Positions 1 to 64,000 are shown, counted from the stretch's first letter. The stretch is 64,000 bases of DNA from Spiractinospora alimapuensis (GCF_018437505.1 NZ_CP072467.1:2976001-3040000); one strand, 5' to 3'. A program made the numbers and translations. The notes: generated by a model from the letters alone, not told the origin.

Positions 1-309
1 CTCCCACTGGACATAGGGCGTGACCGGCTTCTCGACGATGCGCAGCCGACGGATCTCGACACCCCGTTCGCGCAGTGAACTAGCTTCGGCGCGGGCCCCG
101 ACGCGTTCCTGTTCGTTCAGGACGAGCGAGCGCTCCCAGTCGCCGGCGACGAACGCCTCCCAACTCGGGTCGCCGTGCTCCTGGTACGTCTGGCCACGTT
201 CCAGCTTCCACAGCACACCCGTGAGCTGGGCGAATTCGGCGGCGAAGTCCTCGTGGTAGGCGGAACGGTCGAGCCGTTTACCCACCATCTCGGGGATTCG
301 CTCAAGCAT
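1..309 (-). CDS. DUF6879 family protein (3' part, cut by window edge)
   Basis: The frame open from ATG at 309 to the window edge gives 103 residues with no stop. The visible protein contains a DUF6879-like core: WKLERGQTYQEHG near residues 43-55, then SWEAFVAGDWE, a run with RAEASSLRERGVEIRRLRIV, and KPVTPYVQWE at the cut end. DUF6879 proteins are actinobacterial, often sit beside small HTH or DUF397 genes, and have no proven biochemical role. The ATG overlaps the stop of the gene upstream by 8 bases (ATGCTTGA), so the two are translationally coupled. The C-terminus lies outside the window. The family call rests on recalled motif similarity. Confidence 0.75.
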   Translation of the reverse strand, partial: MLERIPEMVGKRLDRSAYHEDFAAEFAQLTGVLWKLERGQTYQEHGDPSWEAFVAGDWERSLVLNEQERVGARAEASSLRERGVEIRRLRIVEKPVTPYVQWE

Positions 310-537
310 CGCGAATGTCCGGCTTGGCCGCGCTCAGCATGTTGCCCGGAATGACGACAAGCCGTTCATCCTCGCCGATCCGTGCGTCATCTGGCAGGCG
401 CTCCCGGAGATCGTTGGTGAGATCGCGCCCGATGACGGCGATGTCCCCAGTTCGGCCGCAGTCTTTCCCAACCATCGGACAAGCCGGGCATTGGCGTCCG
501 CTTCCCAGGCACACACCACGGGAGCCTCCACGTCCAC
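302..537 (-). pseudogene. Frame-broken small protein upstream of DUF6879
   Basis: Two good coding stretches lie in different frames. From GTG at 537 the first reads VDVEAPVVCAWEAD and continues ARLVRWLGKTAAELG. The second reads GDIAVIGRDLT, RERLPDDARIGEDERLVV and PDIRDA, ending at the TGA at 304-302 that overlaps the next start. They join smoothly if one base is added at the C run at 445-448. A third frame upstream (about 584-540, reading TDGETLVCSVS) also looks protein-like, so there may be a second lesion and the true start may lie further up. I do not recognise the family. It could be a real pseudogene, a sequencing error or programmed slippage; the joined product would be about 80-95 residues. 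Confidence 0.4.
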
Positions 538-605
538 TCACTGACGGAACACACCAGCGTTTCACCATCCGTCTGGAGCGACAAGCGAACGGCCGATAGC
601 CCTTT

Positions 606-986
606 GTGTCTCTTCGGTTAGCGAGACAGCAGGCACGGGAGCGAGAGTCAGGACGGGTCTACAGCGCATCGCCTTGGCGGCGAGCCGCCGCTTTCCTCCT
701 CCGGATGGCGCTAGAGGAAGGGCTGCGTCGCTACTGGAACCGGGTTTGTCCGGACCTCAACCGATGTGCACCGCACGTTCGCTCCCTCTGCCTGGAGTTC
801 TACGGCGGAGCGGGACTCGCCGGACGGTGGTCCTCATGCTGGATTTCCTTGAGCCGTGCCTGCCATTATCACGGCTACGCCCTCACTCCCAGCGCGGTCG
901 AGATGCATAACCGTCACGACGAAGTCGCCGAGATCCTTCGCGAGTTCTCCCGCGCGGTTGGGGTGGCCCCGTCAGCCACGAAGTAG
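606..986 (+). CDS. Hypothetical protein, 126 aa
   Basis: GTG start at 606, stop at 986. The product is basic at the N-terminus and then mixed, with an aromatic- and Cys-rich middle (CPDLNRCAPH, SLCLEFYGGAG, WSSCWISLSRACHYHGYAL) and a helical C-terminus (DEVAEILREFSRAV). There is no signal peptide or membrane segment. Five Cys residues and several His might bind a metal, but their spacing matches no zinc ribbon I know. I do not recognise the family. The composition is unlike a random shadow frame, and the region has no competing frame of equal quality. It is monocistronic, 282 bases before the next gene. Confidence 0.5.
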   Translation: MSLRLARQQARERESGRVYSASPWRRAAAFLLRMALEEGLRRYWNRVCPDLNRCAPHVRSLCLEFYGGAGLAGRWSSCWISLSRACHYHGYALTPSAVEMHNRHDEVAEILREFSRAVGVAPSATK

Positions 987-1268
987 AGGTAGCCACGACA
1001 GCGCTGGCCACCGCTGGGCGGATGCGGGAGTAGCGGCCACCCGCACGAGGGAGCAGGCGTCGACGGACATGTCGGCGCCCCTTCTATCGACTAGCGTCTC
1101 TCGCTGTCCAGTGTCGGCCTCGGTAGGGGCCTTCCTCGGGGGTGGCCCACGCGGACAATGGGAGGCCGACGGTTGTTCCCGCGGTCCGGTCAGCCCGACC
1201 CACTCGTGAGCTGACTCGCCGTGGAACTCAATCGCCTTGCTCCCCGTCCACGAGAGGCCCGTGCCGAC

Positions 1269-1949
1269 ATGCGATCCGAGAAGCCAATCGTCATCGAGTT
1301 GCGCGGCGTCACTGCCCCCCTTACCCACTTCGTGAGCGTCGGGCTCCTCCTGTACGTCCTGCTCGCGGCTACGGGAGCCTCGGCGGTGTTCTTCTTGGAG
1401 AAGCTCGGGGTGATCATGGACGACGTCGGCGCCGGTTGGACGGATCTCCGCACGTGGGGCCTGGGGCTGGCCACTGTCGTCCTCATTCCATTCTCCGTCG
1501 CCATGGTGCGCCTGGCGGTGGTGCGAGCTCCCCGGCAGTTGGCGCGTCGTGAGTGCGTGATCTCCAGCGAGGGGATCGAACTGATCCGACACCGCAAGCG
1601 GTGGTCCCCCGAGATGCGCCTCAATCTGCCGTGGAGCGACATACATGCGATCACCACGAACATCGAGTTCCTGAGTCGCCGGCACGCCCGCCGAACGCAC
1701 CGGCATCGAACGATGCTCATCGCCCTGCGCAAGGAGATACCGAGGAACGGAGAGTTCCAGGTCATCCCCAAGGGTGGGCCCATCCCCCGAGCCCACAGGT
1801 CCCACTGCCGGGTTTTGGTCAGGGGCATCAACCTCGGCCTTCGGGGTGCGAAGAACCGGGACATGCTGGCGATAGCCGAGGCCATCGAACGCATACGTCC
1901 GGGGCTGTTCCAGCGCGGCGTCAACAAGAGGGAGTGGTTCCCCCAATAG
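1269..1949 (+). CDS. Two-TM membrane protein with cytoplasmic PH-like tail
   Basis: ATG at 1269 is preferred over the in-frame GTG at 1221 because GAGAGG lies about 10 bases upstream. The product is 226 aa. Two hydrophobic segments are clear: VSVGLLLYVLLAATGASAVFF (about residues 22-42) and LGLATVVLIPFSVAMVRLAV (about 64-83). The rest is soluble and basic (RRHARRTHRHR), with alternating beta-like stretches (CVISSEGIELIRH, LPWSDIHAITTN). This layout resembles actinobacterial YcxB/PH-type membrane proteins, but that is only a resemblance and no function can be given. It is followed by a strong terminator hairpin shared with the convergent peptidase gene. Confidence 0.65.
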   Translation: MRSEKPIVIELRGVTAPLTHFVSVGLLLYVLLAATGASAVFFLEKLGVIMDDVGAGWTDLRTWGLGLATVVLIPFSVAMVRLAVVRAPRQLARRECVISSEGIELIRHRKRWSPEMRLNLPWSDIHAITTNIEFLSRRHARRTHRHRTMLIALRKEIPRNGEFQVIPKGGPIPRAHRSHCRVLVRGINLGLRGAKNRDMLAIAEAIERIRPGLFQRGVNKREWFPQ

Positions 1950-2008
1950 CCCCCCTCACGGCGAGGTTCTTCTATCTCGCTCCGGTGCTGAGTGGGTGGT
2001 GTCCGCCG

Positions 2009-2040
2009 GGGGGTGCCGACCTGTTCGCGTCGGCACCCCC
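2009..2040. terminator. Bidirectional hairpin terminator
   Basis: A perfect 12-bp stem (GGGGGTGCCGAC at 2009-2020 and its complement at 2029-2040) closes an 8-base loop. It lies between two convergent genes, so it can serve both. No U-tract follows, which is common in GC-rich actinomycetes. Confidence 0.8.
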
Positions 2041-2056
2041 GTGTCACAAGGTGACG

Positions 2057-3886
2057 CTACTGCTTCGCCGCCTGGTTCGACTTCAGGAACGGGCGCACGA
2101 TCAGGCCGATGGCCACACCGACGAGACCGGTGAGGGTCATCGGGATCCAGGGGAGCGCCTGGCCGTCCGCTGACGCGGCGCGGAAGTCGGGGACGGCGTC
2201 GGGGTCGCCGGTCTGGCCCTGACGGTCCAGGGCGCTGCCGTCTTCCCAGCCGCCACCGAGGTCACAGTTCACGCGATCGCGGGAGGAAACGGCGCCCTCC
2301 GGTAGGGTCATGGACTGGCTGGAGGCGCTGGAGGTGGTGCCTTCCGGGACCTCGACGTCGGGCTCGGGGATCCCGCCCTCTTCGTCGCGCAGACGGGTGT
2401 CGAGGTCGTCGACCAGGTAGTCGCCGAGGTCCAGCCCGTCCATCGCCCACTCGGTGCTGAAGTCGGTGAGCAGGGCGCGGGCGGCCTCCTCGTCGCCGTC
2501 CTCGAAGGCGGCGAGGGCCTCCGCCTCGACGTCCTCCAGGTCCTCGGCGATCTGGGCCTCGAAACCCTCCCACACGTCGGTGACCTCACCCAGGAAGAGC
2601 TCCGGGCGGGCACAGGTGTAGTACATCAACCGCTTGTAGGTCTGCGTCGCGTAGCGCGTCGCCTCCTGCGGAGCGAACTCCGGGTTGAGGTAGCTGGACG
2701 GGGACTCCGAGGTGAGGTACCGGTGCTGGCGGTACTCCATCGGCACCTCGTCGGCCCCGATGTGGAACGGGATGTAGGGCGCGGTCACCGCGGAGGTGAC
2801 GGCAAGCCACAGGGTGGCGAGCTCCTCGTGCTCGAGGTCGTCGCGCAGGTGAGCGACCTGTCCATAGCCGGCACGGTCGTCGGCCCACCGGGGGTCGCGC
2901 ACCAGCCGGAGCATGTCCTCCAGGCTCAGTGGCGCCATCTCGCGCAGCTCGTCCTCCAGGCCAGGCGGGTAGCGGTACGGCGCCGGGTCCTCGGGGTCGT
3001 GTTCCACGGTGTCGGTGGGGAACGACGCGCCGTAGGCCTCCTGCAGGTTGAACGGCTCGTCACCGTCCGGGTCCCACCACTCCTGCTCGACCGCGAAGTC
3101 GACGATGTTCTCCGAGCCCATGAAGTCGGGGTCGTCGGCGAAGTCCTCGGGGAACTCCTGGATGTAGCCGGGGTAGGAGACGCGCACGTCGTCCGGGCCG
3201 AGCCGCTCGGCGGCCCAGAGGCCCTCGCCGCCCGGGAACTCCACGAGGACCCAGCCCTCGTTCTCGTCGGCGAAGAGGTGGGAGTTCCCGCCGTAGGTCG
3301 TGTAGCCGTGCTCGTCGATGAGGCCACCGACGATCTCGGCGGCCTCCTGCGCGGTGCTCGCGCGCTCCATCGCGATCCGCGACAGGTCGCTGTACTGCGG
3401 CCCCTCCTGCGGGGTCGGCGTCATGTCGACGAGTTCCTCGCGGGAGTCCATCCACACGTCACGCCCGGCCACCTGGTGTTCGTTGAGTCCCCCGTTGGTG
3501 AGGGGTGCGGGGAAGCCCGCGAACTCCGAGTAGAAGGAGGTGATGTACTTGTTCGTGCGTTCGGCCTGCGGGATCTCGGTGAGCTCACCGGGGATGTCGG
3601 CCTCGTCCGTGGCACCCACCTCGATGGTGGTGCCCTCCTCGTGCTCCTGGGAGGGCACGATCTCCATCCAGTGGCTGGACGGTTCGTGACCGAACCCTCC
3701 GAGCAACACCGAGCCGTCGTCGGTCAGGTTCTTCCCGACGTAGAACGCGATGCTCTTGTCTCTCGGGTCGGGGGGAGTAATCGGGACGTCGTTGGCCGTC
3801 TCGGTGTCCGCCACCGCGGGCGCGGCCCCCACACTGAGGGCGAGTGCCAGGGCGGAGACGACTCCGGTTCTTCCGGCGGTTCTCAC
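2057..3886 (-). CDS. Secreted, membrane-anchored peptidase C69 (dipeptidase) homologue
   Basis: 609 aa from GTG at 3886, chosen because AGGAG sits 6 bases upstream and the product then begins with a clean signal peptide (MRTAGRTGVV...APAVA, cleavage after about residue 26). The mature part has the C69 N-terminal motif: S45-IAFYVGK-NLTDDGS, then EPSSHWMEIVP, GGNSHLFAD and GWVLVEFPGGEG. C69 enzymes are N-terminal-nucleophile hydrolases that cleave dipeptides using Cys at the position occupied here by Ser45. A long acidic region (about 450-560) and a C-terminal helix (PWIPMTLTGLVGVAIGLIV) followed by basic residues suggest tethering to the outer face of the membrane. It is monocistronic with its own promoter. 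Activity is uncertain because of the Cys-to-Ser change. Confidence 0.8.
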   Translation of the reverse strand: MRTAGRTGVVSALALALSVGAAPAVADTETANDVPITPPDPRDKSIAFYVGKNLTDDGSVLLGGFGHEPSSHWMEIVPSQEHEEGTTIEVGATDEADIPGELTEIPQAERTNKYITSFYSEFAGFPAPLTNGGLNEHQVAGRDVWMDSREELVDMTPTPQEGPQYSDLSRIAMERASTAQEAAEIVGGLIDEHGYTTYGGNSHLFADENEGWVLVEFPGGEGLWAAERLGPDDVRVSYPGYIQEFPEDFADDPDFMGSENIVDFAVEQEWWDPDGDEPFNLQEAYGASFPTDTVEHDPEDPAPYRYPPGLEDELREMAPLSLEDMLRLVRDPRWADDRAGYGQVAHLRDDLEHEELATLWLAVTSAVTAPYIPFHIGADEVPMEYRQHRYLTSESPSSYLNPEFAPQEATRYATQTYKRLMYYTCARPELFLGEVTDVWEGFEAQIAEDLEDVEAEALAAFEDGDEEAARALLTDFSTEWAMDGLDLGDYLVDDLDTRLRDEEGGIPEPDVEVPEGTTSSASSQSMTLPEGAVSSRDRVNCDLGGGWEDGSALDRQGQTGDPDAVPDFRAASADGQALPWIPMTLTGLVGVAIGLIVRPFLKSNQAAKQ

Positions 3887-3926
3887 GAATTCTCCTGTTC
3901 GGTTCCTGAGGACAGGTAACCGCAAG

Positions 3927-3954
3927 ATCATAAAAGCAGGACAGACGTAGTAAA
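3927..3954 (-). promoter_or_regulatory. Sigma-70-like promoter for the C69 gene
   Basis: Read on the minus strand, TTTACT (3954-3949) and TATGAT (3932-3927) are separated by 16 bases, in a locally AT-rich patch 40 bases upstream of the GTG start at 3886. The -10 is a near-perfect consensus for a housekeeping sigma factor. The 170 bases beyond it, to 4126, show nothing recognisable. Confidence 0.55.
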
Positions 3955-4126
3955 TCTGACATAAACCGCGAATCGCCCACCTGGTAGGGCGAAACGTGCC
4001 GCCATGAGGATCCCCTCGATGGTCTCGAGGACGTCACGAAGAGGCCGAGCCAGCGAGGCCCGGCGGCTCCTCCGGAACGCGGGCTCCGATTAGGCGGGGT
4101 CGCCGACCGTGGACGAACCGGGAGCC

Positions 4127-4759
4127 TTACGTCGAGGGGTTCGCCGTCTCCATGATCCACGCGTGCACGCGGTCGACCGTGTGGATCGCTGGTTCGTTCG
4201 TGGTGTCCACGAGTGACACGGCCGGGGTGAGTTCCGCGGCGTTGGCGCGGAGCCAGGTGTCGAACTCGAGGGTTTCGGCGATGCGGCCCTCGGTCCACTG
4301 ACGCCAGGCGGGGCGCCTACGCAGCCGTTCCGCGAGGCGCTCGGGGGCACAGGTCAGGGCCAGGTAGCGCACGTCGGCGAAGAGGCCGCGCTCTGGGAGG
4401 TGTTCGAGTTCCGGGGGGACCACCGTTCCGCACAGTACGACCGGACGCCCGTTCTGGTGGATCATCGCGGCGAGCCGTAGCCACGTCGCGCGGAAGGAGC
4501 CGACTCCGGCGGCGGAGTCGTGGAAGGCCTCGCCCCACAGCACGTCCTGTTCCAGGACGACGTGCGTGTCCCGCAGCCGTTCCGTGAGGAGTCGGGTCAC
4601 CGTCGACTTGCCCGCGCCGCTCGGCCCGGTCAGACACCACAGGGGCAACCGCAGAAACGACTGCCGGTGCCCGCAGTTCCCACACGGCAGCACACCGTCG
4701 GATGTGGCGCGCTCCGGGTCGGTGTGCCCGCCGCAGCGGGCACAGATCAACGGGTCCAC
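4127..4759 (-). CDS. Zinc-ribbon / P-loop kinase-like protein
   Basis: 210 aa from GTG at 4759. Two CxxC knuckles (C6-C9 and C26-C29: LICARCGG, LPCGNCGH) form a short zinc ribbon, directly followed by a Walker A loop (GPSGAGKST, residues 45-53). Later segments fit a small nucleoside/gluconate-kinase-type P-loop fold: VVLEQDVLWG, RPVVLCGTV and ALTCAPERLAERLRRRPAWR (lid-like, Arg-rich). The ribbon placed right before the P-loop is an uncommon fusion. The substrate is unknown. It starts 7 bases after the stop of the zf-TFIIB gene, so both are probably one transcript. A frame open upstream to 5011 runs through that neighbour and is not used. Confidence 0.7.
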   Translation of the reverse strand: MDPLICARCGGHTDPERATSDGVLPCGNCGHRQSFLRLPLWCLTGPSGAGKSTVTRLLTERLRDTHVVLEQDVLWGEAFHDSAAGVGSFRATWLRLAAMIHQNGRPVVLCGTVVPPELEHLPERGLFADVRYLALTCAPERLAERLRRRPAWRQWTEGRIAETLEFDTWLRANAAELTPAVSLVDTTNEPAIHTVDRVHAWIMETANPST

Positions 4760-4766
4760 GGACTTC

Positions 4767-5090
4767 CTAGTCGAACAGGGACTCCAGGAATCCGCGTCGG
4801 CGACGCCGGTGTCCGTAGGGAGGTGGGGAGTCCGGGTAGTGGCCGTAGGGACGAGGAGAGTCGGGATAGGCGTAGACGCGCGTCGTACCGGCCGCGCGCG
4901 GTGGTGGTCCGGGTGGTGGCGGTGCGTGCGGGTCCGGCGGTGGGGCACCGTAGTGACGTTGTTCCGCGGAGACCAACTGTTCGAGTTCTCCACGGTCCAG
5001 GAACACACCACCGCAGCTCTGGCAACGATCGATGTGGACGCCTTGGCGGTCGAAGGTCTGCATCAGCCCTTGGCACTTGGGACAGGTCAC
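4767..5090 (-). CDS. zf-TFIIB (PF13453) zinc-ribbon protein
   Basis: 107 aa from GTG at 5090. The N-terminus is a TFIIB-type ribbon: TCPKCQG (C3, C6) and DRCQSCGGVFLDRGELEQL (C23, C26), with the family's usual CGGVWLDRGEL-like signature. A Pro/Gly/Tyr-rich linker with repeats of PYGHYPDSP follows, then a basic tail ending RRRRRGFLESLFD. Members of this family are uncharacterised metal-binding proteins. A start further upstream is open, but the ribbon normally begins the protein. No Shine-Dalgarno is visible, so translation may be leaderless. It leads a two-gene unit with the zinc-ribbon P-loop protein and is divergent from the amidohydrolase. Confidence 0.75.
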   Translation of the reverse strand: MTCPKCQGLMQTFDRQGVHIDRCQSCGGVFLDRGELEQLVSAEQRHYGAPPPDPHAPPPPGPPPRAAGTTRVYAYPDSPRPYGHYPDSPPPYGHRRRRRGFLESLFD

Positions 5091-5170
5091 AGTGTCAGAG
5101 TACTGACGCAGCGTCAGGGCGCCGTAAAGTTCGGGAACTCCGCTGGAAATCGGACAGCGGCGGTGGTTCC

Positions 5171-6094
5171 ATGGGCGCCGTGGAGGAACGCGACGCGCGG
5201 GCCGAGGCCGACATCGCACCCGTACGAGCATTCTGGCGGGACCTGGGTGTCCCTGGCCTGGTCGACGTGCACACCCACTTCATGCCCGACCGGATGCTCC
5301 GCAAGGTCTGGGCGTTCTTCGACCAGGTCACCGGGCCGGACGGCACGGGGTGGCCCATCATGTACCGGTCGGACGAGGACGACCGCCTCGCGAGGCTGCG
5401 GGACTACGGCCTACGGACCTTCTCCGCATTGAGCTACCCCCACAAACCCGGCATGGCGTCCTGGCTCAACACCTACGCGACGGACTTCGCGGCGCGGGTC
5501 CCGGAGTCGCTGCACAGTGCCACGTTCTATCCCGAACCCGATGCCGCCGACTACGTGAAGGCCGTGATCGGCGAGGGGGCGCGGGTGTTCAAGGCGCACG
5601 TCCAGGTCGGAGCCTACGATCCCCGGGACCCACTGCTGGAGGGGGTGTGGCGGGCGATCGCGGACGCGGAGGTGCCGGTGGTGATCCACTGCGGATCGGG
5701 GCCGCACCCGGGCGCCTTCACCGGCCCGGGTCCCGTCCGGGAGATCCTCCGCCGCCATCCGCGGTTGCGGCTGGTCGTGGCGCACATGGGCATGCCGGAG
5801 TACTCGGAGTTCCTGGACCTGGTGGAGGAGTACCCCGGCGCGTACCTCGACACGACGATGGCGTTCACCCCCTTCACCGAGGCCTTCATGCCATTCCCAC
5901 GGCAGGAGTTGGCCCGGCTGCGCGCGCTGGGCGACCGGATCCTGTTCGGTAGCGACTTTCCGAACATCCCCTACCGCTACATCGAGGCGCTGGAGGCCCT
6001 GGCCCGGCTCGACCTCGGCTCCGACTGGCTCCGCGCGGTCTGTCACGACAACGGGGCCGCCCTGTTCGACCTCCCCGACCCACGGAACGCCTAG
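5171..6094 (+). CDS. Amidohydrolase family protein (Amidohydro_2)
   Basis: 307 aa from ATG at 5171. This is a metal-dependent TIM-barrel hydrolase: DVHTHFMP carries the HxH pair (H34, H36), VVIHCGSGPH and LVVAHMGMPEY give later metal ligands, and FGSDFPNIPY supplies the conserved Asp. The length fits PF04909 (about 280-340). Relatives hydrolyse or decarboxylate cyclic and aromatic carboxylates, but the substrate cannot be read from this sequence. It is predicted cytoplasmic and monocistronic; its 5' end is 80 bases from the divergent zinc-ribbon gene and its 3' end faces the DUF998 gene. Confidence 0.8.
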   Translation: MGAVEERDARAEADIAPVRAFWRDLGVPGLVDVHTHFMPDRMLRKVWAFFDQVTGPDGTGWPIMYRSDEDDRLARLRDYGLRTFSALSYPHKPGMASWLNTYATDFAARVPESLHSATFYPEPDAADYVKAVIGEGARVFKAHVQVGAYDPRDPLLEGVWRAIADAEVPVVIHCGSGPHPGAFTGPGPVREILRRHPRLRLVVAHMGMPEYSEFLDLVEEYPGAYLDTTMAFTPFTEAFMPFPRQELARLRALGDRILFGSDFPNIPYRYIEALEALARLDLGSDWLRAVCHDNGAALFDLPDPRNA

Positions 6095-6104
6095 GGCGCC
6101 CGCG

Positions 6105-6833
6105 TCAGGATCGAGGTATCCGCGCCTCTCCCTGGTCCGCCGCTGCGCCTGATCGGTCGGCCGCCCCCTGCCGCTCGGCGACCAGGAGATAGCCAGCGAC
6201 CACACCGATCCAGCCGAGGGACAGGGCGAGGTTCACCCGCTGCCACAGTCCGTGGAACTGCCCGGACTGAGTCGCCATGTCGAACTGCCCGGCGCTCAGC
6301 GCGAAGGTGACCGGGATCAGCACGGCACTGGCGACGCAGTACCAGACGAGGGGTCGTGGGCCCCCGTCCTTCGCGAATCGCCACGCCATGACCACGACCA
6401 ACGCGATGAGCGAGAGGTAGAACGGGATCGGGTTGGCGTCGTGGATCGTGCCGGCGAGGCTCGGTTCGCTGACGCCGGTGCTCCCGGCCGGGTAACCGGG
6501 CTTCGGGTCCGTGACGAAGACGCCGCCCACGATCAGGCAGAGCCCGAAGATCACGCCGAGCACTGGTGCGACGACCCCGGCCCGTCCTCCCGCGAGCGTT
6601 CTCCGCACGCCGGCCGAGAACGCGAGGACGAGCATCCCGGTCACGACGAAGTTGGCGATCTGGACCCAGCCGCGCTCCCCCAACGCCAGTTCGCTGCCGA
6701 ACCGATGCGCCGACGCGTAGTCGGGCCGGAGCGCCCCCTCCACCAGGATGACCACGACGAACAGGGGGGCGAGCAGGCCGCAGGCCAGGAGCCGTCGCGT
6801 TCCCGTCCGAGTCCCTGACGGTGTCCCACGCAC
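6105..6833 (-). CDS. DUF998 family integral membrane protein
   Basis: 242 aa from GTG at 6833, selected because AAGGAG lies 8 bases upstream; an ATG at 6851 is in frame but falls inside an operator. Six hydrophobic segments are seen, including LLACGLLAPLFVVVILVEGA, IANFVVTGMLVLAFSAGV, VVAPVLGVIFGLCLIVGGVF, IPFYLSLIALVVVMAWRF and ALSLGWIGVVAGYLLVAE. The pattern with RPDYASAHRFGSELALGERGW between the first two helices is typical of DUF998. The biochemical role is unknown. It is divergent from a TetR gene with three shared palindromes between, so it is probably that repressor's target. Confidence 0.75.
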   Translation of the reverse strand: MRGTPSGTRTGTRRLLACGLLAPLFVVVILVEGALRPDYASAHRFGSELALGERGWVQIANFVVTGMLVLAFSAGVRRTLAGGRAGVVAPVLGVIFGLCLIVGGVFVTDPKPGYPAGSTGVSEPSLAGTIHDANPIPFYLSLIALVVVMAWRFAKDGGPRPLVWYCVASAVLIPVTFALSAGQFDMATQSGQFHGLWQRVNLALSLGWIGVVAGYLLVAERQGAADRSGAAADQGEARIPRS

Positions 6834-6843
6834 GGAACCACTC

Positions 6844-6895
6844 CTTAGCATCGATAAGCCCTTAGCGTTGCTAAGTGTGCATTAGCATCGCTAAG
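6844..6895. promoter_or_regulatory. Triple palindromic operator between DUF998 and tetR
   Basis: Three 15-base imperfect palindromes follow the consensus CTTAGCATCGCTAAG: 6844-6858 (CTTAGCATCGATAAG), 6861-6875 (CTTAGCGTTGCTAAG) and 6881-6895 (ATTAGCATCGCTAAG). Centres are 17 and 20 bases apart. The position between divergent genes suits a TetR dimer controlling both itself and the membrane protein. Confidence 0.8.
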
Positions 6896-6923
6896 GACGC
6901 AAACGCGCGGGGGAAGCGGGGCC

Positions 6924-7583
6924 ATGGATCGAGCACAGATCGCCCGCGAGGGCCTCGACCTCCTCAGCGAGGTGGGCTTGGACGGACTCACCGTGCGCCG
7001 GCTCGCGACACGCCTGAACGTGAAGTCCCCCGCGCTGTACTGGCACTTCCGCAGCAAGCAGGAACTCCTGGACGAGATGGCACAGGCCCTGCAGGCGAAC
7101 CAGGACCTCGGCCCGCCGCACCCCGACGAGACATGGCGCGCCTGGCTGGCCCGACGCGCGAGGGAGCGACGTCAGGTCCTGCTGTCCCGGCGGGACGGGG
7201 CCCGACTCATGTCCGGAACACGCCCCGGCGACACCGCGCTACGGAGCTTCGAGGAGGAACTCCAGGCCCTGGTGGGGTTCGGATTCACACCGTTGGGAGC
7301 CGTGCGCGCGATTACGTCCCTGGGACACTTCGTCAGTGGATTCGTCCTGGAGGAGCAGGCTGAGCTCGAGCGGCGGCCGGACCCGTCGGGTTCTCACGTC
7401 GACGACCTGCCGCCCGAGGAACGGGAGGGTCTCCTCCAGGCGTTCCCGGTCCTCGCCGCGGCCGTCCACGCCGGGGGGTCGCCCGGCGGAGGGGACGACG
7501 CCTTCGAGGCCGGGCTGACCATGATGCTCGACGGAATCACGGTCCGCCTCTCGCCCGACGCGGATCCGCCCACACCCCGATAG
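6924..7583 (+). CDS. TetR family regulator (TetR_C_1 type)
   Basis: 219 aa from ATG at 6924. The N-terminal HTH reads IAREGLDLLSEVGLDGLTVRRLA then LNVKSPALYWHFRSKQELLDEM (about residues 4-52). The C-terminal part (LMSGTRPGDTALRSFEEELQ, ITSLGHFVSGFVLEEQ) resembles the ligand domain of tetracycline-repressor-like proteins. It should act as a homodimer that leaves DNA on binding a small ligand. Three palindromes lie directly upstream, so it is probably autoregulated and controls the divergent DUF998 gene. The ligand is unknown. Confidence 0.85.
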   Translation: MDRAQIAREGLDLLSEVGLDGLTVRRLATRLNVKSPALYWHFRSKQELLDEMAQALQANQDLGPPHPDETWRAWLARRARERRQVLLSRRDGARLMSGTRPGDTALRSFEEELQALVGFGFTPLGAVRAITSLGHFVSGFVLEEQAELERRPDPSGSHVDDLPPEEREGLLQAFPVLAAAVHAGGSPGGGDDAFEAGLTMMLDGITVRLSPDADPPTPR

Positions 7584-7693
7584 CGCGCCACTCCGCGACC
7601 GCGACGCCCGACCAAGGCCACACGAATCCACATCAGCCCATCAGGCCAGCCCGAACACCCCTTGTTCCACCCCCAACTCCGCGTTAAGCTCAC

Positions 7694-7714
7694 GTGAAAC
7701 CACAGCGAAACGCA
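7694..7714 (+). promoter_or_regulatory. Direct repeats ahead of the fructose operon
   Basis: GTGAAACCACA (7694-7704) and GCGAAACGCA (7705-7714) are near-identical units in tandem, one helical turn apart, 12 bases before the start of the DeoR-type regulator. DeoR-family proteins often bind such direct repeats. Autoregulation is inferred. Confidence 0.4.
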
Positions 7715-7725
7715 GGAGAATCCAC

Positions 7726-8487
7726 ATGTACGCGGAGGAGCGTCAACAGGAGATCCTGGACCGCGCTCGGGCCGCGGGACGGGTGGACGTCGCGGCACTC
7801 GCCGCGGACTTCGGGGTCGCCGGGGAGACGATCCGGCGCGATCTCACCACGTTGGAACGCGACGGGGTGTTGCGGCGCGTGCACGGCGGCGCCATCCCGG
7901 TTGAACGGTTCGGGTTCGAGCCCACGCTCGGGCTGCGGAACACGGTCATGACGGAGGAGAAGGACCGGATCGCCAAGGCGGCTCTCGAGGAGGTGCCGGC
8001 CGAGGGCGCGATCCTGATCGACGCCGGCTCCACCACCGGGCGGCTCGCCGAACATCTCCCCACCGACCGCGAGCTCACGGTGATCACCAACTCGCTCCCG
8101 ATCGCGTCCACGCTGCGCTCCCGGCCCGCCGTTGAGGTCCTCTTCGTGGGTGGACGGGTCCGGGCCCGCACCATGGCCGCGGTCGGCGCGTGGTCCTACC
8201 AGATCCTGGAGCAGATCTACGTGGACGTGGCCTTCATCGCCGCCAACGGGATCTCGCCGGAACGCGGGCTCACCACCCCCGACACGTCCGAGGCCGAGGT
8301 GAAGCGGAGGATGGTGCGCGCCGCGCGCCGGGCGGTGTTGCTGTGCGACCACACGAAGTTCGGCAACGACCATCTCGCGCGATTCGCCCAGGTCGAGGAC
8401 ATCGACACTGTCATCACCGACACCGGGCTGGCGGACGGCCTCGCCGACGAGGTCCGGTCCCTCGGCCCCCGGGTCGAACTCGTCTGA
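7726..8487 (+). CDS. DeoR/GlpR family regulator of fructose operon
   Basis: 253 aa, ATG at 7726 with CAGGAG 6 bases upstream. The N-terminal DeoR helix-turn-helix is clear (RQQEILDRARAAGRVDV, GETIRRDLTTLERDGVLRRV, then HGGAIP). The C-terminal sensor has the phosphosugar-isomerase-like fold signatures DAGSTTGRLAEHL, LTVITNSLPIA, FVGGRVRARTMAAVG and LLCDHTKFGND. These regulators usually repress until a sugar phosphate binds. Its place just before fruK and the PTS genes makes fructose-1-phosphate the likely inducer, by analogy with actinobacterial FruR. It leads the operon, 42 bases before fruK. Confidence 0.88.
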   Translation: MYAEERQQEILDRARAAGRVDVAALAADFGVAGETIRRDLTTLERDGVLRRVHGGAIPVERFGFEPTLGLRNTVMTEEKDRIAKAALEEVPAEGAILIDAGSTTGRLAEHLPTDRELTVITNSLPIASTLRSRPAVEVLFVGGRVRARTMAAVGAWSYQILEQIYVDVAFIAANGISPERGLTTPDTSEAEVKRRMVRAARRAVLLCDHTKFGNDHLARFAQVEDIDTVITDTGLADGLADEVRSLGPRVELV

Positions 8488-8529
8488 CACCCCACCCACG
8501 TACCGCCGCCCCCACCGCGAAGGAGCTCC

Positions 8530-9519
8530 GTGATCTGCACCGTCACCCCGAACCCCAGCGTCGATCGCACGGTGGAGGTGTCGACGCTGCTCCGGGGAGA
8601 GGTACTGCGCGCGCACGGAGGGGGGACGGATCCCGGCGGCAAGGGAGTGAACGTGTCCCGCGCGCTCCATGCCCAAGGCGTCGCGACCGTCGCGGTCCTC
8701 CCGGTGGGTGGCCACGAGGGGATGGTGCTGCGCCAACTCCTGGCCGAGCATGGTGTGCCCGCTACGACGGTTCCTGTGTCCGGGGGGACCCGCGGCAACA
8801 TCACCGTCGTCGACGAGCACGAGACCACCACCAAGATCAACCTCGATGGGGTTCCCCTCACCGGTGAGGAGTCGGAGCGACTCGTCACCGCCGTGGCGGA
8901 GCGACTCGACGCGGGGGCGGAGTGGCTCGTCATCGGCGGAAGCCTGCCCTCCGACGCGCCCCCCGACCTGTGTGCTCGGCTCGTCGTCGCCGGCCGTGAC
9001 CGGGGGGTTCCCGTCGCCGTGGACACCTCCGGTCCCGCCCTGGAGGCGGTGGCCCACGCCGGTGGCGTCGACCTCCTCACACCCAACCTGGAGGAACTCG
9101 CCGAGCTCGTCGGCCGGGAGCTCACGACAGTCGGCCATGTGGTCGACGCCGCGGAGACCGTACGCGGCTGGGGCAACACCACCGTCCTGACCACCCTCGG
9201 CGCCCACGGTGCGCTGCTGGTCAACGGCGAGGGGACGTGGTGGGCCGGGAGTCCGCCCGTCGTCGCGCGAAGCACGGTGGGGGCCGGCGACTGCGCCCTC
9301 GCCGGCTACCTCGCGGCCGGCGGCGCTCCGGCCCAGGAGCGGCTCCGCCACGCGGTCGCCTGGGGCGCCGCCGCCGTTGCCCTGCCCGGCAGCGCGGTCC
9401 CCCGTCCCGGTCAGCCCCGGCCCCACCACGTCCAGTTGACCGCCGACCCCGCACCCGACCACAAGATCAAGGGCGGTGAGCCGCAGGCCCACCGGCCCGC
9501 ACCAGGAGGCCTCCGTTGA
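8530..9519 (+). CDS. fruK: 1-phosphofructokinase
   Basis: 329 aa from GTG at 8530 with AAGGAG upstream. PfkB-family sugar kinase that converts fructose-1-phosphate to fructose-1,6-bisphosphate. Signatures: TVTPNPSVDRTVEV at the N-terminus, GGTDPGGKGVNVSRAL (about residues 36-51), TPNLEELAELVG, and the C-terminal catalytic GAGDCALAGYLA, where Asp is the base. The C-terminal tail after residue 300 is Pro- and His-rich and dispensable-looking. The stop overlaps the TTG start of the EIIA gene by 4 bases. Context with EIIA, EIIBC and HPr fixes the sugar as fructose. Confidence 0.93.
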   Translation: MICTVTPNPSVDRTVEVSTLLRGEVLRAHGGGTDPGGKGVNVSRALHAQGVATVAVLPVGGHEGMVLRQLLAEHGVPATTVPVSGGTRGNITVVDEHETTTKINLDGVPLTGEESERLVTAVAERLDAGAEWLVIGGSLPSDAPPDLCARLVVAGRDRGVPVAVDTSGPALEAVAHAGGVDLLTPNLEELAELVGRELTTVGHVVDAAETVRGWGNTTVLTTLGAHGALLVNGEGTWWAGSPPVVARSTVGAGDCALAGYLAAGGAPAQERLRHAVAWGAAAVALPGSAVPRPGQPRPHHVQLTADPAPDHKIKGGEPQAHRPAPGGLR

Positions 9520-9977
9520 CGTCGTCGACCACGCTTGTGACCCCCGAACTCGTGTCCCTCGGCCTGAGCGCTCATGACCGACAGGACGCGACCCGCCAGC
9601 TCGCCGAACTGCTGCGCGACTCCGGCCGCGTCACCGACCTCCCCGGCTTCCTCGCCGACGTCCAGGCCCGCGAGGAGCAGATGCCGACGGGGCTGCCCGG
9701 ACAGGTCGGTCTCCCGCACGCTCGGTCCGCGTACGTCACCGCGCCCGGCCTCGCCATCGGAACGTTCCCCGAGGGAGTGGACTTCGCCGGCCCGGACGGC
9801 GACGCCGTCCTCGTCATCCTCATCGCCGCGCCAGCGAACGGCGACGAGGACCACCTGAGGATCCTCGCCGCCCTGGCCCGCAAACTCGTGCACGCGGAGT
9901 TCCGCGCGGCCCTGCTCGAGTCCCCCGACGCCGCCGGCGTCGCCGCCACCGTCAACCGAGAGGTCGTGGTGTCGTGA
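9516..9977 (+). CDS. PTS fructose EIIA component
   Basis: 153 aa from TTG at 9516, which overlaps the fruK stop (TTGA) and has AGGAGG 7 bases upstream. PTS_EIIA_2 domain with the phosphorylated His in VGLPHAR (H67). It takes phosphate from HPr and hands it to EIIB. In many actinomycetes EIIA is fused to EIIB and EIIC in one FruA chain; here it is a separate polypeptide. Its stop overlaps the GTG of the EIIBC gene by 4 bases, so the subunits should be made in balanced amounts. Confidence 0.9.
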   Translation: MTSSTTLVTPELVSLGLSAHDRQDATRQLAELLRDSGRVTDLPGFLADVQAREEQMPTGLPGQVGLPHARSAYVTAPGLAIGTFPEGVDFAGPDGDAVLVILIAAPANGDEDHLRILAALARKLVHAEFRAALLESPDAAGVAATVNREVVVS

Positions 9978-11470
9978 AACTCGTCGCGGTCACCGCCTGC
10001 CCCACCGGAATCGCCCACACCTACATGGCCGCGGAGGCGCTGGAGCGGGCCGCGACCGCCGCCGGACACGAGATGAAGGTGGAGACCCAGGGATCGGCCG
10101 GCGCGGAGACCCTGGACCCCGCCGTGATCGCGGAGGCGGACGCCGTCATCTTCGCGACCGACATGGGGGTCCGCGACAGAGGTCGGTTCGCCCACCTGCC
10201 CTCGGTGGACGTGGGGGTCAAGGTCGCGGTCACCGGAGCGGCCGACCTGGTCGCCCAGGCCGTCGCCGCCGGTGAGGCACGGGAGCCGGCGGCGCCGGAC
10301 TCCCCCGACGACCAGCCCGCCACCCCGTCGCCCGCGCCCGCCACCAAGGTCACGGAGTCCGGCGGTGTGGGGACCCGGATCCGCCAGTGGCTGATGACCG
10401 GGGTCTCCTACATGATCCCCTTCGTCGCCGCCGGCGGGATCCTGATCGCCCTGGGCTTCATGGTCGGCGGATACGAGATCGCCGAGGTGGGGCCCGAGGC
10501 CGTCATCGACGAGTTCAGTGTCCTGTCGGCCCAGAGCTGGGGCGCGCTGCTGTTCCTCACCGGCGACACGATCTTCGCCTTCCTGGTGCCGGTGCTCGCC
10601 GGGTTCATCGCGTACGCGATCGCCGACCGGCCGGGGCTCGTCCCCGGCTTCCTGGGCGGGGCGGTGGCCCTGGTCGTGGAGGCCGGGTTCCTCGGCGGCC
10701 TCGTCGCGGGCTTCATCTCCGGTTTCGTCGCCTTGGGCCTCACCCGGATGCCGGTTCCCGCGGCGCTCCGCAGCATCATGCCGGTCGTGGTGACCCCGCT
10801 GCTCGCCTCGATCGCGACCGGGTTCGCCATGTTCATCCTGCTCGGCCCGCCCCTGGCCTCCCTGATGGGCGGCCTGGAGACGTGGCTCTCCTCGCTGACC
10901 GGCGGCAGCCTCATCCTGTTGTGCGGGCTGCTCGGTCTGATGATGGCGGTCGACATGGGCGGGCCGGTGAACAAGGTGGCCTACACCTTCGCCGTCACCG
11001 GGCTCACCACGGTCGGAGCCTCCGTGTCCGTCGACCACGCCGAGTTCACGATCATGGCCGCGGTCATGGCGGCCGGCATGACGCCACCCCTCGGCCTGGC
11101 GTTGGCGACCGTGGTGCGGGGACGCCTGTTCACCACGGCAGAACGGGAGAACGGCAAGGCCGCCTGGGTGCTGGGGGCCTCCTTCATCACCGAGGGCGCG
11201 ATCCCCTTCGCCGCGGCGGACCCGCTGCGCGTCATCCCCGCGCTCGTGGTCGGGTCCGGGGTGACCGGTGCGGCGGTCGGCGCCGTGGGGGCCACCCTAC
11301 GCGCGCCGCACGGTGGGATCTGGGTGGCGCCCCTCATCGGTCAACCCCTGATGTACCTGCTCGCACTGCTCCTCGGCACCGTCGTCACCGCGGCGGCCGT
11401 CCTGGGACTCAAGAGCCTGCGGCGCCGGCCCGCCGCCGACGCACCCGACGCGGTGACCGTCGCCGCGTGA
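9974..11470 (+). CDS. fruA: PTS fructose EIIBC permease
   Basis: 498 aa from GTG at 9974. The EIIB domain (1-105) starts KLVAVTACPTGIAHTYMAA with phospho-Cys C9. A Pro/Ala linker (about 105-130) leads to the EIIC domain, starting IRQWLMTGVSYMIPFVAAGG, with about nine to ten membrane helices and the cytoplasmic DMGGPVNKVAYTF and EGAIPFAAADPLR motifs of the fructose EIIC family. It transports and phosphorylates fructose to fructose-1-phosphate at the membrane. It overlaps the EIIA gene and is followed 31 bases later by the HPr gene. Confidence 0.93.
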   Translation: MKLVAVTACPTGIAHTYMAAEALERAATAAGHEMKVETQGSAGAETLDPAVIAEADAVIFATDMGVRDRGRFAHLPSVDVGVKVAVTGAADLVAQAVAAGEAREPAAPDSPDDQPATPSPAPATKVTESGGVGTRIRQWLMTGVSYMIPFVAAGGILIALGFMVGGYEIAEVGPEAVIDEFSVLSAQSWGALLFLTGDTIFAFLVPVLAGFIAYAIADRPGLVPGFLGGAVALVVEAGFLGGLVAGFISGFVALGLTRMPVPAALRSIMPVVVTPLLASIATGFAMFILLGPPLASLMGGLETWLSSLTGGSLILLCGLLGLMMAVDMGGPVNKVAYTFAVTGLTTVGASVSVDHAEFTIMAAVMAAGMTPPLGLALATVVRGRLFTTAERENGKAAWVLGASFITEGAIPFAAADPLRVIPALVVGSGVTGAAVGAVGATLRAPHGGIWVAPLIGQPLMYLLALLLGTVVTAAAVLGLKSLRRRPAADAPDAVTVAA

Positions 11471-11501
11471 CCCGACCACTTCCCACACGAGAGGACGACC
11501 C

Positions 11502-11771
11502 ATGGCTGAGGCCACCGCGACGATCCGCTCCGAGGTCGGGCTACACGCCCGCCCGGCGACCCTGTTCGTCACCGCAGTGACGGAGACCGGCCTCCCAGTG
11601 ACGATCGCCAAGGACGGCGACGCCCCGGTCGACGCCACGAGCCTGCTGCAGGTGATGGGACTCGGCGCGCGCCACGGGGAGAAAGTGACCCTCACCGCCG
11701 AGGGAACCGACGCCGACGCGGTCCTCGCCCGTCTCGTCGAACTGCTGGAGAGCGACCTCGATGCGCACTGA
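11502..11771 (+). CDS. ptsH: Phosphocarrier protein HPr
   Basis: 89 aa from ATG at 11502. The active-site His is H15 in EVGLHARPATLF; the regulatory Ser region is ATSLLQVMGLGARHGE (S47). HPr relays phosphate from Enzyme I to EIIA. Enzyme I (ptsI) is not in the window, so it must be encoded elsewhere. Last gene of the fructose operon, ended by a 10-bp hairpin terminator. Confidence 0.93.
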   Translation: MAEATATIRSEVGLHARPATLFVTAVTETGLPVTIAKDGDAPVDATSLLQVMGLGARHGEKVTLTAEGTDADAVLARLVELLESDLDAH

Positions 11772-11784
11772 CCCCCACCAGCGT

Positions 11785-11826
11785 CTCCCGGCCGGCGCCC
11801 CCTCCTCCACCTTCGTCGGCCGGGAG
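11785..11826 (+). terminator. Hairpin terminator of the fructose PTS operon
   Basis: CTCCCGGCCG (11785-11794) pairs perfectly with 11817-11826 across a 22-base loop, 13 bases after the HPr stop. No U-tract follows. Confidence 0.65.
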
Positions 11827-11939
11827 GCTCCGTCCTCAGGTCAAACTCGGCCCTAGTTTCCTCCGACCGTGCTTAATCCCCTCGGCGCGCGGCAAGCCCG
11901 TACGAGAGGGCTGTCGTCCACCTCGATCGGGGGAACGCC

Positions 11940-12899
11940 GTGAAGATCGGGTTCAAGCTCATGGCCGAGAAGTTCGGACCGACGGAGCTGGTCCGCCAGG
12001 CCGTCCGTGCGGAGGAGCTGGGGTTCGACTTCGTCGAGATCAGCGACCACTACCACCCGTGGCTCTACAGCCACGGCCACTCCCCGTTGGCGTGGACGGT
12101 TCTGGGGGCGATCGCGAACGCCACGGAGCGGATCAGGTTGGGAACCGGTGTCACGTGTCCCTTCCTGCGTTATCACCCGGCGATCATCGCCCAGGCGGCC
12201 GCGACGACGGCGCTCCTGTCCGAGGGGCGACACTTCCTCGGCGTCGGAGCGGGCGAACGTCTGAACGAACACGTGGTGGGGGCGGGGTTTCCGTCCGCGA
12301 CCGAGCGCCACCGCATGTTGCGGGAGGCGATGGAGATCATCCGGCGCCTGTGGTCGGGCGGGATGCACTCCTTCGACGGCGAGTACCTGACGCTGGAGGA
12401 CGCACGCGTCTACGACCTGCCGGATGTTCCTCCGCCGGTCATCGTCGCGATCAGTGGTGAGGAGTCCGCGAAGGTCGCCGCGGAGTACGGGGACGGCGTC
12501 TTCGCCACGGAGCCCCGGTCGGAGCTGCCGCGACTGTACGAACGCGCCGGAGGGTACGGGCCGCGCTACAACGAGGTGCCGTTGGCGATCAACGCGGATC
12601 GCGCCACTGCGCTGCGCGACGCGCGGGAGATGTTCCGGTTCTCGGCAGGGGGCTGGAAGGTGATGTCGGAGCTGCCCAACCCGGTGAACTTCGAGGCGGC
12701 GAGCCAGTACGTCACGGTGGACGACATCGCGGAGATGATGTCGGCCGGCCCGGACCCCCAGGACCACATCGCCCAGGTGCGGACGTTCGCCGACGCCGGG
12801 TTCGACCATCTCGCGCTGGTCAACGCCGGCGGGGATGTGGACGAGTTCCTCGACTACTACCAGGAGGAACTCGCCGGACCGCTCGGTTCCCTGGTGTGA
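11940..12899 (+). CDS. F420-dependent LLM oxidoreductase (G6PDH-like family)
   Basis: 319 aa from GTG at 11940. Bacterial-luciferase-like TIM barrel: MKIGFKLMAEKFGP at the N-terminus, GFDFVEISDHYHPWL, RIRLGTGVTCPFLRYHPAI, GVGAGERLNEHVVG and VYDLPDVPPPVIVAISG. These match the actinobacterial F420-dependent glucose-6-phosphate dehydrogenase-like subfamily, which uses coenzyme F420 rather than FMN. True substrates of most members are unknown. It is monocistronic and convergent with the Bcr/CflA exporter, 35 bases away. Confidence 0.82.
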   Translation: MKIGFKLMAEKFGPTELVRQAVRAEELGFDFVEISDHYHPWLYSHGHSPLAWTVLGAIANATERIRLGTGVTCPFLRYHPAIIAQAAATTALLSEGRHFLGVGAGERLNEHVVGAGFPSATERHRMLREAMEIIRRLWSGGMHSFDGEYLTLEDARVYDLPDVPPPVIVAISGEESAKVAAEYGDGVFATEPRSELPRLYERAGGYGPRYNEVPLAINADRATALRDAREMFRFSAGGWKVMSELPNPVNFEAASQYVTVDDIAEMMSAGPDPQDHIAQVRTFADAGFDHLALVNAGGDVDEFLDYYQEELAGPLGSLV

Positions 12900-12934
12900 C
12901 GTAGGCGTTGGGGCGGTGTGGCCCGCGAAACGGG

Positions 12935-14149
12935 TCACGTCGCCGTCCGCTCCTCGATGACCTTGCGGGTCATCGTGACCAGTATCGTCGCGCCGGCCGC
13001 ACTGGTCAGACACAGGGTGAGGGCCATGGGGACGGCCGACGCCTCGTTGAGGCCGACCAGTGGCGCCACCAGGGCACCGAAGGAGAGCGGGAACGTGCCG
13101 AGCAGCGCGCTCGCGCTTCCGGCGTTGCCCTGCTGGCCCCGCATACCGAGGGAGAACGACGTGGTGACGATCATGCCCATGGACAGCATGTAGGCGAACA
13201 GGAGCCCGACCACCGCGGCCAGCGGTCCGGCGAACAGGGCGACCACGAGCAGGAGGACGGTGGCGCAGGTGGCCAGGGTGACGGCCGCGCGCAGCAGGTC
13301 GCGTTCGTGCACCCGACCGCTGAGCCGCCCGACGATCGCGTTGCCCAGGATGATGGCGACACCGTTGACGCCGAACAGGATTCCGAACGTCTGCGGCGAT
13401 ACTCCGTAGATGTCCTGATAGACGAAGGGCGTTCCGGCGACGTAGGCGAAGCTTCCGCCGTGGATGAGGCCGACGACCAGCGCGTACCCCATGAAGGAGC
13501 GGTTCGTCAGCAGCCCCCACATGGTGCGCACGGACGCGCCGACGGAGCTCGGCACCCGACGCTCCACGGCCAGGGTCTCCGGGAGACGCCACGCGGTGAC
13601 GGAGACGATCACCACGCCCAGCAGTCCCAACGACACGAAGATCCAGTGCCAGGTGGCGTTGGGAAGTACGAGAACCCCGCCACCGAGCACGGGCGCGAAG
13701 ATCGGAGCCGACGCGTTGATCATCATGACCAGCGCGAAGAAGCGCGTGAGTTCGGGCCCGGTGAAGACGTCGCGCACCACCGCGCGGGACAGCACCACCC
13801 CCGCGGATCCCGTGAACCCCTGGAGGAACCGGGCGACCACCAGGGTCGTGATGTTGGGGGCGACGGCGCACAGGAAGGAGGACAGCACGAAGAGGGACAG
13901 GAAGAAGACGAGCGGCCCGCGCCGCCCCCGCGCGTCACTGATCGGCCCGATCACCATCTGACCCACGGCCATCCCCACCAGGCACGTGGTGAGGCTCAGC
14001 TGGACCAGGGACGCCGGTGAGTCGAACTCCGCGGCGATGTCCGGGAATCCGGGAAGGTACATGTCCACGTTGAGCGGCCCGAGGATGGCCAGCATCCCCA
14101 ACAAGAGGGCCAGGCCCAGCCGCACCCGCCCCACCGGATTGCGCAGCAC
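12935..14149 (-). CDS. Bcr/CflA family MFS multidrug exporter
   Basis: 404 aa from GTG at 14149. Twelve predicted helices. The Bcr/CflA signatures are present: LGPLNVDMYLPGFPDIAAEF after helix 1, QMVIGPISDARGRRGPL (loop 2-3 motif), and ARFLQGFTGSAGVVLSRAVVRD in helix 4-5. Members export drugs such as bicyclomycin, chloramphenicol or sulfonamides in exchange for protons; the substrate here cannot be told. The gene stands alone, with 180 bases to the SDR gene's terminator on the other side. Confidence 0.88.
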   Translation of the reverse strand: MLRNPVGRVRLGLALLLGMLAILGPLNVDMYLPGFPDIAAEFDSPASLVQLSLTTCLVGMAVGQMVIGPISDARGRRGPLVFFLSLFVLSSFLCAVAPNITTLVVARFLQGFTGSAGVVLSRAVVRDVFTGPELTRFFALVMMINASAPIFAPVLGGGVLVLPNATWHWIFVSLGLLGVVIVSVTAWRLPETLAVERRVPSSVGASVRTMWGLLTNRSFMGYALVVGLIHGGSFAYVAGTPFVYQDIYGVSPQTFGILFGVNGVAIILGNAIVGRLSGRVHERDLLRAAVTLATCATVLLLVVALFAGPLAAVVGLLFAYMLSMGMIVTTSFSLGMRGQQGNAGSASALLGTFPLSFGALVAPLVGLNEASAVPMALTLCLTSAAGATILVTMTRKVIEERTAT

Positions 14150-14290
14150 TCAGACCCACACACTCATCGCGGACCACGGAACCCCGGCGACACCGGGACG
14201 GTAGGAGAGCGCTCGCACGGGACGCGAGCCTATCCACCGGGCGGTTCCCGAGACAGACCCGGGCCCCCCGGGGGGTGTGGTGCCCGGGGA

Positions 14291-14315
14291 CCCGGCCCGG
14301 GGAAGGCGGGCCGGG
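14291..14315 (-). terminator. GC hairpin downstream of the SDR gene
   Basis: CCCGGCCCG (14291-14299) and CGGGCCGGG (14307-14315) form a 9-bp stem with a 7-base loop, 13 bases past the stop of the minus-strand SDR gene. More G/C-rich palindromic sequence lies just beyond. Confidence 0.65.
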
Positions 14316-14328
14316 CCTCGCCGTTCGG

Positions 14329-15156
14329 CTAGAGCTGGCCGCCGGCGTCCACGACGTGGGTGGTGCCGGTGACGTACTGACCGTCGTCGGTGACGAGGTA
14401 CATCACGGCGTTGGAGATGTCCTCCGACTCCAGCGCGGCGACGGGGAGCTTGTTGAGGTCCCGTGCCGACTCCTCGAACTCGGCGCGGCCGGGGTTCTCG
14501 ACGTCGGGGCGGAAGAGGCGGAACGTGGCGTCGTTGAGGACCATGTCGGTGGCGACGGTGGTGGGATGGACGGTGTTCACCCGGACGCTGTGCGGCGCGA
14601 GTTCCTTGGCCAGCACCTTCATGAGCATCACGAGGCCAGCCTTGGCGGCGCTGTAGTGCGCGGTGTTGGGGTTGGCGTAGATGGCGGCGAGGGAACTGGT
14701 GATGACCACGGAACCGCCGCGCCCACCCGCGGCGATGTGCGGCACCGACGCCTTGAGCGACTTCCAGACGCCGGTCAGGTTGATGTCGATCATGTCCTGC
14801 CAGACCTGGTCGTCCATGGCGAGTGAGTCCGCCGGGCTGGAGATGCCGGCGTTGGCCAGCACGATGTCGAGCCGCCCGAACGCCTCGATCCCCTCATCCA
14901 CCGCGGCCGCGAGTGCCTCGCTGTCGCGGACGTCGGCCTCGCGGGCGACGATCCGCCGTCCGGTGGCCTCCACCTGGCGCACCGTCTCGGCGAGGTCGTC
15001 AGCGGTGGCCAGCGGATAGGGCACCGAGTCGACCGTGGTGGAGATGTCCACGGCGATGATGTCCGCGCCCTCGCTGGCCAGGCGTACCGCGTGACTCCGC
15101 CCCTGCCCTCGTGCCGCACCCGTGACGAACGCGACCTTGCCGTCTAACCGACCCAT
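14329..15156 (-). CDS. Mycofactocin-coupled type SDR oxidoreductase
   Basis: 275 aa. ATG at 15156 is chosen because GGAGG lies 5 bases before it; the ATG at 15168 has no such site. Starts GRLDGKVAFVTGAARGQGRSH, then EGADIIAVDIS: the extended Rossmann N-terminus typical of the mycofactocin-coupled SDR family (TIGR03971), which holds NADH tightly and is re-oxidised by the peptide-derived cofactor mycofactocin. Catalytic Ser in VVITSSLA, Tyr/Lys in HYSAAKAG, and C-terminal TGTTHVVDAGGQL. Likely an alcohol dehydrogenase. No mycofactocin biosynthesis genes lie in the window. It follows two imine-reductase-like genes on the same strand after 174 bases. Confidence 0.85.
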   Translation of the reverse strand: MGRLDGKVAFVTGAARGQGRSHAVRLASEGADIIAVDISTTVDSVPYPLATADDLAETVRQVEATGRRIVAREADVRDSEALAAAVDEGIEAFGRLDIVLANAGISSPADSLAMDDQVWQDMIDINLTGVWKSLKASVPHIAAGGRGGSVVITSSLAAIYANPNTAHYSAAKAGLVMLMKVLAKELAPHSVRVNTVHPTTVATDMVLNDATFRLFRPDVENPGRAEFEESARDLNKLPVAALESEDISNAVMYLVTDDGQYVTGTTHVVDAGGQL

Positions 15157-15330
15157 CTCGACCTCCATGTGATGTGCGTCTCAACGGATGGAGGAACAAT
15201 ATGACACCGGATGCCAAAAAGGAAGAATCTGGATGGTGGATCTTTCGTCGCGCCCACCGAGCTCCGTCGCGAGGGGCCGGGAGGAACCGACGGATGCGGC
15301 GGAGCTCGGTGGTGGATTGGGTCAGCCGGA

Positions 15331-16227
15331 TCAGCCGGCGATGCGCCGATCGGGGTGGCGCACCAGCTCGAAGACGCTCATGAAGTCGTCGTCACCGTGT
15401 CCGTCGGCCACCCGACGACGCATCAGCTCGTCGATCGGTCGCATGAGCTCGCCGTTGACACCGAGGTCTTCGGCGACCCCCGCCATGCCCGACGCCGACG
15501 CCTGCATGGCCAATGTGGAGCCGGTGCCGCCGTAGTCCCCGTGCGCCGCCTGCCGGGCCGACTCCGGGAACGACGCGATGACGCCCCGCATCCACGGAAG
15601 GAGAAGCTCCGACGCGAACTCCTCCAGGTCGACACCTTCGGAGTCCACGAGGGCGAGCGCCTGCAGCAACCCGCCGAACATGCCGTACATTCCGTTCAGC
15701 AAGGCAAGGTCGTAGAGGGCCGCGATCCCCGGGTCCGCCCCGATGAAGTGCGGTGTGGCGATGGCCGCGAGGGTCGACTCGTACGCGCGGTAGCTCCGCT
15801 CCGATCCGCTGTACAGGATGAACGCGTGCGGCCCCGGGATCATGTCCGGCGTCGCCATGATTCCGCCGTCCAGGAAACCCGCCACCCCGTGGCCCTCGGC
15901 CCAGGTGGACAGCTCCCGTGCCCCCTCCGGGGCGGAGGTGGTCAGCTCGACGAGCGTGCGGCCTCGGAGATGCCCCGCCACCGGGTCCAGGACGTGGTGC
16001 ACACTGTCGTGGTCCAGCAGGCAGGTGATCAGGAGTGGGCTCGCCGTCACGGCCTCCTCCACGGTGGTCGCCTGGTGGGCACCGGCGGCGACCAGGGGGC
16101 CGGCCTTGTCGGGGCTACGGTTCCACACGGTCACCGGGTAACCGGCCTTCAGCAGGGTGTGGGCGAGTTTGGCCCCCATGTTTCCCAGGCCCAGGACGGT
16201 GACCGGGGTTCGTTCCGTGGTTGGCAT
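15331..16227 (-). CDS. Imine-reductase-like NAD(P)-dependent oxidoreductase (1)
   Basis: 298 aa from ATG at 16227 with GAGGAA upstream. N-terminal Rossmann domain TPVTVLGLGNMGAKLAHTLL, then GYPVTVWNRSPDKAGPL (a WNR pattern expected for NADPH). The segment DGGIMATPDMIPGPHAFILYSG is the hallmark of imine reductases/reductive aminases, and LYDLALLNGMYGM marks the helix carrying the catalytic residue in that family. C-terminal helical domain completes the dimer active site. Members reduce cyclic imines or couple ketones and amines; the natural substrate is unknown. Second gene of a tandem pair, 50 bases after its paralogue. Confidence 0.8.
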   Translation of the reverse strand: MPTTERTPVTVLGLGNMGAKLAHTLLKAGYPVTVWNRSPDKAGPLVAAGAHQATTVEEAVTASPLLITCLLDHDSVHHVLDPVAGHLRGRTLVELTTSAPEGARELSTWAEGHGVAGFLDGGIMATPDMIPGPHAFILYSGSERSYRAYESTLAAIATPHFIGADPGIAALYDLALLNGMYGMFGGLLQALALVDSEGVDLEEFASELLLPWMRGVIASFPESARQAAHGDYGGTGSTLAMQASASGMAGVAEDLGVNGELMRPIDELMRRRVADGHGDDDFMSVFELVRHPDRRIAG

Positions 16228-16277
16228 TCGGGTTCCTCGGTTCTCCTCGGATGGTTCGGCGGGAGGTGGTGCGACGG

Positions 16278-17156
16278 TCAGAACGCGCCGCGCTCGTACA
16301 TCTCGACCACACGTGCGTAGTCCTCCTTGCCGTGGCCCTCGGCCACGGCCTTGTCGGCGATCGCCTTGGCGGCGCGCAGCACGCTGGCGTCGATGCCGCG
16401 CGCTTCGGAGGCCTCGATCAGGTGGCCCATGCTGTCGGCGTTGGACTCGATGAGGGAGCCCTCGCCGGGGAAGTTCCCGCCGTCGGCCCGCGACGCGAGG
16501 TCGGGCGCAAGATCGACGGTGAGCTGTCCGATCCCCTGCGCGAAGGGGGTCAGCTCGGTGGCGGAGACGCCCTCGGCCCGGGCGAGCGCGAAGGCGTGCA
16601 TGAGGCCGTTCATCGAGGTCCAGAAGAAGTCGAGCAGCGCGGCGTCGTACGCGGCCGCCCGGCCGTGGTCCGATCCGAGGTGGCTGTGGGTACCGCCGAG
16701 GCTGGCGAGCGACGGCCGCCAACGCTGATAGAGCTCCTCGTCACCGCTGTAGATGAAGACGGCTCCCGGGCCACCGATGGATTCGGTCGGGGTCATGATG
16801 GCCCCGTCGATGTAGTTGATCCCGTGACCGGCCGCCCACTCGGCCATGTCCCGCGCGCGGTCCGTGAGGTCCGCGGTGAGGTTGACCAGGGTCCGCCCCC
16901 TCAGGTCGGCGGCGATCGGCTCGACGATGGCCCGCACCGCGGCGTAGTTCATCACGTTGACCACGACGAGCTCGCTGGCGGCCACGGCCTCGGCAGCACT
17001 GCGGGCATGGCGGGCGCCCTTCTCGACCAGCGGCTCCGCCTTGCTCGCGGTGCGGTTCCACACAGTGGTGGGGTGCCCCGCGTCCACGAAGGTGCCGGCC
17101 AGCGCCGACCCCATCGGCCCGAGCCCCAGCACCGTCACCGGCGTCTTGTCCGTCAT
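16278..17156 (-). CDS. Imine-reductase-like NAD(P)-dependent oxidoreductase (2)
   Basis: 292 aa from ATG at 17156. Starts MTDKTPVTVLGLGPMGSALA with HPTTVWNRTASKAEPLV, DGAIMTPTESIGGPGAVFIYSG and AYDAALLDFFWTSMNG, matching the same imine reductase layout as the next gene but well diverged (about one third to one half identical by eye), so an old duplication. It leads a probable transcript IRED2-IRED1-SDR. Upstream is the 0.9-kb repeat-rich gap. Substrate unknown; a role in cyclic imine or secondary amine metabolism is inferred from the family. Confidence 0.8.
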   Translation of the reverse strand: MTDKTPVTVLGLGPMGSALAGTFVDAGHPTTVWNRTASKAEPLVEKGARHARSAAEAVAASELVVVNVMNYAAVRAIVEPIAADLRGRTLVNLTADLTDRARDMAEWAAGHGINYIDGAIMTPTESIGGPGAVFIYSGDEELYQRWRPSLASLGGTHSHLGSDHGRAAAYDAALLDFFWTSMNGLMHAFALARAEGVSATELTPFAQGIGQLTVDLAPDLASRADGGNFPGEGSLIESNADSMGHLIEASEARGIDASVLRAAKAIADKAVAEGHGKEDYARVVEMYERGAF

Positions 17157-17390
17157 CGTGCGCTCCAATGGTCGTTGTGTCTCGCTGACGGAATCACCGT
17201 GCCTCCGCACGCTGATGGACGACTGATGCGGCACTGATGGCTGGCTGGCGCCGGGTGGATGCCGGGGAGGGGGCGATGTTTCCCGCTCTCCTCTTCGTCC
17301 CCCCGTTGGGAAGGAGCCGCTGGCGGCGCCGCTCGCCCGCCCCACCAGAATCAGAAGAGCCGGGCGCAGCGGAGCACAGGTGCGGACACA

Positions 17391-17449
17391 GGCCCGCCGA
17401 AGACGGCGGCACCGACCGCGCCACCGTTGAGGACGCACCACACTCGGCC
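17391..17449. repeat. Diverged intergenic direct repeat, copy A
   Basis: A 58-59-base segment around GACGGCGGCACCGACCGCG and CCGTTGAGGAC that recurs at 17827-17884 with about six differences. Neither copy is in a convincing gene. It belongs to the composite repeat region between the imine-reductase and BTAD genes. Confidence 0.75.
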
Positions 17450-17619
17450 GCTCCCACTGACCGTTTGAGGGCCGGGGTCTCCATCGGCAGGACGGCGCGC
17501 GACAGCGCCGGTGGAGGCAGCGGCCCTCCGCGTCCGAGGCACAGTGCCAACTCCACAACCACGGTGCCCGCGCTCGGGATACCCCCAGGCGACACCACTC
17601 GCCCCACAATTAAAAGAGC

Positions 17620-17757
17620 CGGGCGTAGCCCGTCCGTTGTGGGTGGTGGTGGGCGACGGGTGGGGCGGGCGTAGCCCGTCCGTTGTGGGTGGTGGTGGGC
17701 GACGGGTGGGGCGGGCGTAGCCCGTCCGTTGTGGGTGGTGGTGGGCGACGGGTGGGG
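17620..17757. repeat. Three exact tandem 46-bp repeats in a 0.9-kb intergenic region
   Basis: Units at 17620-17665, 17666-17711 and 17712-17757 are identical. Each begins with a small hairpin (CGGGC-GTA-GCCCG) and continues with a G-rich strand holding GTGGGTGGTGGTGGGCGACGG. A decayed copy lies near 17907-17955 and G-rich fragments continue to about 18035. The whole gap 17157-18058 has no credible gene; long open frames through it are repeat artefacts with low-complexity Pro/His/Thr products. The hairpin-plus-G-rich layout suggests a REP-like element, possibly able to form G-quadruplexes. Confidence 0.9.
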
Positions 17758-17826
17758 CCGGTCGCTTGTGGATGGCGGGCTCGCCGTCGACCGGGACGGC
17801 ACGCGAAGGAGAGGTGGGCGGCCACG

Positions 17827-17884
17827 GGCCCGCTGAGGACGGCGGCACCAACCGCGCAACCGTTGAGGACACGCCACACTCGGC
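17827..17884. repeat. Diverged intergenic direct repeat, copy B
   Basis: Second copy of the 58-base segment at 17391-17449, in the same orientation, about 90 percent identical by eye (one indel and a few substitutions). The two copies flank the exact tandem array at a distance of about 170 and 70 bases. Confidence 0.75.
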
Positions 17885-18058
17885 CCCCGCGGGCAAGGCC
17901 AGACGCGGGTGTGGTGGGCGACGGGCAAGGCGACGCAGCCCGTCCTTTGTGTATGACGCGGTCTCCGCCGGGGGCGCCAAATGCCTGGGGGGGCCGCTCG
18001 TGGGTGGTGGGCGGCGGGCTCGGGGGCCGGGGGGCTGGTGATGGCCTAGCGTGACGTT

Positions 18059-21000
18059 ATGAGGTTCGGTGTCCTGGGTCCGCTCGCGGTGTGGACGGAT
18101 GACCACACGGCGGTGCCGGTGCCGGAGGCGCTGGTCCGTCGGCTGCTTGGCGCGCTCCTGCTGGCCGACGGTGGGCCGGTGGGTTCGGACGGGCTCGCGG
18201 ACGCGTTGTGGGGGGACGACGTTCCCGCCACCATGGGCAACGCGCTCCAGGCCAAGGTGTCGCGGCTCCGGCACGTGTTGGACCGGGCGGAGCCCAACGG
18301 GCGCAAGCGTCTGTCCCTGACTCCCGCTGGATACCACCTCGAGTTGGCGCCGGGTGACGTCGACGCCGTTCGATTCGCCGAGCTCGTGCGGCGGGCCCGG
18401 GCCGACCGGGATCCGACCGATCGTGCCCGCCGGTTGGACGAGGCGCTGGGGCTGTGGCGCGGCCCGGTGCTGGCGGAGTTCCGGGACGAGGCGTTCGTCG
18501 CCGCCGAGGCCGAACGCCTCGACGAGGCGTGGCTCGCCGCCGTGGAGGACCTCGCCGCCGCGCGCCTGGATCTGGGTGACCCCACCGAGGTCGTGACCAC
18601 CCTCGCGGCGCCGGCCGCGCGGCACCCGTTCCGGGAGCGGCTCCACGCACTCCGGATGCGCGCCCTCTATCGGGCCGGACAGCAGGCCTCCGCGCTCGAG
18701 GTCTACCACGAGACCCGTCGACGCCTCGGTGAGGACCTCGGCGTGGCCCCCGGAGCGGAGCTCCAGGCCGTGTACTCGGAGGTCCTCAACCAGGAGCCGG
18801 TACCGGCCCCCACACTCCCGGAGGACACGGCCGCGCGTGGCAACATCCCCGTCCCACTCACCGAACTGGTGGGACGCGACGACGCGCTCGCCCAGCTCAC
18901 CGCCCTCACGGCGTCGCGCCGCCTCGTCACGCTCGTGGGGACGGGCGGTGTGGGCAAGACCCGCCTGGCCACGGCGACCGCCCACGGGACCGTCACGGAC
19001 GCCTGGTTCGTGGACCTGGGCGGCCTCGATGCCGGGGCCTCGGCCTCGGACATCGCCGGTCGGGTGAGCGTCACGCTGGGGATCCGTGGCGACACCTCCT
19101 CCGGCCCACGCGGCGTGGACACCCTCACCCGCCTCACTTCGGCACTCGCCGCGCGGGAAACGCTGGTCGTGCTGGACAACTGTGAACACGTGGTGGCGGG
19201 GGCCGCGGAGTTCGTCCAGGCGGTCCTGTCGGCTTCACGTGGGGCGCACGTGCTGGCCACCAGCCGGGAGCCGCTGGGTGTCGCCGGCGAGACCGTGTGG
19301 ACCGTCCCTCCTCTCGACCTCCCTCCCGCCGTCGTGCGGGAGGCCCCGGCCCTGACGGGTTTCGCGGCCGCGCGACTGTTCCTCGACCGGGTTTCCGATA
19401 CGGTGCCGGGCTTCACGTTGGCGCCGGACCAGGTGCCGGTTGTCGCCGCCATCTGCCGGAAACTGGACGGACTCCCGCTGGCCCTGGAGATCGCCGCCAG
19501 CCTCATGCGTGGGTTCTCGCCGCACGAGATGTTGGACCGACTGGACGACCGGTTCCGGCTGCTCTCCTCGGGAAAACACGGTGTCCCGGCTCGCCAACGA
19601 ACTCTGCGGGCGCTGATCGACTGGAGCTGGGACCTGCTCGCGCCCGCGGAACGGGCGGTGCTGCGCCGGCTTTCGGTACACCGGGACGGGTGCACCCTCG
19701 CCTCGGCGGAGACGGTGTGCTCGGGAGCCGGGGTGACGGCAGGCGATGTTCCCGCACTGCTCGCGCGTCTGGTTGACCAGTCACTCGTCAACGCGGAAGG
19801 TTCTGGCACGACCCGCTATCGACTGCTGGAGTCGGTCGCCGCCTACGGTCGTGAGCGGCTCGCCGACGCCGGGGAGACCACGGAGACCGAACGGCGCCAC
19901 CGCGTCTACTATCGGGACCTGGTGGAACGGGCCGACCTGGGGCTGCGGGGCCCGGACCAGTGTGAGTGGCTCTCCCTCCTCGACACGGAGTCCGCGAACA
20001 CGGACGCCGCCCTGGAGCGCGCGATCGCCACGGACGACGCCGAGGACGCGCGACGAATAGCGGTCGCCCGATCCTGGTACGGCTTCCTGCGGGGGCACCG
20101 GCAGGAGGCGCGCACCATGCTCGACCGCGCGCTACGCACGCCAGGTGCGGCGCCCGCCTGGGTGAGCGCGCGTGCCCGGGCCTGGCGCGCGGGACTGACG
20201 ATGTTGCTGGGAACCGAGCGCGGCGAACCGAACACGGACGTGGAGGCCGCCTTCGCCGCCGACGACCCACGAGGACTGGCGCGCGCCCGGTGGTTCCTCG
20301 CCTACGCGGAGTTCGGGTTCGGTGACCTGGACGAGAGCGAGCGTCTCCTCGACCTGGCCCTCGCCGAGTTCGAGCGCTCGGGCGACCAGTGGGGCACCGC
20401 CGCGGCCCTCAGCGTCCGGGCGGACCAGGCGTTGTTCCGTGGGGACCTCGACGCGTTACGCGCCGACGCGGAGCGCGGCGCCGCCCTGTTCGTGACGGTG
20501 GGCGACCAATGGGGGCACCTCGCCGCGCTCGGGTCCATCGGTGTGCATCACGAGATCGCCGGGGACACCGCGACCGCCGACGACGTCTTCGCCGAGGGCG
20601 AGCGGATCGCCGAGTACCTGGGGCTCTGGCCCGACGTGTCCACCATGCTCGCGCGACGGGGACGGGTCGCGATGCTGCGGCGCGACCACGAACGGGCCGA
20701 CGAGCTACTCGAACGCGCCCGAAAGGTGGCCGACGACCACGGGGACGTCGCCGGACAGGAGTTCGCCGACGTGGGACGGGCGATGAACGCCCGCCGTCAG
20801 GGGCGCTGGACGGAGGCGGAGTCCCTGCTCCGACGCTGGCTGGAGTGGAACCGGAAGCTGGAGGCGGACTACGGCATCGCGCTGATCCTCGCGGAGCTGG
20901 GGTTCCTGGCCGAGGAGCGGGGGGACGCGGACGCGGCGCGACGCCTCCACCGGGAAAGCCTCGCCGCGGCCCGTCGGACCGGTGACCCCCGCGCCGTGGC

Positions 21001-21253
21001 CCTCGCCCTGGAAGGCCTCGCCGGTGCCGCGTCCCTGTCCGGGGACCATTCCGGAGCCGCGTACCTCCTCGGCACCGCCCACTCCGCCCGCCGGTCCGCC
21101 AACACTCCGCTCCCCGCCCGCGAACGCGCCGACGTCGACCGCAGCACGACCCGCGCCCGCGCCGCCCTCGGTGACGACGTCTTCACCGCCAGGTTCGCGA
21201 TCGGCACGAAGATCGACTGGCGAACCGAACCCCCGACCGGTGAGCGGGCCTAG
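18059..21253 (+). CDS. BTAD / NB-ARC-like / TPR regulator (AfsR-like)
   Basis: 1064 aa from ATG at 18059. N-terminal winged-helix Trans_reg_C domain (MRFGVLGPLAVW to about residue 95: LLADGGPVGSDGLADALWG, QAKVSRLRHVLDRA), then a bacterial transcriptional activation domain (about 100-245; YHETRRRLGEDLGVAPGAELQ), then an STAND-type ATPase with Walker A LVGTGGVGKTRLA (about 297-309) and Walker B TLVVLDNCEHV, and a TPR-like C-terminal half rich in Ala/Arg/Glu helices. Such proteins activate secondary-metabolism or morphology genes. No Shine-Dalgarno is seen, and TAGCGT 6 bases upstream of the ATG hints at a leaderless transcript. No biosynthetic cluster is adjacent. Its stop overlaps the stop of the convergent 55-aa gene. 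Confidence 0.85.
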   Translation: MRFGVLGPLAVWTDDHTAVPVPEALVRRLLGALLLADGGPVGSDGLADALWGDDVPATMGNALQAKVSRLRHVLDRAEPNGRKRLSLTPAGYHLELAPGDVDAVRFAELVRRARADRDPTDRARRLDEALGLWRGPVLAEFRDEAFVAAEAERLDEAWLAAVEDLAAARLDLGDPTEVVTTLAAPAARHPFRERLHALRMRALYRAGQQASALEVYHETRRRLGEDLGVAPGAELQAVYSEVLNQEPVPAPTLPEDTAARGNIPVPLTELVGRDDALAQLTALTASRRLVTLVGTGGVGKTRLATATAHGTVTDAWFVDLGGLDAGASASDIAGRVSVTLGIRGDTSSGPRGVDTLTRLTSALAARETLVVLDNCEHVVAGAAEFVQAVLSASRGAHVLATSREPLGVAGETVWTVPPLDLPPAVVREAPALTGFAAARLFLDRVSDTVPGFTLAPDQVPVVAAICRKLDGLPLALEIAASLMRGFSPHEMLDRLDDRFRLLSSGKHGVPARQRTLRALIDWSWDLLAPAERAVLRRLSVHRDGCTLASAETVCSGAGVTAGDVPALLARLVDQSLVNAEGSGTTRYRLLESVAAYGRERLADAGETTETERRHRVYYRDLVERADLGLRGPDQCEWLSLLDTESANTDAALERAIATDDAEDARRIAVARSWYGFLRGHRQEARTMLDRALRTPGAAPAWVSARARAWRAGLTMLLGTERGEPNTDVEAAFAADDPRGLARARWFLAYAEFGFGDLDESERLLDLALAEFERSGDQWGTAAALSVRADQALFRGDLDALRADAERGAALFVTVGDQWGHLAALGSIGVHHEIAGDTATADDVFAEGERIAEYLGLWPDVSTMLARRGRVAMLRRDHERADELLERARKVADDHGDVAGQEFADVGRAMNARRQGRWTEAESLLRRWLEWNRKLEADYGIALILAELGFLAEERGDADAARRLHRESLAAARRTGDPRAVALALEGLAGAASLSGDHSGAAYLLGTAHSARRSANTPLPARERADVDRSTTRARAALGDDVFTARFAIGTKIDWRTEPPTGERA

Positions 21254-21417
21254 GAACTCGCTCGACAGACGCACTTCATGAGTTCGTTGGTGCAGTGCGG
21301 ACAGTAGTCAGAGGCCGGGAGGGCGCGCTGTTTCGCGGGCCTCGGGTCCGGACGCTTCGACCGCTTCGGCCGGTGAACCTTCTTCGGCCCGGTTCGGCGT
21401 CTCCGCGCGGCACCCAT
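21250..21417 (-). CDS. 55-aa basic Cys-rich protein, possible zinc finger
   Basis: A short frame with ATG at 21417 and GGAGG 6 bases upstream. The first 33 residues are extremely basic (GAARRRRTGPKKVHRPKR, then SKRPDPRPAKQR), and the C-terminus has four Cys: SDYCPHCTNELMKCVC (C39, C42, C49, C51), enough for one metal site. It starts 12 bases after the GNAT gene stop, so both are co-transcribed, and it ends across the stop codon of the convergent BTAD gene. I do not recognise the family. RNA or ribosome binding would suit the composition, but this is a guess. The strong RBS and reading-frame quality support it. Confidence 0.6.
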   Translation of the reverse strand: MGAARRRRTGPKKVHRPKRSKRPDPRPAKQRALPASDYCPHCTNELMKCVCRASS

Positions 21418-21429
21418 GGCTGGCCTCCG

Positions 21430-21981
21430 TCACGTCTCGACCGGCGGCATGTTCCACTCGGCGCGGTCCAGGCGGTACACGTCGACCGACTCACCGAAAT
21501 CACCGGTCAACCGCGTCACCCAGCGCATGCCGATCTTGCTCGCGACGCGAACGGACCCCGTGTTGACCGGCTGGACCCGCGCCACGAGCGTGTTCGCGTC
21601 GAGCTCCGTGAAGGCCGCGTCACGGATCGCCGTCGCGGCTTCGGTGGCGATCCCCCTCCCCCACGCCCGAGGGGATATCCACCAGCCGATCTCCAGTGCC
21701 TCCGGGTCGACTCCGGGCAGGGGTGCGAGGAGCAGGTTGATCGCGGCCACACCAAGGAACTCGCCGCTGCCACGCTCCAGCATTCCGCGCCAGCCGAACC
21801 CGTGCCGCGCCCAGTGGTCGATGTGGGCCTGGTGCCGCCGTGTGGCGAACTCCCGACTCCACGTCTGCCCGTTCAGGACGAACCGAACCACCTGGGGGTC
21901 CGCGGACAGTTGGACGAGCTCCTCGCGGAACCGGTCCTCCCAGGGGGCGAGAATCAGTCTGGCGGTCTCCAGCGATTCCAT
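21430..21981 (-). CDS. GNAT family N-acetyltransferase (RimJ/RimL-like)
   Basis: 183 aa from ATG at 21981 with GAAGGGTG upstream. The RimJ-type start METARLILAPW appears here as ESLETARLILAPWEDRF. The acetyl-CoA loop is seen in SPRAWGRGIATEAATAIRDAAF (Q/RxxGxG/A pattern), preceded by the strand EIGWWI and followed by ANTLVARVQPVNTGSVRVASKIGM, the classic NxxSxxxxxKxGF-like motif. Such enzymes acetylate protein N-termini or small amines. It is followed by the 55-aa Cys-rich gene and preceded 62 bases away by the kinase gene's stop. Confidence 0.85.
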   Translation of the reverse strand: MESLETARLILAPWEDRFREELVQLSADPQVVRFVLNGQTWSREFATRRHQAHIDHWARHGFGWRGMLERGSGEFLGVAAINLLLAPLPGVDPEALEIGWWISPRAWGRGIATEAATAIRDAAFTELDANTLVARVQPVNTGSVRVASKIGMRWVTRLTGDFGESVDVYRLDRAEWNMPPVET

Positions 21982-22043
21982 GCGTTCACCCTTCGCATGC
22001 GGCGTCGTCCCCGGCATCGGCTCTTGGCGCCCCGCTCGGGCGC

Positions 22044-23918
22044 CTACTCCATCGCAGCGTCGGCGAGGATCTCCTCGATCCCCGGCGTCTGCCACTCGTC
22101 GACGACGAAGATCTCGGACTCGGGCAGGTACCAGGAGCGCAGCAGGTACCGGTAGGGGTAGGCGCCGGTCTCGAGTTCGGGGATGGCGATATCGGGGTTG
22201 GGTCCACAGGTGCCGGCCCACTCTCGGTAGTAGGCGTCCCGGTCACCGATGGGGACGAGGTCCTCGGTCAGGGCCGTGCCGTCCTGTGGGCCGGACTCGA
22301 GGAACTCCATGCCAGGCACGCAGAAACCGACGTCGGTGCGGTTGGCGGGCTCCACGTTCTCGCTCAGGGGAGTCCAGATCGAGTCGGGTTCGTCGGCGTG
22401 GATCCGGTCCGGTCCGTACAGTACGACGTGACCGCAGTGACTCACCGCCGCCGCGTAGGCGGCCGGGTCGTCGCCCGGGGGCTCCACACAGTCCGGATTG
22501 TGGGTGTCGAGCACCAGGGCGTCCTCGATCAGGTACGCGTCCTCGGTCTCGGTCCAGTCCTCGGGCACCCACATGGTCAGGTTGCGGAAGGCGAACTCCT
22601 GCCCGTCGGGGTCCTCGTCCTGGTCCTCGCTCGGGCTGGGAGTCTCCGGCGCGCTGGACGGGCTAGGAGCGTTCGCGGCCGCGGGTGTGTCGTCGGTCGT
22701 GGGAGTGCCGCGTATCGCGTCGATCGCAAAGTATCCGCCGGCGACGACGGCACCGGCCGTGACCACCGCCGCGCCGCCCTTGGCGAGTGTCGCCGACTTC
22801 GCGGCCGAGGTGGCGCCCTTGGTCACGGTAGGCCCCGCTCCGGCTCCCACGCCTACGGCCGCCGCGCCTCCGGACGCCACCGCCAAGGTTCGCCAGGCGT
22901 GGGGGTCGTGGCCGGCGGCGTCGATCCCGACCCACAGATCACGGAGCAGCGGAACCAAGGCCGTGGACAGCGCCGAGGGGCTGGCTGGAGCGCCACCGAG
23001 TTCCACGGTGGGCTCGGTTCGTCCCGTCCCCGTGGTCTCGTCCCCCGCCGCGGAGGCGGGGGACGACGGCGGTGCTGCCGAGGGCCGCTCGCCGAGCAGG
23101 ACCCAACCGATGCTCTCCGCCGTGGGGCGCTCCGTCGGGTCGACGGAGAGGGCGGCCCCCACCAGGGAGGAGATCCTGGACGGCAACCGGCTCAGGTCCG
23201 GGGGATGCCCGTCCCGGATGCGGGCGGCGACCTCCGTCGAGGGGACGTCGCCGAAGACGTGCGTCCCCGTGGCGGCGAAGGCCACCAGCAGTCCCCAGCA
23301 GTAGACGTCGTTGGCGGGGTCCGCCGGCCGCCCCGCCATCCGTTCCGGTGCCATCCAGCCGGGAGTTCCCATTCCTCGGTTCGGGTCGTCCGTCGGGTCG
23401 CCGCCCGCGTGGGCGATCCCGAAGTCCAGCACCTTCGGCCCGTCGGGAGAGAGGACGACGTTGCCGGGTTTCAGGTCCCGGTGGGTGACTCCGGCCCCGT
23501 GGAGCGCGCTCAGCCCCTCCGCGACGCCCACCGCGAAGGCCTGCAGGTGCGCCCCCCGCAGCGGCCCGAACGCCGCGACGTGCTCACGCAGGGTACGCCC
23601 GGGGACGAACTCGGTGGCCAGCCACGGTTCGTCGCCGCCTTCCTCTGCCCCGAGAAAGGCGGGGGCGCACGTCGCCCGCAGCCCCCGCACCAGCGCGATC
23701 TCCTGCGCGAATCGAGTACGGAACTCCGCTTCGGCGGCGTGCCGCGCGGCGATCACCTTGATAGCCACGCACCGCCCGTTGGTGTCGAGCCCCCCGTACA
23801 CCACGCCCATGCCTCCGGCGCCAAGCCGGCCGATGACCGTGAACGGGCCCACCGAACCCGGGTCATCCGCGCTCAGGGGACCAAGCTCTGTCGGCATTGG
23901 GGGCGGCGGGGCGGCCAT
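22044..23918 (-). CDS. Receptor-type Ser/Thr protein kinase (PASTA-less)
   Basis: 624 aa from ATG at 23918 (an ATG at 23897 would give a more usual N-terminus). Kinase domain about 25-280: GRLGAGGMGVVYGG, catalytic VAIK (K54), HRDLKPGN (D148), DFG (D165), GTPGWMAPE. A Pro/Thr-rich linker leads to one membrane helix (about 380-400, GGAAVVTAGAVVAGGYFAI). The extracellular part (about 425-624) is acidic, with four Cys (DCVEPP, HCGHVV, FCVPGM, TCGPNP) and no PASTA repeats, so the sensed signal is unknown. It is divergent from a tetR gene, with 100 bases between. Confidence 0.88.
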   Translation of the reverse strand: MAAPPPPMPTELGPLSADDPGSVGPFTVIGRLGAGGMGVVYGGLDTNGRCVAIKVIAARHAAEAEFRTRFAQEIALVRGLRATCAPAFLGAEEGGDEPWLATEFVPGRTLREHVAAFGPLRGAHLQAFAVGVAEGLSALHGAGVTHRDLKPGNVVLSPDGPKVLDFGIAHAGGDPTDDPNRGMGTPGWMAPERMAGRPADPANDVYCWGLLVAFAATGTHVFGDVPSTEVAARIRDGHPPDLSRLPSRISSLVGAALSVDPTERPTAESIGWVLLGERPSAAPPSSPASAAGDETTGTGRTEPTVELGGAPASPSALSTALVPLLRDLWVGIDAAGHDPHAWRTLAVASGGAAAVGVGAGAGPTVTKGATSAAKSATLAKGGAAVVTAGAVVAGGYFAIDAIRGTPTTDDTPAAANAPSPSSAPETPSPSEDQDEDPDGQEFAFRNLTMWVPEDWTETEDAYLIEDALVLDTHNPDCVEPPGDDPAAYAAAVSHCGHVVLYGPDRIHADEPDSIWTPLSENVEPANRTDVGFCVPGMEFLESGPQDGTALTEDLVPIGDRDAYYREWAGTCGPNPDIAIPELETGAYPYRYLLRSWYLPESEIFVVDEWQTPGIEEILADAAME

Positions 23919-23984
23919 GCCCCGTATGGTACGAGCGGTCCCCTCCAGAGAACAGGGCGCCGGCCGCTACCGGTCAGCCAAATC

Positions 23985-24013
23985 TTTACACTGGAAATTT
24001 TCCACCGTATAGT
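23985..24013 (+). promoter_or_regulatory. Promoter with an internal palindromic operator
   Basis: TTTACA (23985-23990), 17-base spacer, TATAGT (24008-24013): an almost ideal sigma-70 promoter. Inside the spacer lies a perfect dyad TGGAAATTTTCCA (23992-24004). The predicted start site is at or next to the GTG at 24021, so the mRNA would be leaderless. Autorepression by the encoded TetR is likely. Confidence 0.75.
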
Positions 24014-24020
24014 TGTGGGT

Positions 24021-24635
24021 GTGTCAGACAAGAGGAACTACCACTACGGAAATCTGCGGGCGGCCGTGCTGGAACGGGCCGCGCGGGTCATCGAGGAGCG
24101 GGGGCCGGACGGTTTCAGTCTGCGCTCGCTCGCGGCTGACCTGGGAGTGAGTCACACCGCGCCGCGGCACCACTTCGGCAGCCGCACGGGTGTGTTCACC
24201 GCCCTGGCGACCGAGGGGCACAACGGCCTGGCGGCGCGGGTTCGGGAGTCGCGGGAGCAGGGGGGCGGCTTCCTCGAGGCCGGTGTGGCGTACGTGCAAT
24301 ACGCGGTGGAGCATCCGGCGCACTTCCACGTCATGTTCGCCCCGACGCTCCTGGACTCCAGCGATCCGGAGCTCGCCGAGGCGAAACGCGCCTCGTTCCA
24401 GGAGCTGCAGGCCGGGGCGACGTCCACGTTGGCGCGGGAGAACACCGACGACGCCCCCGCCGTCGCGCTCGCCGGGTGGGCCATCGCGCACGGCATCGCG
24501 ACACTCGCGTTGAGCGGAAACCTGGACTCCAGCGGGATCCGGACCATGTTCGCCGAGCAGGACCTCGCCAGCATCACCCGCCGCAGCGCCGGCCAACTCT
24601 TCTCCTCACGCCCATCCCCAGAGGAGGAACCATGA
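24021..24635 (+). CDS. TetR family regulator
   Basis: 204 aa from GTG at 24021. N-terminal HTH: YHYGNLRAAVLERAARVIEE, then RSLAADLGVSHTAPRHHFGSRTGVF (about residues 7-55). The YHYGNLR start is typical of a TetR subgroup with the TetR_C_33/WHG-type ligand domain (VEHPAHFHVMFAP). It should bind the palindrome within its own promoter and co-control the membrane protein gene, whose ATG overlaps its stop by 4 bases. The ligand is unknown. Confidence 0.85.
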   Translation: MSDKRNYHYGNLRAAVLERAARVIEERGPDGFSLRSLAADLGVSHTAPRHHFGSRTGVFTALATEGHNGLAARVRESREQGGGFLEAGVAYVQYAVEHPAHFHVMFAPTLLDSSDPELAEAKRASFQELQAGATSTLARENTDDAPAVALAGWAIAHGIATLALSGNLDSSGIRTMFAEQDLASITRRSAGQLFSSRPSPEEEP

Positions 24636-25042
24636 CATCAGCGAGCCTCATCGCCGCCGGGGTCGTCCTGCTCACCGTGATCGGGATCGCCTACGGGGGC
24701 ACGTTCCTGCTGCGCGTCGTCAACGGCGGCGTGCCGACCAACGAGCTCCAGCGGTCCTACTTCCGCGCCGGGCACGCGCACGCGGGGATGCTGGTCACGC
24801 TGGGCCTCGTGGTGCTGTTGTTGCTGGGGCAGGCGGATGTTCCCGGGTGGAGCTACACGTTGGGACTCGGCGTGCTCTACTCCGCGATCCTGATGCCCGC
24901 CGGGTTCTTCCTGTCGGTCATTGGACGGGATCCCGAGCGTCCCAACGGCCTCAAGGCGCTGATCTGGCTCGGTGCCGCCAGCCTGGTCGTCGGCGTGGGC
25001 TCCGCCGGGATCGGGCTCATCGTCGCCGGAGCCTCCGGCTGA
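24632..25042 (+). CDS. Small integral membrane protein, 136 aa
   Basis: ATG at 24632 overlaps the TetR stop (ATGA), with GAGGAGG 6 bases upstream. Four hydrophobic helices: LIAAGVVLLTVIGIAYGGTF, AGMLVTLGLVVLLLLGQA, YTLGLGVLYSAILMPAGFFL and LIWLGAASLVVGVGSAGIGL. Between helices 1 and 2, YFRAGHAHAGMLVTL recalls the His pairs of heme- or metal-binding membrane proteins, but no function is established. Its coupling to the TetR gene suggests induction by the regulator's ligand. Confidence 0.75.
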   Translation: MTSASLIAAGVVLLTVIGIAYGGTFLLRVVNGGVPTNELQRSYFRAGHAHAGMLVTLGLVVLLLLGQADVPGWSYTLGLGVLYSAILMPAGFFLSVIGRDPERPNGLKALIWLGAASLVVGVGSAGIGLIVAGASG

Positions 25043-25066
25043 CACCGCCTCCACCTCCCGTCGATG

Positions 25067-25972
25067 TCACCCACTCTGTTCCAGGCCCCACCGGCGGCGG
25101 ATCGACCGGTCGGCGCGACTGAACAGTAGGTCGATGAGCAGGCCGATCACCAGAACGATGATGATGTAGCTGAGGAGCCGTTCGGCGTCGTTCATGGCGC
25201 GTGCCTGGCTGAGGGCCCAACCGATCGAGTTCTGTTGGTTGATGATCACCAGCAGCTCACCCGCCATGAGCGAACGCCAGGCGAACGCCCACCCCTGCTT
25301 GAGCCCACTGACGAACAGGGGAAGCGCGGCGGGGATCGTGAGCAGTCGGTACCGCGTCACCCCGCGCAGGCCCATGACGTTGCCGGCGCGCAGGAGCACG
25401 GGCGGTGTGTAGTCGATGCCGGAGATCAGGCCGTTGGCGATCGACGGGGCGGCGCCGAGGACGATGACGAACATGATGGCGGACTCATTGATGCCGTAGA
25501 GCAGCATCGCGAAGGGAAACCACACGATCGACGGCATCGTCTGCAGGCCGGTGATGATCGACCCGATCGCGGAGCGCAGCGGCGCGAACCGGGCGACCGC
25601 GATCCCCAACGCGGCCCCGACCGCGACGGCGAGCAGGAACCCGGTGACGGCGCGGCGCATCGTGACGCGCACCGCCTCCCAGAACTCCGGCGAGGCGACC
25701 TCCGCGGCGAGGGCGGGCAGCACTCGGTCCGGGCCAGGGAGCACGAACTCCGGTTTCCATCCGCTCCACACCACCAGCTGCCACGCGGCGAGGGCGAGCG
25801 CGACCGCCAGCAGTTTGGGCCAGGAAGCCTGCCAGGCGCGCCCGGCCGGGCCGAGGAGTCCGCCACCGGCGCCACGGGTGGACACGAGCTCCAACGCGTC
25901 CAGGCCCTCGACGCGCCTGGCGTCGTCGGTGGCCGCTGGAACCGACCCCTTCCCCCGGGGCTCAGCCGGCAT
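25067..25972 (-). CDS. ABC transporter permease, sulfonate/nitrate/taurine class
   Basis: 301 aa from ATG at 25972. Six helices and the BPD_transp_1 cytoplasmic motif (about LRAGNVMGLRGVTRYRLLTIPAALP split here as LRGVTRYRLLTIP and AALPLFVSGLKQGW). ELLVIINQQNSIGWALSQA is typical of the SsuC/TauC/NrtB group. It pairs with the ATPase whose gene overlaps its start by 11 bases and with the lipoprotein upstream. Part of the sulfur-scavenging island, so an organosulfur substrate is likely but not proven. Confidence 0.85.
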   Translation of the reverse strand: MPAEPRGKGSVPAATDDARRVEGLDALELVSTRGAGGGLLGPAGRAWQASWPKLLAVALALAAWQLVVWSGWKPEFVLPGPDRVLPALAAEVASPEFWEAVRVTMRRAVTGFLLAVAVGAALGIAVARFAPLRSAIGSIITGLQTMPSIVWFPFAMLLYGINESAIMFVIVLGAAPSIANGLISGIDYTPPVLLRAGNVMGLRGVTRYRLLTIPAALPLFVSGLKQGWAFAWRSLMAGELLVIINQQNSIGWALSQARAMNDAERLLSYIIIVLVIGLLIDLLFSRADRSIRRRWGLEQSG

Positions 25973-26744
25973 GGCGGCTCACCTCCTCCCGCAGCCGGTC
26001 GGTGATCAGGGCGGCCCGCTCGGCCGTGCGCACGGAGTCGATCCGCCGTGGCCGCTCCTCCTCCACCGGAAACTCCTCGATGATCCGTCCCGGGCGGCTG
26101 GACAACAGGACGACCCGGTCGCCGAGCCGCACGGCCTCACGCACGTTGTGGGTCACGAACAGGACGGTCAGATTCCGCTCGTGCCAGATGCGCTCGAGCT
26201 CGTCGTGCAGGATGTCGCGGGTCATCGCGTCCAGCGCGCCGAACGGCTCGTCCATCAGGAGCACGTCGGCGTCCTGGGCGAGGGCCCGCGCGAGCGCCAC
26301 GCGTTGCCGCATGCCGCCGGACAGTTCGTGTGGGCGTTTCCGCGCCATGCCGCCCAGGCGCACCAGGTCGAGGAGCTCCTCAGCGCGTCGGCGTCGGGCC
26401 GGCTTGGCAAGCTTGCGCACGCGCAGCGGAACCTCGATGTTCCCCGCCACGGTGAGCCACGGGAACAGGGCCGGTTCCTGGAACATCATGGACACCCGAT
26501 GCTCACCCACCGACACCGCCCCGCGGGTGGGGGCGTCAAGGCCGGCGACGAGGGACAGCAGGGTGCTCTTCCCACAGCCCGACGCACCGAGGATGGAGAC
26601 GAACTCCCCGACCCTGGCGGTGAGGTCCACCCCGTCGATCGCGGTGACGGCGCCACCGCCGTGCCCGAACACCTTGGTCACGCCGGCGACCGAGACCGCG
26701 TCCCCGACGGGGGTCCGTTGTTGGGTGGGCTGGTCGACGCTCAT
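25962..26744 (-). CDS. ABC transporter ATP-binding protein, sulfonate/nitrate/taurine class
   Basis: 260 aa from ATG at 26744, which overlaps the upstream lipoprotein stop (ATGA). Walker A LGASGCGKSTLLSLVAG, Q-loop MMFQEPALFPWLTV, signature LSGGMRQRVALARAL, Walker B VLLMDEPFGALD, switch His in LFVTHNVREAV. The FQEPALFPW Q-loop is characteristic of the SsuB/TauB/NrtD group. A much longer open frame upstream to 28199 is a shadow through the lipoprotein gene. It overlaps the permease gene, forming a tight three-gene unit. Confidence 0.9.
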   Translation of the reverse strand: MSVDQPTQQRTPVGDAVSVAGVTKVFGHGGGAVTAIDGVDLTARVGEFVSILGASGCGKSTLLSLVAGLDAPTRGAVSVGEHRVSMMFQEPALFPWLTVAGNIEVPLRVRKLAKPARRRRAEELLDLVRLGGMARKRPHELSGGMRQRVALARALAQDADVLLMDEPFGALDAMTRDILHDELERIWHERNLTVLFVTHNVREAVRLGDRVVLLSSRPGRIIEEFPVEEERPRRIDSVRTAERAALITDRLREEVSRHAG

Positions 26745-27793
26745 CCGGTGGATCCGGAGAATCCCGCGACGGTGGTGTCGCCCCGCTCGTCCAGCACGGT
26801 GTTCAGCGGGTCCAAGGCGTAGATCCCGTCCAGGTCGACGGGGTCCAGCAGCCCCACCTCCTCCGCGTGCTCGGCGCTGCCGCGCAGCGAGTCGGCGATC
26901 GGGTCCACGGTGAACTCCAGGTTGTCGAAGGCCGACTCCAGTACCGCGTCGTTGAGTGGCGCCCCGCTCAGCGCCTCGAAGTGGGTGTTGGCCACGTCCC
27001 GCGCCTCGGCGGGGTTGTCGTTGATCCAGTCGACGGTCTCGACGTGTCCCGCCACGAGGCGCTCGACGGCCTCGGGGTGGTTGTCGAGGAAGTCGGCGTT
27101 GACGATCAGGTGGGTGGTGACGAACTCGCCGTCGGTGTCGGGCCACTCGTCGGTCTCGTCGACCAGCACGTTGCCGTCGCCCTCCAGGACGAGTCGGCTC
27201 GCGTGTGGCTCCGGCACCCAGGCTCCGTCGATCTCTCCGTCCACGAACGCGCTGATGATCTCCGGGTTCTCCTGCGGGACGATGGAGATGTCCCCGCCGC
27301 CCTCGGTGTCGAAGTCCCACCCCTGCTCGGCCGCCCAGTACCGCAGGGCGACGTCCTGGGTGTTGCCGAGCTGCGGGGTGGAGAGGGTGGCCCCTTCCAA
27401 GTCCTCGACGGAGGTGATGTCGGGCTGGGTGACGAGGGCTCCGCCGCGCGACGTGGAGCCGGCGACGATCCGCAGCGCGGTGCCCTCCGACTCCGCCCAG
27501 CCGTTGATGGCGGGGTTGGGGCCGATGAACGTGGCGTCGACCTCGCCGGAGAACAGGGCGTTGATCGCGTCGGGGCCGGCGTTGAAGGTCTGGGTGTCGA
27601 AGGCGACGTCCTCGCCGAGCGCGTCGGCGAACGTGCCCTGTTCCACTCCGACCAGCGCGGGGGCGTGGGTGATGTTGGGGAAGTAGCCGAGTGTGAAGGC
27701 GTCGACCTCGCCACCGTCCCCGCAGGCGGTGAGGGTCCCCGTCAGGACGACGACGGTGAGCGCGGCGGGCGTCCGCCACCGGACAAGAGCCAT
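26741..27793 (-). CDS. ABC transporter substrate-binding lipoprotein (NMT1/SsuA-like)
   Basis: 350 aa from ATG at 27793. Lipoprotein signal: VVVLTGTLTACGDGG, lipidated Cys at about residue 24. The mature protein has the NMT1/nitrate-taurine fold: FTLGYFPNITHAPALVGVEQG, PDAINALFSGEVDATFIGPNP, and GEIDGAWVPEPHASRLV. First gene of the SBP-ATPase-permease unit, behind a control region that holds a perfect palindrome. The substrate is probably an alkanesulfonate, taurine-like or nitrogen anion; the neighbours favour sulfur. Confidence 0.87.
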   Translation of the reverse strand: MALVRWRTPAALTVVVLTGTLTACGDGGEVDAFTLGYFPNITHAPALVGVEQGTFADALGEDVAFDTQTFNAGPDAINALFSGEVDATFIGPNPAINGWAESEGTALRIVAGSTSRGGALVTQPDITSVEDLEGATLSTPQLGNTQDVALRYWAAEQGWDFDTEGGGDISIVPQENPEIISAFVDGEIDGAWVPEPHASRLVLEGDGNVLVDETDEWPDTDGEFVTTHLIVNADFLDNHPEAVERLVAGHVETVDWINDNPAEARDVANTHFEALSGAPLNDAVLESAFDNLEFTVDPIADSLRGSAEHAEEVGLLDPVDLDGIYALDPLNTVLDERGDTTVAGFSGSTG

Positions 27794-27808
27794 GGATGCA
27801 CCCTTTCA

Positions 27809-27869
27809 GAATCCCCTGGAACCCTACTTGAAAAGTAGGAAAATGAACATGGAATGGCGCGAGGGATTC
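27809..27869. promoter_or_regulatory. Nested inverted repeats upstream of the first ABC unit
   Basis: A perfect inner palindrome CCTACTTGAAAAGTAGG (27823-27839, 7-3-7) is flanked by an outer pair GAATCCC (27809-27815) and GGGATTC (27863-27869). It sits 30 bases upstream of the lipoprotein gene. GAAAAGTAGGAAA (27830-27842) recurs exactly at 31972-31984. Likely a sulfur-responsive repressor site; Rrf2/CymR-like control is a guess. Confidence 0.6.
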
Positions 27870-27909
27870 GGCGTGAAGCGTCCCTCCGCCGGGCGGGACC
27901 GTCGTCAGG

Positions 27910-28881
27910 TCAGTCCGGGACCAGGTCGTTGTACCGGTCGTCGACGAAGTCCCCGAAGTTCGGCGCCTGGGGGATCTCGCCCGCTTCGGCGAAGTCGTCG
28001 GCCAGCCGCTGCTCGGCCTCGACCAGGTCGTCGTCGATCGGCCGGGGCGTGGGCTGTCGTCGTTCGGCCGCGGCCCGGGTGACCTCCACCGGAAGTCCAC
28101 TGTGTTCGGACCACACCTCCGCGTACTCGTCCGGGTGCTCTCGGCTCCACTCCAGGGCCCGGTGAACGCGTTGGACGTAGTCCTCGATCGCGGCCTCACG
28201 CACCGGGTCCTCCAACGCCGCCTCGCTCGCCACCTGGAAGTTGTAGGTGTTGCTGTATCCCTCGGCGTTGACGAGGATGCGGGCGTCCGCCTGGTGTTCC
28301 GCCTGTGCGACGTAGGGGTCCCACACGGCCCAGGCGTCCACCCGGCCCTCGGAGAACGAGGCGAGGGCGTCCGAGGGCTGCACGAAGTTCACGTCCAGGT
28401 CGTCGAGTTCCAACCCCTCACCGGACAGGACCCCCAGTAGGTGTCCGTGTGCCGAACTTCCCTTGGCCACGGCGACGGACGTACCCGCGAGGTCAGCGGG
28501 CTCGGAGAGGTCGGAGTCCTCCGGAACGAGGATCGAGGAGCCGTCCGGATTGGCGTCGAAGGCGGCCACGATCCGTAGGTCGGAGTCGGCCGCGGCGGCG
28601 AAAACCGGCGGAGTGTTGCCGACCTGTCCGATGTCCACCGCCTCCGCGTGCACCGCCTCCAACAGTGGAGGCCCCGAGGTGAAAGTGGACCACTCGATCT
28701 CGTAGGGCGTGTCCTCGAGCTCTCCCGCCGCCTCCAGCAACGGTTGGGCGCCCGCCAACTGGTCGCCCACCTGGAGCGTGAGATCGGCCAGATCGTCGGC
28801 ACCTCCGGCGTCCGCGCTCGCGCAACCGGTGGTCAGGACGAGCACGACAGCGGGGAGGGGAGCAACGCGCCGGATCTTCAT
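27910..28881 (-). CDS. ssuA: Sulfonate-type ABC substrate-binding lipoprotein
   Basis: 323 aa from ATG at 28881. Lipobox LVLTTGCASA (Cys at about 20). Fold markers of the aliphatic sulfonate binding family (TIGR01728-like): LQVGDQLAGAQPLLEAAGELED, PYEIEWSTFTSGPPLLEAVHAEAVDIGQVGNTPP, DLAGTSVAVAKGSSAHG and DAWAVWDPYVAQAE. It lies outside the membrane and hands substrate to the SsuBC pair encoded just upstream in the same direction (gap 17 bases). Last gene of the ssuD-ssuC-ssuB-ssuA run. Confidence 0.87.
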   Translation of the reverse strand: MKIRRVAPLPAVVLVLTTGCASADAGGADDLADLTLQVGDQLAGAQPLLEAAGELEDTPYEIEWSTFTSGPPLLEAVHAEAVDIGQVGNTPPVFAAAADSDLRIVAAFDANPDGSSILVPEDSDLSEPADLAGTSVAVAKGSSAHGHLLGVLSGEGLELDDLDVNFVQPSDALASFSEGRVDAWAVWDPYVAQAEHQADARILVNAEGYSNTYNFQVASEAALEDPVREAAIEDYVQRVHRALEWSREHPDEYAEVWSEHSGLPVEVTRAAAERRQPTPRPIDDDLVEAEQRLADDFAEAGEIPQAPNFGDFVDDRYNDLVPD

Positions 28882-28898
28882 GGTTACCGCCTGAGTCT

Positions 28899-29633
28899 CT
28901 AGTTCGTCACACCGAGTTCGCTGAGTAGGTCGGCCCGGAGCCGGACGAGGTGCGGGTCCTCCCGGTGCCGGGGGCGCTCCAGTCCGACCGGGGTGTCCCG
29001 CGAGATCCGGCCGTCTGTCAGGACCACGACGCGGTCCGCGAGCAGGAGGGCCTCGTCCACGTCGTGGGTGACGAGGAGGACGGCGGGGTCGTGTGCCCGC
29101 CACAGGCGCAGCACCAGGTCGTGCATCGTCGTGCGGGTCAGCGCGTCCAGCGCTCCGAACGGCTCGTCCAGCAGCAACAGTCGGGGCTCCCGGATCAACG
29201 CGCGGGCGAGGGAGGCCCGCTGCGCCTCTCCCCCGGACAGGGTGAGGGGCCAGGCGTCGACATGGCCACCGAGGCCCACCTCGCGCAGCGCGGCCTCGGC
29301 GTCCCCGCGCGGCGTGGCGGTGTCGAGACCGAGGACGACGTTCTGCCACACCCGCTTCCACGGCAACAGTCGCGGTTCCTGGAACGCGACCATGACGGCG
29401 CCCCGTGTCGTCAGCGTCCCGTCGAACCCCACGTCCAGCCCGGCGAGGAGACGGAGAAGCGTCGACTTCCCCGAGCCACTGCGTCCCAGCAGGGCGACGA
29501 ACTCCCCCGGGCCGATGGTGAGGTCCAGGTCGTCGAGGACACGCCGACCGTCGAAGGACTTCCGCAGTCCACGCACGAGCGCCGCGGCGTTCGTCGCGGC
29601 GTCGGTGTTCAGAGATCCAGTCCCCGTCGCCAT
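28899..29633 (-). CDS. ssuB: Sulfonate ABC transporter ATP-binding protein
   Basis: 244 aa from ATG at 29633 with GGAGG upstream, overlapping the permease gene by 25 bases. Walker A LGRSGSGKSTLLRLLAG, Q-loop VAFQEPRLLPWKRV, signature LSGGEAQRASLARAL, Walker B LLLLDEPFGALD, switch LLVTHDVDEAL. EPRLLPWKRVWQNV is the SsuB hallmark. It powers uptake of alkanesulfonates by the SsuC permease. Confidence 0.9.
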   Translation of the reverse strand: MATGTGSLNTDAATNAAALVRGLRKSFDGRRVLDDLDLTIGPGEFVALLGRSGSGKSTLLRLLAGLDVGFDGTLTTRGAVMVAFQEPRLLPWKRVWQNVVLGLDTATPRGDAEAALREVGLGGHVDAWPLTLSGGEAQRASLARALIREPRLLLLDEPFGALDALTRTTMHDLVLRLWRAHDPAVLLVTHDVDEALLLADRVVVLTDGRISRDTPVGLERPRHREDPHLVRLRADLLSELGVTN

Positions 29634-30532
29634 ACCAACGCCCTCCTCTCCAGGAGTCGAACCAGGGCGTCCGTCGCGAGGCCGAGGAGGCTGTACACGA
29701 TGAGCCCGAGCACGACGATGTCGGTGCGCAGGAACTCCCGCGCGCTGTTGATCATGAAGCCGAGGCCGGCGTCGGCGTTGATCTGTTCCGCGACGATCAG
29801 CGCCAGCCAGGCCGCTCCGAGGCTCAGGCGCAGGCCCACCAGCAGGTTCGGGAGCGCCCCCGGAAAGATGACGTGTCGGATCACGCCCGTGCGGCGCAGC
29901 CCGGCGATCCGGGCGACCTCCACGTACTTCGGGTCCACGCCGCGGATCCCGGCGAAGGTGTTGATGTAGAGCGGGATGACCACGGCGATGCAGACCAGGG
30001 CGACCTTCGGCAGTTCGCCGATCCCGAACCAGAGGATGAACAGCGGGATCAGCCCGAAGATCGGCAGCGTTCGCAGCATCTGCAGCGGCGGGTCCAGGAG
30101 ATTCTCGCCCCAGCGGTTCAGCCCCGCGAGCAGGGCGAACACCAGTGCCGCGCTGGCCCCCACCGAGAAGCCGACCACGACGCGTTGCAGCGAGACCGCG
30201 ATCGCGGGGAGGAGCGTCCCATCCCCCAGGAGCTCCCATCCCGTCACCGCGATGGTGGTGGGCGCGGGCAGCAGCCGCTCGGGTATCAGGCCCAGCGCCG
30301 ATCCCACCTGCCACACCACCAGGAGGCCGAGGGGGCTGACCCATCGGTGCCAGGTGGGGGTACCGGAGCGTCGCCTCCGTGCGGGGGCGTCGGGTTCCAC
30401 GCGGTCGGGCGGGGCGCCGTCCGGGGGGTCGGGTCTCGGAAGGGCGTGGGTCACCGCGTCCTCGGGGGCGGAGGGCGCCGAGGCGTCACGGTCGGTGTCG
30501 GACGGATGGTCCTGGCTGGCCGTCGGGGACAT
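29609..30532 (-). CDS. ssuC: Sulfonate ABC transporter permease
   Basis: 307 aa from ATG at 30532 with AAGGAG 8 bases upstream. A Pro/Asp-rich cytoplasmic N-terminus of about 60 residues precedes six helices. SsuC motifs: PLQMLRTLPIFGLIPLFILW, GELPKVALVCIAVVIPLYIN, and the EAA-like loop KYVEVARIAGLRRTG. C-terminal INSAREFLRTDIVVLGLIVY is usual in the family. It lies 94 bases downstream of the monooxygenase gene and overlaps ssuB. Confidence 0.9.
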   Translation of the reverse strand: MSPTASQDHPSDTDRDASAPSAPEDAVTHALPRPDPPDGAPPDRVEPDAPARRRRSGTPTWHRWVSPLGLLVVWQVGSALGLIPERLLPAPTTIAVTGWELLGDGTLLPAIAVSLQRVVVGFSVGASAALVFALLAGLNRWGENLLDPPLQMLRTLPIFGLIPLFILWFGIGELPKVALVCIAVVIPLYINTFAGIRGVDPKYVEVARIAGLRRTGVIRHVIFPGALPNLLVGLRLSLGAAWLALIVAEQINADAGLGFMINSAREFLRTDIVVLGLIVYSLLGLATDALVRLLERRALVWRRGLDL

Positions 30533-30626
30533 GTGCCTGATCTCCTTGCGCCGTGGGAGTCGGACGGGACGGCGAGGCGTGGCCCTACCGGCTGGGTGGC
30601 CGGAGGAGGCGAGCCGCCGCCCCGGG

Positions 30627-31796
30627 TCAGCGGGCGTAGGCCGCGGTGAAGGCCCCACCTTGGAAGCCGCCAGCGCCCGCGACGGACGCGGGTGTGTCAC
30701 CGGGTGGCTCCCAGACGCCCCGGTCACGGAGGATCGGGAGCACTCCCTCCCCGAACCAGTAGGCCTCTTCAAGGTGGGGGTATCCCGACATGACGAACTC
30801 GGAGATTCCCGCCCGGGCGTACTCCTCGATCCGGTCGGCGACCTCCGTGTGGCTTCCGACCAGCGCCGTCCCAGCGCCGCCGCGCGCGAGCCCCACGCCC
30901 GCCCACAGGTTGGGGTAGATCTCCAAGCCGTCGCGGGTCCCGCCGTGCAGGTCGAGCATGCGCCGCTGTCCCTCCGACTCGCTGCGGCCGAGCCCCGCCT
31001 GGACAGCGGCGACGGTGCCGGGGTCGAGGTGCTCCAACAGACGGTCGGCCGCACGCCACGCGTCCTCCGAGGTGTCCCGGGTGATGACGTGCAACCGGAT
31101 CCCGTACTCCAGTGCCCGGCCACGCCGCGTGGCCAACGCCCGCACGCGGTCCACCTTGTCGGCCACGGCGCCGGGCGGTTCGCCCCAGGTCAGGTAGGTG
31201 TCTACGCGCTTGGCCGCGACCTCGAGCGCGGCCGGGGAGGAGCCGCCGAAGTACACGGGTGGGCGGGGCGCGGGCGTGCGCGCGAGCGCGGCGCGCTCCA
31301 CGCGGAGGTGCTCGCCGTCGTGTGTCACGGTCTCGCCGTCCCACAGCCGGTTGACGACGCTCAGGAACTCGTCGGTGCGCGCGTAGCGCTCGTCCTTGCT
31401 GAGGAAGTCGCCGTGCGTCCGCTGTTCGGCGCTCTCACCACCGGTCACGACGTTCAACAACAGGCGACCGCGACTCAGGCGCTGATAGGTCGACGCCATC
31501 TGGGCCGCCAGGGTTGGTGAGAGGAGTCCAGGCCGGAACGCCACCAGGAACTTCAGGCGCTCGGTGATTCCCACGAGCATCGCCGTGGTGATCCAGGCGT
31601 CCTCACACCAGGCTCCGGTGGGGGTGAGCGCGCCCTCGAACCCCAACTGTTCCGCGGCGCGGGCCACCTGCGCCAGGTATTCGGTACTGGGCTCACGGGT
31701 GCGCCAGGCCGAGTCCACGGCGACGCCGTGTCCGCCCCCGACGATGCCGCGACTGTCGCCCTGCGTGGGAAGGAACCAGTGGAATGTGAGTGCCAT
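30627..31796 (-). CDS. ssuD: FMNH2-dependent alkanesulfonate monooxygenase-like LLM enzyme
   Basis: 389 aa from ATG at 31796. Starts LTFHWFLPTQGDSRGIVGG, then YLAQVARAAEQLGFEGALTPTGAWCEDAW, KFLVAFRPGLLSPTLAAQMA, RLLLNVVTGGE and PPVYFGGSSPAALEVAAKRVDTYL, a full match to the SsuD family. It cleaves C1-C14 sulfonates to aldehyde and sulfite using reduced flavin. No SsuE-type flavin reductase is in the window. First gene of the ssuD-C-B-A operon, divergent from cysteine dioxygenase across a 322-base control region. Confidence 0.9.
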   Translation of the reverse strand: MALTFHWFLPTQGDSRGIVGGGHGVAVDSAWRTREPSTEYLAQVARAAEQLGFEGALTPTGAWCEDAWITTAMLVGITERLKFLVAFRPGLLSPTLAAQMASTYQRLSRGRLLLNVVTGGESAEQRTHGDFLSKDERYARTDEFLSVVNRLWDGETVTHDGEHLRVERAALARTPAPRPPVYFGGSSPAALEVAAKRVDTYLTWGEPPGAVADKVDRVRALATRRGRALEYGIRLHVITRDTSEDAWRAADRLLEHLDPGTVAAVQAGLGRSESEGQRRMLDLHGGTRDGLEIYPNLWAGVGLARGGAGTALVGSHTEVADRIEEYARAGISEFVMSGYPHLEEAYWFGEGVLPILRDRGVWEPPGDTPASVAGAGGFQGGAFTAAYAR

Positions 31797-32118
31797 GCGG
31801 CCGACCTACCGTCCCTGTCGCTCGAGGTGGGGGCCGGCTCCGCGTACCGACCCCCGTTCGTGGGCGCGCGGTGTCACCGCGACGTCCCACCGCCACACCG
31901 GAACCGGCCGCCTTGCGTCGCTCCCGGCTTCCGTTCGTCAGACTCGTCGACACAACCGACTTTGTCAACCAGAAAAGTAGGAAATAGACACAGCACCCGG
32001 ACACTCCGGCCGCACCACCAGCACAAGTACCAGCACAAGCACCCGACAGAATTACCCACTATCCCTGTAGGAAATGTGGTTAACTGTGGGATCGCAGGTC
32101 ACACACGGGAGGAACGAG
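31797..32118. promoter_or_regulatory. Divergent control region of ssuD and cysteine dioxygenase
   Basis: 322 non-coding bases. GAAAAGTAGGAAA at 31972-31984 is identical to the site at 27830-27842, and a related GTAGGAAA lies at 32067-32074 within TCCCTGTAGGAAA, 45 bases ahead of the dioxygenase start. Two tandem 12-base units (CAGCACAAGTAC/CAGCACAAGCAC) lie near 32020. No gene was found. These shared elements point to one sulfur regulator for all three transcripts. Confidence 0.5.
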
Positions 32119-32706
32119 ATGACGACGAGCCTGGCCGGAACCGAGGCGGCCTCGGTACCCGCGCCCACGCCGTGGACCCTGGAACGGCTGCTGCGCCACA
32201 CCGCCACGGTCGCCGCCGAGGTACGCGCGGGCATCCACCAGATCCGCTTCGACGCGGAGCACCGATGGTCGACCCGGCTCCACAGCGACGAGCACATGGA
32301 CGTCTGGCTGATTAGCTGGACCCCGGACCAGTCCACCCGGCTCCACGACCACGCCGGATCGCTCGGGGCCCTCACCGTCGCCAGTGGCACTCTCACCGAG
32401 GTCTACTGGTCCGGCGGCCACGGCGAGCGCACCCTGCCCACCGGGACGGGAGCCGGATTCCCCCTGGGACACGTCCACGACGTGGTCAATCGGCAGGCTG
32501 ATCCCGCGGTGAGCGTGCACGCCTACTCACCACCGCTGACCGCCATGTCCTACTACGAGACCGGCCGGGACAACACGCTGCGACGCACCCACAGCGTACT
32601 GACCGACGACCCGGAACCACAGGTCACGACCCTGGACCACGTGCCAACCGTCGGGGGCGGGGCTCTGGGGGGCAACCGCGTCGGAGGCGGGGTGGTGGGG
32701 CCGTGA
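32119..32706 (+). CDS. Cysteine dioxygenase type I
   Basis: 195 aa from ATG at 32119 with GGGAGG upstream. Cupin fold with the iron ligands in RLHDHAGSLGALTVASG (H76, H78) and GHVHDVVN (H118 or H120), and HAYSPPLTAMSYY carrying the Tyr/Pro region of PF05995. It oxidises cysteine to cysteine sulfinate. A Gly-rich tail ends the protein. Divergent from ssuD and overlapping the rhodanese gene by 4 bases (GTGA), so it belongs to a sulfur-handling unit. In such units the sulfur oxidised may be cysteine or a related thiol. Confidence 0.88.
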   Translation: MTTSLAGTEAASVPAPTPWTLERLLRHTATVAAEVRAGIHQIRFDAEHRWSTRLHSDEHMDVWLISWTPDQSTRLHDHAGSLGALTVASGTLTEVYWSGGHGERTLPTGTGAGFPLGHVHDVVNRQADPAVSVHAYSPPLTAMSYYETGRDNTLRRTHSVLTDDPEPQVTTLDHVPTVGGGALGGNRVGGGVVGP

Positions 32707-33075
32707 GCGCGATCGCCGAGCTCCTCGCCCGCCGCCGGGCCCAGATCCGGCGCGTCACCCCCGCGGAGGCCCACGCCCTCCATCGTGGCGGCGGACTCCG
32801 TCGACACCCGCCCCGCCGACTACCGCGAGCGTGAGGGACACATCACCGGCGCACTGATAGTGGAGCGCAACGTCCTGGAGTGGCGGCTGGACCCCACCAG
32901 CCCCGACCGCCTACCGGAGCTCCAGGGCGCAGACCAGGACGTGGTCGTGTTGTGTAACGAGGGATACGCCTCCACCCTCGCCGTCGCCCAGCTCACGGAC
33001 CTGGGCCTCACCCGCGTCGCGGACCTGATCGGCGGCTATCGTGCCTGGCACGCCGCGGGCCTGCCCACGGTCTGA
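32703..33075 (+). pseudogene. Rhodanese-like protein, frame broken
   Basis: GTG at 32703 overlaps the dioxygenase stop and reads SAIAELLARRRAQIRRVTP then AEAHALHRGGGL before running off into a bad frame. The rest (VDTRPADYREREGHITGAL, WRLDPTSPDRLPELQG, VVVLCNEGYASTLA with the catalytic Cys, LIGGYRAWHAAGLPTV) continues in another frame to 33075. Removing one C in CTCCG at 32796-32800 restores a normal single-domain rhodanese of about 123 residues. A GTG at 32785 could restart a shortened protein. It would transfer sulfane sulfur. Real lesion or sequencing error cannot be told apart. Confidence 0.7.
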
Positions 33076-33095
33076 CCGTCCGACCACCCGCCGCC

Positions 33096-33497
33096 TCAGC
33101 TCGGGACGGGCTCCCCCGACAGTCGGGACCGCAGCTCGTCGGGTACCGGGGTGGCCTGGCCGTCCACCGAGTCGACGTACACGGTGACCACGCGACAGCG
33201 GGCCACCGGACCGGACGGACCGGAGAGCTCCGCCTCGAAGGTGATCGACGAGCGCCCCACCTTGGCCACGGTGAGCGTCGTTGTCACCTCGTCGCCGAAG
33301 ACCACGGGGGACACGAAGTCGGCCTCGATCCGAACCCGCGGGACGTGCCCGTAGACCCACATGGTCCCGAGTTCCCGCATCAGCTCGTGCTCGGCGTGCT
33401 CGACGAACCGGAAGACCGTCGAATAGTGCCAGATCCCCGCCGCGTCGGTGTCTATCCACTCCAGGCGACGACGAACCGTGACGCTCGCACCCGACAT
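33096..33497 (-). CDS. 4HBT-type acyl-CoA thioesterase
   Basis: 133 aa from ATG at 33497 (an upstream GTG at 33542 is less likely). Hotdog fold with the 4-hydroxybenzoyl-CoA thioesterase signature: RRRLEWIDTDAAGIWHYSTV, where Asp after the T is the usual catalytic residue, then FRFVEHAEHELMRELG and FVSPVVFGDEVTTTLTV. It hydrolyses acyl-CoA esters in the cytoplasm; chain preference is unknown. Divergent from the glyoxalase-fold gene. Confidence 0.85.
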   Translation of the reverse strand: MSGASVTVRRRLEWIDTDAAGIWHYSTVFRFVEHAEHELMRELGTMWVYGHVPRVRIEADFVSPVVFGDEVTTTLTVAKVGRSSITFEAELSGPSGPVARCRVVTVYVDSVDGQATPVPDELRSRLSGEPVPS

Positions 33498-33663
33498 CCC
33501 AACCCCCAAGGCGAAGGCACCCAGACGCCGTAACGGTAACACCCACGGCCGGACCGGCCCCGCACGGGCTGTGACCAGCTACGGGACAAGATCCCGGCCG
33601 GGGCAACGGCGAATGCGGCGCGGCTGTACGGGTAGGAACAGGGTGCGGTGAAGGGGGGTCGGT

Positions 33664-34047
33664 GTGCGTATACGCGACGTGGCGATCTATGTGGACGACC
33701 AGGCGAAGGCGCTGGACTTCTACACGCGGGTCCTGGGCTTCCGCAAGAAGACCGAGATCCCGTTGGGGGACGTGGCGTGGCTGACGGTGGTCTCCCCCGA
33801 GGACCCCAACGGACCAGCCATCCTCCTCGAACCCGAGGGCCACCCAGCCGTAGCCCCCTTCAAACGGGCGCTCCTCACCGACGGTGTCCCCTACGCCACC
33901 TTCATCGTGGACGACGTCCGCACCGAACACCGCCGCCTGAGCGAACTCGACGTCCACTTCCAACACGAGCCGAGCACCGTCAACGGCACCACCATGGCGG
34001 TGCTGGACGACACCTGCGGCAATCTCATCGCCATCACCTCGGGCTGA
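33664..34047 (+). CDS. VOC (glyoxalase-fold) protein
   Basis: 127 aa from GTG at 33664 with AAGGGGGG upstream. Two beta-alpha-beta-beta-beta units: IRDVAIYVDDQAKALDFYTRVLGF and the second half ATFIVDDVRTEHRRLSEL, ending DDTCGNLIAITSG. LEPEGHPAVAPFKRALLTDGVP is typical of an uncharacterised actinobacterial glyoxalase-like group. Possible roles are bleomycin-type binding or dioxygenase activity; none can be assigned. Monocistronic. Confidence 0.8.
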   Translation: MRIRDVAIYVDDQAKALDFYTRVLGFRKKTEIPLGDVAWLTVVSPEDPNGPAILLEPEGHPAVAPFKRALLTDGVPYATFIVDDVRTEHRRLSELDVHFQHEPSTVNGTTMAVLDDTCGNLIAITSG

Positions 34048-34100
34048 CCCGCCCGAGGTCACGTGGGCCGGGTCAGGGGCCCCGACCCACGCGGACGGGA

Positions 34101-34790
34101 CTACTGCGGCGGCAGCAGGTCCTCCATCTGCCAGGCGAGGTGGCTGTCCACGGCGACCACGCCGTCGACTCCTTCGATGATCTGGATGACGACCGGGACG
34201 TTGCTGTGCTGGTGGAGGCGGCCCTCGGCGCGGACGATGCCCTCGCGGACGGTGAACGACAGGTCGGCCGGTTCGATCCAGGCGGGGACGTTCTGGATGG
34301 CGCGCTCGACGTCGCGTTTGATGTCCTCGTCGGCGCGGACGAACACTCCGAGGAGGTCGCGGCGGCTGACGAGGCCGAGGAGATGGTTACGCTCGTCGAC
34401 GACCGGCACCTGCTTCACGTCGAACCGGTCCATCACGCGGGCGATCGTCACCGCGTTGTCGTCGGGGTGGACGGTCACGACGCGGGTCGACATCAGCTGG
34501 TCGGCCTGCTCGGCGTTCGCCTTGCGGCGGATGGCGCCGGAGGTGCCGAGTTTACGGCGCAGCCGGGCGCGGAGCGGTGACGCGTACTCCTCGCCGTAGT
34601 CCTGGGGCTTGAACTCCTCCTTGTGCAGCATGTCGGTCTCGGTGATGATGCCGACGATCTTGCCGTCGGTGATGACCGGGAGAGCGCTGACGTCGCGCGA
34701 AACCATGGTGCGCGCGACCTCCTTGTACGCCGTGTCCGGCGTGACGGTGGCGACGTCGGTGGTCATGACGTCGCGCGCGATGGTGCTCAT
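34101..34790 (-). CDS. CBS-domain pair plus BON-domain protein
   Basis: 229 aa from ATG at 34790 with GAAGGAG 8 bases upstream. CBS1 about 5-60 (ARDVMTTDVATVTPDTAYKE, DVSALPVITDGKIVGIITETD), a basic linker, CBS2 about 100-155 (MSTRVVTVHPDDNAVTIARV, QVPVVDERNHLLGLVSRRD), and a C-terminal BON-like domain (about 160-225; DIKRDVERAIQNVPAWI, VRAEGRLHQHSNVPVVIQII). CBS pairs sense adenine nucleotides. Proteins of this layout in actinobacteria are linked to dormancy or hypoxia responses, but no direct evidence exists here. Confidence 0.85.
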   Translation of the reverse strand: MSTIARDVMTTDVATVTPDTAYKEVARTMVSRDVSALPVITDGKIVGIITETDMLHKEEFKPQDYGEEYASPLRARLRRKLGTSGAIRRKANAEQADQLMSTRVVTVHPDDNAVTIARVMDRFDVKQVPVVDERNHLLGLVSRRDLLGVFVRADEDIKRDVERAIQNVPAWIEPADLSFTVREGIVRAEGRLHQHSNVPVVIQIIEGVDGVVAVDSHLAWQMEDLLPPQ

Positions 34791-35390
34791 GGACCCTTCT
34801 CCTTCGGACGTCCTTCGGTGTTGGTGTGACCTCCTCGGGCCACGACCAACCCCACCTATTACGGTATGCCCGCAATACGGCACACAATGTAATGGAATGA
34901 CGCTCGCGACAGGAAACTGGCCCCGCGTCGGTCCCCTGAACCCCTAGGACCCCGAGAACGTCGAAGATCCAGGATTTCGGCGAAGTTTTTGGAAGGCCAA
35001 AACACGGACTGTCGGGTTTCGCGGCGGAAGGCACCACTGGTCGGGGCGAGGAGGCCGAAACCGGCGGTGTGATCGCGGCTCTGAGTCGGAGATCAGAGCG
35101 TGTCGGCACTGTTATTCTGCTGCCTCATCCGCCGTACGTGCCGCACTGTCGCACGACAGGCTCCCGCCTGTCGTGGGCACGGATCATCGAGGGACGGCCG
35201 CATGCGTGTCGAGACCGACCGGACGACGCGGAGTGTGCGGTCCAGCCGGCACCGTCGACCACGGCGCCGGTTCGCCGTCCATCACAGTGCGGGCCCGACT
35301 CAGCGATCCCGAGCCCAAGCGCGTCCGTGACGTCGGGCGGTGTGCCATCCCGGACTCGCCGCCTCTCCCCACTCGACCGAGGAGTCTTCG
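34791..35390. other. 600-base intergenic region, no gene seen
   Basis: Divergent control region between the CBS gene and the first methyltransferase. It holds an AT-richer patch at 34850-34910 that could carry the CBS promoter (TATTACGGTATGCC at about 34857), and a weak hairpin TTTTGG/CCAAAA near 34987-35002. GAGGAG at 35379 is the methyltransferase RBS. I found no convincing small gene on either strand. Confidence 0.5.
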
Positions 35391-36275
35391 ATGGCCGAAC
35401 CGAACGAGTTCATGAAGCAGGCCGCGCGGGAGTACGACCCCTCCGGGTACCCGCCCGACATCCCCACCGACCGCCCCACCGCCTCCCGGGCGTACGGCTG
35501 GCTCCTCGGTGGCAAGGACAACTTCCAGGTCGACCGCGACTTCATCATGAACCTGGAGAAGCGCTTCCCCGAGTGTCTGGACATCGCACGGCAGAACCGC
35601 ATGTTCCTGTACCGCGCGGTGCGCTACCTGGCGCGCGACGTGGGCATCCGCCAGTTCCTCGACCTGGGCAGCGGCTACCCCACCACCAACAACGTGCACC
35701 AGGTGGCCCAGCTCTTCCAACCGGACGCCCGGGTGGTCTACGTCGACATCGACCCGATCGTCCTGACCCACGGCCGCGCGCTCCTGGCCGACAACCCCAA
35801 CACCACCGTCATCACCGCCGACATCACCGACCCCGACGCCGTGCTGAACCACCCCGACGTCACGCGCCTGATCGACCCCGCCGAGCCGCTCGGCATCCTG
35901 CTGTTCTCCATCCCGCACTGCATCCCCGACAGTGACGGGGCCTACCGCGCCCTGCGGCACCCCATCGACCGGGCGGCGCCCGGAAGCCACATGGCGATGA
36001 GCCACGTCGTCGCCGACGACCAGGCGACCGCCGACGATCTCACGTCGGTCATCACCTCGCTCGGTATGCCTTGGTGCACCCGCACCTCGGCCACGGTCAC
36101 GCAGTGGCTGGAGGGCCTGGAGCCGGTGGAACCGGGGCTCGTGGACATCAGCACCTGGCGCCCGGACCCCGACCAGCCCGCCCTGCCGGACGTCGCCGAC
36201 GAGCTGAAGCAGTACCTCGGGGCCGGCTCACAGAGTAAGAAGGTCTACGAGTTCGGCGGCGTGCTGCGGAAGTAG
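35391..36275 (+). CDS. S-adenosyl methyltransferase (PF04672), copy 1
   Basis: 294 aa from ATG at 35391. Family signatures: DIPTDRPTASRAYGWLLGGKDNF, RQNRMFLYRAVRYLARDVGI, the SAM-binding loop FLDLGSGYPTTNNVHQVAQ, VVYVDIDPIVLTHGRALL, and LLFSIPHCIPD. PF04672 proteins are abundant in actinomycetes, but substrates are almost all unknown. It is followed 40 bases later by a paralogue of exactly the same length. Confidence 0.88.
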   Translation: MAEPNEFMKQAAREYDPSGYPPDIPTDRPTASRAYGWLLGGKDNFQVDRDFIMNLEKRFPECLDIARQNRMFLYRAVRYLARDVGIRQFLDLGSGYPTTNNVHQVAQLFQPDARVVYVDIDPIVLTHGRALLADNPNTTVITADITDPDAVLNHPDVTRLIDPAEPLGILLFSIPHCIPDSDGAYRALRHPIDRAAPGSHMAMSHVVADDQATADDLTSVITSLGMPWCTRTSATVTQWLEGLEPVEPGLVDISTWRPDPDQPALPDVADELKQYLGAGSQSKKVYEFGGVLRK

Positions 36276-36314
36276 CGGCGGATTCCCCTCCTCAGATCCC
36301 CCCAGGAGCCAGCG

Positions 36315-37199
36315 ATGACCGGTACCAACGAGTTCATGAAGCGGGCCGCGCGGGAGTACGACCCCGCGCAGTATCCGCCCGACATCCCCACCGACCGTCC
36401 CACGCCGTCCCGGGCGTACGGTTGGCTGCTCGGTGGCAAGGACAACTTCCAGGTCGACCGTGACTTCGTGCTGAACGGTCACAAGAAGTTCCCGGAGTGC
36501 CTCGACATCGCACGAGAGAACCGGCTGTTCCTCTACCGGGCGGTGCGCTACCTGGCGCGCGACGCCGGCATCACCCAGTTCCTCGACCTGGGCAGCGGCT
36601 ACCCGACCGAGAACAACGTGCACCAGGTGGCACAAAGCTTCCAACCGGACGCCCGGGTGGTGTACGTCGACATCGACCCGATCGTCCTGACCCACGGCCG
36701 CGCGCTCCTGGCCGACAACCCCAACACCACGGTCATCACCGCCGACATCACCGAACCGGACGCCATCTTCGCCCACCCGGACGTGAAGGCGTTGATCGAC
36801 CCCGCTCAGCCGCTCGGGGTCCTGCTGTTCTCCATCCCGCACTGCATCCCCGACGACGCGACGGCCCAGCGCACCGTCCGGGCGGCGATCGACCATACGG
36901 TTCCCGGGAGCTACCTGGCGTTCAGCCACGTCTCGGCACACGACCAGGAAACCGCCGACGCCATGACCTCGGTCATCACCGAGCTGGGCATGCCGTGGCG
37001 GACCCGCACCCCCGAAACGATCGCCACCTGGGTGGAGGGACTGGAGCCGGTGGACCCCGGGCTGGTCGACATCAGCACCTGGCGCCCCGACCCTGGCCAA
37101 CCGCCGCTCTCCGAAGTCCCCGACGAACTCCGGCAGTACATCGGCGCGACCCAGAGGAACAAGCGCATCCACGAGTTCGGCGGCGTCCTACGCGCGTGA
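36315..37199 (+). CDS. S-adenosyl methyltransferase (PF04672), copy 2
   Basis: 294 aa from ATG at 36315. Same layout as copy 1: DIPTDRPTPSRAYGWLLGG, QFLDLGSGYPTENNVHQVA, YVDIDPIVLTHGRALLADN, IPHCIPDDATAQRTVRAAI, and FGGVLRA at the end. The two proteins are about 75 percent identical by eye, but a 115-base stretch (36639-36753 versus 35715-35829) has only two differences. Tandem duplication with later gene conversion is likely. Substrate unknown. Confidence 0.88.
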   Translation: MTGTNEFMKRAAREYDPAQYPPDIPTDRPTPSRAYGWLLGGKDNFQVDRDFVLNGHKKFPECLDIARENRLFLYRAVRYLARDAGITQFLDLGSGYPTENNVHQVAQSFQPDARVVYVDIDPIVLTHGRALLADNPNTTVITADITEPDAIFAHPDVKALIDPAQPLGVLLFSIPHCIPDDATAQRTVRAAIDHTVPGSYLAFSHVSAHDQETADAMTSVITELGMPWRTRTPETIATWVEGLEPVDPGLVDISTWRPDPGQPPLSEVPDELRQYIGATQRNKRIHEFGGVLRA

Positions 37200-37265
37200 C
37201 GTGGCGGCGCCCGGTCCCCCGGCCCGCACGTCGGTCAGGTACCGGGCGCATCCTGCCAAGGGTCC

Positions 37266-38129
37266 CTACTGGTCCGACCGGTCCAACCGGTAGAAGCGGG
37301 CGGCGTTGCGCCACAGCACGTCGTGGGCCCGTTCCTCCCCCACCGCTTCGGTCAGCACGGTGAGGTCGGCGTCCCGGAAGGGGCGGGGCGCCCGGGTGGA
37401 GGGCAGGTCCGTCCCGAACATCACCGCCTCCGGGTTGGCGTCACACAACCGGCGGAGCGCCGTGGGCACGTCCAGGTCGACCCGCCCGAAGCCGGTCGCC
37501 TTCACCCGGACACCGGCCTCGACCATCCGCAGCAGGTTCGGTAGGCCGGCGGCGGAGAGACCGAGATGGTCCACGCTGGCGGCGGGGAGCGCGGCGATCC
37601 GGGGGCCGAGCTCGTCGGCCGACGCCGCGTCGACGTAGAACTCCGCGTGCCATCCCGCGAGGTCATGGACGCGGCGCGCGAAGGTGTCCATCGCGTCCAC
37701 GGGAGCGGAGCCCCCGCGCCGAACGTTGAACCGAACCGCGCGCACGCCTCGCTCCGCGAGGTCCAGGATGGTGGAGTCCGGGGTGTCGGCCGGGAGTTGG
37801 GTCACGCCGACGAACCCCGGTCCCAGTCGCTGGAGTGCGTCGAGCAGGTAGGTCTGGTCGAAGGCCTGGAACGAGCCGGACACCACGGCACCTCCGACGA
37901 TCCCCAGGCCCTTGGCGCGCGCGTCGTAGTCGGCGACGGTGAACGGGGGCGGTCGGTAGCCATCGTTGTCCACCAGCGGAAACCGGGCGTCGATGATGTG
38001 CATGTGGGCGTCGAACACCGGCCCCCAAGGCGCGCCGGCTCCACCCTCCGTCGTGTCGGCGCCTCCCTCCGCTGGGGGACGGCCCGGTGTCGTGTCCCCC
38101 ACACCCGTGTTCCCGTTCGTCGCAGTCAC
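37266..38129 (-). CDS. Amidohydrolase, LigI-like (Amidohydro_2)
   Basis: 287 aa from GTG at 38129, selected because GGAGGG lies about 8 bases upstream; a frame open to 38336 lacks support. After an acidic Gly/Pro-rich stretch (about 1-40) comes FDAHMHIIDARFPLVDNDGY (HxH metal ligands), GVRAVRFNVRRGG, SVDHLGLSAAGLP, VMFGTDLPSTRAP. The pattern resembles 2-pyrone-4,6-dicarboxylate hydrolase-type enzymes, which open lactone rings of aromatic breakdown products. The actual substrate is unknown. It is divergent from an AEC carrier, which may import its substrate. Confidence 0.75.
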   Translation of the reverse strand: MTATNGNTGVGDTTPGRPPAEGGADTTEGGAGAPWGPVFDAHMHIIDARFPLVDNDGYRPPPFTVADYDARAKGLGIVGGAVVSGSFQAFDQTYLLDALQRLGPGFVGVTQLPADTPDSTILDLAERGVRAVRFNVRRGGSAPVDAMDTFARRVHDLAGWHAEFYVDAASADELGPRIAALPAASVDHLGLSAAGLPNLLRMVEAGVRVKATGFGRVDLDVPTALRRLCDANPEAVMFGTDLPSTRAPRPFRDADLTVLTEAVGEERAHDVLWRNAARFYRLDRSDQ

Positions 38130-38292
38130 CCGAGTTCCCTCCGCCCGATCGTCGACGTCATGCGGGCTCCATCCTGTCGGGACGCGCCGTGGGGCGTGCG
38201 GGCGGGTGTGACGTGCGTCGTGGCCCCGGGTCGGCGCGCGTCGATAGGATCGGGCGGTCCGCAACGGCCAACCGTCAGGTGAGAGTGGGAGT

Positions 38293-39219
38293 ATGACCGG
38301 CGTCATCGCGGGGTTCTCGGTGATCGCCGTCGTCATCGGGGTCGGTTACGTCCTGGGCCACTTCGACGCGCTGGGCGCCAACGCCCGTGAGGTTCTCACC
38401 AAGACCGCCTTCTACGCGGCCACCCCTGCCCTGCTGTTCGACATCCTCAGCAAGGCGGACCTGTCGGTGCTGCTGTCGGTGCCGCTGTTGGTCGCCGCCA
38501 TCAGCATCGCCGTGAACATCCTGCTCTTCGTGCTCCTGGGCGTGTTCCTGCGCTGGGGCACCGGGCCCACGACGCTCGGTGCGATGTGTTCCAGTGTGGT
38601 GAACGCAGGGAACCTGGGGATCCCGATCGCCGTGTACGTCCTCGGTGACCCGTCCCTGGTCGCTCCGATCCTCCTGCTGCAACAGTTGGTGATCAACCCG
38701 GTCGGGCTCACCGTCCTCGACCTGAGCGGCCAGGGCGGTGGCGGGCGGGTTGGCCTGTTCACTCTGGTCACCACCCCGTTCCGCACCCCCATCGTGATCG
38801 CCTCTCTCGCGGGTGTCACCGTGTCGGCCACCGGCTGGGCCCCGCCCGAGCTGATGATGCGCCCGATCGAACTCATCGGCTCGATGGCGGTGCCCGCCGT
38901 CCTCCTGGCGTTCGGTATCTCTCTCCGTGGAAGCGCCGTTCCGGGGCGCGGCCCGGAACGCGCCCCGGTGTTCGTGTCGGTGTTCCTCAAGTCGTTCGTG
39001 ATGCCCTTCGTCGCCTGGGCCGTCGGTTCCTGGGGCTTCGGTCTCTCCGGCGACGAACTCTTCCGCGTCGTGGTCCTGGCCGCCCTCCCGGCCGCTCAGG
39101 ACCTGTTCACCTTCGCGTCCCGCTACGACGTCTCCACCCGCCTGGTCCGCGAGTCCCTACTGCTCTCCACTCTGATCACGATGCCGGTCCTGGTCCTCAT
39201 CGCGTTCCTGCTGAGCTGA
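38293..39219 (+). CDS. AEC family carrier (auxin efflux carrier-like)
   Basis: 308 aa from ATG at 38293. Ten hydrophobic helices in two halves with the AEC central motif in AMCSSVVNAGNLGIPIAVYVLGD (Asn-Gly-Ile crossover) and MRPIELIGSMAVPAVLLAFGISL in the second half. Bacterial AEC members carry malate, malonate or other carboxylates. Its stop lies 8 bases from the stop of the convergent amidohydrolase. Neighbouring hydrolases suggest a small organic acid. Confidence 0.85.
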   Translation: MTGVIAGFSVIAVVIGVGYVLGHFDALGANAREVLTKTAFYAATPALLFDILSKADLSVLLSVPLLVAAISIAVNILLFVLLGVFLRWGTGPTTLGAMCSSVVNAGNLGIPIAVYVLGDPSLVAPILLLQQLVINPVGLTVLDLSGQGGGGRVGLFTLVTTPFRTPIVIASLAGVTVSATGWAPPELMMRPIELIGSMAVPAVLLAFGISLRGSAVPGRGPERAPVFVSVFLKSFVMPFVAWAVGSWGFGLSGDELFRVVVLAALPAAQDLFTFASRYDVSTRLVRESLLLSTLITMPVLVLIAFLLS

Positions 39220-39227
39220 CCTGCGGC

Positions 39228-40100
39228 TCACGCTCGTCGCGCCAGGCGATACACCCGCTCGGCCGTCGCCCCCTCGACCGCGACCCGTTCGCTCGGCGTC
39301 CAGTCGGCGAAGAGCCCCCGGACTCCGGTGGCGATGTCGCCGTACCGGGCGACGAGCCGGGTCACCGGCCAGTTGCTGGCCATCATCAACCGGTCCGCGC
39401 CGAACAGGTGACGAACGTGCTCCACGTAGGGGGCGAGTGCGGGCGGGGCCCACCGGTTCCACGCGCTCAACAGGTGCACCCCGGCCGACACCTTCAGCGT
39501 CGTGTTGGGCTGGGCCGCGACCTCCGCGATGGCCGAGGCCCAGGGCTCCCACGCGCCGGTGTCGGCGGGTGGGCGGCCCAGGTGGTCCAGCACGAGGCGC
39601 AACTGGGGCCGTTCGGCCGCCAGCGCGGCGGCGGCCCGCAGCTCCTCGGCGCTGACGCACACCAGGTCGTAGCTCAGATCGTGGTCGGCGAGGACCTGGA
39701 GCGCGTCGAGGCCGGCGCGGGAGGTGGGATCGGGCTCGGGGGTGGTCAGCGAGTGGTGCCGGGCGAGGTGCCGGACCCCGCGTAACGCCGTCGGATGGCC
39801 CAGCTCGGCGAGGGCCTGGCGGGTCGCGTCGGGGTCGTGCAGGGGCAGCCACCCGCAGACACCGGCGACGAAGTCGTGCTCGGCGTGGATCCGCAGCAGC
39901 GCCCGCGTGTGGTCGAGCGTGTTCGCGGTCTGCACCACGACGCTCGCCCCCACCCCGCTCACCCGCAGGTTGTGCTCCAGTTGTTCCGGTGTCGCGTCGC
40001 GGTGCAGGGGCGCGTACCGGGGCGCGGGGAAGTTCCCGGCGGCGTGCTCCGCCGTCCAGAAGTGGTGATGGGTGTCGACGACCCGTGCGCGCTCAGTCAC
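39228..40100 (-). CDS. Amidohydrolase, fuconolactonase-like
   Basis: 290 aa from GTG at 40100, overlapping the dehydrogenase stop by 8 bases (GTGACTGA). Signatures: RVVDTHHHFWTAE with metal ligands, ASVVVQTANTLDHTRALL, LRGVRHLARHHS, LRLVLDHLGRPP and DRLMMASNWPVTRLVARYGD. These fit the COG3618 lactonase group (L-fuconolactone and related lactones). It should act on a lactone, coupled to the dehydrogenase upstream in the same transcript. Confidence 0.8.
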   Translation of the reverse strand: MTERARVVDTHHHFWTAEHAAGNFPAPRYAPLHRDATPEQLEHNLRVSGVGASVVVQTANTLDHTRALLRIHAEHDFVAGVCGWLPLHDPDATRQALAELGHPTALRGVRHLARHHSLTTPEPDPTSRAGLDALQVLADHDLSYDLVCVSAEELRAAAALAAERPQLRLVLDHLGRPPADTGAWEPWASAIAEVAAQPNTTLKVSAGVHLLSAWNRWAPPALAPYVEHVRHLFGADRLMMASNWPVTRLVARYGDIATGVRGLFADWTPSERVAVEGATAERVYRLARRA

Positions 40101-40965
40101 GTCGGCCCCTCTCGTCGATCCGGGGTGCCGCGACCTGGCTGAGGACGCCCGCCAACGGCATGCTCAGGTCCAGTTGCCGGGCGACCGTCACGACGTCCCA
40201 GAGGTCCTTGCGCCATGGACGGTTGGCGGGAGCGGCACCGGAGGCCTCGTACTCGCTGGCGACGCGGTCGAAGAATCCCCAGTTGCGAAGACACCAGGAG
40301 TCGGCGGTACCGGCCTGGGCCACCTCCACCACGCGGTCCTCGGCGACGCCGAAGGCACGCGCGAGCGCGACCGCCTCCAGCGCGGCGGCCTGGTTGGCGA
40401 AGGTCATGAGCTGGTTGGCGAACTTGACCGCGAGCCCGCTGCCCAGGGGGCCGAGGTGGAAGACGTGCTCTCCCAACACGTCGAGCACCGGGCCGGCGTG
40501 GGACACGTCGGCGTCCTCACCGCCCACCATGATCGCGAGCGTTCCGGCCCGGGCCCCGTGGTCACCTCCGCTGACCGGAGCGTCCAGCACGGCCACTCCC
40601 CACGGCCCCAGCTCGCCGGCGAGGGCGGTGACCGTGCTCGGGAAGACCGTACTGTGCACCATGACCGTCGTGCCCGTTCGCAGGTGTCGTGCCACCCCTT
40701 CCGGTCCCGCGACGACGTCGCGGACCTGGTCGTCGTCGACCACGCATACGCAGACGACGTCACACTCGTGGAGGTCCGCCGGCCGGTCCACCAGCGTGAC
40801 GCCGGCGTCCTGGGCGACGGCCCGTCGTTCGTGGCTCACCTCCACGGCCAGCACCGGTACCTGGGTCTCCGCCAGCCGTAGGGCCATGGGGAGCCCGAGG
40901 TTGCCGAGGCCGATCACACCGACGCGGGGAACTGGTCCGGGGGAGACTTCGGTTGGTGTTGTCAC
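40093..40965 (-). CDS. 3-hydroxyisobutyrate dehydrogenase-family enzyme
   Basis: 290 aa, start at 40965. NAD-binding RVGVIGLGNLGLPMALRLAE, substrate loop VLDAPVSGGDHGARAGTLAIMVGG, catalytic Lys in GSGLAVKFANQLM, and a helical C-terminal domain. The family oxidises beta-hydroxy acids (3-hydroxyisobutyrate, tartronate semialdehyde, L-serine derivatives). Placement before a lactonase-like gene suggests sugar-acid or hydroxy-acid catabolism. Confidence 0.82.
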   Translation of the reverse strand: MTTPTEVSPGPVPRVGVIGLGNLGLPMALRLAETQVPVLAVEVSHERRAVAQDAGVTLVDRPADLHECDVVCVCVVDDDQVRDVVAGPEGVARHLRTGTTVMVHSTVFPSTVTALAGELGPWGVAVLDAPVSGGDHGARAGTLAIMVGGEDADVSHAGPVLDVLGEHVFHLGPLGSGLAVKFANQLMTFANQAAALEAVALARAFGVAEDRVVEVAQAGTADSWCLRNWGFFDRVASEYEASGAAPANRPWRKDLWDVVTVARQLDLSMPLAGVLSQVAAPRIDERGRRD

Positions 40966-41036
40966 TCTTCCTCCATGACGCCATCGCTGTTACGGGTGGG
41001 CGGGCTTGGGGTTCCACGGACCTCGGGGTCCGCCAG

Positions 41037-42533
41037 TCACTGGGGGCTCGGGGTCGCCTCCTCGGCGCGGTTCGCGCGGGCGCGCCACAGGGAGAACCCC
41101 AGCGAGGCGACGCTCAGCAGTAGCAACAGGAATGGGATCGGTTCCAGGATCCAGCCGTAGCCACCGCCCTCGAGGATGGTGGCGCGCCGGAAACCCGCCT
41201 CGGCGAGCGGCCCGACGATGAGGCCGATGACCATGGCGGCCGGTGGGAACCCGCCCTTGTGCATGGCGTAGCCGAGGACGCCGGCGAGGATCATCACCAG
41301 GATGTCGAACGGGTTGGAGCGCAGGGCGAAGGCCCCGATGACGCACAGCACCAGGACCCCCGGCCACAGGAACCGGGTCGGGATCCGCCTCGTCTGCGCC
41401 CACAGCCGGATCCCGAGGAGTCCGACCAGCAGCATCACGAAGGGAATGATGAGGAACCCGATGAACACCCCGTACACCACGTCGGGTGCGCCGGAGAAGA
41501 GCTGGGGTCCGGGCTGGAGACCGTGCACCGTGATGGCGCCGATGAGCACCGCCGCCGTGGCGTTGCCCGGGATCCCGAGCGTGAGGGTGGGGGCGAGGGT
41601 CCCCGGTACCGCCGCGTTGTTGGCCGACTCGGCCGCCGCGACACCGCGCGGGTCACCGTGGCCGAAGCTGTCCTTGTCCCGGGACAGGCGCCGGACCTCG
41701 TTGTAGCCGACGAACGCGCCGATGTCGCCGCCCGTCCCGGGGAGGATTCCGACGACGAACCCGAGCAGCGAGCTGTAGACCGACGCCGGCAGCAAGCGTC
41801 GCAGTCCACCGAGGATCGCGATCCGGAACGACCCGATCGGGGTGCTCCCCGACTGTCCCGAGCGCATGTTCTCGTAGTGCCGGAAGGCCTCGGCCACGCC
41901 GAACAGTCCGACGAGGACCGGGATGAAGTCCAGGCCCGCGCGCATCTCCCCTATCCCGAAGGTGAAGCGGGGATAGCCGTCGATCGGGTCCAATCCCACG
42001 GTCGCGATCAGCATTCCGAGCAGGCCGGCGATCAACGCCTTGCCCACCGCACGTTCCTGCAGGGAGGCGATGATGGTGAGGGCGAACACCGAGAACATGA
42101 AGTACTCCGCGGGCCCGAAGGACAGCGCGAACTCGGCGAAGAAGGGCGCGAAGGCCGCGAGCAGGACCGCTCCGACGAAGCCACCGACGCACGAGACGAC
42201 GACCGCGATGGTCAGCGCTTCACCCGCCCGGCCCTGCCGCGCCATGGCGTGGCCGTCGGCGACCGTCGCCGCCGCGGCGGGAGTGCCGGGGAGCCGGAGC
42301 AGGATCGCGGGGATGGATCCCGCGTAGACGGCGCCCGAGTAGATCCCCAACAGCAGCATCATGCCCGGCAGCGGGTCGAGCGCGAACGTGAAGGGAAGCA
42401 GGATCGCCACGGCCATGGTGGCGGTGAGTCCGGGCAGGGCGCCCACCGCGACCCCGGCGACGACACCCACGACGAGCAGGAGTAACGGCTGCCACGCGAG
42501 GACAGCTTCCAGGCCGATCATCCAGTTGTTCAC
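41037..42533 (-). CDS. tctA: Tripartite tricarboxylate transporter, large membrane subunit
   Basis: 498 aa from GTG at 42533. About eleven to twelve helices with TctA motifs: VGVVAGVAVGALPGLTATMA, PGMMLLLGIYSGAVYAGSIP, ILLRLPGTPAAAATVADGHA, LLGFVVGILPGTGGDIGAFV and TLTLGIPGNATAAVLIGA. It forms the sodium-coupled channel for tricarboxylate-like acids with TctB and TctC. Separated from tctB by an odd 307-base gap. Confidence 0.9.
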   Translation of the reverse strand: MNNWMIGLEAVLAWQPLLLLVVGVVAGVAVGALPGLTATMAVAILLPFTFALDPLPGMMLLLGIYSGAVYAGSIPAILLRLPGTPAAAATVADGHAMARQGRAGEALTIAVVVSCVGGFVGAVLLAAFAPFFAEFALSFGPAEYFMFSVFALTIIASLQERAVGKALIAGLLGMLIATVGLDPIDGYPRFTFGIGEMRAGLDFIPVLVGLFGVAEAFRHYENMRSGQSGSTPIGSFRIAILGGLRRLLPASVYSSLLGFVVGILPGTGGDIGAFVGYNEVRRLSRDKDSFGHGDPRGVAAAESANNAAVPGTLAPTLTLGIPGNATAAVLIGAITVHGLQPGPQLFSGAPDVVYGVFIGFLIIPFVMLLVGLLGIRLWAQTRRIPTRFLWPGVLVLCVIGAFALRSNPFDILVMILAGVLGYAMHKGGFPPAAMVIGLIVGPLAEAGFRRATILEGGGYGWILEPIPFLLLLLSVASLGFSLWRARANRAEEATPSPQ

Positions 42534-42840
42534 CGGTGTGTCTCCTGAGGGACGGTCCGGCGCGGGGGCCGGGGCGGATTCGGGGTCCGGTCGCCGGCCA
42601 CGGCTCCGACGCTCAGGGCGCGGTCCCCGGCGGGGCACCGGGGCGGGGCACTGTTCCGGCCGGGCGCGTCCACCCGAGATCCCGCTTGGGGGACGTGCGT
42701 CGGGGTGTGCGGGACGAGGAGGGGCTGCACGCGGTCTCCCTTTCGCGGTGGGCGACGGGTGGGGCACCCGCCGCGCGACGGTGCGCGTACGGGGCGCGGG
42801 ACGACGGGCGAGGCCCGGTGGGCGTCGGGTCAGGGGGAGG
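42534..42840 (-). other. 307-base non-coding gap inside the tct operon
   Basis: Very GC-rich, without a convincing frame on either strand. A stretch around 42751 (GTGGGCGACGGGTGGGG) matches the tail of the 46-bp intergenic repeat unit at 17650-17665, so a decayed copy of that element may sit here. It may hold a processing or internal promoter site for tctA. Confidence 0.45.
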
Positions 42841-43329
42841 TCACGTCAGCAGACGTTCGAGGGGACCCCGGGGAAGGGAGACGTCGAAGACCCCGTAGAA
42901 GGTGAAGTAGACGGCGGCGCTGAATGCCACCGAGACGCCGACCAGCGCGAGGACGTTGCGCACCCCGGCCAACCTGAGGGCGACGCCGAGGAAGACGGTG
43001 GTCGCGAGCAGGTACCCCAGCGGCGCGAGAACATTGACGTAGCCGACGATCGCCGCCACGACACCGACCACCCGCCAGGCGTCACTTCCGCGGGGGAACC
43101 GTTCCTCACCCACCGACCGGGGCAGCAGGGTCAGCGCGAGTGCCGCGAGGACAACGGCCAGGAGTCGGGGATAGCCCCCGGCCCCCGGATCGCTCTGCCG
43201 GCCCGGCGCGGGGAGGTCCAGGCTCGCCGCCCACACGGTGCCGGCCACCACGAGCAGGACGAGCACCGTCGCGATGGTCCCGGCTCGGCCCGGCGCCGTC
43301 CCCACGGGGGTGGGGGCCGCCACGGTCAC
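42841..43329 (-). CDS. tctB: Tripartite tricarboxylate transporter, small membrane subunit
   Basis: 162 aa from GTG at 43329, overlapping the tctC stop by 4 bases with GGGGAG upstream. Four helices: TIATVLVLLVVAGTVWAASL, LLAVVLAALALTLLP, VVGVVAAIVGYVNVLAPLGY and VLALVGVSVAFSAAVYFTFY; the motif SDPGAGGYPRLLA after helix 1 is usual for TctB. Accessory to TctA. Confidence 0.87.
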   Translation of the reverse strand: MTVAAPTPVGTAPGRAGTIATVLVLLVVAGTVWAASLDLPAPGRQSDPGAGGYPRLLAVVLAALALTLLPRSVGEERFPRGSDAWRVVGVVAAIVGYVNVLAPLGYLLATTVFLGVALRLAGVRNVLALVGVSVAFSAAVYFTFYGVFDVSLPRGPLERLLT

Positions 43330-44324
43330 GACTCCCCGTACAGGGTGTCGATCAGGTCGGCGTACTGCTCGAACTCTTCGTCCATGAACGCCTCGAACTG
43401 CTCGGCGTCGAGGTAGTCGCGCACGAAGCCCTGGGTGTCCATGAAGTCGACGAACTCCTCGGCCTCGAACGCCTCGGCGAAACACTCGTTGAGGGCGGCG
43501 ACGCGTTCGGCGTCCACATCGTTGGGGACGACGAGGCCGAACCAGTTGGCGGCCGTCCAGTCGACACCCTCCTCCACCAGTGTCGGTGTGTCCGGGAGCC
43601 GCTCCAGACGGTCCTCGGCCATGGTCGCCAGGGGACGCAGCTCCCCGGCGTCCATGTGGTCCACGCTCTCCGCACCGGAGGGGGCGATGGCCTCCACCTG
43701 GCCTCCCATGACGGCGGCGATCATGTCGGCGCCCCCGTCGAAGGGCACGCGCTCGGTGAACTCGGCGCCGGCCTCCACCTCGAGTCCGCCCGCCGCGATG
43801 TCCCAGATCCCACCGGTGCCGTTGGTGGCGATCCGGACCGTGTCGTCGCTCTCCATCGCGTCGACGAGGTCGCCGACGGACTGGAACTCCGAGTCGTTGG
43901 CGACGCTGAGCACGGCGGGATTGGCGCTGAACTTCATGACGCCTTGGAGATCGTCGGGAGTGACCTCCGCGCCTCCGAGGTGGTTGAGGATCGACACCTC
44001 GATCGTGGCCGCTCCGAGCGTGTACCCGTCGGGCTCGGCGTCGGCGACGGCCTGGTGGCCGATGGCGCTACCGCCGCCCTCCTGGTTGCTGACGATGATG
44101 TCGACGCCGCAGGGCTCCTCCGCCGCCGTGGCGAGTTGGCGCACCGTTTGGTCCGTCCCTCCGCCGGCGGCCCAGGGCACGATGACCTCGATCTGACGAC
44201 TGGGGAACTCCTCGTCGTCCGCGGCGTCGAGGCCACAGGACGTCAGGGCGAGGGTGAGGACGAGTCCGAGACTGAGTGGTGGCGTCAAGGGGATGAGAGC
44301 CGGTCGTTCTCCGCGAGGTGCCAT
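43326..44324 (-). CDS. tctC: Tripartite tricarboxylate transporter, binding lipoprotein
   Basis: 332 aa from ATG at 44324 with GAAGGAG 6 bases upstream. Lipobox VLTLALTSCGLD (Cys about 30). Bug/TctC fold: IEVIVPWAAGGGTDQTVRQL, ATIEVSILNHLGG, PFDGGADMIAAVMGGQVEAI, LVEEGVDWTAANWFGLVVPN. It catches an organic acid outside the cell and delivers it to TctAB. First gene of tctC-tctB-tctA, divergent from the GntR regulator. Confidence 0.9.
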   Translation of the reverse strand: MAPRGERPALIPLTPPLSLGLVLTLALTSCGLDAADDEEFPSRQIEVIVPWAAGGGTDQTVRQLATAAEEPCGVDIIVSNQEGGGSAIGHQAVADAEPDGYTLGAATIEVSILNHLGGAEVTPDDLQGVMKFSANPAVLSVANDSEFQSVGDLVDAMESDDTVRIATNGTGGIWDIAAGGLEVEAGAEFTERVPFDGGADMIAAVMGGQVEAIAPSGAESVDHMDAGELRPLATMAEDRLERLPDTPTLVEEGVDWTAANWFGLVVPNDVDAERVAALNECFAEAFEAEEFVDFMDTQGFVRDYLDAEQFEAFMDEEFEQYADLIDTLYGES

Positions 44325-44465
44325 CTGCCTCTCCTTCTGTGTCCACGGTTGGGGTCCCCCGTGTCGCACGCCGCGTGGTCGCTGGCGTGGTCAGACAGGC
44401 ATCGAGTGCGGATCCGCGTCTGCGCGACGATGACAGCCACATTGTGGGCCGCGTCTCGGACTTTT

Positions 44466-44510
44466 GTCTACAATAGACTCGACTTTTCGCGCAACGGAAG
44501 TCGTTAGACT
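44466..44510. promoter_or_regulatory. Palindromes between tctC and gntR
   Basis: GTCTACAATAGAC (44466-44478, 5-3-5 perfect dyad) and AGTCGTTAGACT (44499-44510) share a GTCTA/TAGAC core. The spacing of centres is about 32 bases. FadR-type GntR proteins bind such short dyads, so these are probable operators for the divergent tct and gntR promoters. Confidence 0.6.
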
Positions 44511-44620
44511 GCCTGCAAGGACGCGACGGGTGACCAGATCGATGGCCAGGGAGTATGTCCGCGCGGCCGGCCGAGTGCCATGGGTGCGTATCTGCGTGAC
44601 ACGACCAAAGGAGCGCCGTA

Positions 44621-45394
44621 ATGTCCGTCTCCAGCGCCGAGACGACCGTTCCGCACAGTATGCGGTTGTCCTCGCCGCCGAGCATGACGCAGCTCGCTAC
44701 GGATGCCGTCCGCTCCATGATCCTCTCGGGGACGCTCTCGCCGGGGGACCGGGTGGTGGAGAGCCGTCTCACCGAGCTGCTGGGGGTGAGCCGGCCACCG
44801 CTGCGCGAGGCCCTGCGGGTGTTGGAACAAGAGGGCCTGATCGAGCAGCTACCCCGCCGGGGGGCACGCGTTCCGCCGATCACCCTGCAGGACATCTACG
44901 AGATCTACTCCCTGCGCGAGGGCCTGGAGGAGATGGCGCTCGGGTTGGCGCTGCCGGTACAGACCCCGGCGCGGCTCGAGCGGGTCCGCGCGGCGTTGAA
45001 CTCCATGCGGGAGGCGGCCTCCGTCGGCGACGAGGGCCGGTTCACCGAACGCGCCTTCGAGTTCCACACCGCGATCGTCGCGTTGGCGGGAAACCACCGG
45101 CTGGAGATGAGTTATCGATCGGTGGCCAACCAGATCCGCCTCTGCATGGCGATGAACCGCCGCGCCCGCCAGGCGCAGGAGTCACTCGAGGCCGACTGTG
45201 CCCGACACCAGGAGGTGTTGGACGCGTTGGAGGCCGGGGTGCCGGAGGACGCGTGCCAGGCACTGCGTACCCACGGTCACCGCACGTTCCTGCTGTCCGT
45301 CGAGCCGGACACCGCTGAGGCGAGCCCGCAGGCCATCGCGTGGCTGCGCGAGGTGCAGCGCGCGGAGGGCGGGATCGACGCCCCCGACGTCTGA
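44621..45394 (+). CDS. GntR/FadR-type regulator
   Basis: 257 aa from ATG at 44621 with AAAGGAG upstream. Winged HTH about 22-90: AVRSMILSGTLSPGDRVVES, LGVSRPPLREALRVLEQEGLI, PRRGARVPPI. C-terminal FCD-type helical domain: YEIYSLREGLEEMALGLAL, FTERAFEFHTAIVALAGNHRL with His/Asp positions for a metal-bound acid effector. Likely a repressor of the divergent tctCBA operon, relieved by a carboxylate. Confidence 0.88.
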   Translation: MSVSSAETTVPHSMRLSSPPSMTQLATDAVRSMILSGTLSPGDRVVESRLTELLGVSRPPLREALRVLEQEGLIEQLPRRGARVPPITLQDIYEIYSLREGLEEMALGLALPVQTPARLERVRAALNSMREAASVGDEGRFTERAFEFHTAIVALAGNHRLEMSYRSVANQIRLCMAMNRRARQAQESLEADCARHQEVLDALEAGVPEDACQALRTHGHRTFLLSVEPDTAEASPQAIAWLREVQRAEGGIDAPDV

Positions 45395-45474
45395 ACGGCC
45401 GCGCGATATCCCGGTCGAGGCGATGGCCCCGCCCTGCCGGTGGGCGCGGGCGGGACCATCGCACGGGGGGACGC

Positions 45475-46899
45475 CTACCGCTCGGCGGGCTCCTTGGCCG
45501 ACCCGTCGTCGGCCCGGTCCCGGTACATCAGCCGGGACAGCACCGCGTAGACCACGGCACCGACCAGCACCGCCGGCAGCGACGCCGTCGTGTACTTGAA
45601 CAGGACGGTGTGCGGCTCGTAGGTCACCGGGTTCATGATCGCGATGTAGGTCGCGCTGCCCAGGAGGAGGGCGGCGATCCCCGCGATGTTGAACCCGCCG
45701 GTGTACCAGTACGCGGACCGGGGCGAGTGATCGAACAGCGAGGCAACCCGCAGTGTGTCGATCCGGCGCAGCAGGTACCAGTCGGCGAGCTGGATGCCCA
45801 CCATCGGCGCGATCATCAGACCGAGGAACGCCATGAACGCGTCCACGTTGTCGTAGAACGCGTTGCCGAAGAGCAGCACGGTGACGAACATCGGCAGCAG
45901 CACCAGCGCGGACAGGGGTTTCCAGCCGATCCTGGTGTTGACGTGCGGAAGCTGGGACAGACCCAGCGTCGCGATGAACGCCCCGACCAGGGGTGAGGTG
46001 ATGTTGGCGAACGCCACGAAGACGAGGACGGCGATGCCGCCCGCGGGTCCGGCGAGTTCGGGAGCCCAGATCGTGGGGTCGCCCTCTCCGGTGACCAGCG
46101 CCGCGTACAGGCTGACGATCCCGACGAGGACCCAGGCGACGCCGAGGCCGATCATCGACGGGAGGATCGCCTTCCGCGCCCTGCCGGTCATGCGCACGAT
46201 GCCGCCCATGTAGGACCACCAACCCCAGGTGCTGGCGATCAGCAGCTCAACCACGGAGGTGTAGTTGACCAGGCGATCGGCCCAGGGCTCCAGGGGTTCG
46301 GCGTTCGCGATCGCGGTCACGCCGTAGGTGGAGAGCAGCACGTAGAGCAGGTAGATCGTCAGCAGGGAGGTGAGGATCGCGACGACCGGCCCGATCTTCT
46401 TCAACGAGCGGGATCCACGACTCACCAACACCCAGACCAGCACGACACCGGCGCCGGCGATCAGGGTCGAGGTGGTCTCCCGCGCCCCGGGTGGGATGAC
46501 CCCGAGGATTTCCAGCACCGACCCGGCGGCCCGCCCGAAGAAGATCATCAGGACGGTGTTCCAGCCCAGGGCCGTCGCGTACTGGAAGAACAGTGCGATG
46601 TAGCTGCCCCGAACGCCGAGCTGCGGCTTGGTCGTGGTGACCGTTTCCAGGCCGTACTTGGTGCTCGCGGGGACAGTCGCCAGCGTGATGAGCAGTTGGC
46701 CGATGATGCCGCCCGCCAGCATCGCGGCGGCGCCCATCTTGGCGTCGAGGTAGTAGGCGGACGATGTGCCGACCACGAAGGACCAGGTCGCGATCCCCAC
46801 GGTGGTGCACACGGCGCCGAGGACGAATCCGTTCCAGTTCCGGTCACCGAGCGGGACCGGCAGACTCGAACTGCGCATTTTCAGGGCGGGTCGACTCAT
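45475..46899 (-). CDS. NCS1-family permease
   Basis: 474 aa from ATG at 46899, overlapping the stop of the 52-aa gene (ATGA). Twelve predicted helices; RNWNGFVLGAVCTTVGIATWSFVVG near the N-terminus and IGQLLITLATVPASTKYGLE, TWGWWSYMGGIVRMTGRAR and FANITSPLVGAFIATLGLSQLP fit the nucleobase-cation-symport-1 (cytosine permease) group. It should import a nitrogen heterocycle or similar polar molecule. It follows the acx genes after a 250-base stretch with hairpins and a small gene. Confidence 0.82.
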   Translation of the reverse strand: MSRPALKMRSSSLPVPLGDRNWNGFVLGAVCTTVGIATWSFVVGTSSAYYLDAKMGAAAMLAGGIIGQLLITLATVPASTKYGLETVTTTKPQLGVRGSYIALFFQYATALGWNTVLMIFFGRAAGSVLEILGVIPPGARETTSTLIAGAGVVLVWVLVSRGSRSLKKIGPVVAILTSLLTIYLLYVLLSTYGVTAIANAEPLEPWADRLVNYTSVVELLIASTWGWWSYMGGIVRMTGRARKAILPSMIGLGVAWVLVGIVSLYAALVTGEGDPTIWAPELAGPAGGIAVLVFVAFANITSPLVGAFIATLGLSQLPHVNTRIGWKPLSALVLLPMFVTVLLFGNAFYDNVDAFMAFLGLMIAPMVGIQLADWYLLRRIDTLRVASLFDHSPRSAYWYTGGFNIAGIAALLLGSATYIAIMNPVTYEPHTVLFKYTTASLPAVLVGAVVYAVLSRLMYRDRADDGSAKEPAER

Positions 46900-47054
46900 A
46901 GCCAACCCCAGATCAGCAGCATGGCCGGGACCAGTAGGCCCAGAACCGCGAGTACCGCGAGATCGGGACCGTTGAAGCCCTCTCCGACCGGCTGCCTCTC
47001 TAACTCGTCCGCGTAGATCTCCACAATCTCTTGGTCAGGATCTCGGTCTGACAC
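46896..47054 (-). CDS. 52-aa single-pass membrane protein coupled to the permease
   Basis: GTG at 47054 with GAGAGAGG upstream. Acidic N-terminus (SDRDPDQEIVEIYADELERQ) then one helix (DLAVLAVLGLLVPAMLLI, residues 31-48) ending WGWL at the stop. The stop overlaps the permease ATG (ATGA), so the two proteins are made together. N-in orientation is unclear. Comparable tiny subunits accompany some sodium symporters (for instance YhdT with PanF), which makes a structural partner of the NCS1 permease plausible. No homologue is recognised. Confidence 0.65.
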   Translation of the reverse strand: MSDRDPDQEIVEIYADELERQPVGEGFNGPDLAVLAVLGLLVPAMLLIWGWL

Positions 47055-47088
47055 GCAGACCTCTCTCTCGTTGATTGTTGAATACGGC

Positions 47089-47123
47089 TAGCCGGTCGAT
47101 CACCCTGGGTGATCGACCGGCTA
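47089..47123. terminator. Perfect 16-bp hairpin between acxC and permease genes
   Basis: TAGCCGGTCGATCACC (47089-47104) pairs without mismatch with 47108-47123 over a 3-base loop. It lies 34 bases upstream of the 52-aa gene. On the plus strand a T-rich run follows, although no plus-strand gene ends here. It may attenuate read-through from acx to the permease or stabilise the mRNA end. Confidence 0.65.
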
Positions 47124-47154
47124 TACCGTGATCTTCTTTTTGGCACCGGGGCTA

Positions 47155-47179
47155 CCGGGAGGGGGTGTTCCCCTCCCGG
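47155..47179 (-). terminator. 10-bp hairpin after acxC
   Basis: CCGGGAGGGG (47155-47164) and CCCCTCCCGG (47170-47179) form a perfect stem around GTGTT, 21 bases past the acxC stop. Probable terminator or processing site of the acx operon. Confidence 0.65.
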
Positions 47180-47200
47180 CGGTTCCTCGGCTTGACCGGC

Positions 47201-47698
47201 TCACGCTCGCTCGGGCAGCGGCTTTCCGAGCCAGTCGCGGTAGAAGGTCTCGAGGTCAGGCAGGAAGTCGAAGACGACGGGGAACCCCGGAGGGGCGGCC
47301 TCGACCTCGAGCAGGGTGGTGCATCCGGGGCAGATGAACTCCCGGATCTCCATCCAGTCGGTGTCGGGGGCCAGACGCCCCGGGTAGATCTCCTCGACGC
47401 TCTCCTTGTCGCCGCGGACCCGCACGTTGGCGCTGAGCTTCCAGTTCGTCCGGTAGTCACCGAACTCCTGGCCACAGTCGCACTTGACGATCCGCCCGGA
47501 GGGGCTCTCCACGATGTAGAGGTGCTCACCGATGGGCAGCAGGATCGGGTCGTCCCACTTCACGCGGTCCTGCAGGACGGCGATGTAGGTGTCGAAGCGG
47601 TCGTCGTCCTTGTGGGAGCTCATCATCGACTTGAGCGTCGGCCACTGGAGCTCGCCCTCGATGAGGTCCTTGATGATCTTCTTGTCACTGAAAGACAC
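47201..47698 (-). CDS. acxC: Acetone carboxylase gamma subunit
   Basis: 165 aa from GTG at 47698. KKIIKDLIEGELQWPTLKSMM and RFDTYIAVLQDRVKWDDPI match the acetone carboxylase gamma family (PF08882). Zinc ligands: VKCDCGQEFGDYRTNWKL and FICPGCTTLLEVE. C-terminal DFLPDLETFYRDWLGKPLP is conserved. It forms the small subunit of the heterohexameric enzyme that carboxylates ketones with ATP and bicarbonate. Last gene of acxABC, 33 bases after acxB. Confidence 0.9.
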   Translation of the reverse strand: MSFSDKKIIKDLIEGELQWPTLKSMMSSHKDDDRFDTYIAVLQDRVKWDDPILLPIGEHLYIVESPSGRIVKCDCGQEFGDYRTNWKLSANVRVRGDKESVEEIYPGRLAPDTDWMEIREFICPGCTTLLEVEAAPPGFPVVFDFLPDLETFYRDWLGKPLPERA

Positions 47699-47731
47699 GA
47701 TGTGTTTCCAATCCGCGTAGTGGAGGTCGGC

Positions 47732-49942
47732 TCAGCGCGCGTCCGCGGCGGGTTCGAAGCTGAAGTCGTCGTTCAGCCCCCAGAACTCGCGGAACTCCTG
47801 CGCGAACCGCTCCGACAGCGCCATGCTGTCGCGGTACATCTCCCGCACCTCCGGGACGAAGTCCCGCCGGGCCACCCGCTCGCGCTCGGTCTTCATCCAC
47901 TCGGAGACCGGGACGCCCTTGGTCTGGCGGTCGGCCACGATCTCGCGGCGACGCTCAGCGGTGGCCTCCGCGTTGACCTGCGGAATCTCGTCGTCTGACA
48001 CGATAACGCCATACACGGCGCGGGCCGCGAGCCGGGTCACGTATCCGTTGGCGATGTCGGTGGCCACGGACGCGGGGTCGCGCTCCAGCGGGTCACCGTA
48101 GCCGCCGCCGCCGTTGTAGGCGTGGGAGAACATGTCGCCCTCGCGCAGCGGGTCGTCGATGTAGGGACCCTCGACGACGTCGACGTTGCCGTTGGAGTAC
48201 TTCTCGACCTCGGTCTCGTAGGGGTCCTGGCCGAGGGCGTGCGGCAGCGGCTTGCGCGCGTCGGTGAGCTCCTTGAGGTTGCCACCGGTGGCGGCGTAGT
48301 GGAGCTGCACGGTCGGCGCCGGGTAGCCACCGCACATGCCGGCGTTGTCGAAGACGCGGCTGGAGTGCTCGGAGGTGGCGATCCGCAGTTGGTCGGTGCG
48401 GTTCACCAGCCACAGGGACTCGAAGCCGCAGCCACCGCGGTAGCGGCCGAAGCCACCGGAGTTGGCGCTGATGCTCCGGCCGAGGTAGACGGCCGGCATG
48501 TCCTGCTCCCAGACCTCCATGTTGCCCATGTCGGACTCGGGGTTCCAGCCGACGTAGGCGGTGTCCAGGCCGTCCTTGACTCCCAGGGCGCCACTACCGG
48601 CCGCGGCGCACTCGAACAGGGCGATACCGAAGTTGCCGCCGTACTGGCTGCGACCACCCATCTCGACCATGGGGCTGTTCACCTGGCCGACGAACACTTC
48701 CTCCATGAACCCACGGCCGAGGAAACCGCGGCTGAGGAGTCGCTGGAACAGCCCGTAGGCCGGCAGCAGCAGGGCCCAGGACGTCGCGGTGGCCACCGAC
48801 TCGTCCTGCGGGTTCGTCCAGGTGTCCGGCGGCAGGGTCAGGTCGGTCGCCAGCCAGGCGCCGTCGTTGACCTTGCCGTCGTAGTTCATGCTCTGGGTGA
48901 GGGTGACGAACAGACCACCGTCCATACCGGCCGGGGTGCAGTTCATGGAGTGGTAGCCCCACGAGTTGGTGCCCTCGAAGTCCAGCGACAGCTTGCCCTC
49001 CGCGGACACGTCCATGTCCATCGGGATGGCGTACAGCCAGTTCTTCTTGTCGGAGAGGGGAAGCAGACCCTTCTTGCCCTCGGTGACGTATCCGAAGAAC
49101 GTGTGGCCGCGGTAGCGTCCGGGCACCGTGAGCTGGCGCATCCGGGCGAGCTGCGCCTGGCGGCCCTCCTCGATGAACTCCTTCGTGGCCTGCTTGTAGT
49201 AGTCCACGCCGACGTTCTCGATGACCTCCTTGAGCTGCTCACGCACCTCGAGGCAGGCGGCGACCTTGGCCTTCTCGTCCAGCACCCAGTAGATGGGCAT
49301 GCGCAGGTTGCGCTCGAGCCGGATCAGGTAGTCGCGGCGCAGCTCGTCGTTCTGGCCGACCTTCTCCGCGCAGACGAACAGACCCTCGGTGTAGCGCTCC
49401 TGCGCCAGGGCGACGTCACCACCGGGGGTGATGCCACCGACCTCGAGCTCGTGCACGACGGCGGCGGCCCAGCCAATGAGCTCGCCCTCGTGGAACAGCG
49501 GGATCACGTCGATGACGTCGGGGGTCTGCACGGTGCCGATGAAGGCGTCGTTGTTGGCGAAGATGTCACCCGGGTTGATGCCGGGGTTCTCCTCGTACCC
49601 GTTCTCGATCATCCACTTGATGAACCGGCTGGCGGTGTGGACGTGCACCATGATGCCGTTGGACAGCGCGATCGCGTCGCCCTGCGGGGTGAACAGCGCG
49701 ACGACGCTCTCGCCGACCTCGCGCACGCCGGGGGAGGCGGAGATACGGCGGGCCATCTCACGCGCGGAGACGACCATGGAGCGCAGCTTGATGTGCAGGC
49801 TCTCGTACTTCATCGGGTCCTGGTCGCGCAGCGTGAGGTCACTCAGCCCCGCGTAGTGCCCGGTTTCCTCGAACTGCCGTTCGCTCTCCAGCAACGAGTC
49901 ACGAAGCGGCATCGACGCGTTCGATACCTGAGTTGCGGACAT
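47732..49942 (-). CDS. acxB: Acetone carboxylase alpha subunit (hydantoinase B family)
   Basis: 736 aa from ATG at 49942 with AGGAAGG upstream. Hydantoinase_B fold: DPMKYESLHIKLRSMVVSAREMA, GDIFANNDAFIGTVQTPDV, LIGWAAAVVHELEVGGI, GTNSWGYHSMNCTPAGMDGG, GQVNSPMVEMGGRSQYGGN. His and Asp ligands for the Mn site known in acetone carboxylase are plausible (VVHELEVGG, NNDAF). C-terminal NGGGGYGDPLERDP is a family hallmark. Length agrees with the family (about 770). It carries the carboxylation site; the beta subunit activates ketone and bicarbonate with ATP. Confidence 0.9.
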   Translation of the reverse strand: MSATQVSNASMPLRDSLLESERQFEETGHYAGLSDLTLRDQDPMKYESLHIKLRSMVVSAREMARRISASPGVREVGESVVALFTPQGDAIALSNGIMVHVHTASRFIKWMIENGYEENPGINPGDIFANNDAFIGTVQTPDVIDVIPLFHEGELIGWAAAVVHELEVGGITPGGDVALAQERYTEGLFVCAEKVGQNDELRRDYLIRLERNLRMPIYWVLDEKAKVAACLEVREQLKEVIENVGVDYYKQATKEFIEEGRQAQLARMRQLTVPGRYRGHTFFGYVTEGKKGLLPLSDKKNWLYAIPMDMDVSAEGKLSLDFEGTNSWGYHSMNCTPAGMDGGLFVTLTQSMNYDGKVNDGAWLATDLTLPPDTWTNPQDESVATATSWALLLPAYGLFQRLLSRGFLGRGFMEEVFVGQVNSPMVEMGGRSQYGGNFGIALFECAAAGSGALGVKDGLDTAYVGWNPESDMGNMEVWEQDMPAVYLGRSISANSGGFGRYRGGCGFESLWLVNRTDQLRIATSEHSSRVFDNAGMCGGYPAPTVQLHYAATGGNLKELTDARKPLPHALGQDPYETEVEKYSNGNVDVVEGPYIDDPLREGDMFSHAYNGGGGYGDPLERDPASVATDIANGYVTRLAARAVYGVIVSDDEIPQVNAEATAERRREIVADRQTKGVPVSEWMKTERERVARRDFVPEVREMYRDSMALSERFAQEFREFWGLNDDFSFEPAADAR

Positions 49943-49970
49943 TGTCCACCTTCCTGTGTCGGGAGAGCTG

Positions 49971-52109
49971 TCAGGCGTGCTCGTAGTGCAGAATCGTCCA
50001 CTCGTCGACCCACACCCGGTCCCCCGGCGGGATGACGAGGGTGGTGGCGGGGTGCTCGACCACGGCGGGGCCCTCGACGACGTTGCCCGGGCGCAGCAGG
50101 TCCATCTCCCACAGGGCGGCCTCGTGCCACTCCTTGAAGTAGTACATCTGCCGCGTGCCCTTGGAGGCCTCCGCGTCCGGCTGGGCGCTGCCCAGTTCCT
50201 GCTTCACCAACTGCGGCTTGATCTTGTCGACCTTGGAGATCAGACCAAGTTCGGTGATGGTGTGTCCGGCCTCCCGGTACTGCGCGACCGCGCGGTTGAT
50301 GGAGGCGTAGAGACGGTCGAACTCCTCGACCAGGGTGTCCAGGTCGGCGTCCGAGCTGAATTCCTGGATCGTCAGCGGCACCTCGACGTCCTCGAGCTGG
50401 CCCGTGTAGCGGGTCATCGCGAAGAGCTGGATCTCGACCTTGCCCGCCTCGTGGCCTTCCTCGACCATCTCGCGGACCGCGTTCTCCTTCAGCGCGCTCC
50501 ACACCCGGTTCGCCTGCTCGACGACGTCGGCCCGGTGGGCGGCGTCGGCGTTCGGCGGGATGGTGAGCTGCACCGAGCGGCTGTAGCGGCGCAGGTAGTC
50601 GGCGGTGGCGCAGCCGAAGGCCGAGAACGCCGCCGCGAAGGGGAAGGTGAGGATGTTCTTGAAGCCCATGCCGCGGCTGTACTCCGCCATGTGCAGCGGG
50701 CCGGAGCCACCGTAGGACATCAGGGTGTACTCGGCGGGGTCCACGGCGCGGGCGGAGATCATCTGCCGCATCGCGTCCTTGGCGCTCTCCTCGAGGATGT
50801 TCGCCATCCCCTCGGCCGCCTCGTAGAGGTCGATGCCCAGCGGGTCGGCGACCTTCTCCTTGATGACCTTCTTCGCGGCCTCGACGTCCAGGCGCACCTT
50901 GCCGCCGAGGAAGTTGTCGGGGTTGAGCCGGCCCATGACGACGTCGCAGTCACACACGGTGGGCTCGGTGCCGCCCTTGCCGAAGGCGACCGGGCCGGGG
51001 TCGGACCCGGCGCTCTCCGGGCCGAGGCTGACCTTCTTGGTCAGCGGGTCGACCTTGATGATGGTTCCGGCGCCGGCGCCGATGGTGTCCATCGCGATGG
51101 TGGGCAGGTTCAGCTTGAACCGGGCCAGGGTGGGCTCGTCGTCGATCGGGATCGTGCCGCGGGTGATGGCGCTGATGTCGAAGCTGGTGCCACCCATGTC
51201 ACTGACGATGATCGAGTCGGAGCCGATCACATCGCCGACGTACTTGGCGCCCAGGATGCCGCCGACCGGGCCGGAGATCATCGTCTCGTGCAGCCTCGGG
51301 TAGCGGACGCCGGCGAGACCGCCGTAGGACAGCACGGTCTGCACTCCGTAGCGGAAGCCCTGGGAGTGCGCGACCTCCTCGACCCCGAGGAGCTGCTGCC
51401 GGCTGCGGCCGGCGGCGTAGGCCTCGAGGATGACGCTGTTGAGGCGGGACTGCTCGCGGATGACGGAGCGGACCGCGGACGACAGGTAGACGTCGACGTC
51501 CGCCTTGTGGTCGGCGATGACCTGCTGGGCGATCTCCGCGATCTGACGCTCGTGGGCGTCGTCGACGTAGGAGAACATGGTGCAGATGCAGATCGCCTCG
51601 ACGCCCTTGGCGAGCATGTCCTCGACGCCGTTGACGACCTCGTGCTCGTACACCGGCGCGATCTCGGTGCCGAATTGGTCGATGCGCTCGGTGACGCCAC
51701 GGACGAGGTTCCGGGGAATCAGGGGCTCGGGGTGGGCGTGGGTCACGGCGTGCAGCCGGTCCTGGTAGGAGTAGTCCGCCCACGCCTGCAGGCCTCGACC
51801 CATCAGGACCATGTCTTCCATGCCCTTGGTCACGAGGAGGCCAACGCGCCGACCGGTGCGTGACAGGAGGGTGTTGAGCATGCCGGTCCCGGAGTACAGG
51901 ACGACGGCCAGGGCCTCGAAGGCCTCACGGGAGCTCATGCCGAAGTAGCCGGCCGCGTCCTCCGCGGACTCGAGGAAGCCCTCCGACTCGTTATGCGGAG
52001 TTGTCGGTGCTTTACCTACGGCGAATCGTCCGTACTCGTCGACGAGGAGGGTATCGGTCATCGTCCCTCCGGCGTCGATCCCGAGTACGAGAGGCCGAAA
52101 CTCGTTCAA
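49971..52109 (-). CDS. acxA: Acetone carboxylase beta subunit (hydantoinase A family)
   Basis: 712 aa from TTG at 52109, selected because AAGGA lies 6 bases upstream and the product begins NEFRPLVLGIDAGGTMTDTLL; the ATG at 52154 adds a non-conserved leader. ASKHA nucleotide-binding fold: DAGGTMTDT, SDMGGTSFDISAI, GAGAGTIIKVDPLT, SAGSDPGPVAFGKGGTEPTV, YGGSGPLHMAEYSRGMG. Length fits AcxA (about 715). It phosphorylates the ketone enolate and bicarbonate. First gene of acxABC. Substrate could be acetone, a higher ketone or, given the NCS1 partner, a heterocycle; sequence alone cannot decide. Confidence 0.9.
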   Translation of the reverse strand: MNEFRPLVLGIDAGGTMTDTLLVDEYGRFAVGKAPTTPHNESEGFLESAEDAAGYFGMSSREAFEALAVVLYSGTGMLNTLLSRTGRRVGLLVTKGMEDMVLMGRGLQAWADYSYQDRLHAVTHAHPEPLIPRNLVRGVTERIDQFGTEIAPVYEHEVVNGVEDMLAKGVEAICICTMFSYVDDAHERQIAEIAQQVIADHKADVDVYLSSAVRSVIREQSRLNSVILEAYAAGRSRQQLLGVEEVAHSQGFRYGVQTVLSYGGLAGVRYPRLHETMISGPVGGILGAKYVGDVIGSDSIIVSDMGGTSFDISAITRGTIPIDDEPTLARFKLNLPTIAMDTIGAGAGTIIKVDPLTKKVSLGPESAGSDPGPVAFGKGGTEPTVCDCDVVMGRLNPDNFLGGKVRLDVEAAKKVIKEKVADPLGIDLYEAAEGMANILEESAKDAMRQMISARAVDPAEYTLMSYGGSGPLHMAEYSRGMGFKNILTFPFAAAFSAFGCATADYLRRYSRSVQLTIPPNADAAHRADVVEQANRVWSALKENAVREMVEEGHEAGKVEIQLFAMTRYTGQLEDVEVPLTIQEFSSDADLDTLVEEFDRLYASINRAVAQYREAGHTITELGLISKVDKIKPQLVKQELGSAQPDAEASKGTRQMYYFKEWHEAALWEMDLLRPGNVVEGPAVVEHPATTLVIPPGDRVWVDEWTILHYEHA

Positions 52110-52173
52110 CGGGGATCCTTCCGCCTGCTGACATTGACTAACGAGATTAACCATAACCGCAGGTTGGGGCGAT

Positions 52174-52203
52174 AGATCAAATCTGATCTTGCGTTAATCG
52201 CAA
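52174..52203. promoter_or_regulatory. Adjacent palindromes in the acx/cyclase control region
   Basis: AGATCA-AATC-TGATCT (52174-52189) and TTGCG-TTAAT-CGCAA (52189-52203) are perfect dyads sharing one base. They lie in an unusually AT-rich stretch (52140-52330) between acxA and the divergent cyclase gene. Probable operators and promoters for both; the regulator is not identified. Confidence 0.6.
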
Positions 52204-52386
52204 TCCTCAACGAAAACGGCGCGTTGTTCTGTCGCATCAATTGCCGCAAAAACAAGTGACCTTAATCACAAAAATTACGTATTGTCACTGGTCAATCAAG
52301 GTGCAGATTTAGACACAAATTAGGGGCGAAAATCCGCAAACGGTATGGTCGGCCAATCTTTGTCCGATCCGCGCAGGAGGCCCCCC

Positions 52387-53166
52387 ATGTCCGCCCTTGC
52401 CCCCTTCGTCCGCGCACTCGCGTCGGGCGACATCGACGTGATCGACCTCACAGCACCACTGACCTCCGAGACGCCCGTCCTCCAGCTCCCCGAACCCTTC
52501 GCGAACACCGTTCCGTTCACGTTGCGGGAGGTCAGCCGCTACGACGACCGGGGACCCGCCTGGTACTGGAACGACATCCACACCGGCGAGCACACCGGGA
52601 CCCACTTCGACGCCCCGGTGCACTGGGTGACCGGCGCCGAGGGTCGCGACATCGCCCAGGTTCCGGCCACCGAACTCCTCGCCCCGGGAGTCGTGCTGGA
52701 CTTCTCCGCGCAGAGCGCGGCCGACCCCGACTTCCTGCTGAGCGTCGACGACGTCCGCGGGTGGGAGGCCACCCACGGCCCCCTCCCCAGCGGCGGTTGG
52801 CTGCTGCTGCGCACCGGGTGGGACGCATACGCCCACGACGCGGAGCGCTACCTCAACACCGACGAGACGGGCTCGCACACGCCGGGCATCTCTGGGGACT
52901 GCGCGCGGTGGCTCGCCGAGGAGACCGACATCCTCGGAATCGGGGTGGAGACCGTCGGGACCGACGCGGGAATGGCGGCGGGCTTCACTCCCCCGTTCCC
53001 CTGCCACGCCCTCCTTCTCGGTGCGGGCAAGTACGGCCTGACCCAGCTCCAGCGGTTGGAGCGACTGCCCGCCACCGGGACGTTGATCATCACCGCCCCA
53101 CTGCCGATCGTGGGAGGGTCGGGCAGCCCAGCGCGCGTCCTTGCCCTGGTGGACCGCACCGCGTAG
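52387..53166 (+). CDS. Cyclase family protein (PF04199)
   Basis: 259 aa from ATG at 52387 with AGGAGG 6 bases upstream. Metal-binding signature HTGTHFDAPVHW (about residues 73-84). DLTAPLTSETPVLQLPEPF, GWLLLRTGWDAYA and GIGVETVGTDAG fit kynurenine formamidase/isatin hydrolase-type enzymes, which hydrolyse amide or lactam bonds. Divergent from acxA across the AT-rich region, so possibly co-regulated. A ring-opening hydrolase next to a heterocycle permease is suggestive. Confidence 0.83.
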   Translation: MSALAPFVRALASGDIDVIDLTAPLTSETPVLQLPEPFANTVPFTLREVSRYDDRGPAWYWNDIHTGEHTGTHFDAPVHWVTGAEGRDIAQVPATELLAPGVVLDFSAQSAADPDFLLSVDDVRGWEATHGPLPSGGWLLLRTGWDAYAHDAERYLNTDETGSHTPGISGDCARWLAEETDILGIGVETVGTDAGMAAGFTPPFPCHALLLGAGKYGLTQLQRLERLPATGTLIITAPLPIVGGSGSPARVLALVDRTA

Positions 53167-53214
53167 GCGGAGCCCACGGCGTCAGGTGCGCCGCCCCGCC
53201 TCGCGGAGAACCGG

Positions 53215-53970
53215 TCAGATCCCTCCCGTGAGGGTCTTCCCCCCGTCCACGGGAACGGTCTGGCCGGTCAGCCACGCGGCGTCCTCGGAGAGCAGGAACG
53301 CCACGACGCCACTGACGTCGCTGGGCACACCGAGTCGACCCAGCGGGTAGCCCGCGGCCACCTCGGGCTCCTTCCCCTCGTACAGGGCGGTGGCGAAGCG
53401 GGTCTTGACGACCGCCGGGGCGACGGCGTTGACGCGCACGGCGGGGGCGAGCTCGACGGCCAGCTCCGCCGTGAGGTGGGAGAGCATCGCCTTGCTCGCG
53501 CCGTAGATCCCGATGCCGGGTGCCGGGGCGAGTCCCGCGACCGAGGACAGGTTGACCACCGCGCCGCCGTGGTCCCGCATTCCGGCGCGGTACACCTGCT
53601 GGGTCCAGGCCAGGGCCGCGAGACAGTTCACCTCGATCACCTTGCGCGCCGCGTCCAGGTCCACGTCGATGATCGGGCCGTACACCGGGTTGATGCCCGC
53701 GTTGTTCACGAGCAGGTCGATCGGGCCGAACGCCGCCCGGGTTCGCTCGACGGTCTCGCTCTGGTGGTCGGCGTCGTCGCTCCTGCCCGGCACGCCCATG
53801 GCGTGGTCGGGGCCACCCAGCTGGGCCACGGCCTCGTTCAGGGGGTCGGGTTTGCGCGCGGTGACACACACCCGCGCGCCCTCGGCCACGAGCCGCTCCG
53901 CGACGGCGAGTCCGATCCCACGACTCGCCCCTGTGACGATCGCGGTCCTTCCGGCGAATCTTCCGGTCAT
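53215..53970 (-). CDS. SDR family oxidoreductase
   Basis: 251 aa from ATG at 53970 with GAAGGG upstream. Classical SDR: AIVTGASRGIGLAVAERLV, LLVNNAGINPVYGP, catalytic Ser (NLSSVAGLA), YGASKAMLSH (Tyr/Lys), and PLGRLGVPSDVSGVVAFLLSED with the C-terminal TGQTVPVDGGKTL. Similar to FabG-type 3-oxoacyl reductases. It precedes the frameshifted TetR gene's 3' end (68 bases) on the same strand. Confidence 0.85.
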   Translation of the reverse strand: MTGRFAGRTAIVTGASRGIGLAVAERLVAEGARVCVTARKPDPLNEAVAQLGGPDHAMGVPGRSDDADHQSETVERTRAAFGPIDLLVNNAGINPVYGPIIDVDLDAARKVIEVNCLAALAWTQQVYRAGMRDHGGAVVNLSSVAGLAPAPGIGIYGASKAMLSHLTAELAVELAPAVRVNAVAPAVVKTRFATALYEGKEPEVAAGYPLGRLGVPSDVSGVVAFLLSEDAAWLTGQTVPVDGGKTLTGGI

Positions 53971-54038
53971 GGGGATCCCTTCTCGGCGAGGCGGCCACGG
54001 GGGTGGCCGGGCGAACACGCGGGCTCGGGGAACCCCAG

Positions 54039-54676
54039 CTAGATGTCCCGCTGTTCGATTCCGCTCACGAGGAGCTCCGCGTAGTGGGCGGCGAGGGTCG
54101 GGGGCGGAAGGGGACCCGTGGGGTCGTACCAGGTGCCCAAGTGGTGCACGGAACCGACGAACTGGTGCACCACCAGGTCGGCGGGGATGTCGTCGCGGAA
54201 CGCACCCGACTCCTGTCCCTCGGCGATGAGCGCGGTGAAGGTGTCGTGGAACCGGCGGCGCTCGGTCTCCACGCCGCGCCGTTGGTCGGAGCGGAGCCGG
54301 TGCGCCGCCGTCAGGAACACCCACACCTCGTCCAGGTTCTGCACTGTCGTGACGACGAAGTCCTCCGCCGCGGTGCGGACACGCCCCACGGGGGCGTCGG
54401 ACGCGCCGGCGATCGTCTCCAACCGTGCCCGCTGCTGGCGGATGATGCGGGCGTAGATCTCGTAGAGCAGGTCGTCCTTGGAGTCGAAGTAGTGGTACAT
54501 CGCGCCCTTGGTGAGACCCGCGGCGCCGACGATGTCCTGCACGACGCCCGGTCGAAGCCACGTGCGGCGAAGAGCCGGCCCGCGACCTCCAGCAGCCGCT
54601 CCGGTACCGCGCGTGGGGAGTCGCGATCGGACTCCCCTGGGTCGGCCGGACCGGACCGTCGGTTCTGCTCCGTCAT
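54039..54676 (-). pseudogene. TetR family regulator with a frameshift
   Basis: ATG at 54676 reads PERLLEVAGRLFAARGFDR then AS; the continuation VQDIVGAAGLTKGAMYHYF then DSKDDLLYEIYARII lies in another frame to 54039. Adding one base between 54542 and 54543 gives an intact TetR protein of about 212 aa (ASVQDIV, the expected HTH). The C-terminal part (DEVWVFLTAAHRLRSDQRRG, IPADLVVHQFVGSVHHLGTWYDP) is that of a TetR_C family. Either a lesion in the HTH that would inactivate it, or a sequencing error. It would regulate the SDR or TRAP neighbours. Confidence 0.75.
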
Positions 54677-54745
54677 CCCGGCCAGCATACCGAGCGCCGG
54701 GCCCCGGAAACCGAGACCCGGCGCTCGGCCCAAGCCGACGGAGCC

Positions 54746-56935
54746 CTAGTCGACGGAACCCTTCTCGGCCGTGCCCGCCGCCTGCGTTGACGAGGATGAC
54801 TCCGCGTCCTCGACCTGGTCGACCTCGTCGAACCGTTCGGGAAGCCCGGCACGGTGACGATGGTGGGCCACCACGTGGGCGACGATCACGGCGCCCACGA
54901 CGAGAGCGCTCAGCCCGTTGAGCAGGACCGCGTTGCCGGTGGGGATGGAGGCCGTCGCCTGGGTGATCGCCGCGGCCAAGCCACCGGGGAGGAGATTCAC
55001 GAAGTAGTCCGCGAGCCAGCTCGAGAGGATGAGGGCCATGGTCGCCGCGCCCAGTCCGACCCGTTCCAGCAGGGTGGTGGCTCGGAGGAAGTAACCCTCC
55101 AGACACACCGCGAAGGCGAACAGGGCGAGACATCCAGTGATCACCGCCGAAATGATCTCGGCGAGCGATCCGTTCAGCAGCAGCGGCGTGTAGGCCATCA
55201 ACAGGGGAATCAGGTAGAGGCCCTTGGCGTACTTCCAGGCCGACACCGAGGTGCGCATCGCCCCCGACCCCGCGATGGCCGCGGCGGAGAACGCCGCCAA
55301 CGCCACGGGTGGTGTCACGTTGGAGTCCTGGGAGTACCAGTAGACGATCATGTGCGCGACCACGAGGGAGAGCCCCAGCTCGCCGAGCGCGGGGACGGCG
55401 AGGACGCTGAGCACGATGTAGGACGCCGTGACCGGCATACCGAGCCCCATGATCAGGGATGCCAGCGCGATGAGCAGCAGGGTGAGGAAGAGGTACCCGC
55501 CGCCAGCGCCCACGATGTAGCTGGAGAGCCGCAGCCCCAGGCCGGTGAGCCCGACGATTCCGACGATGATGCCGGCGGCGGCGCAGGCCACCGAGACCAG
55601 CAGCGTGTTGCGGGCGGCGATGACGAACACTTCCAGGATGTCCCAGAAGCCCAGGCGGCTCGCGGCACGCACCATGGCGACCAGGAGCAGCACGCCGATC
55701 GCGACCATGCCGGCCCGCAGCGGGGTCCAGTAGAGGAGCAGCAACGCGGTCAGGACGACCAGTGGGATGAGGAAGTGGAACCCGCTGGCCATGACGTCGC
55801 GTACACGGGGGAGGCTCTCCTTGGGCATCCCCGTGAGGCCGTTCTTGCGGGCGATGATGTCCACGAAGAGGTAGACGACGAGGAAGTACATCAACGCCGG
55901 GATGATGGCGATCTTCACGACGTCGGTGTAGGGGACGCCCAGGAACTCCGCCATGACGAACGCCCCGGCGCCCATGATGGGTGGGAGGAGCTGTCCACCG
56001 GTGGACGAGGCCGCCTCGACGCCGCCGGCCTGGTGTCCCTTGAAGCCGACGCGCCGCATCATCGGGATCGTGAAACTGCCGGTGATGGCGACGTTCGCGA
56101 TCGCGCTGCCCGACACCGAACCGACGAGCCCGCTACCCACGACGGCGCCCTTGGCCGGACCGCCGGGGGAACGTCCGGTCAGCGCCATCGCGAGACCGAC
56201 CAGGAAATTGCCGCCACCGGACTTCTGGAGCAACGCCCCGAACAGCAGGAAGACGAAGATGAAGGTCGCGGCGACACCCAGCGGCACCCCGTAGATGCCC
56301 TCCTGGAACAGGTAGCTGTGGTAGGTGATCCGCTGGTAGGTGTAGCCACGGTGGGCGAGGTCCCCGGGCAGCAGCGGTCCGATCCAGGCGTAGAACAGGA
56401 ACCCGGCCACCAGGACGGACATGAACAGGCCGATGACGCGGCGGCAGGCCTCCAGGACCACCAGGATGGCGACGACGCCCATGGCGAGGTCCAGCCCGGT
56501 CGGCTGGCCCATGCGCTGCACGATCTCGCCGAAGTTCAGCAATGGGTAGAGGCTGACGACGGCGGCGGTCCCGGCGAGCAGGAAGTCCACGACGCCCATC
56601 GGTGTGCTCTTGGCCCACGCGCCCTTGCCGGCCGGCTTCACCAGGAACACCAGCACCAGCACGAAGAGCAGGTGGGTGACGCGGTGCAGGTAGGCGTCCA
56701 GGCTCACGAAGAGCGCGCTGTAAATCTGGTACAGGCCGAGCAGCACCGCGATCACGAGCACCACGATGCCGAGCACTGAGGCCAGACGGCCCTCGCCCCA
56801 GCGTTCCGTGGCGAGCCGCTCCCACAGGGGCCGACCGTCACCCTCACTGTCCACGTCGGGCTGTGTCGGGCCGGACGGCGGCACGGGGGGAGCCGCCGAC
56901 TGGGCGGGTGGCCGCCGCGCGGTGTCTTCAGTCAT
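54746..56935 (-). CDS. TRAP transporter fused permease (TAXI type, DctQM)
   Basis: 729 aa from ATG at 56935, overlapping the DUF1850 stop by 4 bases. About 16-17 helices. N-terminal four-helix DctQ-like part (LGIVVLVIAVLLGLYQIYSA to about 190) then DctM-like part with VGSGLVGSVSGSAIANVAITGSF, GGVEAASSTGGQLLPPIMGAGAF and GLGMPVTASYIVLSVLAVPAL. TAXI-type systems import glutamate or other dicarboxylates using sodium gradients. Works with the TAXI lipoprotein encoded upstream. Confidence 0.9.
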   Translation of the reverse strand: MTEDTARRPPAQSAAPPVPPSGPTQPDVDSEGDGRPLWERLATERWGEGRLASVLGIVVLVIAVLLGLYQIYSALFVSLDAYLHRVTHLLFVLVLVFLVKPAGKGAWAKSTPMGVVDFLLAGTAAVVSLYPLLNFGEIVQRMGQPTGLDLAMGVVAILVVLEACRRVIGLFMSVLVAGFLFYAWIGPLLPGDLAHRGYTYQRITYHSYLFQEGIYGVPLGVAATFIFVFLLFGALLQKSGGGNFLVGLAMALTGRSPGGPAKGAVVGSGLVGSVSGSAIANVAITGSFTIPMMRRVGFKGHQAGGVEAASSTGGQLLPPIMGAGAFVMAEFLGVPYTDVVKIAIIPALMYFLVVYLFVDIIARKNGLTGMPKESLPRVRDVMASGFHFLIPLVVLTALLLLYWTPLRAGMVAIGVLLLVAMVRAASRLGFWDILEVFVIAARNTLLVSVACAAAGIIVGIVGLTGLGLRLSSYIVGAGGGYLFLTLLLIALASLIMGLGMPVTASYIVLSVLAVPALGELGLSLVVAHMIVYWYSQDSNVTPPVALAAFSAAAIAGSGAMRTSVSAWKYAKGLYLIPLLMAYTPLLLNGSLAEIISAVITGCLALFAFAVCLEGYFLRATTLLERVGLGAATMALILSSWLADYFVNLLPGGLAAAITQATASIPTGNAVLLNGLSALVVGAVIVAHVVAHHRHRAGLPERFDEVDQVEDAESSSSTQAAGTAEKGSVD

Positions 56936-57462
56936 GGCTTTGCCTCATTCGTTGCCTCCGTGTCGCAGCCGGCGGGCTCGGGGCCCGCCGTGATCCATCG
57001 CAGGGTGGAGACCCGAGCCGCGCTCAACGTGACGCGTTCGCTCTCCCAGCACCGGGAGAGCGCGACCTCTCCCTCGGAGTACAGAAGACGGTGGTCCACC
57101 CCGGCGTCTCCGGCGCGGACGTGCAGCTCGCCCACTGGTTCGTCGATGTCCTCGACCACCCAGTCGGCGCCGTCGGCGCTGCCGCTCCCCCGGCCCGGGA
57201 TGTGGCCCATCCCGGCGCCGAACGACTGGATCCGGGTGGACTCCAGCACGACCTCCCCGTCGGCGATCCGGTACTGGTCCTGGACGGGAAGTCCGTCGAT
57301 GGAGTGGGTGAACGACACGGTGAACACGGCATCGTCACCCAGCCGGAGGAACCCGGCGTCGCCCGACTCGGCGTGGACCGAGAGGGCGGGCCACACCGGC
57401 AGGAGAAGAGCGGCCGTCGCCCCCAGGACGGCCGCCGTCCCCCACAGTCGGGCCGGGGTCAC
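56932..57462 (-). CDS. DUF1850 protein of the TRAP operon
   Basis: 176 aa from GTG at 57462, overlapping the TAXI lipoprotein stop (GTGA) and ending across the permease ATG. One N-terminal helix (LWGTAAVLGATAALLLPVWP) then VFTVSFTHSIDGLPVQDQYRI, the DUF1850 core, FGAGMGHIPGRGSG, and a Cys pair near the end (SRCWESER, AGCDTEA). DUF1850 genes regularly lie between TAXI binding proteins and permeases; the molecular role is unknown. Confidence 0.85.
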   Translation of the reverse strand: MTPARLWGTAAVLGATAALLLPVWPALSVHAESGDAGFLRLGDDAVFTVSFTHSIDGLPVQDQYRIADGEVVLESTRIQSFGAGMGHIPGRGSGSADGADWVVEDIDEPVGELHVRAGDAGVDHRLLYSEGEVALSRCWESERVTLSAARVSTLRWITAGPEPAGCDTEATNEAKP

Positions 57463-58478
57463 GGCCGCAGGTCGTCCGGGACGTCGATGTCGTTGTCCTC
57501 CGCGTAGGACACCAGCCCGGGGTGCAGCGGGATCGGGCTGTTCTCCAGGGTCTCCGGCGCGAAGTACGGGGTTCCGGGCTCGTAGACCTGCGAGATCATG
57601 TCGACGTTGTCGTAGACGGTCTCGACGATCTCTCGCCCGAGCTCCTCGGGGAAGTCGGGCGGCACGACGACCACGTTCCACAGGGCGAGGGTCTCGGTGT
57701 CGTCCTCGACGGAGTCGTAGACGTCGGCGTCGATGGTGTGCGGCTCGTAGAACGGGTGCGCGTCGGTGATCTCCGCCTGTTCGTCCTCGCACATGTCGAT
57801 CAGGTGGATCGGGTCGGTGGCCTCGAGCTCCATCAGGCTGCCGTGGCTTTCGCCCACGACCCACGATCCGGCGTCGAGGTCACCGTCACGCAGCGCGGTG
57901 GCGGTCTCGGCGTAGGCGTAGCGGTAGACGTCGATGTCGTCGAAGGTCATGTCCAGACCGTCGAAGACCAGGTCGGTGGCGAGCTCGTTGCCGCTCGCGG
58001 GGGCGCCGACGGAGAACCGGTGTCCCTCGACGTCGGAGAAGCACTCCAGACCGAGGTCGTCGGCGACGCTCTGGAGCGTCACCGCGTGGTAGACGTTCGG
58101 GTAGATGACCATCAACACCTGGGACTCGATCGGGTCGTCGGCGAACTCGTCGCCCTCCCCGTGCAGGGCCTGGTAGGCGACGTCTCCCTGGACGAGCGCC
58201 AGGTCGCTCTGCCCCTCCTCGAGCAGGCGCATGTTCTCCACCGAGGCGCCGGTCGACTCGGTCGTCGCCCGGACGTCCTCCACCTCACTGTTGATGATCT
58301 CCGAGATGGCGCCGCCGACCGGATAGTAGACTCCGGCGGTCGTTCCGGTGGCCATCGACAGGTCATCCCAGGCGCGCTCGTCGCCGGACTGCTCGGCGGG
58401 CTGCGTACACGCGGCCACCAGCAGGACCGCGCCGACGCCCGGTAGCGCGGCGTACACACGTCCCTTACGTCCCCGCAT
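57459..58478 (-). CDS. TAXI family TRAP solute-binding lipoprotein
   Basis: 339 aa from ATG at 58478. Lipobox GAVLLVAACTQP (Cys about 24). TAXI signature SMATGTTAGVYYPVGGAISEIIN, then DVRATTESTGASVENMRLLEEGQSDLALVQGDVA split in the usual way, HRFSVGAPASGNE and LDAGSWVVGESH. It captures a dicarboxylate-like solute and passes it to the fused permease. First gene of the TAXI-DUF1850-DctQM operon. Confidence 0.9.
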   Translation of the reverse strand: MRGRKGRVYAALPGVGAVLLVAACTQPAEQSGDERAWDDLSMATGTTAGVYYPVGGAISEIINSEVEDVRATTESTGASVENMRLLEEGQSDLALVQGDVAYQALHGEGDEFADDPIESQVLMVIYPNVYHAVTLQSVADDLGLECFSDVEGHRFSVGAPASGNELATDLVFDGLDMTFDDIDVYRYAYAETATALRDGDLDAGSWVVGESHGSLMELEATDPIHLIDMCEDEQAEITDAHPFYEPHTIDADVYDSVEDDTETLALWNVVVVPPDFPEELGREIVETVYDNVDMISQVYEPGTPYFAPETLENSPIPLHPGLVSYAEDNDIDVPDDLRP

Positions 58479-58628
58479 CGTCCACCTCTTCCACGATTGC
58501 GTCCTATGTCACGTGCCAGCGACCTTGTACTAACATCGCGAACAGCGGTAGGGATCCGTGGTTGATTTGAGGAAGACCTGAGGTGGACCGACCACCCGGC
58601 CCGGCTGCCGCGTAGGAGGTCAACCCCC

Positions 58629-59741
58629 ATGCCTCGCTCCACAGCCGCCCGCGTCGCCTCCGGGGTACTCGCGCTGGCCGTGGTCAGTGGCCTCGCCTCC
58701 GTGTCCTGGGTCTGGGCGCGGCACGACGCCGAGCCCCTGCCGAACCTGGTGCTGGCCACGGGGAGCACCGGCGGCGTCTACCACGTGTACGGTCTGGGCT
58801 TCGCGCGGATCCTGGAGGAGCGCACCGATGCCGAGATCACCACGGTGCCGACAGCGGCGAGCCTGGAGAACATCAACGTCGTGGTCGGCGGAGACGCCGA
58901 CGTCGGCTTCTCCCTGGCGGACGTCGCCGCCGCCGCGGTGCGTGGCGACCCCCCGTTCGAGGGGCCGATGCCGGCGTCCGCGCTGGCCCGCATCTACGAC
59001 AACCGGACACACCTCATCGTGCGGGCCGACTCCCCGGTGGAGCGGGTCGAGGACCTCACCGGCCGGGTGGTGTCCACCGGGGCGCGGGACTCCGGCACGG
59101 AGTTCATCGCCGACCGGCTGCTCGACGTGGCGGGTGTGGACCCCGAGGACGACATCGACCGCCGACCCATGGACCTCGTCGACGCCGCCCAGGCCCTCAC
59201 CGACGACGAGATCGACGCGTTCTTCTGGTCCGGTGGCCTGCCGACCGAGGCGGTGACCGAACTCGCCGCGTCGACCGACGTCCGGCTCCTGGACCTCGGC
59301 CGCTACGTGGAGGACCTACGGGCGGAGCACGGTGACGTCTACACGGAGGTGTCCATCCCCACCGGCACCTACGCCGGGATCCCGAACGTGCGCACCATCG
59401 GCGTACCGAACCTGTTGGTCGTCGCCGACACCATGCCCGACGACGTCGCCGAGAGCCTGACCCGCCTGCTGTTCACGTCCCGCCCCGACCTGGTCCACGT
59501 GCACGACGCGGCCCTCCAGCTCAACCCCCGAGTCGCGGTGGCGACCCTCCCCGTCCCCCTGCACCCCGGCGCCGCCGAGTACTACCGCACCGAGAAGACC
59601 GCCTACGGAGCGACCGCGCACCTCCCCCTCGCCCTCCCCAACGCCCGCCCCACCGCGACCCGCCCAGCGGCACCCCTCCGAGGCCCCCGCCCCTCCCCCC
59701 ACAACGTTCGCCCGGCGGCCCCGGCCCTCGCCGCGACCTGA
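58629..59741 (+). CDS. Second TAXI family binding protein
   Basis: 370 aa from ATG at 58629 with TAGGAGG upstream. N-terminal helix VASGVLALAVVSGLASVSWV without a lipobox Cys, so secreted or membrane-anchored by an uncleaved helix. TAXI core: LVLATGSTGGVYHVYGLGFARIL, PTAASLENINVVVGGDADVGFSLADV, RVVSTGARDSGTE, DEIDAFFWSGGLPT. The last 40 residues are Pro/Arg-rich and look non-conserved. It has no permease downstream; with a two-component system 660 bases on, it might act as a sensor rather than a transport component. Confidence 0.85.
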   Translation: MPRSTAARVASGVLALAVVSGLASVSWVWARHDAEPLPNLVLATGSTGGVYHVYGLGFARILEERTDAEITTVPTAASLENINVVVGGDADVGFSLADVAAAAVRGDPPFEGPMPASALARIYDNRTHLIVRADSPVERVEDLTGRVVSTGARDSGTEFIADRLLDVAGVDPEDDIDRRPMDLVDAAQALTDDEIDAFFWSGGLPTEAVTELAASTDVRLLDLGRYVEDLRAEHGDVYTEVSIPTGTYAGIPNVRTIGVPNLLVVADTMPDDVAESLTRLLFTSRPDLVHVHDAALQLNPRVAVATLPVPLHPGAAEYYRTEKTAYGATAHLPLALPNARPTATRPAAPLRGPRPSPHNVRPAAPALAAT

Positions 59742-60401
59742 CCGCGAGGCACGTACGGGGTTTCCGGTCTCCGTGGTGGGCCCACAACCGGTTCCGCCCG
59801 GCGGTTCCTAGGGCGCGAGGTGGGTGACGTCGCGCCCGGCAACGTTCGTATGCAGGCCCAAGGAGCACGGTGGTCTTCGCACACATGACAGGGAAGACGG
59901 TGCGGTGGAGTCGGCCCCTTGGTCGCGCCCGACGCACGCCCCACTCCCTCCCCCCACCGCCGATCGTCATCCTCGGACCCCGCTCGACGCTCCCGACAGA
60001 GCCAACGGCGCCACGTCACGCATGCGGGATTCCGCCAGACGCGAGGCTCCCCGCAACCGCGCACGGCGCGGGAGGTGGATGCTCCGGTGAGGATCTGCGT
60101 CCGCATTCGCGGTGATCCCGTAGGCCCCGTCCGAGGCCAGCACAGCCGGCCCGAAGGCCGCGTCCCGGGGAGACCCGCCACGCGAAGGCGGAGGGGATCC
60201 TGGGGCTGAACGTCCCCGACCCCTTCCGCGCCGGACCCCTCACCCTCGCGCACACCCCACGACACGGACGGGCCACACCGGCGGTTCCCTCGTGTGCGGT
60301 GTCTCCCCGCGCGGACGACCGGCCCTACGGCCCGCTGCCAGGGGTCCGCCTCACGTCCGTCGGCCTGGTTGGTGGCCTTTCGGTCTCGCGGGGTGGCATG
60401 G
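59742..60401. other. 660-base region without a recognised gene
   Basis: Between the convergent second TAXI gene and the histidine kinase. Several short frames are open on both strands, but their products are rich in Arg, Pro and Gly and lack conserved motifs. A stretch near 60205-60240 reads ILGLNVPDPFRAG and could be a coding remnant. No tRNA, repeat or insertion-sequence end was seen. Confidence 0.4.
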
Positions 60402-61790
60402 TCACTCCTCGTCGACGGGGTTCGGTACCTCGGTGGGGACCTGGATTCGGGCGTCGATGCCGTGGGGGTCGGCGGAGTCGAGGCGGAGCTCGCCATCGTA
60501 GGTCTCCAGGAGGGTGGCGACGATGGACAGGCCGAGGCCGACTCCGGCGGCGCCGGCGCTGTCGGGGGAGCGCCAGAACGGGGCGGCGGCCTTCTCGAGC
60601 TGTTCGGGGGCGAGACCGGGGCCGTTGTCGACCACGTGCACGCGGACCTTCCCGTCCCGGGGTGGGTACACGTGGACGGCGACCTGGACGCCGGCGCCAC
60701 CGAACTTCAGCGCGTTGTCGATCAGTACGTCCAGGGCTTGGTCGAGGATGCCGTCGGGCAGGCGCACGGGGGCGTGGTGTGCTCCGCAGCGGCGCAGGTC
60801 CATGCCGGAGCGTTCCGCGATCGGGAGCCACGCGGCCACGCGCGCGTCGGCGACCTCACGCACATCGAGGTCGACGGCGCGTTCTCGGCCGGGTCCGGTG
60901 CGGGCGAGCTGGAGCAGGGTGTCGCAGATGCGGGCGAGCCGGTCGACCTCGTCGAGGGTGAGCGCGTGGTCGGCGGCGCCCGCGGAGTTGAGGTGGGCGG
61001 CGAGACCGTCCACGCGCAGCCGGAGCGCCGCCAAGGGGTTACGGATCTGGTGCCCGGCGTAGGAGACGAACGTGCGTTGCCGGCTGAGCAGCGTGGTGAT
61101 GGTGTCGGCCATCCGGTTGAAGGACTCGCTGAGGCGGCGTAGCTCCGGCGGCCCGGCCTCGGCCGGGACGCGGGCGGTCAGCTCACCGTCGCTGATCCGC
61201 CGGGTGGCGGTGTCCAGGTCGTGGACGGGGCGCAGGACCCAGCGGGCGAGCGGGTTGAGCGCCAGCGTACCGACGGTCAGCACGAGGAGGACCGAGCCGA
61301 GGACGACGCCCCACTGCCACATCGTGCTCCAGCGCAGGGCGTCGGTGGGCGACTCGGTGGCGACCGCGCCGATCACCTCGCCGGAGCGCACCACCGGCTC
61401 CACCACCACGAGAGCCTGGGTGTCCCACGGCCACAAGGTGTCGGCTCCGGCGCTCCGGTTACCGGCCAGCGCGGCGCGCAGTTCCTCCCCGGACACGGTC
61501 GTTCCGGCGCTCACCCCGGAGGAGACCACGACTCCGCCGTGCCGGTCGAACACCCACGCCCGGATGTCGTACAGCGCGTAGTAGGCGTCGAGCTCCGCAC
61601 CGAGCGCCTCGGTCTCGCCGCTCTCCAGGGCCGGCCCGGCCAGGCTGGCGAACCGGACGGTGTCGTTGGAGCGGTCGATGACCATGTCGCCGGTGTTGCC
61701 GGACGCGATCGCCGTACACAGCGGGAAGGCGAGGCCGAGGCAGGCGGTCACGAGCAGGGAGAGGTAGACCGTGACCAGGCGTCGACGCAC
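60402..61790 (-). CDS. Sensor histidine kinase
   Basis: 462 aa, start at 61790. TM1 about 6-29 (VTVYLSLLVTACLGLAFPLC), extracellular sensor about 30-155, TM2 about 158-180, HAMP about 183-235 (VLRPVHDLDTATRRISDGEL), H-box FVSYAGHQIRNPLAALRLR (H247), N-box LDVLIDNALKFGG, G-boxes DNGPGLAPEQLEKAA and GVGLGLSIVATLLE. It phosphorylates the response regulator encoded 10 bases upstream in the same operon. The signal could be a dicarboxylate, given the TAXI neighbours; this is inference. Confidence 0.9.
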   Translation of the reverse strand: MRRRLVTVYLSLLVTACLGLAFPLCTAIASGNTGDMVIDRSNDTVRFASLAGPALESGETEALGAELDAYYALYDIRAWVFDRHGGVVVSSGVSAGTTVSGEELRAALAGNRSAGADTLWPWDTQALVVVEPVVRSGEVIGAVATESPTDALRWSTMWQWGVVLGSVLLVLTVGTLALNPLARWVLRPVHDLDTATRRISDGELTARVPAEAGPPELRRLSESFNRMADTITTLLSRQRTFVSYAGHQIRNPLAALRLRVDGLAAHLNSAGAADHALTLDEVDRLARICDTLLQLARTGPGRERAVDLDVREVADARVAAWLPIAERSGMDLRRCGAHHAPVRLPDGILDQALDVLIDNALKFGGAGVQVAVHVYPPRDGKVRVHVVDNGPGLAPEQLEKAAAPFWRSPDSAGAAGVGLGLSIVATLLETYDGELRLDSADPHGIDARIQVPTEVPNPVDEE

Positions 61791-61800
61791 GAGCCGACCC

Positions 61801-62451
61801 TCAGGAGGCGTTGAGTCGGTAGCCGACCCCGCGCACGGTCTCGATCAACTCGCGTCCGCCGAGCTTCGACCGGAGCGTCGCGATGTGGACCTCCAGGGTG
61901 CGGTTGTTGCCCTGCCAGTCGGTGTTCCAGACCTCGATCAGCAGGCGTTGCTTGGACACGACGGCGCCGGGTTCCCGGGCGAGCGCGGCCAGGAGCTGGG
62001 ACTCCTTGCGGGTCAACTGGATGGACGCGCCGTCGTGGGAGACCTCCAGGGCGTCCCGATCGAACTCCAGCGGGCCGACCTGTTGGCGTGGTGGCCGCTG
62101 GCCCCGCACCCGCCGCCCCACCGCCTCGATCCGGGCCCGCAGTTCCTCCATGGCGAACGGCTTCACCACGTAGTCGTCGGCGCCGGCGCGCAGTCCCCGG
62201 ACCCGGTCCTGGGCCCGGCCCCGCGCGGTGACCGCGATGATCCCGGTGTCGCCCCGCTCCCGCAGCGCGCGGCACAGGGAGATACCGTCCCGGTCGGGCA
62301 GGCCGAGGTCGAGCAGCACGATGTCGCAGGGATCCGCGTCGAGGGCGGCCTGGGCCGTCGCGACATGCGTGACGTCGTAGCCGTGCCCGCGCAGAGTGCT
62401 GGCGAGCACGTCCGCGAGTCGCATGTCGTCCTCGATGAGGAGAACGCGCAT
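61801..62451 (-). CDS. OmpR-type response regulator
   Basis: 216 aa from ATG at 62451. Receiver: MRVLLIEDDMRLADVLAST, phospho-Asp in IVLLDLGLPDRDG (D48), switch Thr in IAVTARGRAQDR, VVKPFAMEEL. C-terminal winged helix: SIQLTRKESQLLAALAREPG, NTDWQGNNRTLEVHIATLRSKL, TVRGVGYRL. Pairs with the adjacent kinase; likely targets are the transport genes nearby. Confidence 0.92.
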   Translation of the reverse strand: MRVLLIEDDMRLADVLASTLRGHGYDVTHVATAQAALDADPCDIVLLDLGLPDRDGISLCRALRERGDTGIIAVTARGRAQDRVRGLRAGADDYVVKPFAMEELRARIEAVGRRVRGQRPPRQQVGPLEFDRDALEVSHDGASIQLTRKESQLLAALAREPGAVVSKQRLLIEVWNTDWQGNNRTLEVHIATLRSKLGGRELIETVRGVGYRLNAS

Positions 62452-62597
62452 AGGTTCACCGCCGATCCGCGGGCGGCTCGGGGGCGCCGCCCTCATCGAC
62501 CACTGTGGCGGCGGGCGTCTCGATCTTCAAGAGGGGAGTTCGAGGTCGATGCGGCGGTCTCGTACGCACACCCGACCACTGGCGGGGAATGCCGGCC

Positions 62598-63956
62598 TCA
62601 GCGGTGCGCGCCGGTGACCATCCAGGCGTCCCCGTGGGCACGGACGCCGAGGGTGAGGCCGCGGGCGACCATCCACACGCCGAACGCGGCCCACAGCGCG
62701 GTGAGACTCCAGTCCGCCCACTCGGGGACGAGCCAGAGCACGGCGGCGGCGCAGGGGAGGTAGGCGATCATGGTCCAGAGACTGGCCCAGGCGAGGTAGC
62801 GCTGGTCGCCGGCGCCCATCAGGATTCCGTCCAGCACCATGACCACCCCACTCAGCGGCTGCATGATGGCGACGACGAGCAGGGCACCGGTGAGGAGTTG
62901 GGCCACCGCCGGGTCCACGCCGAAGGGAACGGCGGCCCACGGGCTGACGGCGAACACGAGGACGCCGAAGACCAGGCCGAGCATCACCCCCCACTCGAGC
63001 ATGCGACGGGTCGCGGCGCGGGTGCCGGGGACGTCGGACGCGCCGAGGTATCGCCCGATGATGGCCTGGCCGGCGATGGCGATGGCGTCCATCGCGAACA
63101 CCAGCAGGGACCAGATCTGCATGGCGACGTGGTGGGCGGCGATCTGGGCGTCGCCCAGGCGGGCCGCCACCGCCGTGGTGACGAGCAGCACGATCCGCAG
63201 AGAGGCGGTGCGCAGGAGGAGCGCGAACCCGGCGGTGGCGGCCCGCTGGATGCCCGCCCAGACCGGACGGACACTCACGCCCTGGCGTCCGGCGGCCCGG
63301 AGCACGATCGCGAGGTAGACGGCGGCGCCGGCCCCCTGCGCCGCGACGGTCGCCCACGCGGCACCGGCGATGCCCCAGCCGAGCCCGAGGACGAACAGGG
63401 CGCAGAGACCGGCGTTGATGACGTTGCTGCCCACGGCGACTACGAGCGGGGTGCGCGCGTCTTGGAGCCCCCGCAGGACACCGGTCCCGGCGAGGATGAG
63501 GAGCAGCGCGGGAGTGCTGATCAGACTGATCCGGAGGTAGGTGATCGCGGGGGGAGCGACGTTCTCCGACGCGCCCAACGCCTCCACCAACAATGGAGCC
63601 GCCACCCAGCCACCGACCCCGAGCCCGATCCCGACCAGGAGCGCGAGCCACAGCCCCTGCACTCCGTCCCGCAGCCCGCCCGGGATGTCGCCCGCCCCGT
63701 ACTTCCGGGCGACGGCTGCGGTGGTCCCGTAAGCCAGGAACACGCACAGGCCGGCCAGGGTCAGCAACACCTGACTGGCGACCGCCAACCCTCCGAGCGT
63801 CGCCGTCCCGAGCCGACCCACGACGGCCGTGTCCACCAACAGCATGAGCGGCTCCGACACCAACGCGAAGAAGGTGGGAACGGCCAGCGAGAAGATCTCA
63901 CGGTCGTGGGCATGGCGAAACGGAGCGGCGGAAAGAACTCGGGGCACGCCGGACAC
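62598..63956 (-). CDS. MATE family efflux transporter (DinF-like)
   Basis: 452 aa from GTG at 63956 (TTG at 63965 is the alternative). Twelve helices in two bundles; EIFSLAVPTFFALVSEPLMLLVDTAVVGRLG split at the start, GTTAAVARKYGAGD, RISLISTPALLLILAGTGVLRG and LDGILMGAGDQRYLAW are typical of the DinF branch of MATE proteins. It would export cationic compounds in exchange for protons or sodium. Monocistronic and about 150 bases before the response regulator gene. Confidence 0.9.
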   Translation of the reverse strand: MSGVPRVLSAAPFRHAHDREIFSLAVPTFFALVSEPLMLLVDTAVVGRLGTATLGGLAVASQVLLTLAGLCVFLAYGTTAAVARKYGAGDIPGGLRDGVQGLWLALLVGIGLGVGGWVAAPLLVEALGASENVAPPAITYLRISLISTPALLLILAGTGVLRGLQDARTPLVVAVGSNVINAGLCALFVLGLGWGIAGAAWATVAAQGAGAAVYLAIVLRAAGRQGVSVRPVWAGIQRAATAGFALLLRTASLRIVLLVTTAVAARLGDAQIAAHHVAMQIWSLLVFAMDAIAIAGQAIIGRYLGASDVPGTRAATRRMLEWGVMLGLVFGVLVFAVSPWAAVPFGVDPAVAQLLTGALLVVAIMQPLSGVVMVLDGILMGAGDQRYLAWASLWTMIAYLPCAAAVLWLVPEWADWSLTALWAAFGVWMVARGLTLGVRAHGDAWMVTGAHR

Positions 63957-64000
63957 GCTACCCAAGCCGCACTCGGTCGCCGTATCCAGGCGTGGGGTCG

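Follow-up and report, generated by a model that had tools for sequence, protein, structure and literature searches.

Acetone-carboxylase-type genes with an altered metal site adjoin an NCS1-fold permease in Spiractinospora alimapuensis: a possible entry of a choline-like ketone into carnitine catabolism

Which substrate does an acetone-carboxylase-type enzyme act on if its genes are followed by a permease gene on the same strand? We addressed this question for a locus within a 64,000-nucleotide stretch of DNA from Spiractinospora alimapuensis (GCF_018437505.1 NZ_CP072467.1:2976001-3040000), referred to as the window. On its minus strand, running from 52154 to 45475, acxA, acxB, acxC, a 52-aa open reading frame (ORF), and a permease gene follow each other in this order (Table 1). 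The original prediction had described acxABC as complete and canonically ordered, and the strand as running on into a permease and a 52-aa membrane protein; both descriptions held, the three genes being intact and located on one strand. For acxA, homologues favor the inner start near 52109 used in that prediction, which is probably the correct one. Among solved structures, each of the three products is closest to its counterpart in acetone carboxylase (5svb/5m45). The three-gene make-up, including a PF08882 gamma subunit, is that of acetone carboxylase, and the zinc-binding cysteines of the gamma subunit (C-x-C and C-x2-C; positions from PMC5543143) are retained in the alignment.

Table 1. Features of the acx–permease locus and its surroundings (window coordinates).
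Feature	Coordinates	Strand	Evidence
acxA-like, HyuA/oxoprolinase-type subunit (beta of acetone carboxylase)	49971..52154	-	PF05378/PF01968/PF19278; best PDB match 5m45_B, E 3e-178
acxB-like, metal-site subunit (alpha of acetone carboxylase)	47732..49942	-	PF02538; 5m45_A, E 1e-164
acxC-like gamma subunit, four Zn-binding cysteines	47201..47698	-	PF08882, E 7e-42; 5svb_C, E 3e-52
GC-rich hairpin after acxC, 10-bp arms	47155..47179	-	Folding/inverted-repeat analysis
17-bp perfect palindrome before the small gene	47089..47123	-	Inverted-repeat analysis
52-aa one-helix membrane protein, proposed small permease subunit	46896..47054	-	Upstream of 79/79 permease homologues
NCS1-fold permease of the small-subunit clade	45475..46899	-	PF02133, 51 bits (cut-off 23.5); AlphaFold model; start overlaps small-gene stop
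GntR/FCD regulator, convergent with permease	44621..45394	+	Domain match
PF04199 cyclase-family hydrolase	52345..53166	+	Domain match; divergent from acxA
SDR dehydrogenase	53215..53970	-	Domain match; ~30% identical to SDRs of L041 and rhizobial loci

The metal-site ligands of acetone carboxylase are His150, Asp153, His175, and Glu89 (PMC5543143). Their equivalents in AcxB of the window are Gln139, Asp142, His164, and Glu78, i.e., three ligands are retained and His150 is replaced by glutamine. Carboxylase queries covering the genomes of the window's phylum and a plasmid collection placed AcxB in a clade with 100/100 support in the tree, whose enzymes are 39–45% identical to the acetone-type enzymes of the phylum. 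Glutamine occupies the His150 position in all seven clade members checked. Among the remaining homologues, the site was readable in 20 (13 relatives from the phylum and seven further ones), and all of these, like acetone carboxylase, have histidine there. A more distant acxAB-like pair, located beside glutamine-synthetase-like and isochorismatase-like genes (L235 7460-11757, genome G029), represents a third context for the carboxylase superfamily.

Against the NCS1 subfamily model TIGR00800, the permease reached 35 of 353 bits, which is far under the cut-off; its AlphaFold model (pLDDT 91.7) matches CodB and Mhp1 with TM-scores of 0.74–0.77 and thus has the NCS1 fold. A scan with the permease alignment, using one genome per species, yielded 79 homologue loci. 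Neighborhoods were examined for the four closest permeases (57–66% identity) and for the orthologue in genome G038 (53%). In three of these five loci, L040 (an actinomycete MAG), L041 (Arthrobacter castelli), and L125 (G038), permease orthologues with 53–65% identity to that of the window adjoin acxABC genes whose products are 70–81% identical (77–81% for acxA). The original prediction had named a lack of such co-occurrence in other genomes as a refuting outcome; the check gave the opposite result. The carboxylase genes are divergent from the small-gene-plus-permease unit in the three loci and co-directional with it in the window; the pairing therefore survived rearrangement. Adjacency in four genomes and two arrangements supports that permease and carboxylase belong together. 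Both Streptomyces loci (L038 11608-16605, L039 11741-16742) have the small gene, the permease, and an Lrp-type regulator and lack acx. In its place are genes for an alcohol dehydrogenase and for a Rieske oxygenase with ferredoxin and reductase, the oxygenase being nearest in the PDB to carnitine monooxygenase; this perhaps represents another route for the same substrate. In the wider permease family, neighboring genes encode choline dehydrogenase, agmatinase, aldehyde dehydrogenases of the betaine-aldehyde type, and omega-aminotransferases, which fits transport of amines rather than nucleobases.

The 52-aa ORF and the permease gene share an ATGA, in which the stop codon of the former overlaps the start codon of the latter. 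A small ORF with a strongly hydrophobic segment lies directly upstream of every permease homologue found, and these homologues span 29–66% identity and actinobacteria, bacilli, alpha- and gammaproteobacteria, and acidobacteria. The ORFs comprise 37–109 aa, the longest values depending on the choice of start. As a control, 28 NCS1 genes were sampled across the class; the single positive belonged to the permease clade of the window (36% identity) and was left out, and none of the other 27 NCS1 genes has such an ORF upstream. The 52-aa ORF is therefore not a chance ORF. In the G038 draft, the frame of the small gene seems to be shifted by one base, which may stem from faulty assembly. Among 16 members scanned, no Pfam or NCBIfam family was found for the small protein, one or two members matching unrelated models weakly (best E 0.0046), and a search of the open-access literature returned no relevant description of a small accessory subunit of NCS1 transporters. 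Its position and conservation suggest that the small protein is a subunit of the permease.

Regarding the genes flanking the operon, the PF04199 hydrolase had been described as facing it. The gene is instead back to back with acxA and convergent with the SDR gene. PF04199 homologues were detected near distant permeases (L056, L058, and L063) and at none of the other carboxylase loci examined; a partnership with the cyclase is thus not supported, and the hydrolase probably lies outside the carboxylase/permease system. The GntR/FCD gene possibly encodes a regulator of the locus, but it was dismissed as a common regulator, since related permease loci carry an Lrp/AsnC regulator instead. The orthologue of this Lrp regulator in the genome of the window is located ~114 kb from the permease, beside an SDR gene (L234 9589-11011; G000:C1 about 2909200-2910600) that may belong to the same regulon. 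Further transport genes of the window, next to a TetR gene and the SDR gene, encode a fused TRAP permease, which has DUF1850, and a pair of TAXI-type binding proteins on opposite strands (54746-59741). Elsewhere in the window lies a separate uptake/catabolic cluster of TctABC transporter genes, two amidohydrolases, and a hydroxyisobutyrate-dehydrogenase-like gene (37266-44369).

The carboxylase genes are also associated with genes of carnitine catabolism. In L040 and L125, acxC is followed by a gene for a beta-keto-acid cleavage enzyme (BKACE), a family assignment confirmed as PF05853 on the orthologue of the window's own genome; L040 additionally contains a thioesterase whose match is to the C-terminal portion of carnitine 3-dehydrogenase. 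In A. castelli and Streptomyces, BKACE genes that neighbor those for carnitine dehydrogenase and thioesterase encode products with 73–75% identity to the acx-linked BKACE of G038. In a class-wide sample of carnitine-dehydrogenase loci that excluded the window's own, 26 of 29 had an adjacent BKACE, 20 of which are 70–77% and six 57–58% identical to the acx-linked one; these counts describe samples, and genomes within one clade are not independent. In the tree, the acx-linked BKACE pair nests within the carnitine-dehydrogenase-linked BKACEs, as expected for orthologues. G038 encodes the acx-linked BKACE as the only family member found, with dehydrogenase and thioesterase on another contig without BKACE. 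Carnitine dehydrogenase (E at most 1e-60) was detected in 42 of 390 genomes of the class, and a match is present in all four genomes with carboxylase and permease: three pass this threshold, and the MAG G427 (2e-56) has a frame-split gene beside BKACE. In this MAG, the carnitine BKACE–dehydrogenase pair is broken by apparent frameshifts (L153 about 9062-10850), and the acx-linked BKACE is intact. No carnitine dehydrogenase was found at the carboxylase locus itself. The genome of the window encodes the whole proposed gene set at three loci. BKACE and thioesterase (3348842-3350154) lie about 0.3 Mb from the carboxylase genes, and a BCCT transporter and the dehydrogenase (near 1514940) about 1.5 Mb from them; both of these loci include a BetI-type regulator.

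The same AcxB clade (about 65–68% identity) is encoded on 56 plasmids of Sinorhizobium and Shinella. One of them is pSymB of S. meliloti 1021 (422175-424328 and neighboring genes); after this clade, the best AcxB homologues of the plasmid collection are near 40%. The annotated rhizobial operon comprises, in this order, a regulator, acxA, acxB, acxC, an SDR, and a "choline ABC transporter substrate-binding protein". The latter and ChoX (2reg; E 7e-122) can be aligned over their full length, and all four residues of the aromatic cage of ChoX, i.e., Trp43, Trp90, Tyr119, and Trp205 (PMC5643546), are conserved. One carboxylase clade is thus tied to two unrelated types of transporter for choline-like or amine compounds, the NCS1-fold permease in actinobacteria and the ChoX-like protein in rhizobia. 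No paper on the S. meliloti acx locus was found under guessed locus tags. Sequence comparison hence gives an operon of a distinct clade with an altered metal ligand, whose association with genes for a permease, BKACE, an SDR, and a choline-type binding protein is conserved.

From this association we infer the substrate and the direction of the reaction. In our assessment, acxABC fairly probably encodes an ATP-dependent carboxylase of acetone-carboxylase build for a trimethylammonium methyl ketone that feeds carnitine breakdown. The permease and its 52-aa one-helix subunit would import the ketone or its alcohol, beta-methylcholine, which an SDR would oxidize to the ketone; for the SDR at 53215..53970, such an alcohol-to-ketone step is possible. 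The substrate would most simply be trimethylaminoacetone, since a ketone carboxylase (R-CO-CH3 to R-CO-CH2-COO-) feeding the BKACE step would make 3-dehydrocarnitine. BKACE would then convert 3-dehydrocarnitine and acetyl-CoA to acetoacetate and betainyl-CoA, and the thioesterase would release glycine betaine. Several observations count against this route: the hairpins between acxC and the permease, the location of BKACE, thioesterase, and dehydrogenase outside the window, the lack of a nearby BKACE at L041 and the rhizobial loci, and the SDRs of different carboxylase loci, which are not clear orthologues. Beta-methylcholine is, moreover, to our knowledge not a well-known soil substrate. Equally compatible would be a salvage role, in which trimethylaminoacetone from the decay of 3-dehydrocarnitine is recarboxylated. 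BKACE-type enzymes take part in the conversion of 3-dehydrocarnitine to betainyl-CoA in the pathway of P. aeruginosa, and trimethylaminoacetone has been reported in bacterial carnitine metabolism (PMC12482172). Our literature search returned no relevant paper joining carnitine with such a carboxylase.

An alternative raised by the original prediction is that the operon stops at acxC and that the permease is an unrelated neighbor behind a terminator (47089-47179). The two hairpins are strong, the stretch between acxC and the small gene having a fold z of -8.5 versus shuffles, and the Streptomyces orthologues beside the Rieske cluster demonstrate that the permease also occurs without acx. A T-run was looked for in this stretch and not found. 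The 17-bp palindrome, present as a single copy in the whole genome and thus excluded as a genome-wide repeat, may be terminator-like or an operator. Although the hairpins separate the genes here, four genomes, with two gene arrangements between them, place the permease beside this carboxylase clade, which contradicts an unrelated neighbor, and we regard this explanation as very improbable.

Two further readings differ in the substrate. An ordinary acetone carboxylase could recapture acetone from decarboxylated acetoacetate, a product of BKACE during carnitine breakdown, and subunit make-up and fold are indeed those of acetone carboxylase. The clade-wide loss of the metal-ligand histidine, the separate clade, and its distance from the acetone-type enzymes of the phylum argue against it, as do the associated choline-type binding protein and amine-type permease, neither of which would be useful for acetone; this makes acetone an improbable substrate. 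Another cationic or polar methyl ketone, e.g., a different N-methylated aminoketone or a sulfonium analogue, combined with a BKACE of broad specificity, seems somewhat less far-fetched but still unlikely. The varied genes beside relatives of the permease suggest that substrates differ among amines, yet the close identity of the G038 acx-linked BKACE to carnitine-linked ones and the intact ChoX cage in rhizobia speak against it. The original prediction had proposed a polar ketone or a heterocycle imported by the permease. A polar ketone, not acetone, is probably the substrate, whereas a heterocycle such as hydantoin was rejected, as the likeness to hydantoinases is only at superfamily level and both the gamma subunit and the solved relatives indicate a ketone carboxylase.

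Carboxylation of a trimethylammonium ketone thus remains our preferred reading. We give about even chances to the joint proposal that a carboxylase with an altered metal site makes 3-dehydrocarnitine from a quaternary-ammonium ketone, an undescribed route that would lead into carnitine catabolism through fixation of carbon on a choline-like compound, and that the permease represents a branch of NCS1-fold amine transporters with two subunits, widespread and so far undescribed. If so, a different substrate would be assigned to enzymes of actinobacteria and of Sinorhizobium plasmids (pSymB among them) whose present annotation is acetone carboxylase or hydantoinase, the fate of the trimethylaminoacetone reported earlier (PMC12482172) would be explained, and the carboxylase family would include a natural catalytic metal site with Gln replacing His. 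The small permease protein forms a conserved gene family for which no database model was found, and it would provide NCS1-fold transporters with an accessory subunit.

Among known systems, AcxABC of X. autotrophicus (5svb/5m45) resembles the enzyme of the window in its three subunits, their order, the Zn-Cys4 gamma subunit, and the equivalents of Glu89, His111, Asp153, and His175; the enzyme of the window differs in having Gln in place of His150, in forming a separate clade, and in its link to genes of the carnitine and choline types. Acetophenone carboxylase (Apc, 5l9w) belongs to the same superfamily and likewise carboxylates a ketone at the expense of ATP, its product being a beta-keto acid that is cleaved later, but it has another subunit set and far lower similarity. 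Carnitine catabolism by carnitine dehydrogenase, BKACE, and betainyl-CoA thioesterase employs BKACE and thioesterase of the same orthologous type as the proposed route, which would however be entered by ketone carboxylation and not by carnitine oxidation. CodB and Mhp1 have the fold of the permease at only 15–19% identity, whereas the permease clade of the window always occurs with a gene for a small one-helix partner, and its neighbors point to amines, not nucleobases. A small accessory subunit of another secondary transporter is MetS of the C. glutamicum MetPS carrier. Like the small protein of the window, MetS is very short and has one helix, and its gene adjoins that of a LeuT-fold carrier; MetPS, however, belongs to another transporter family, and no sequence family common to the two small proteins was found.
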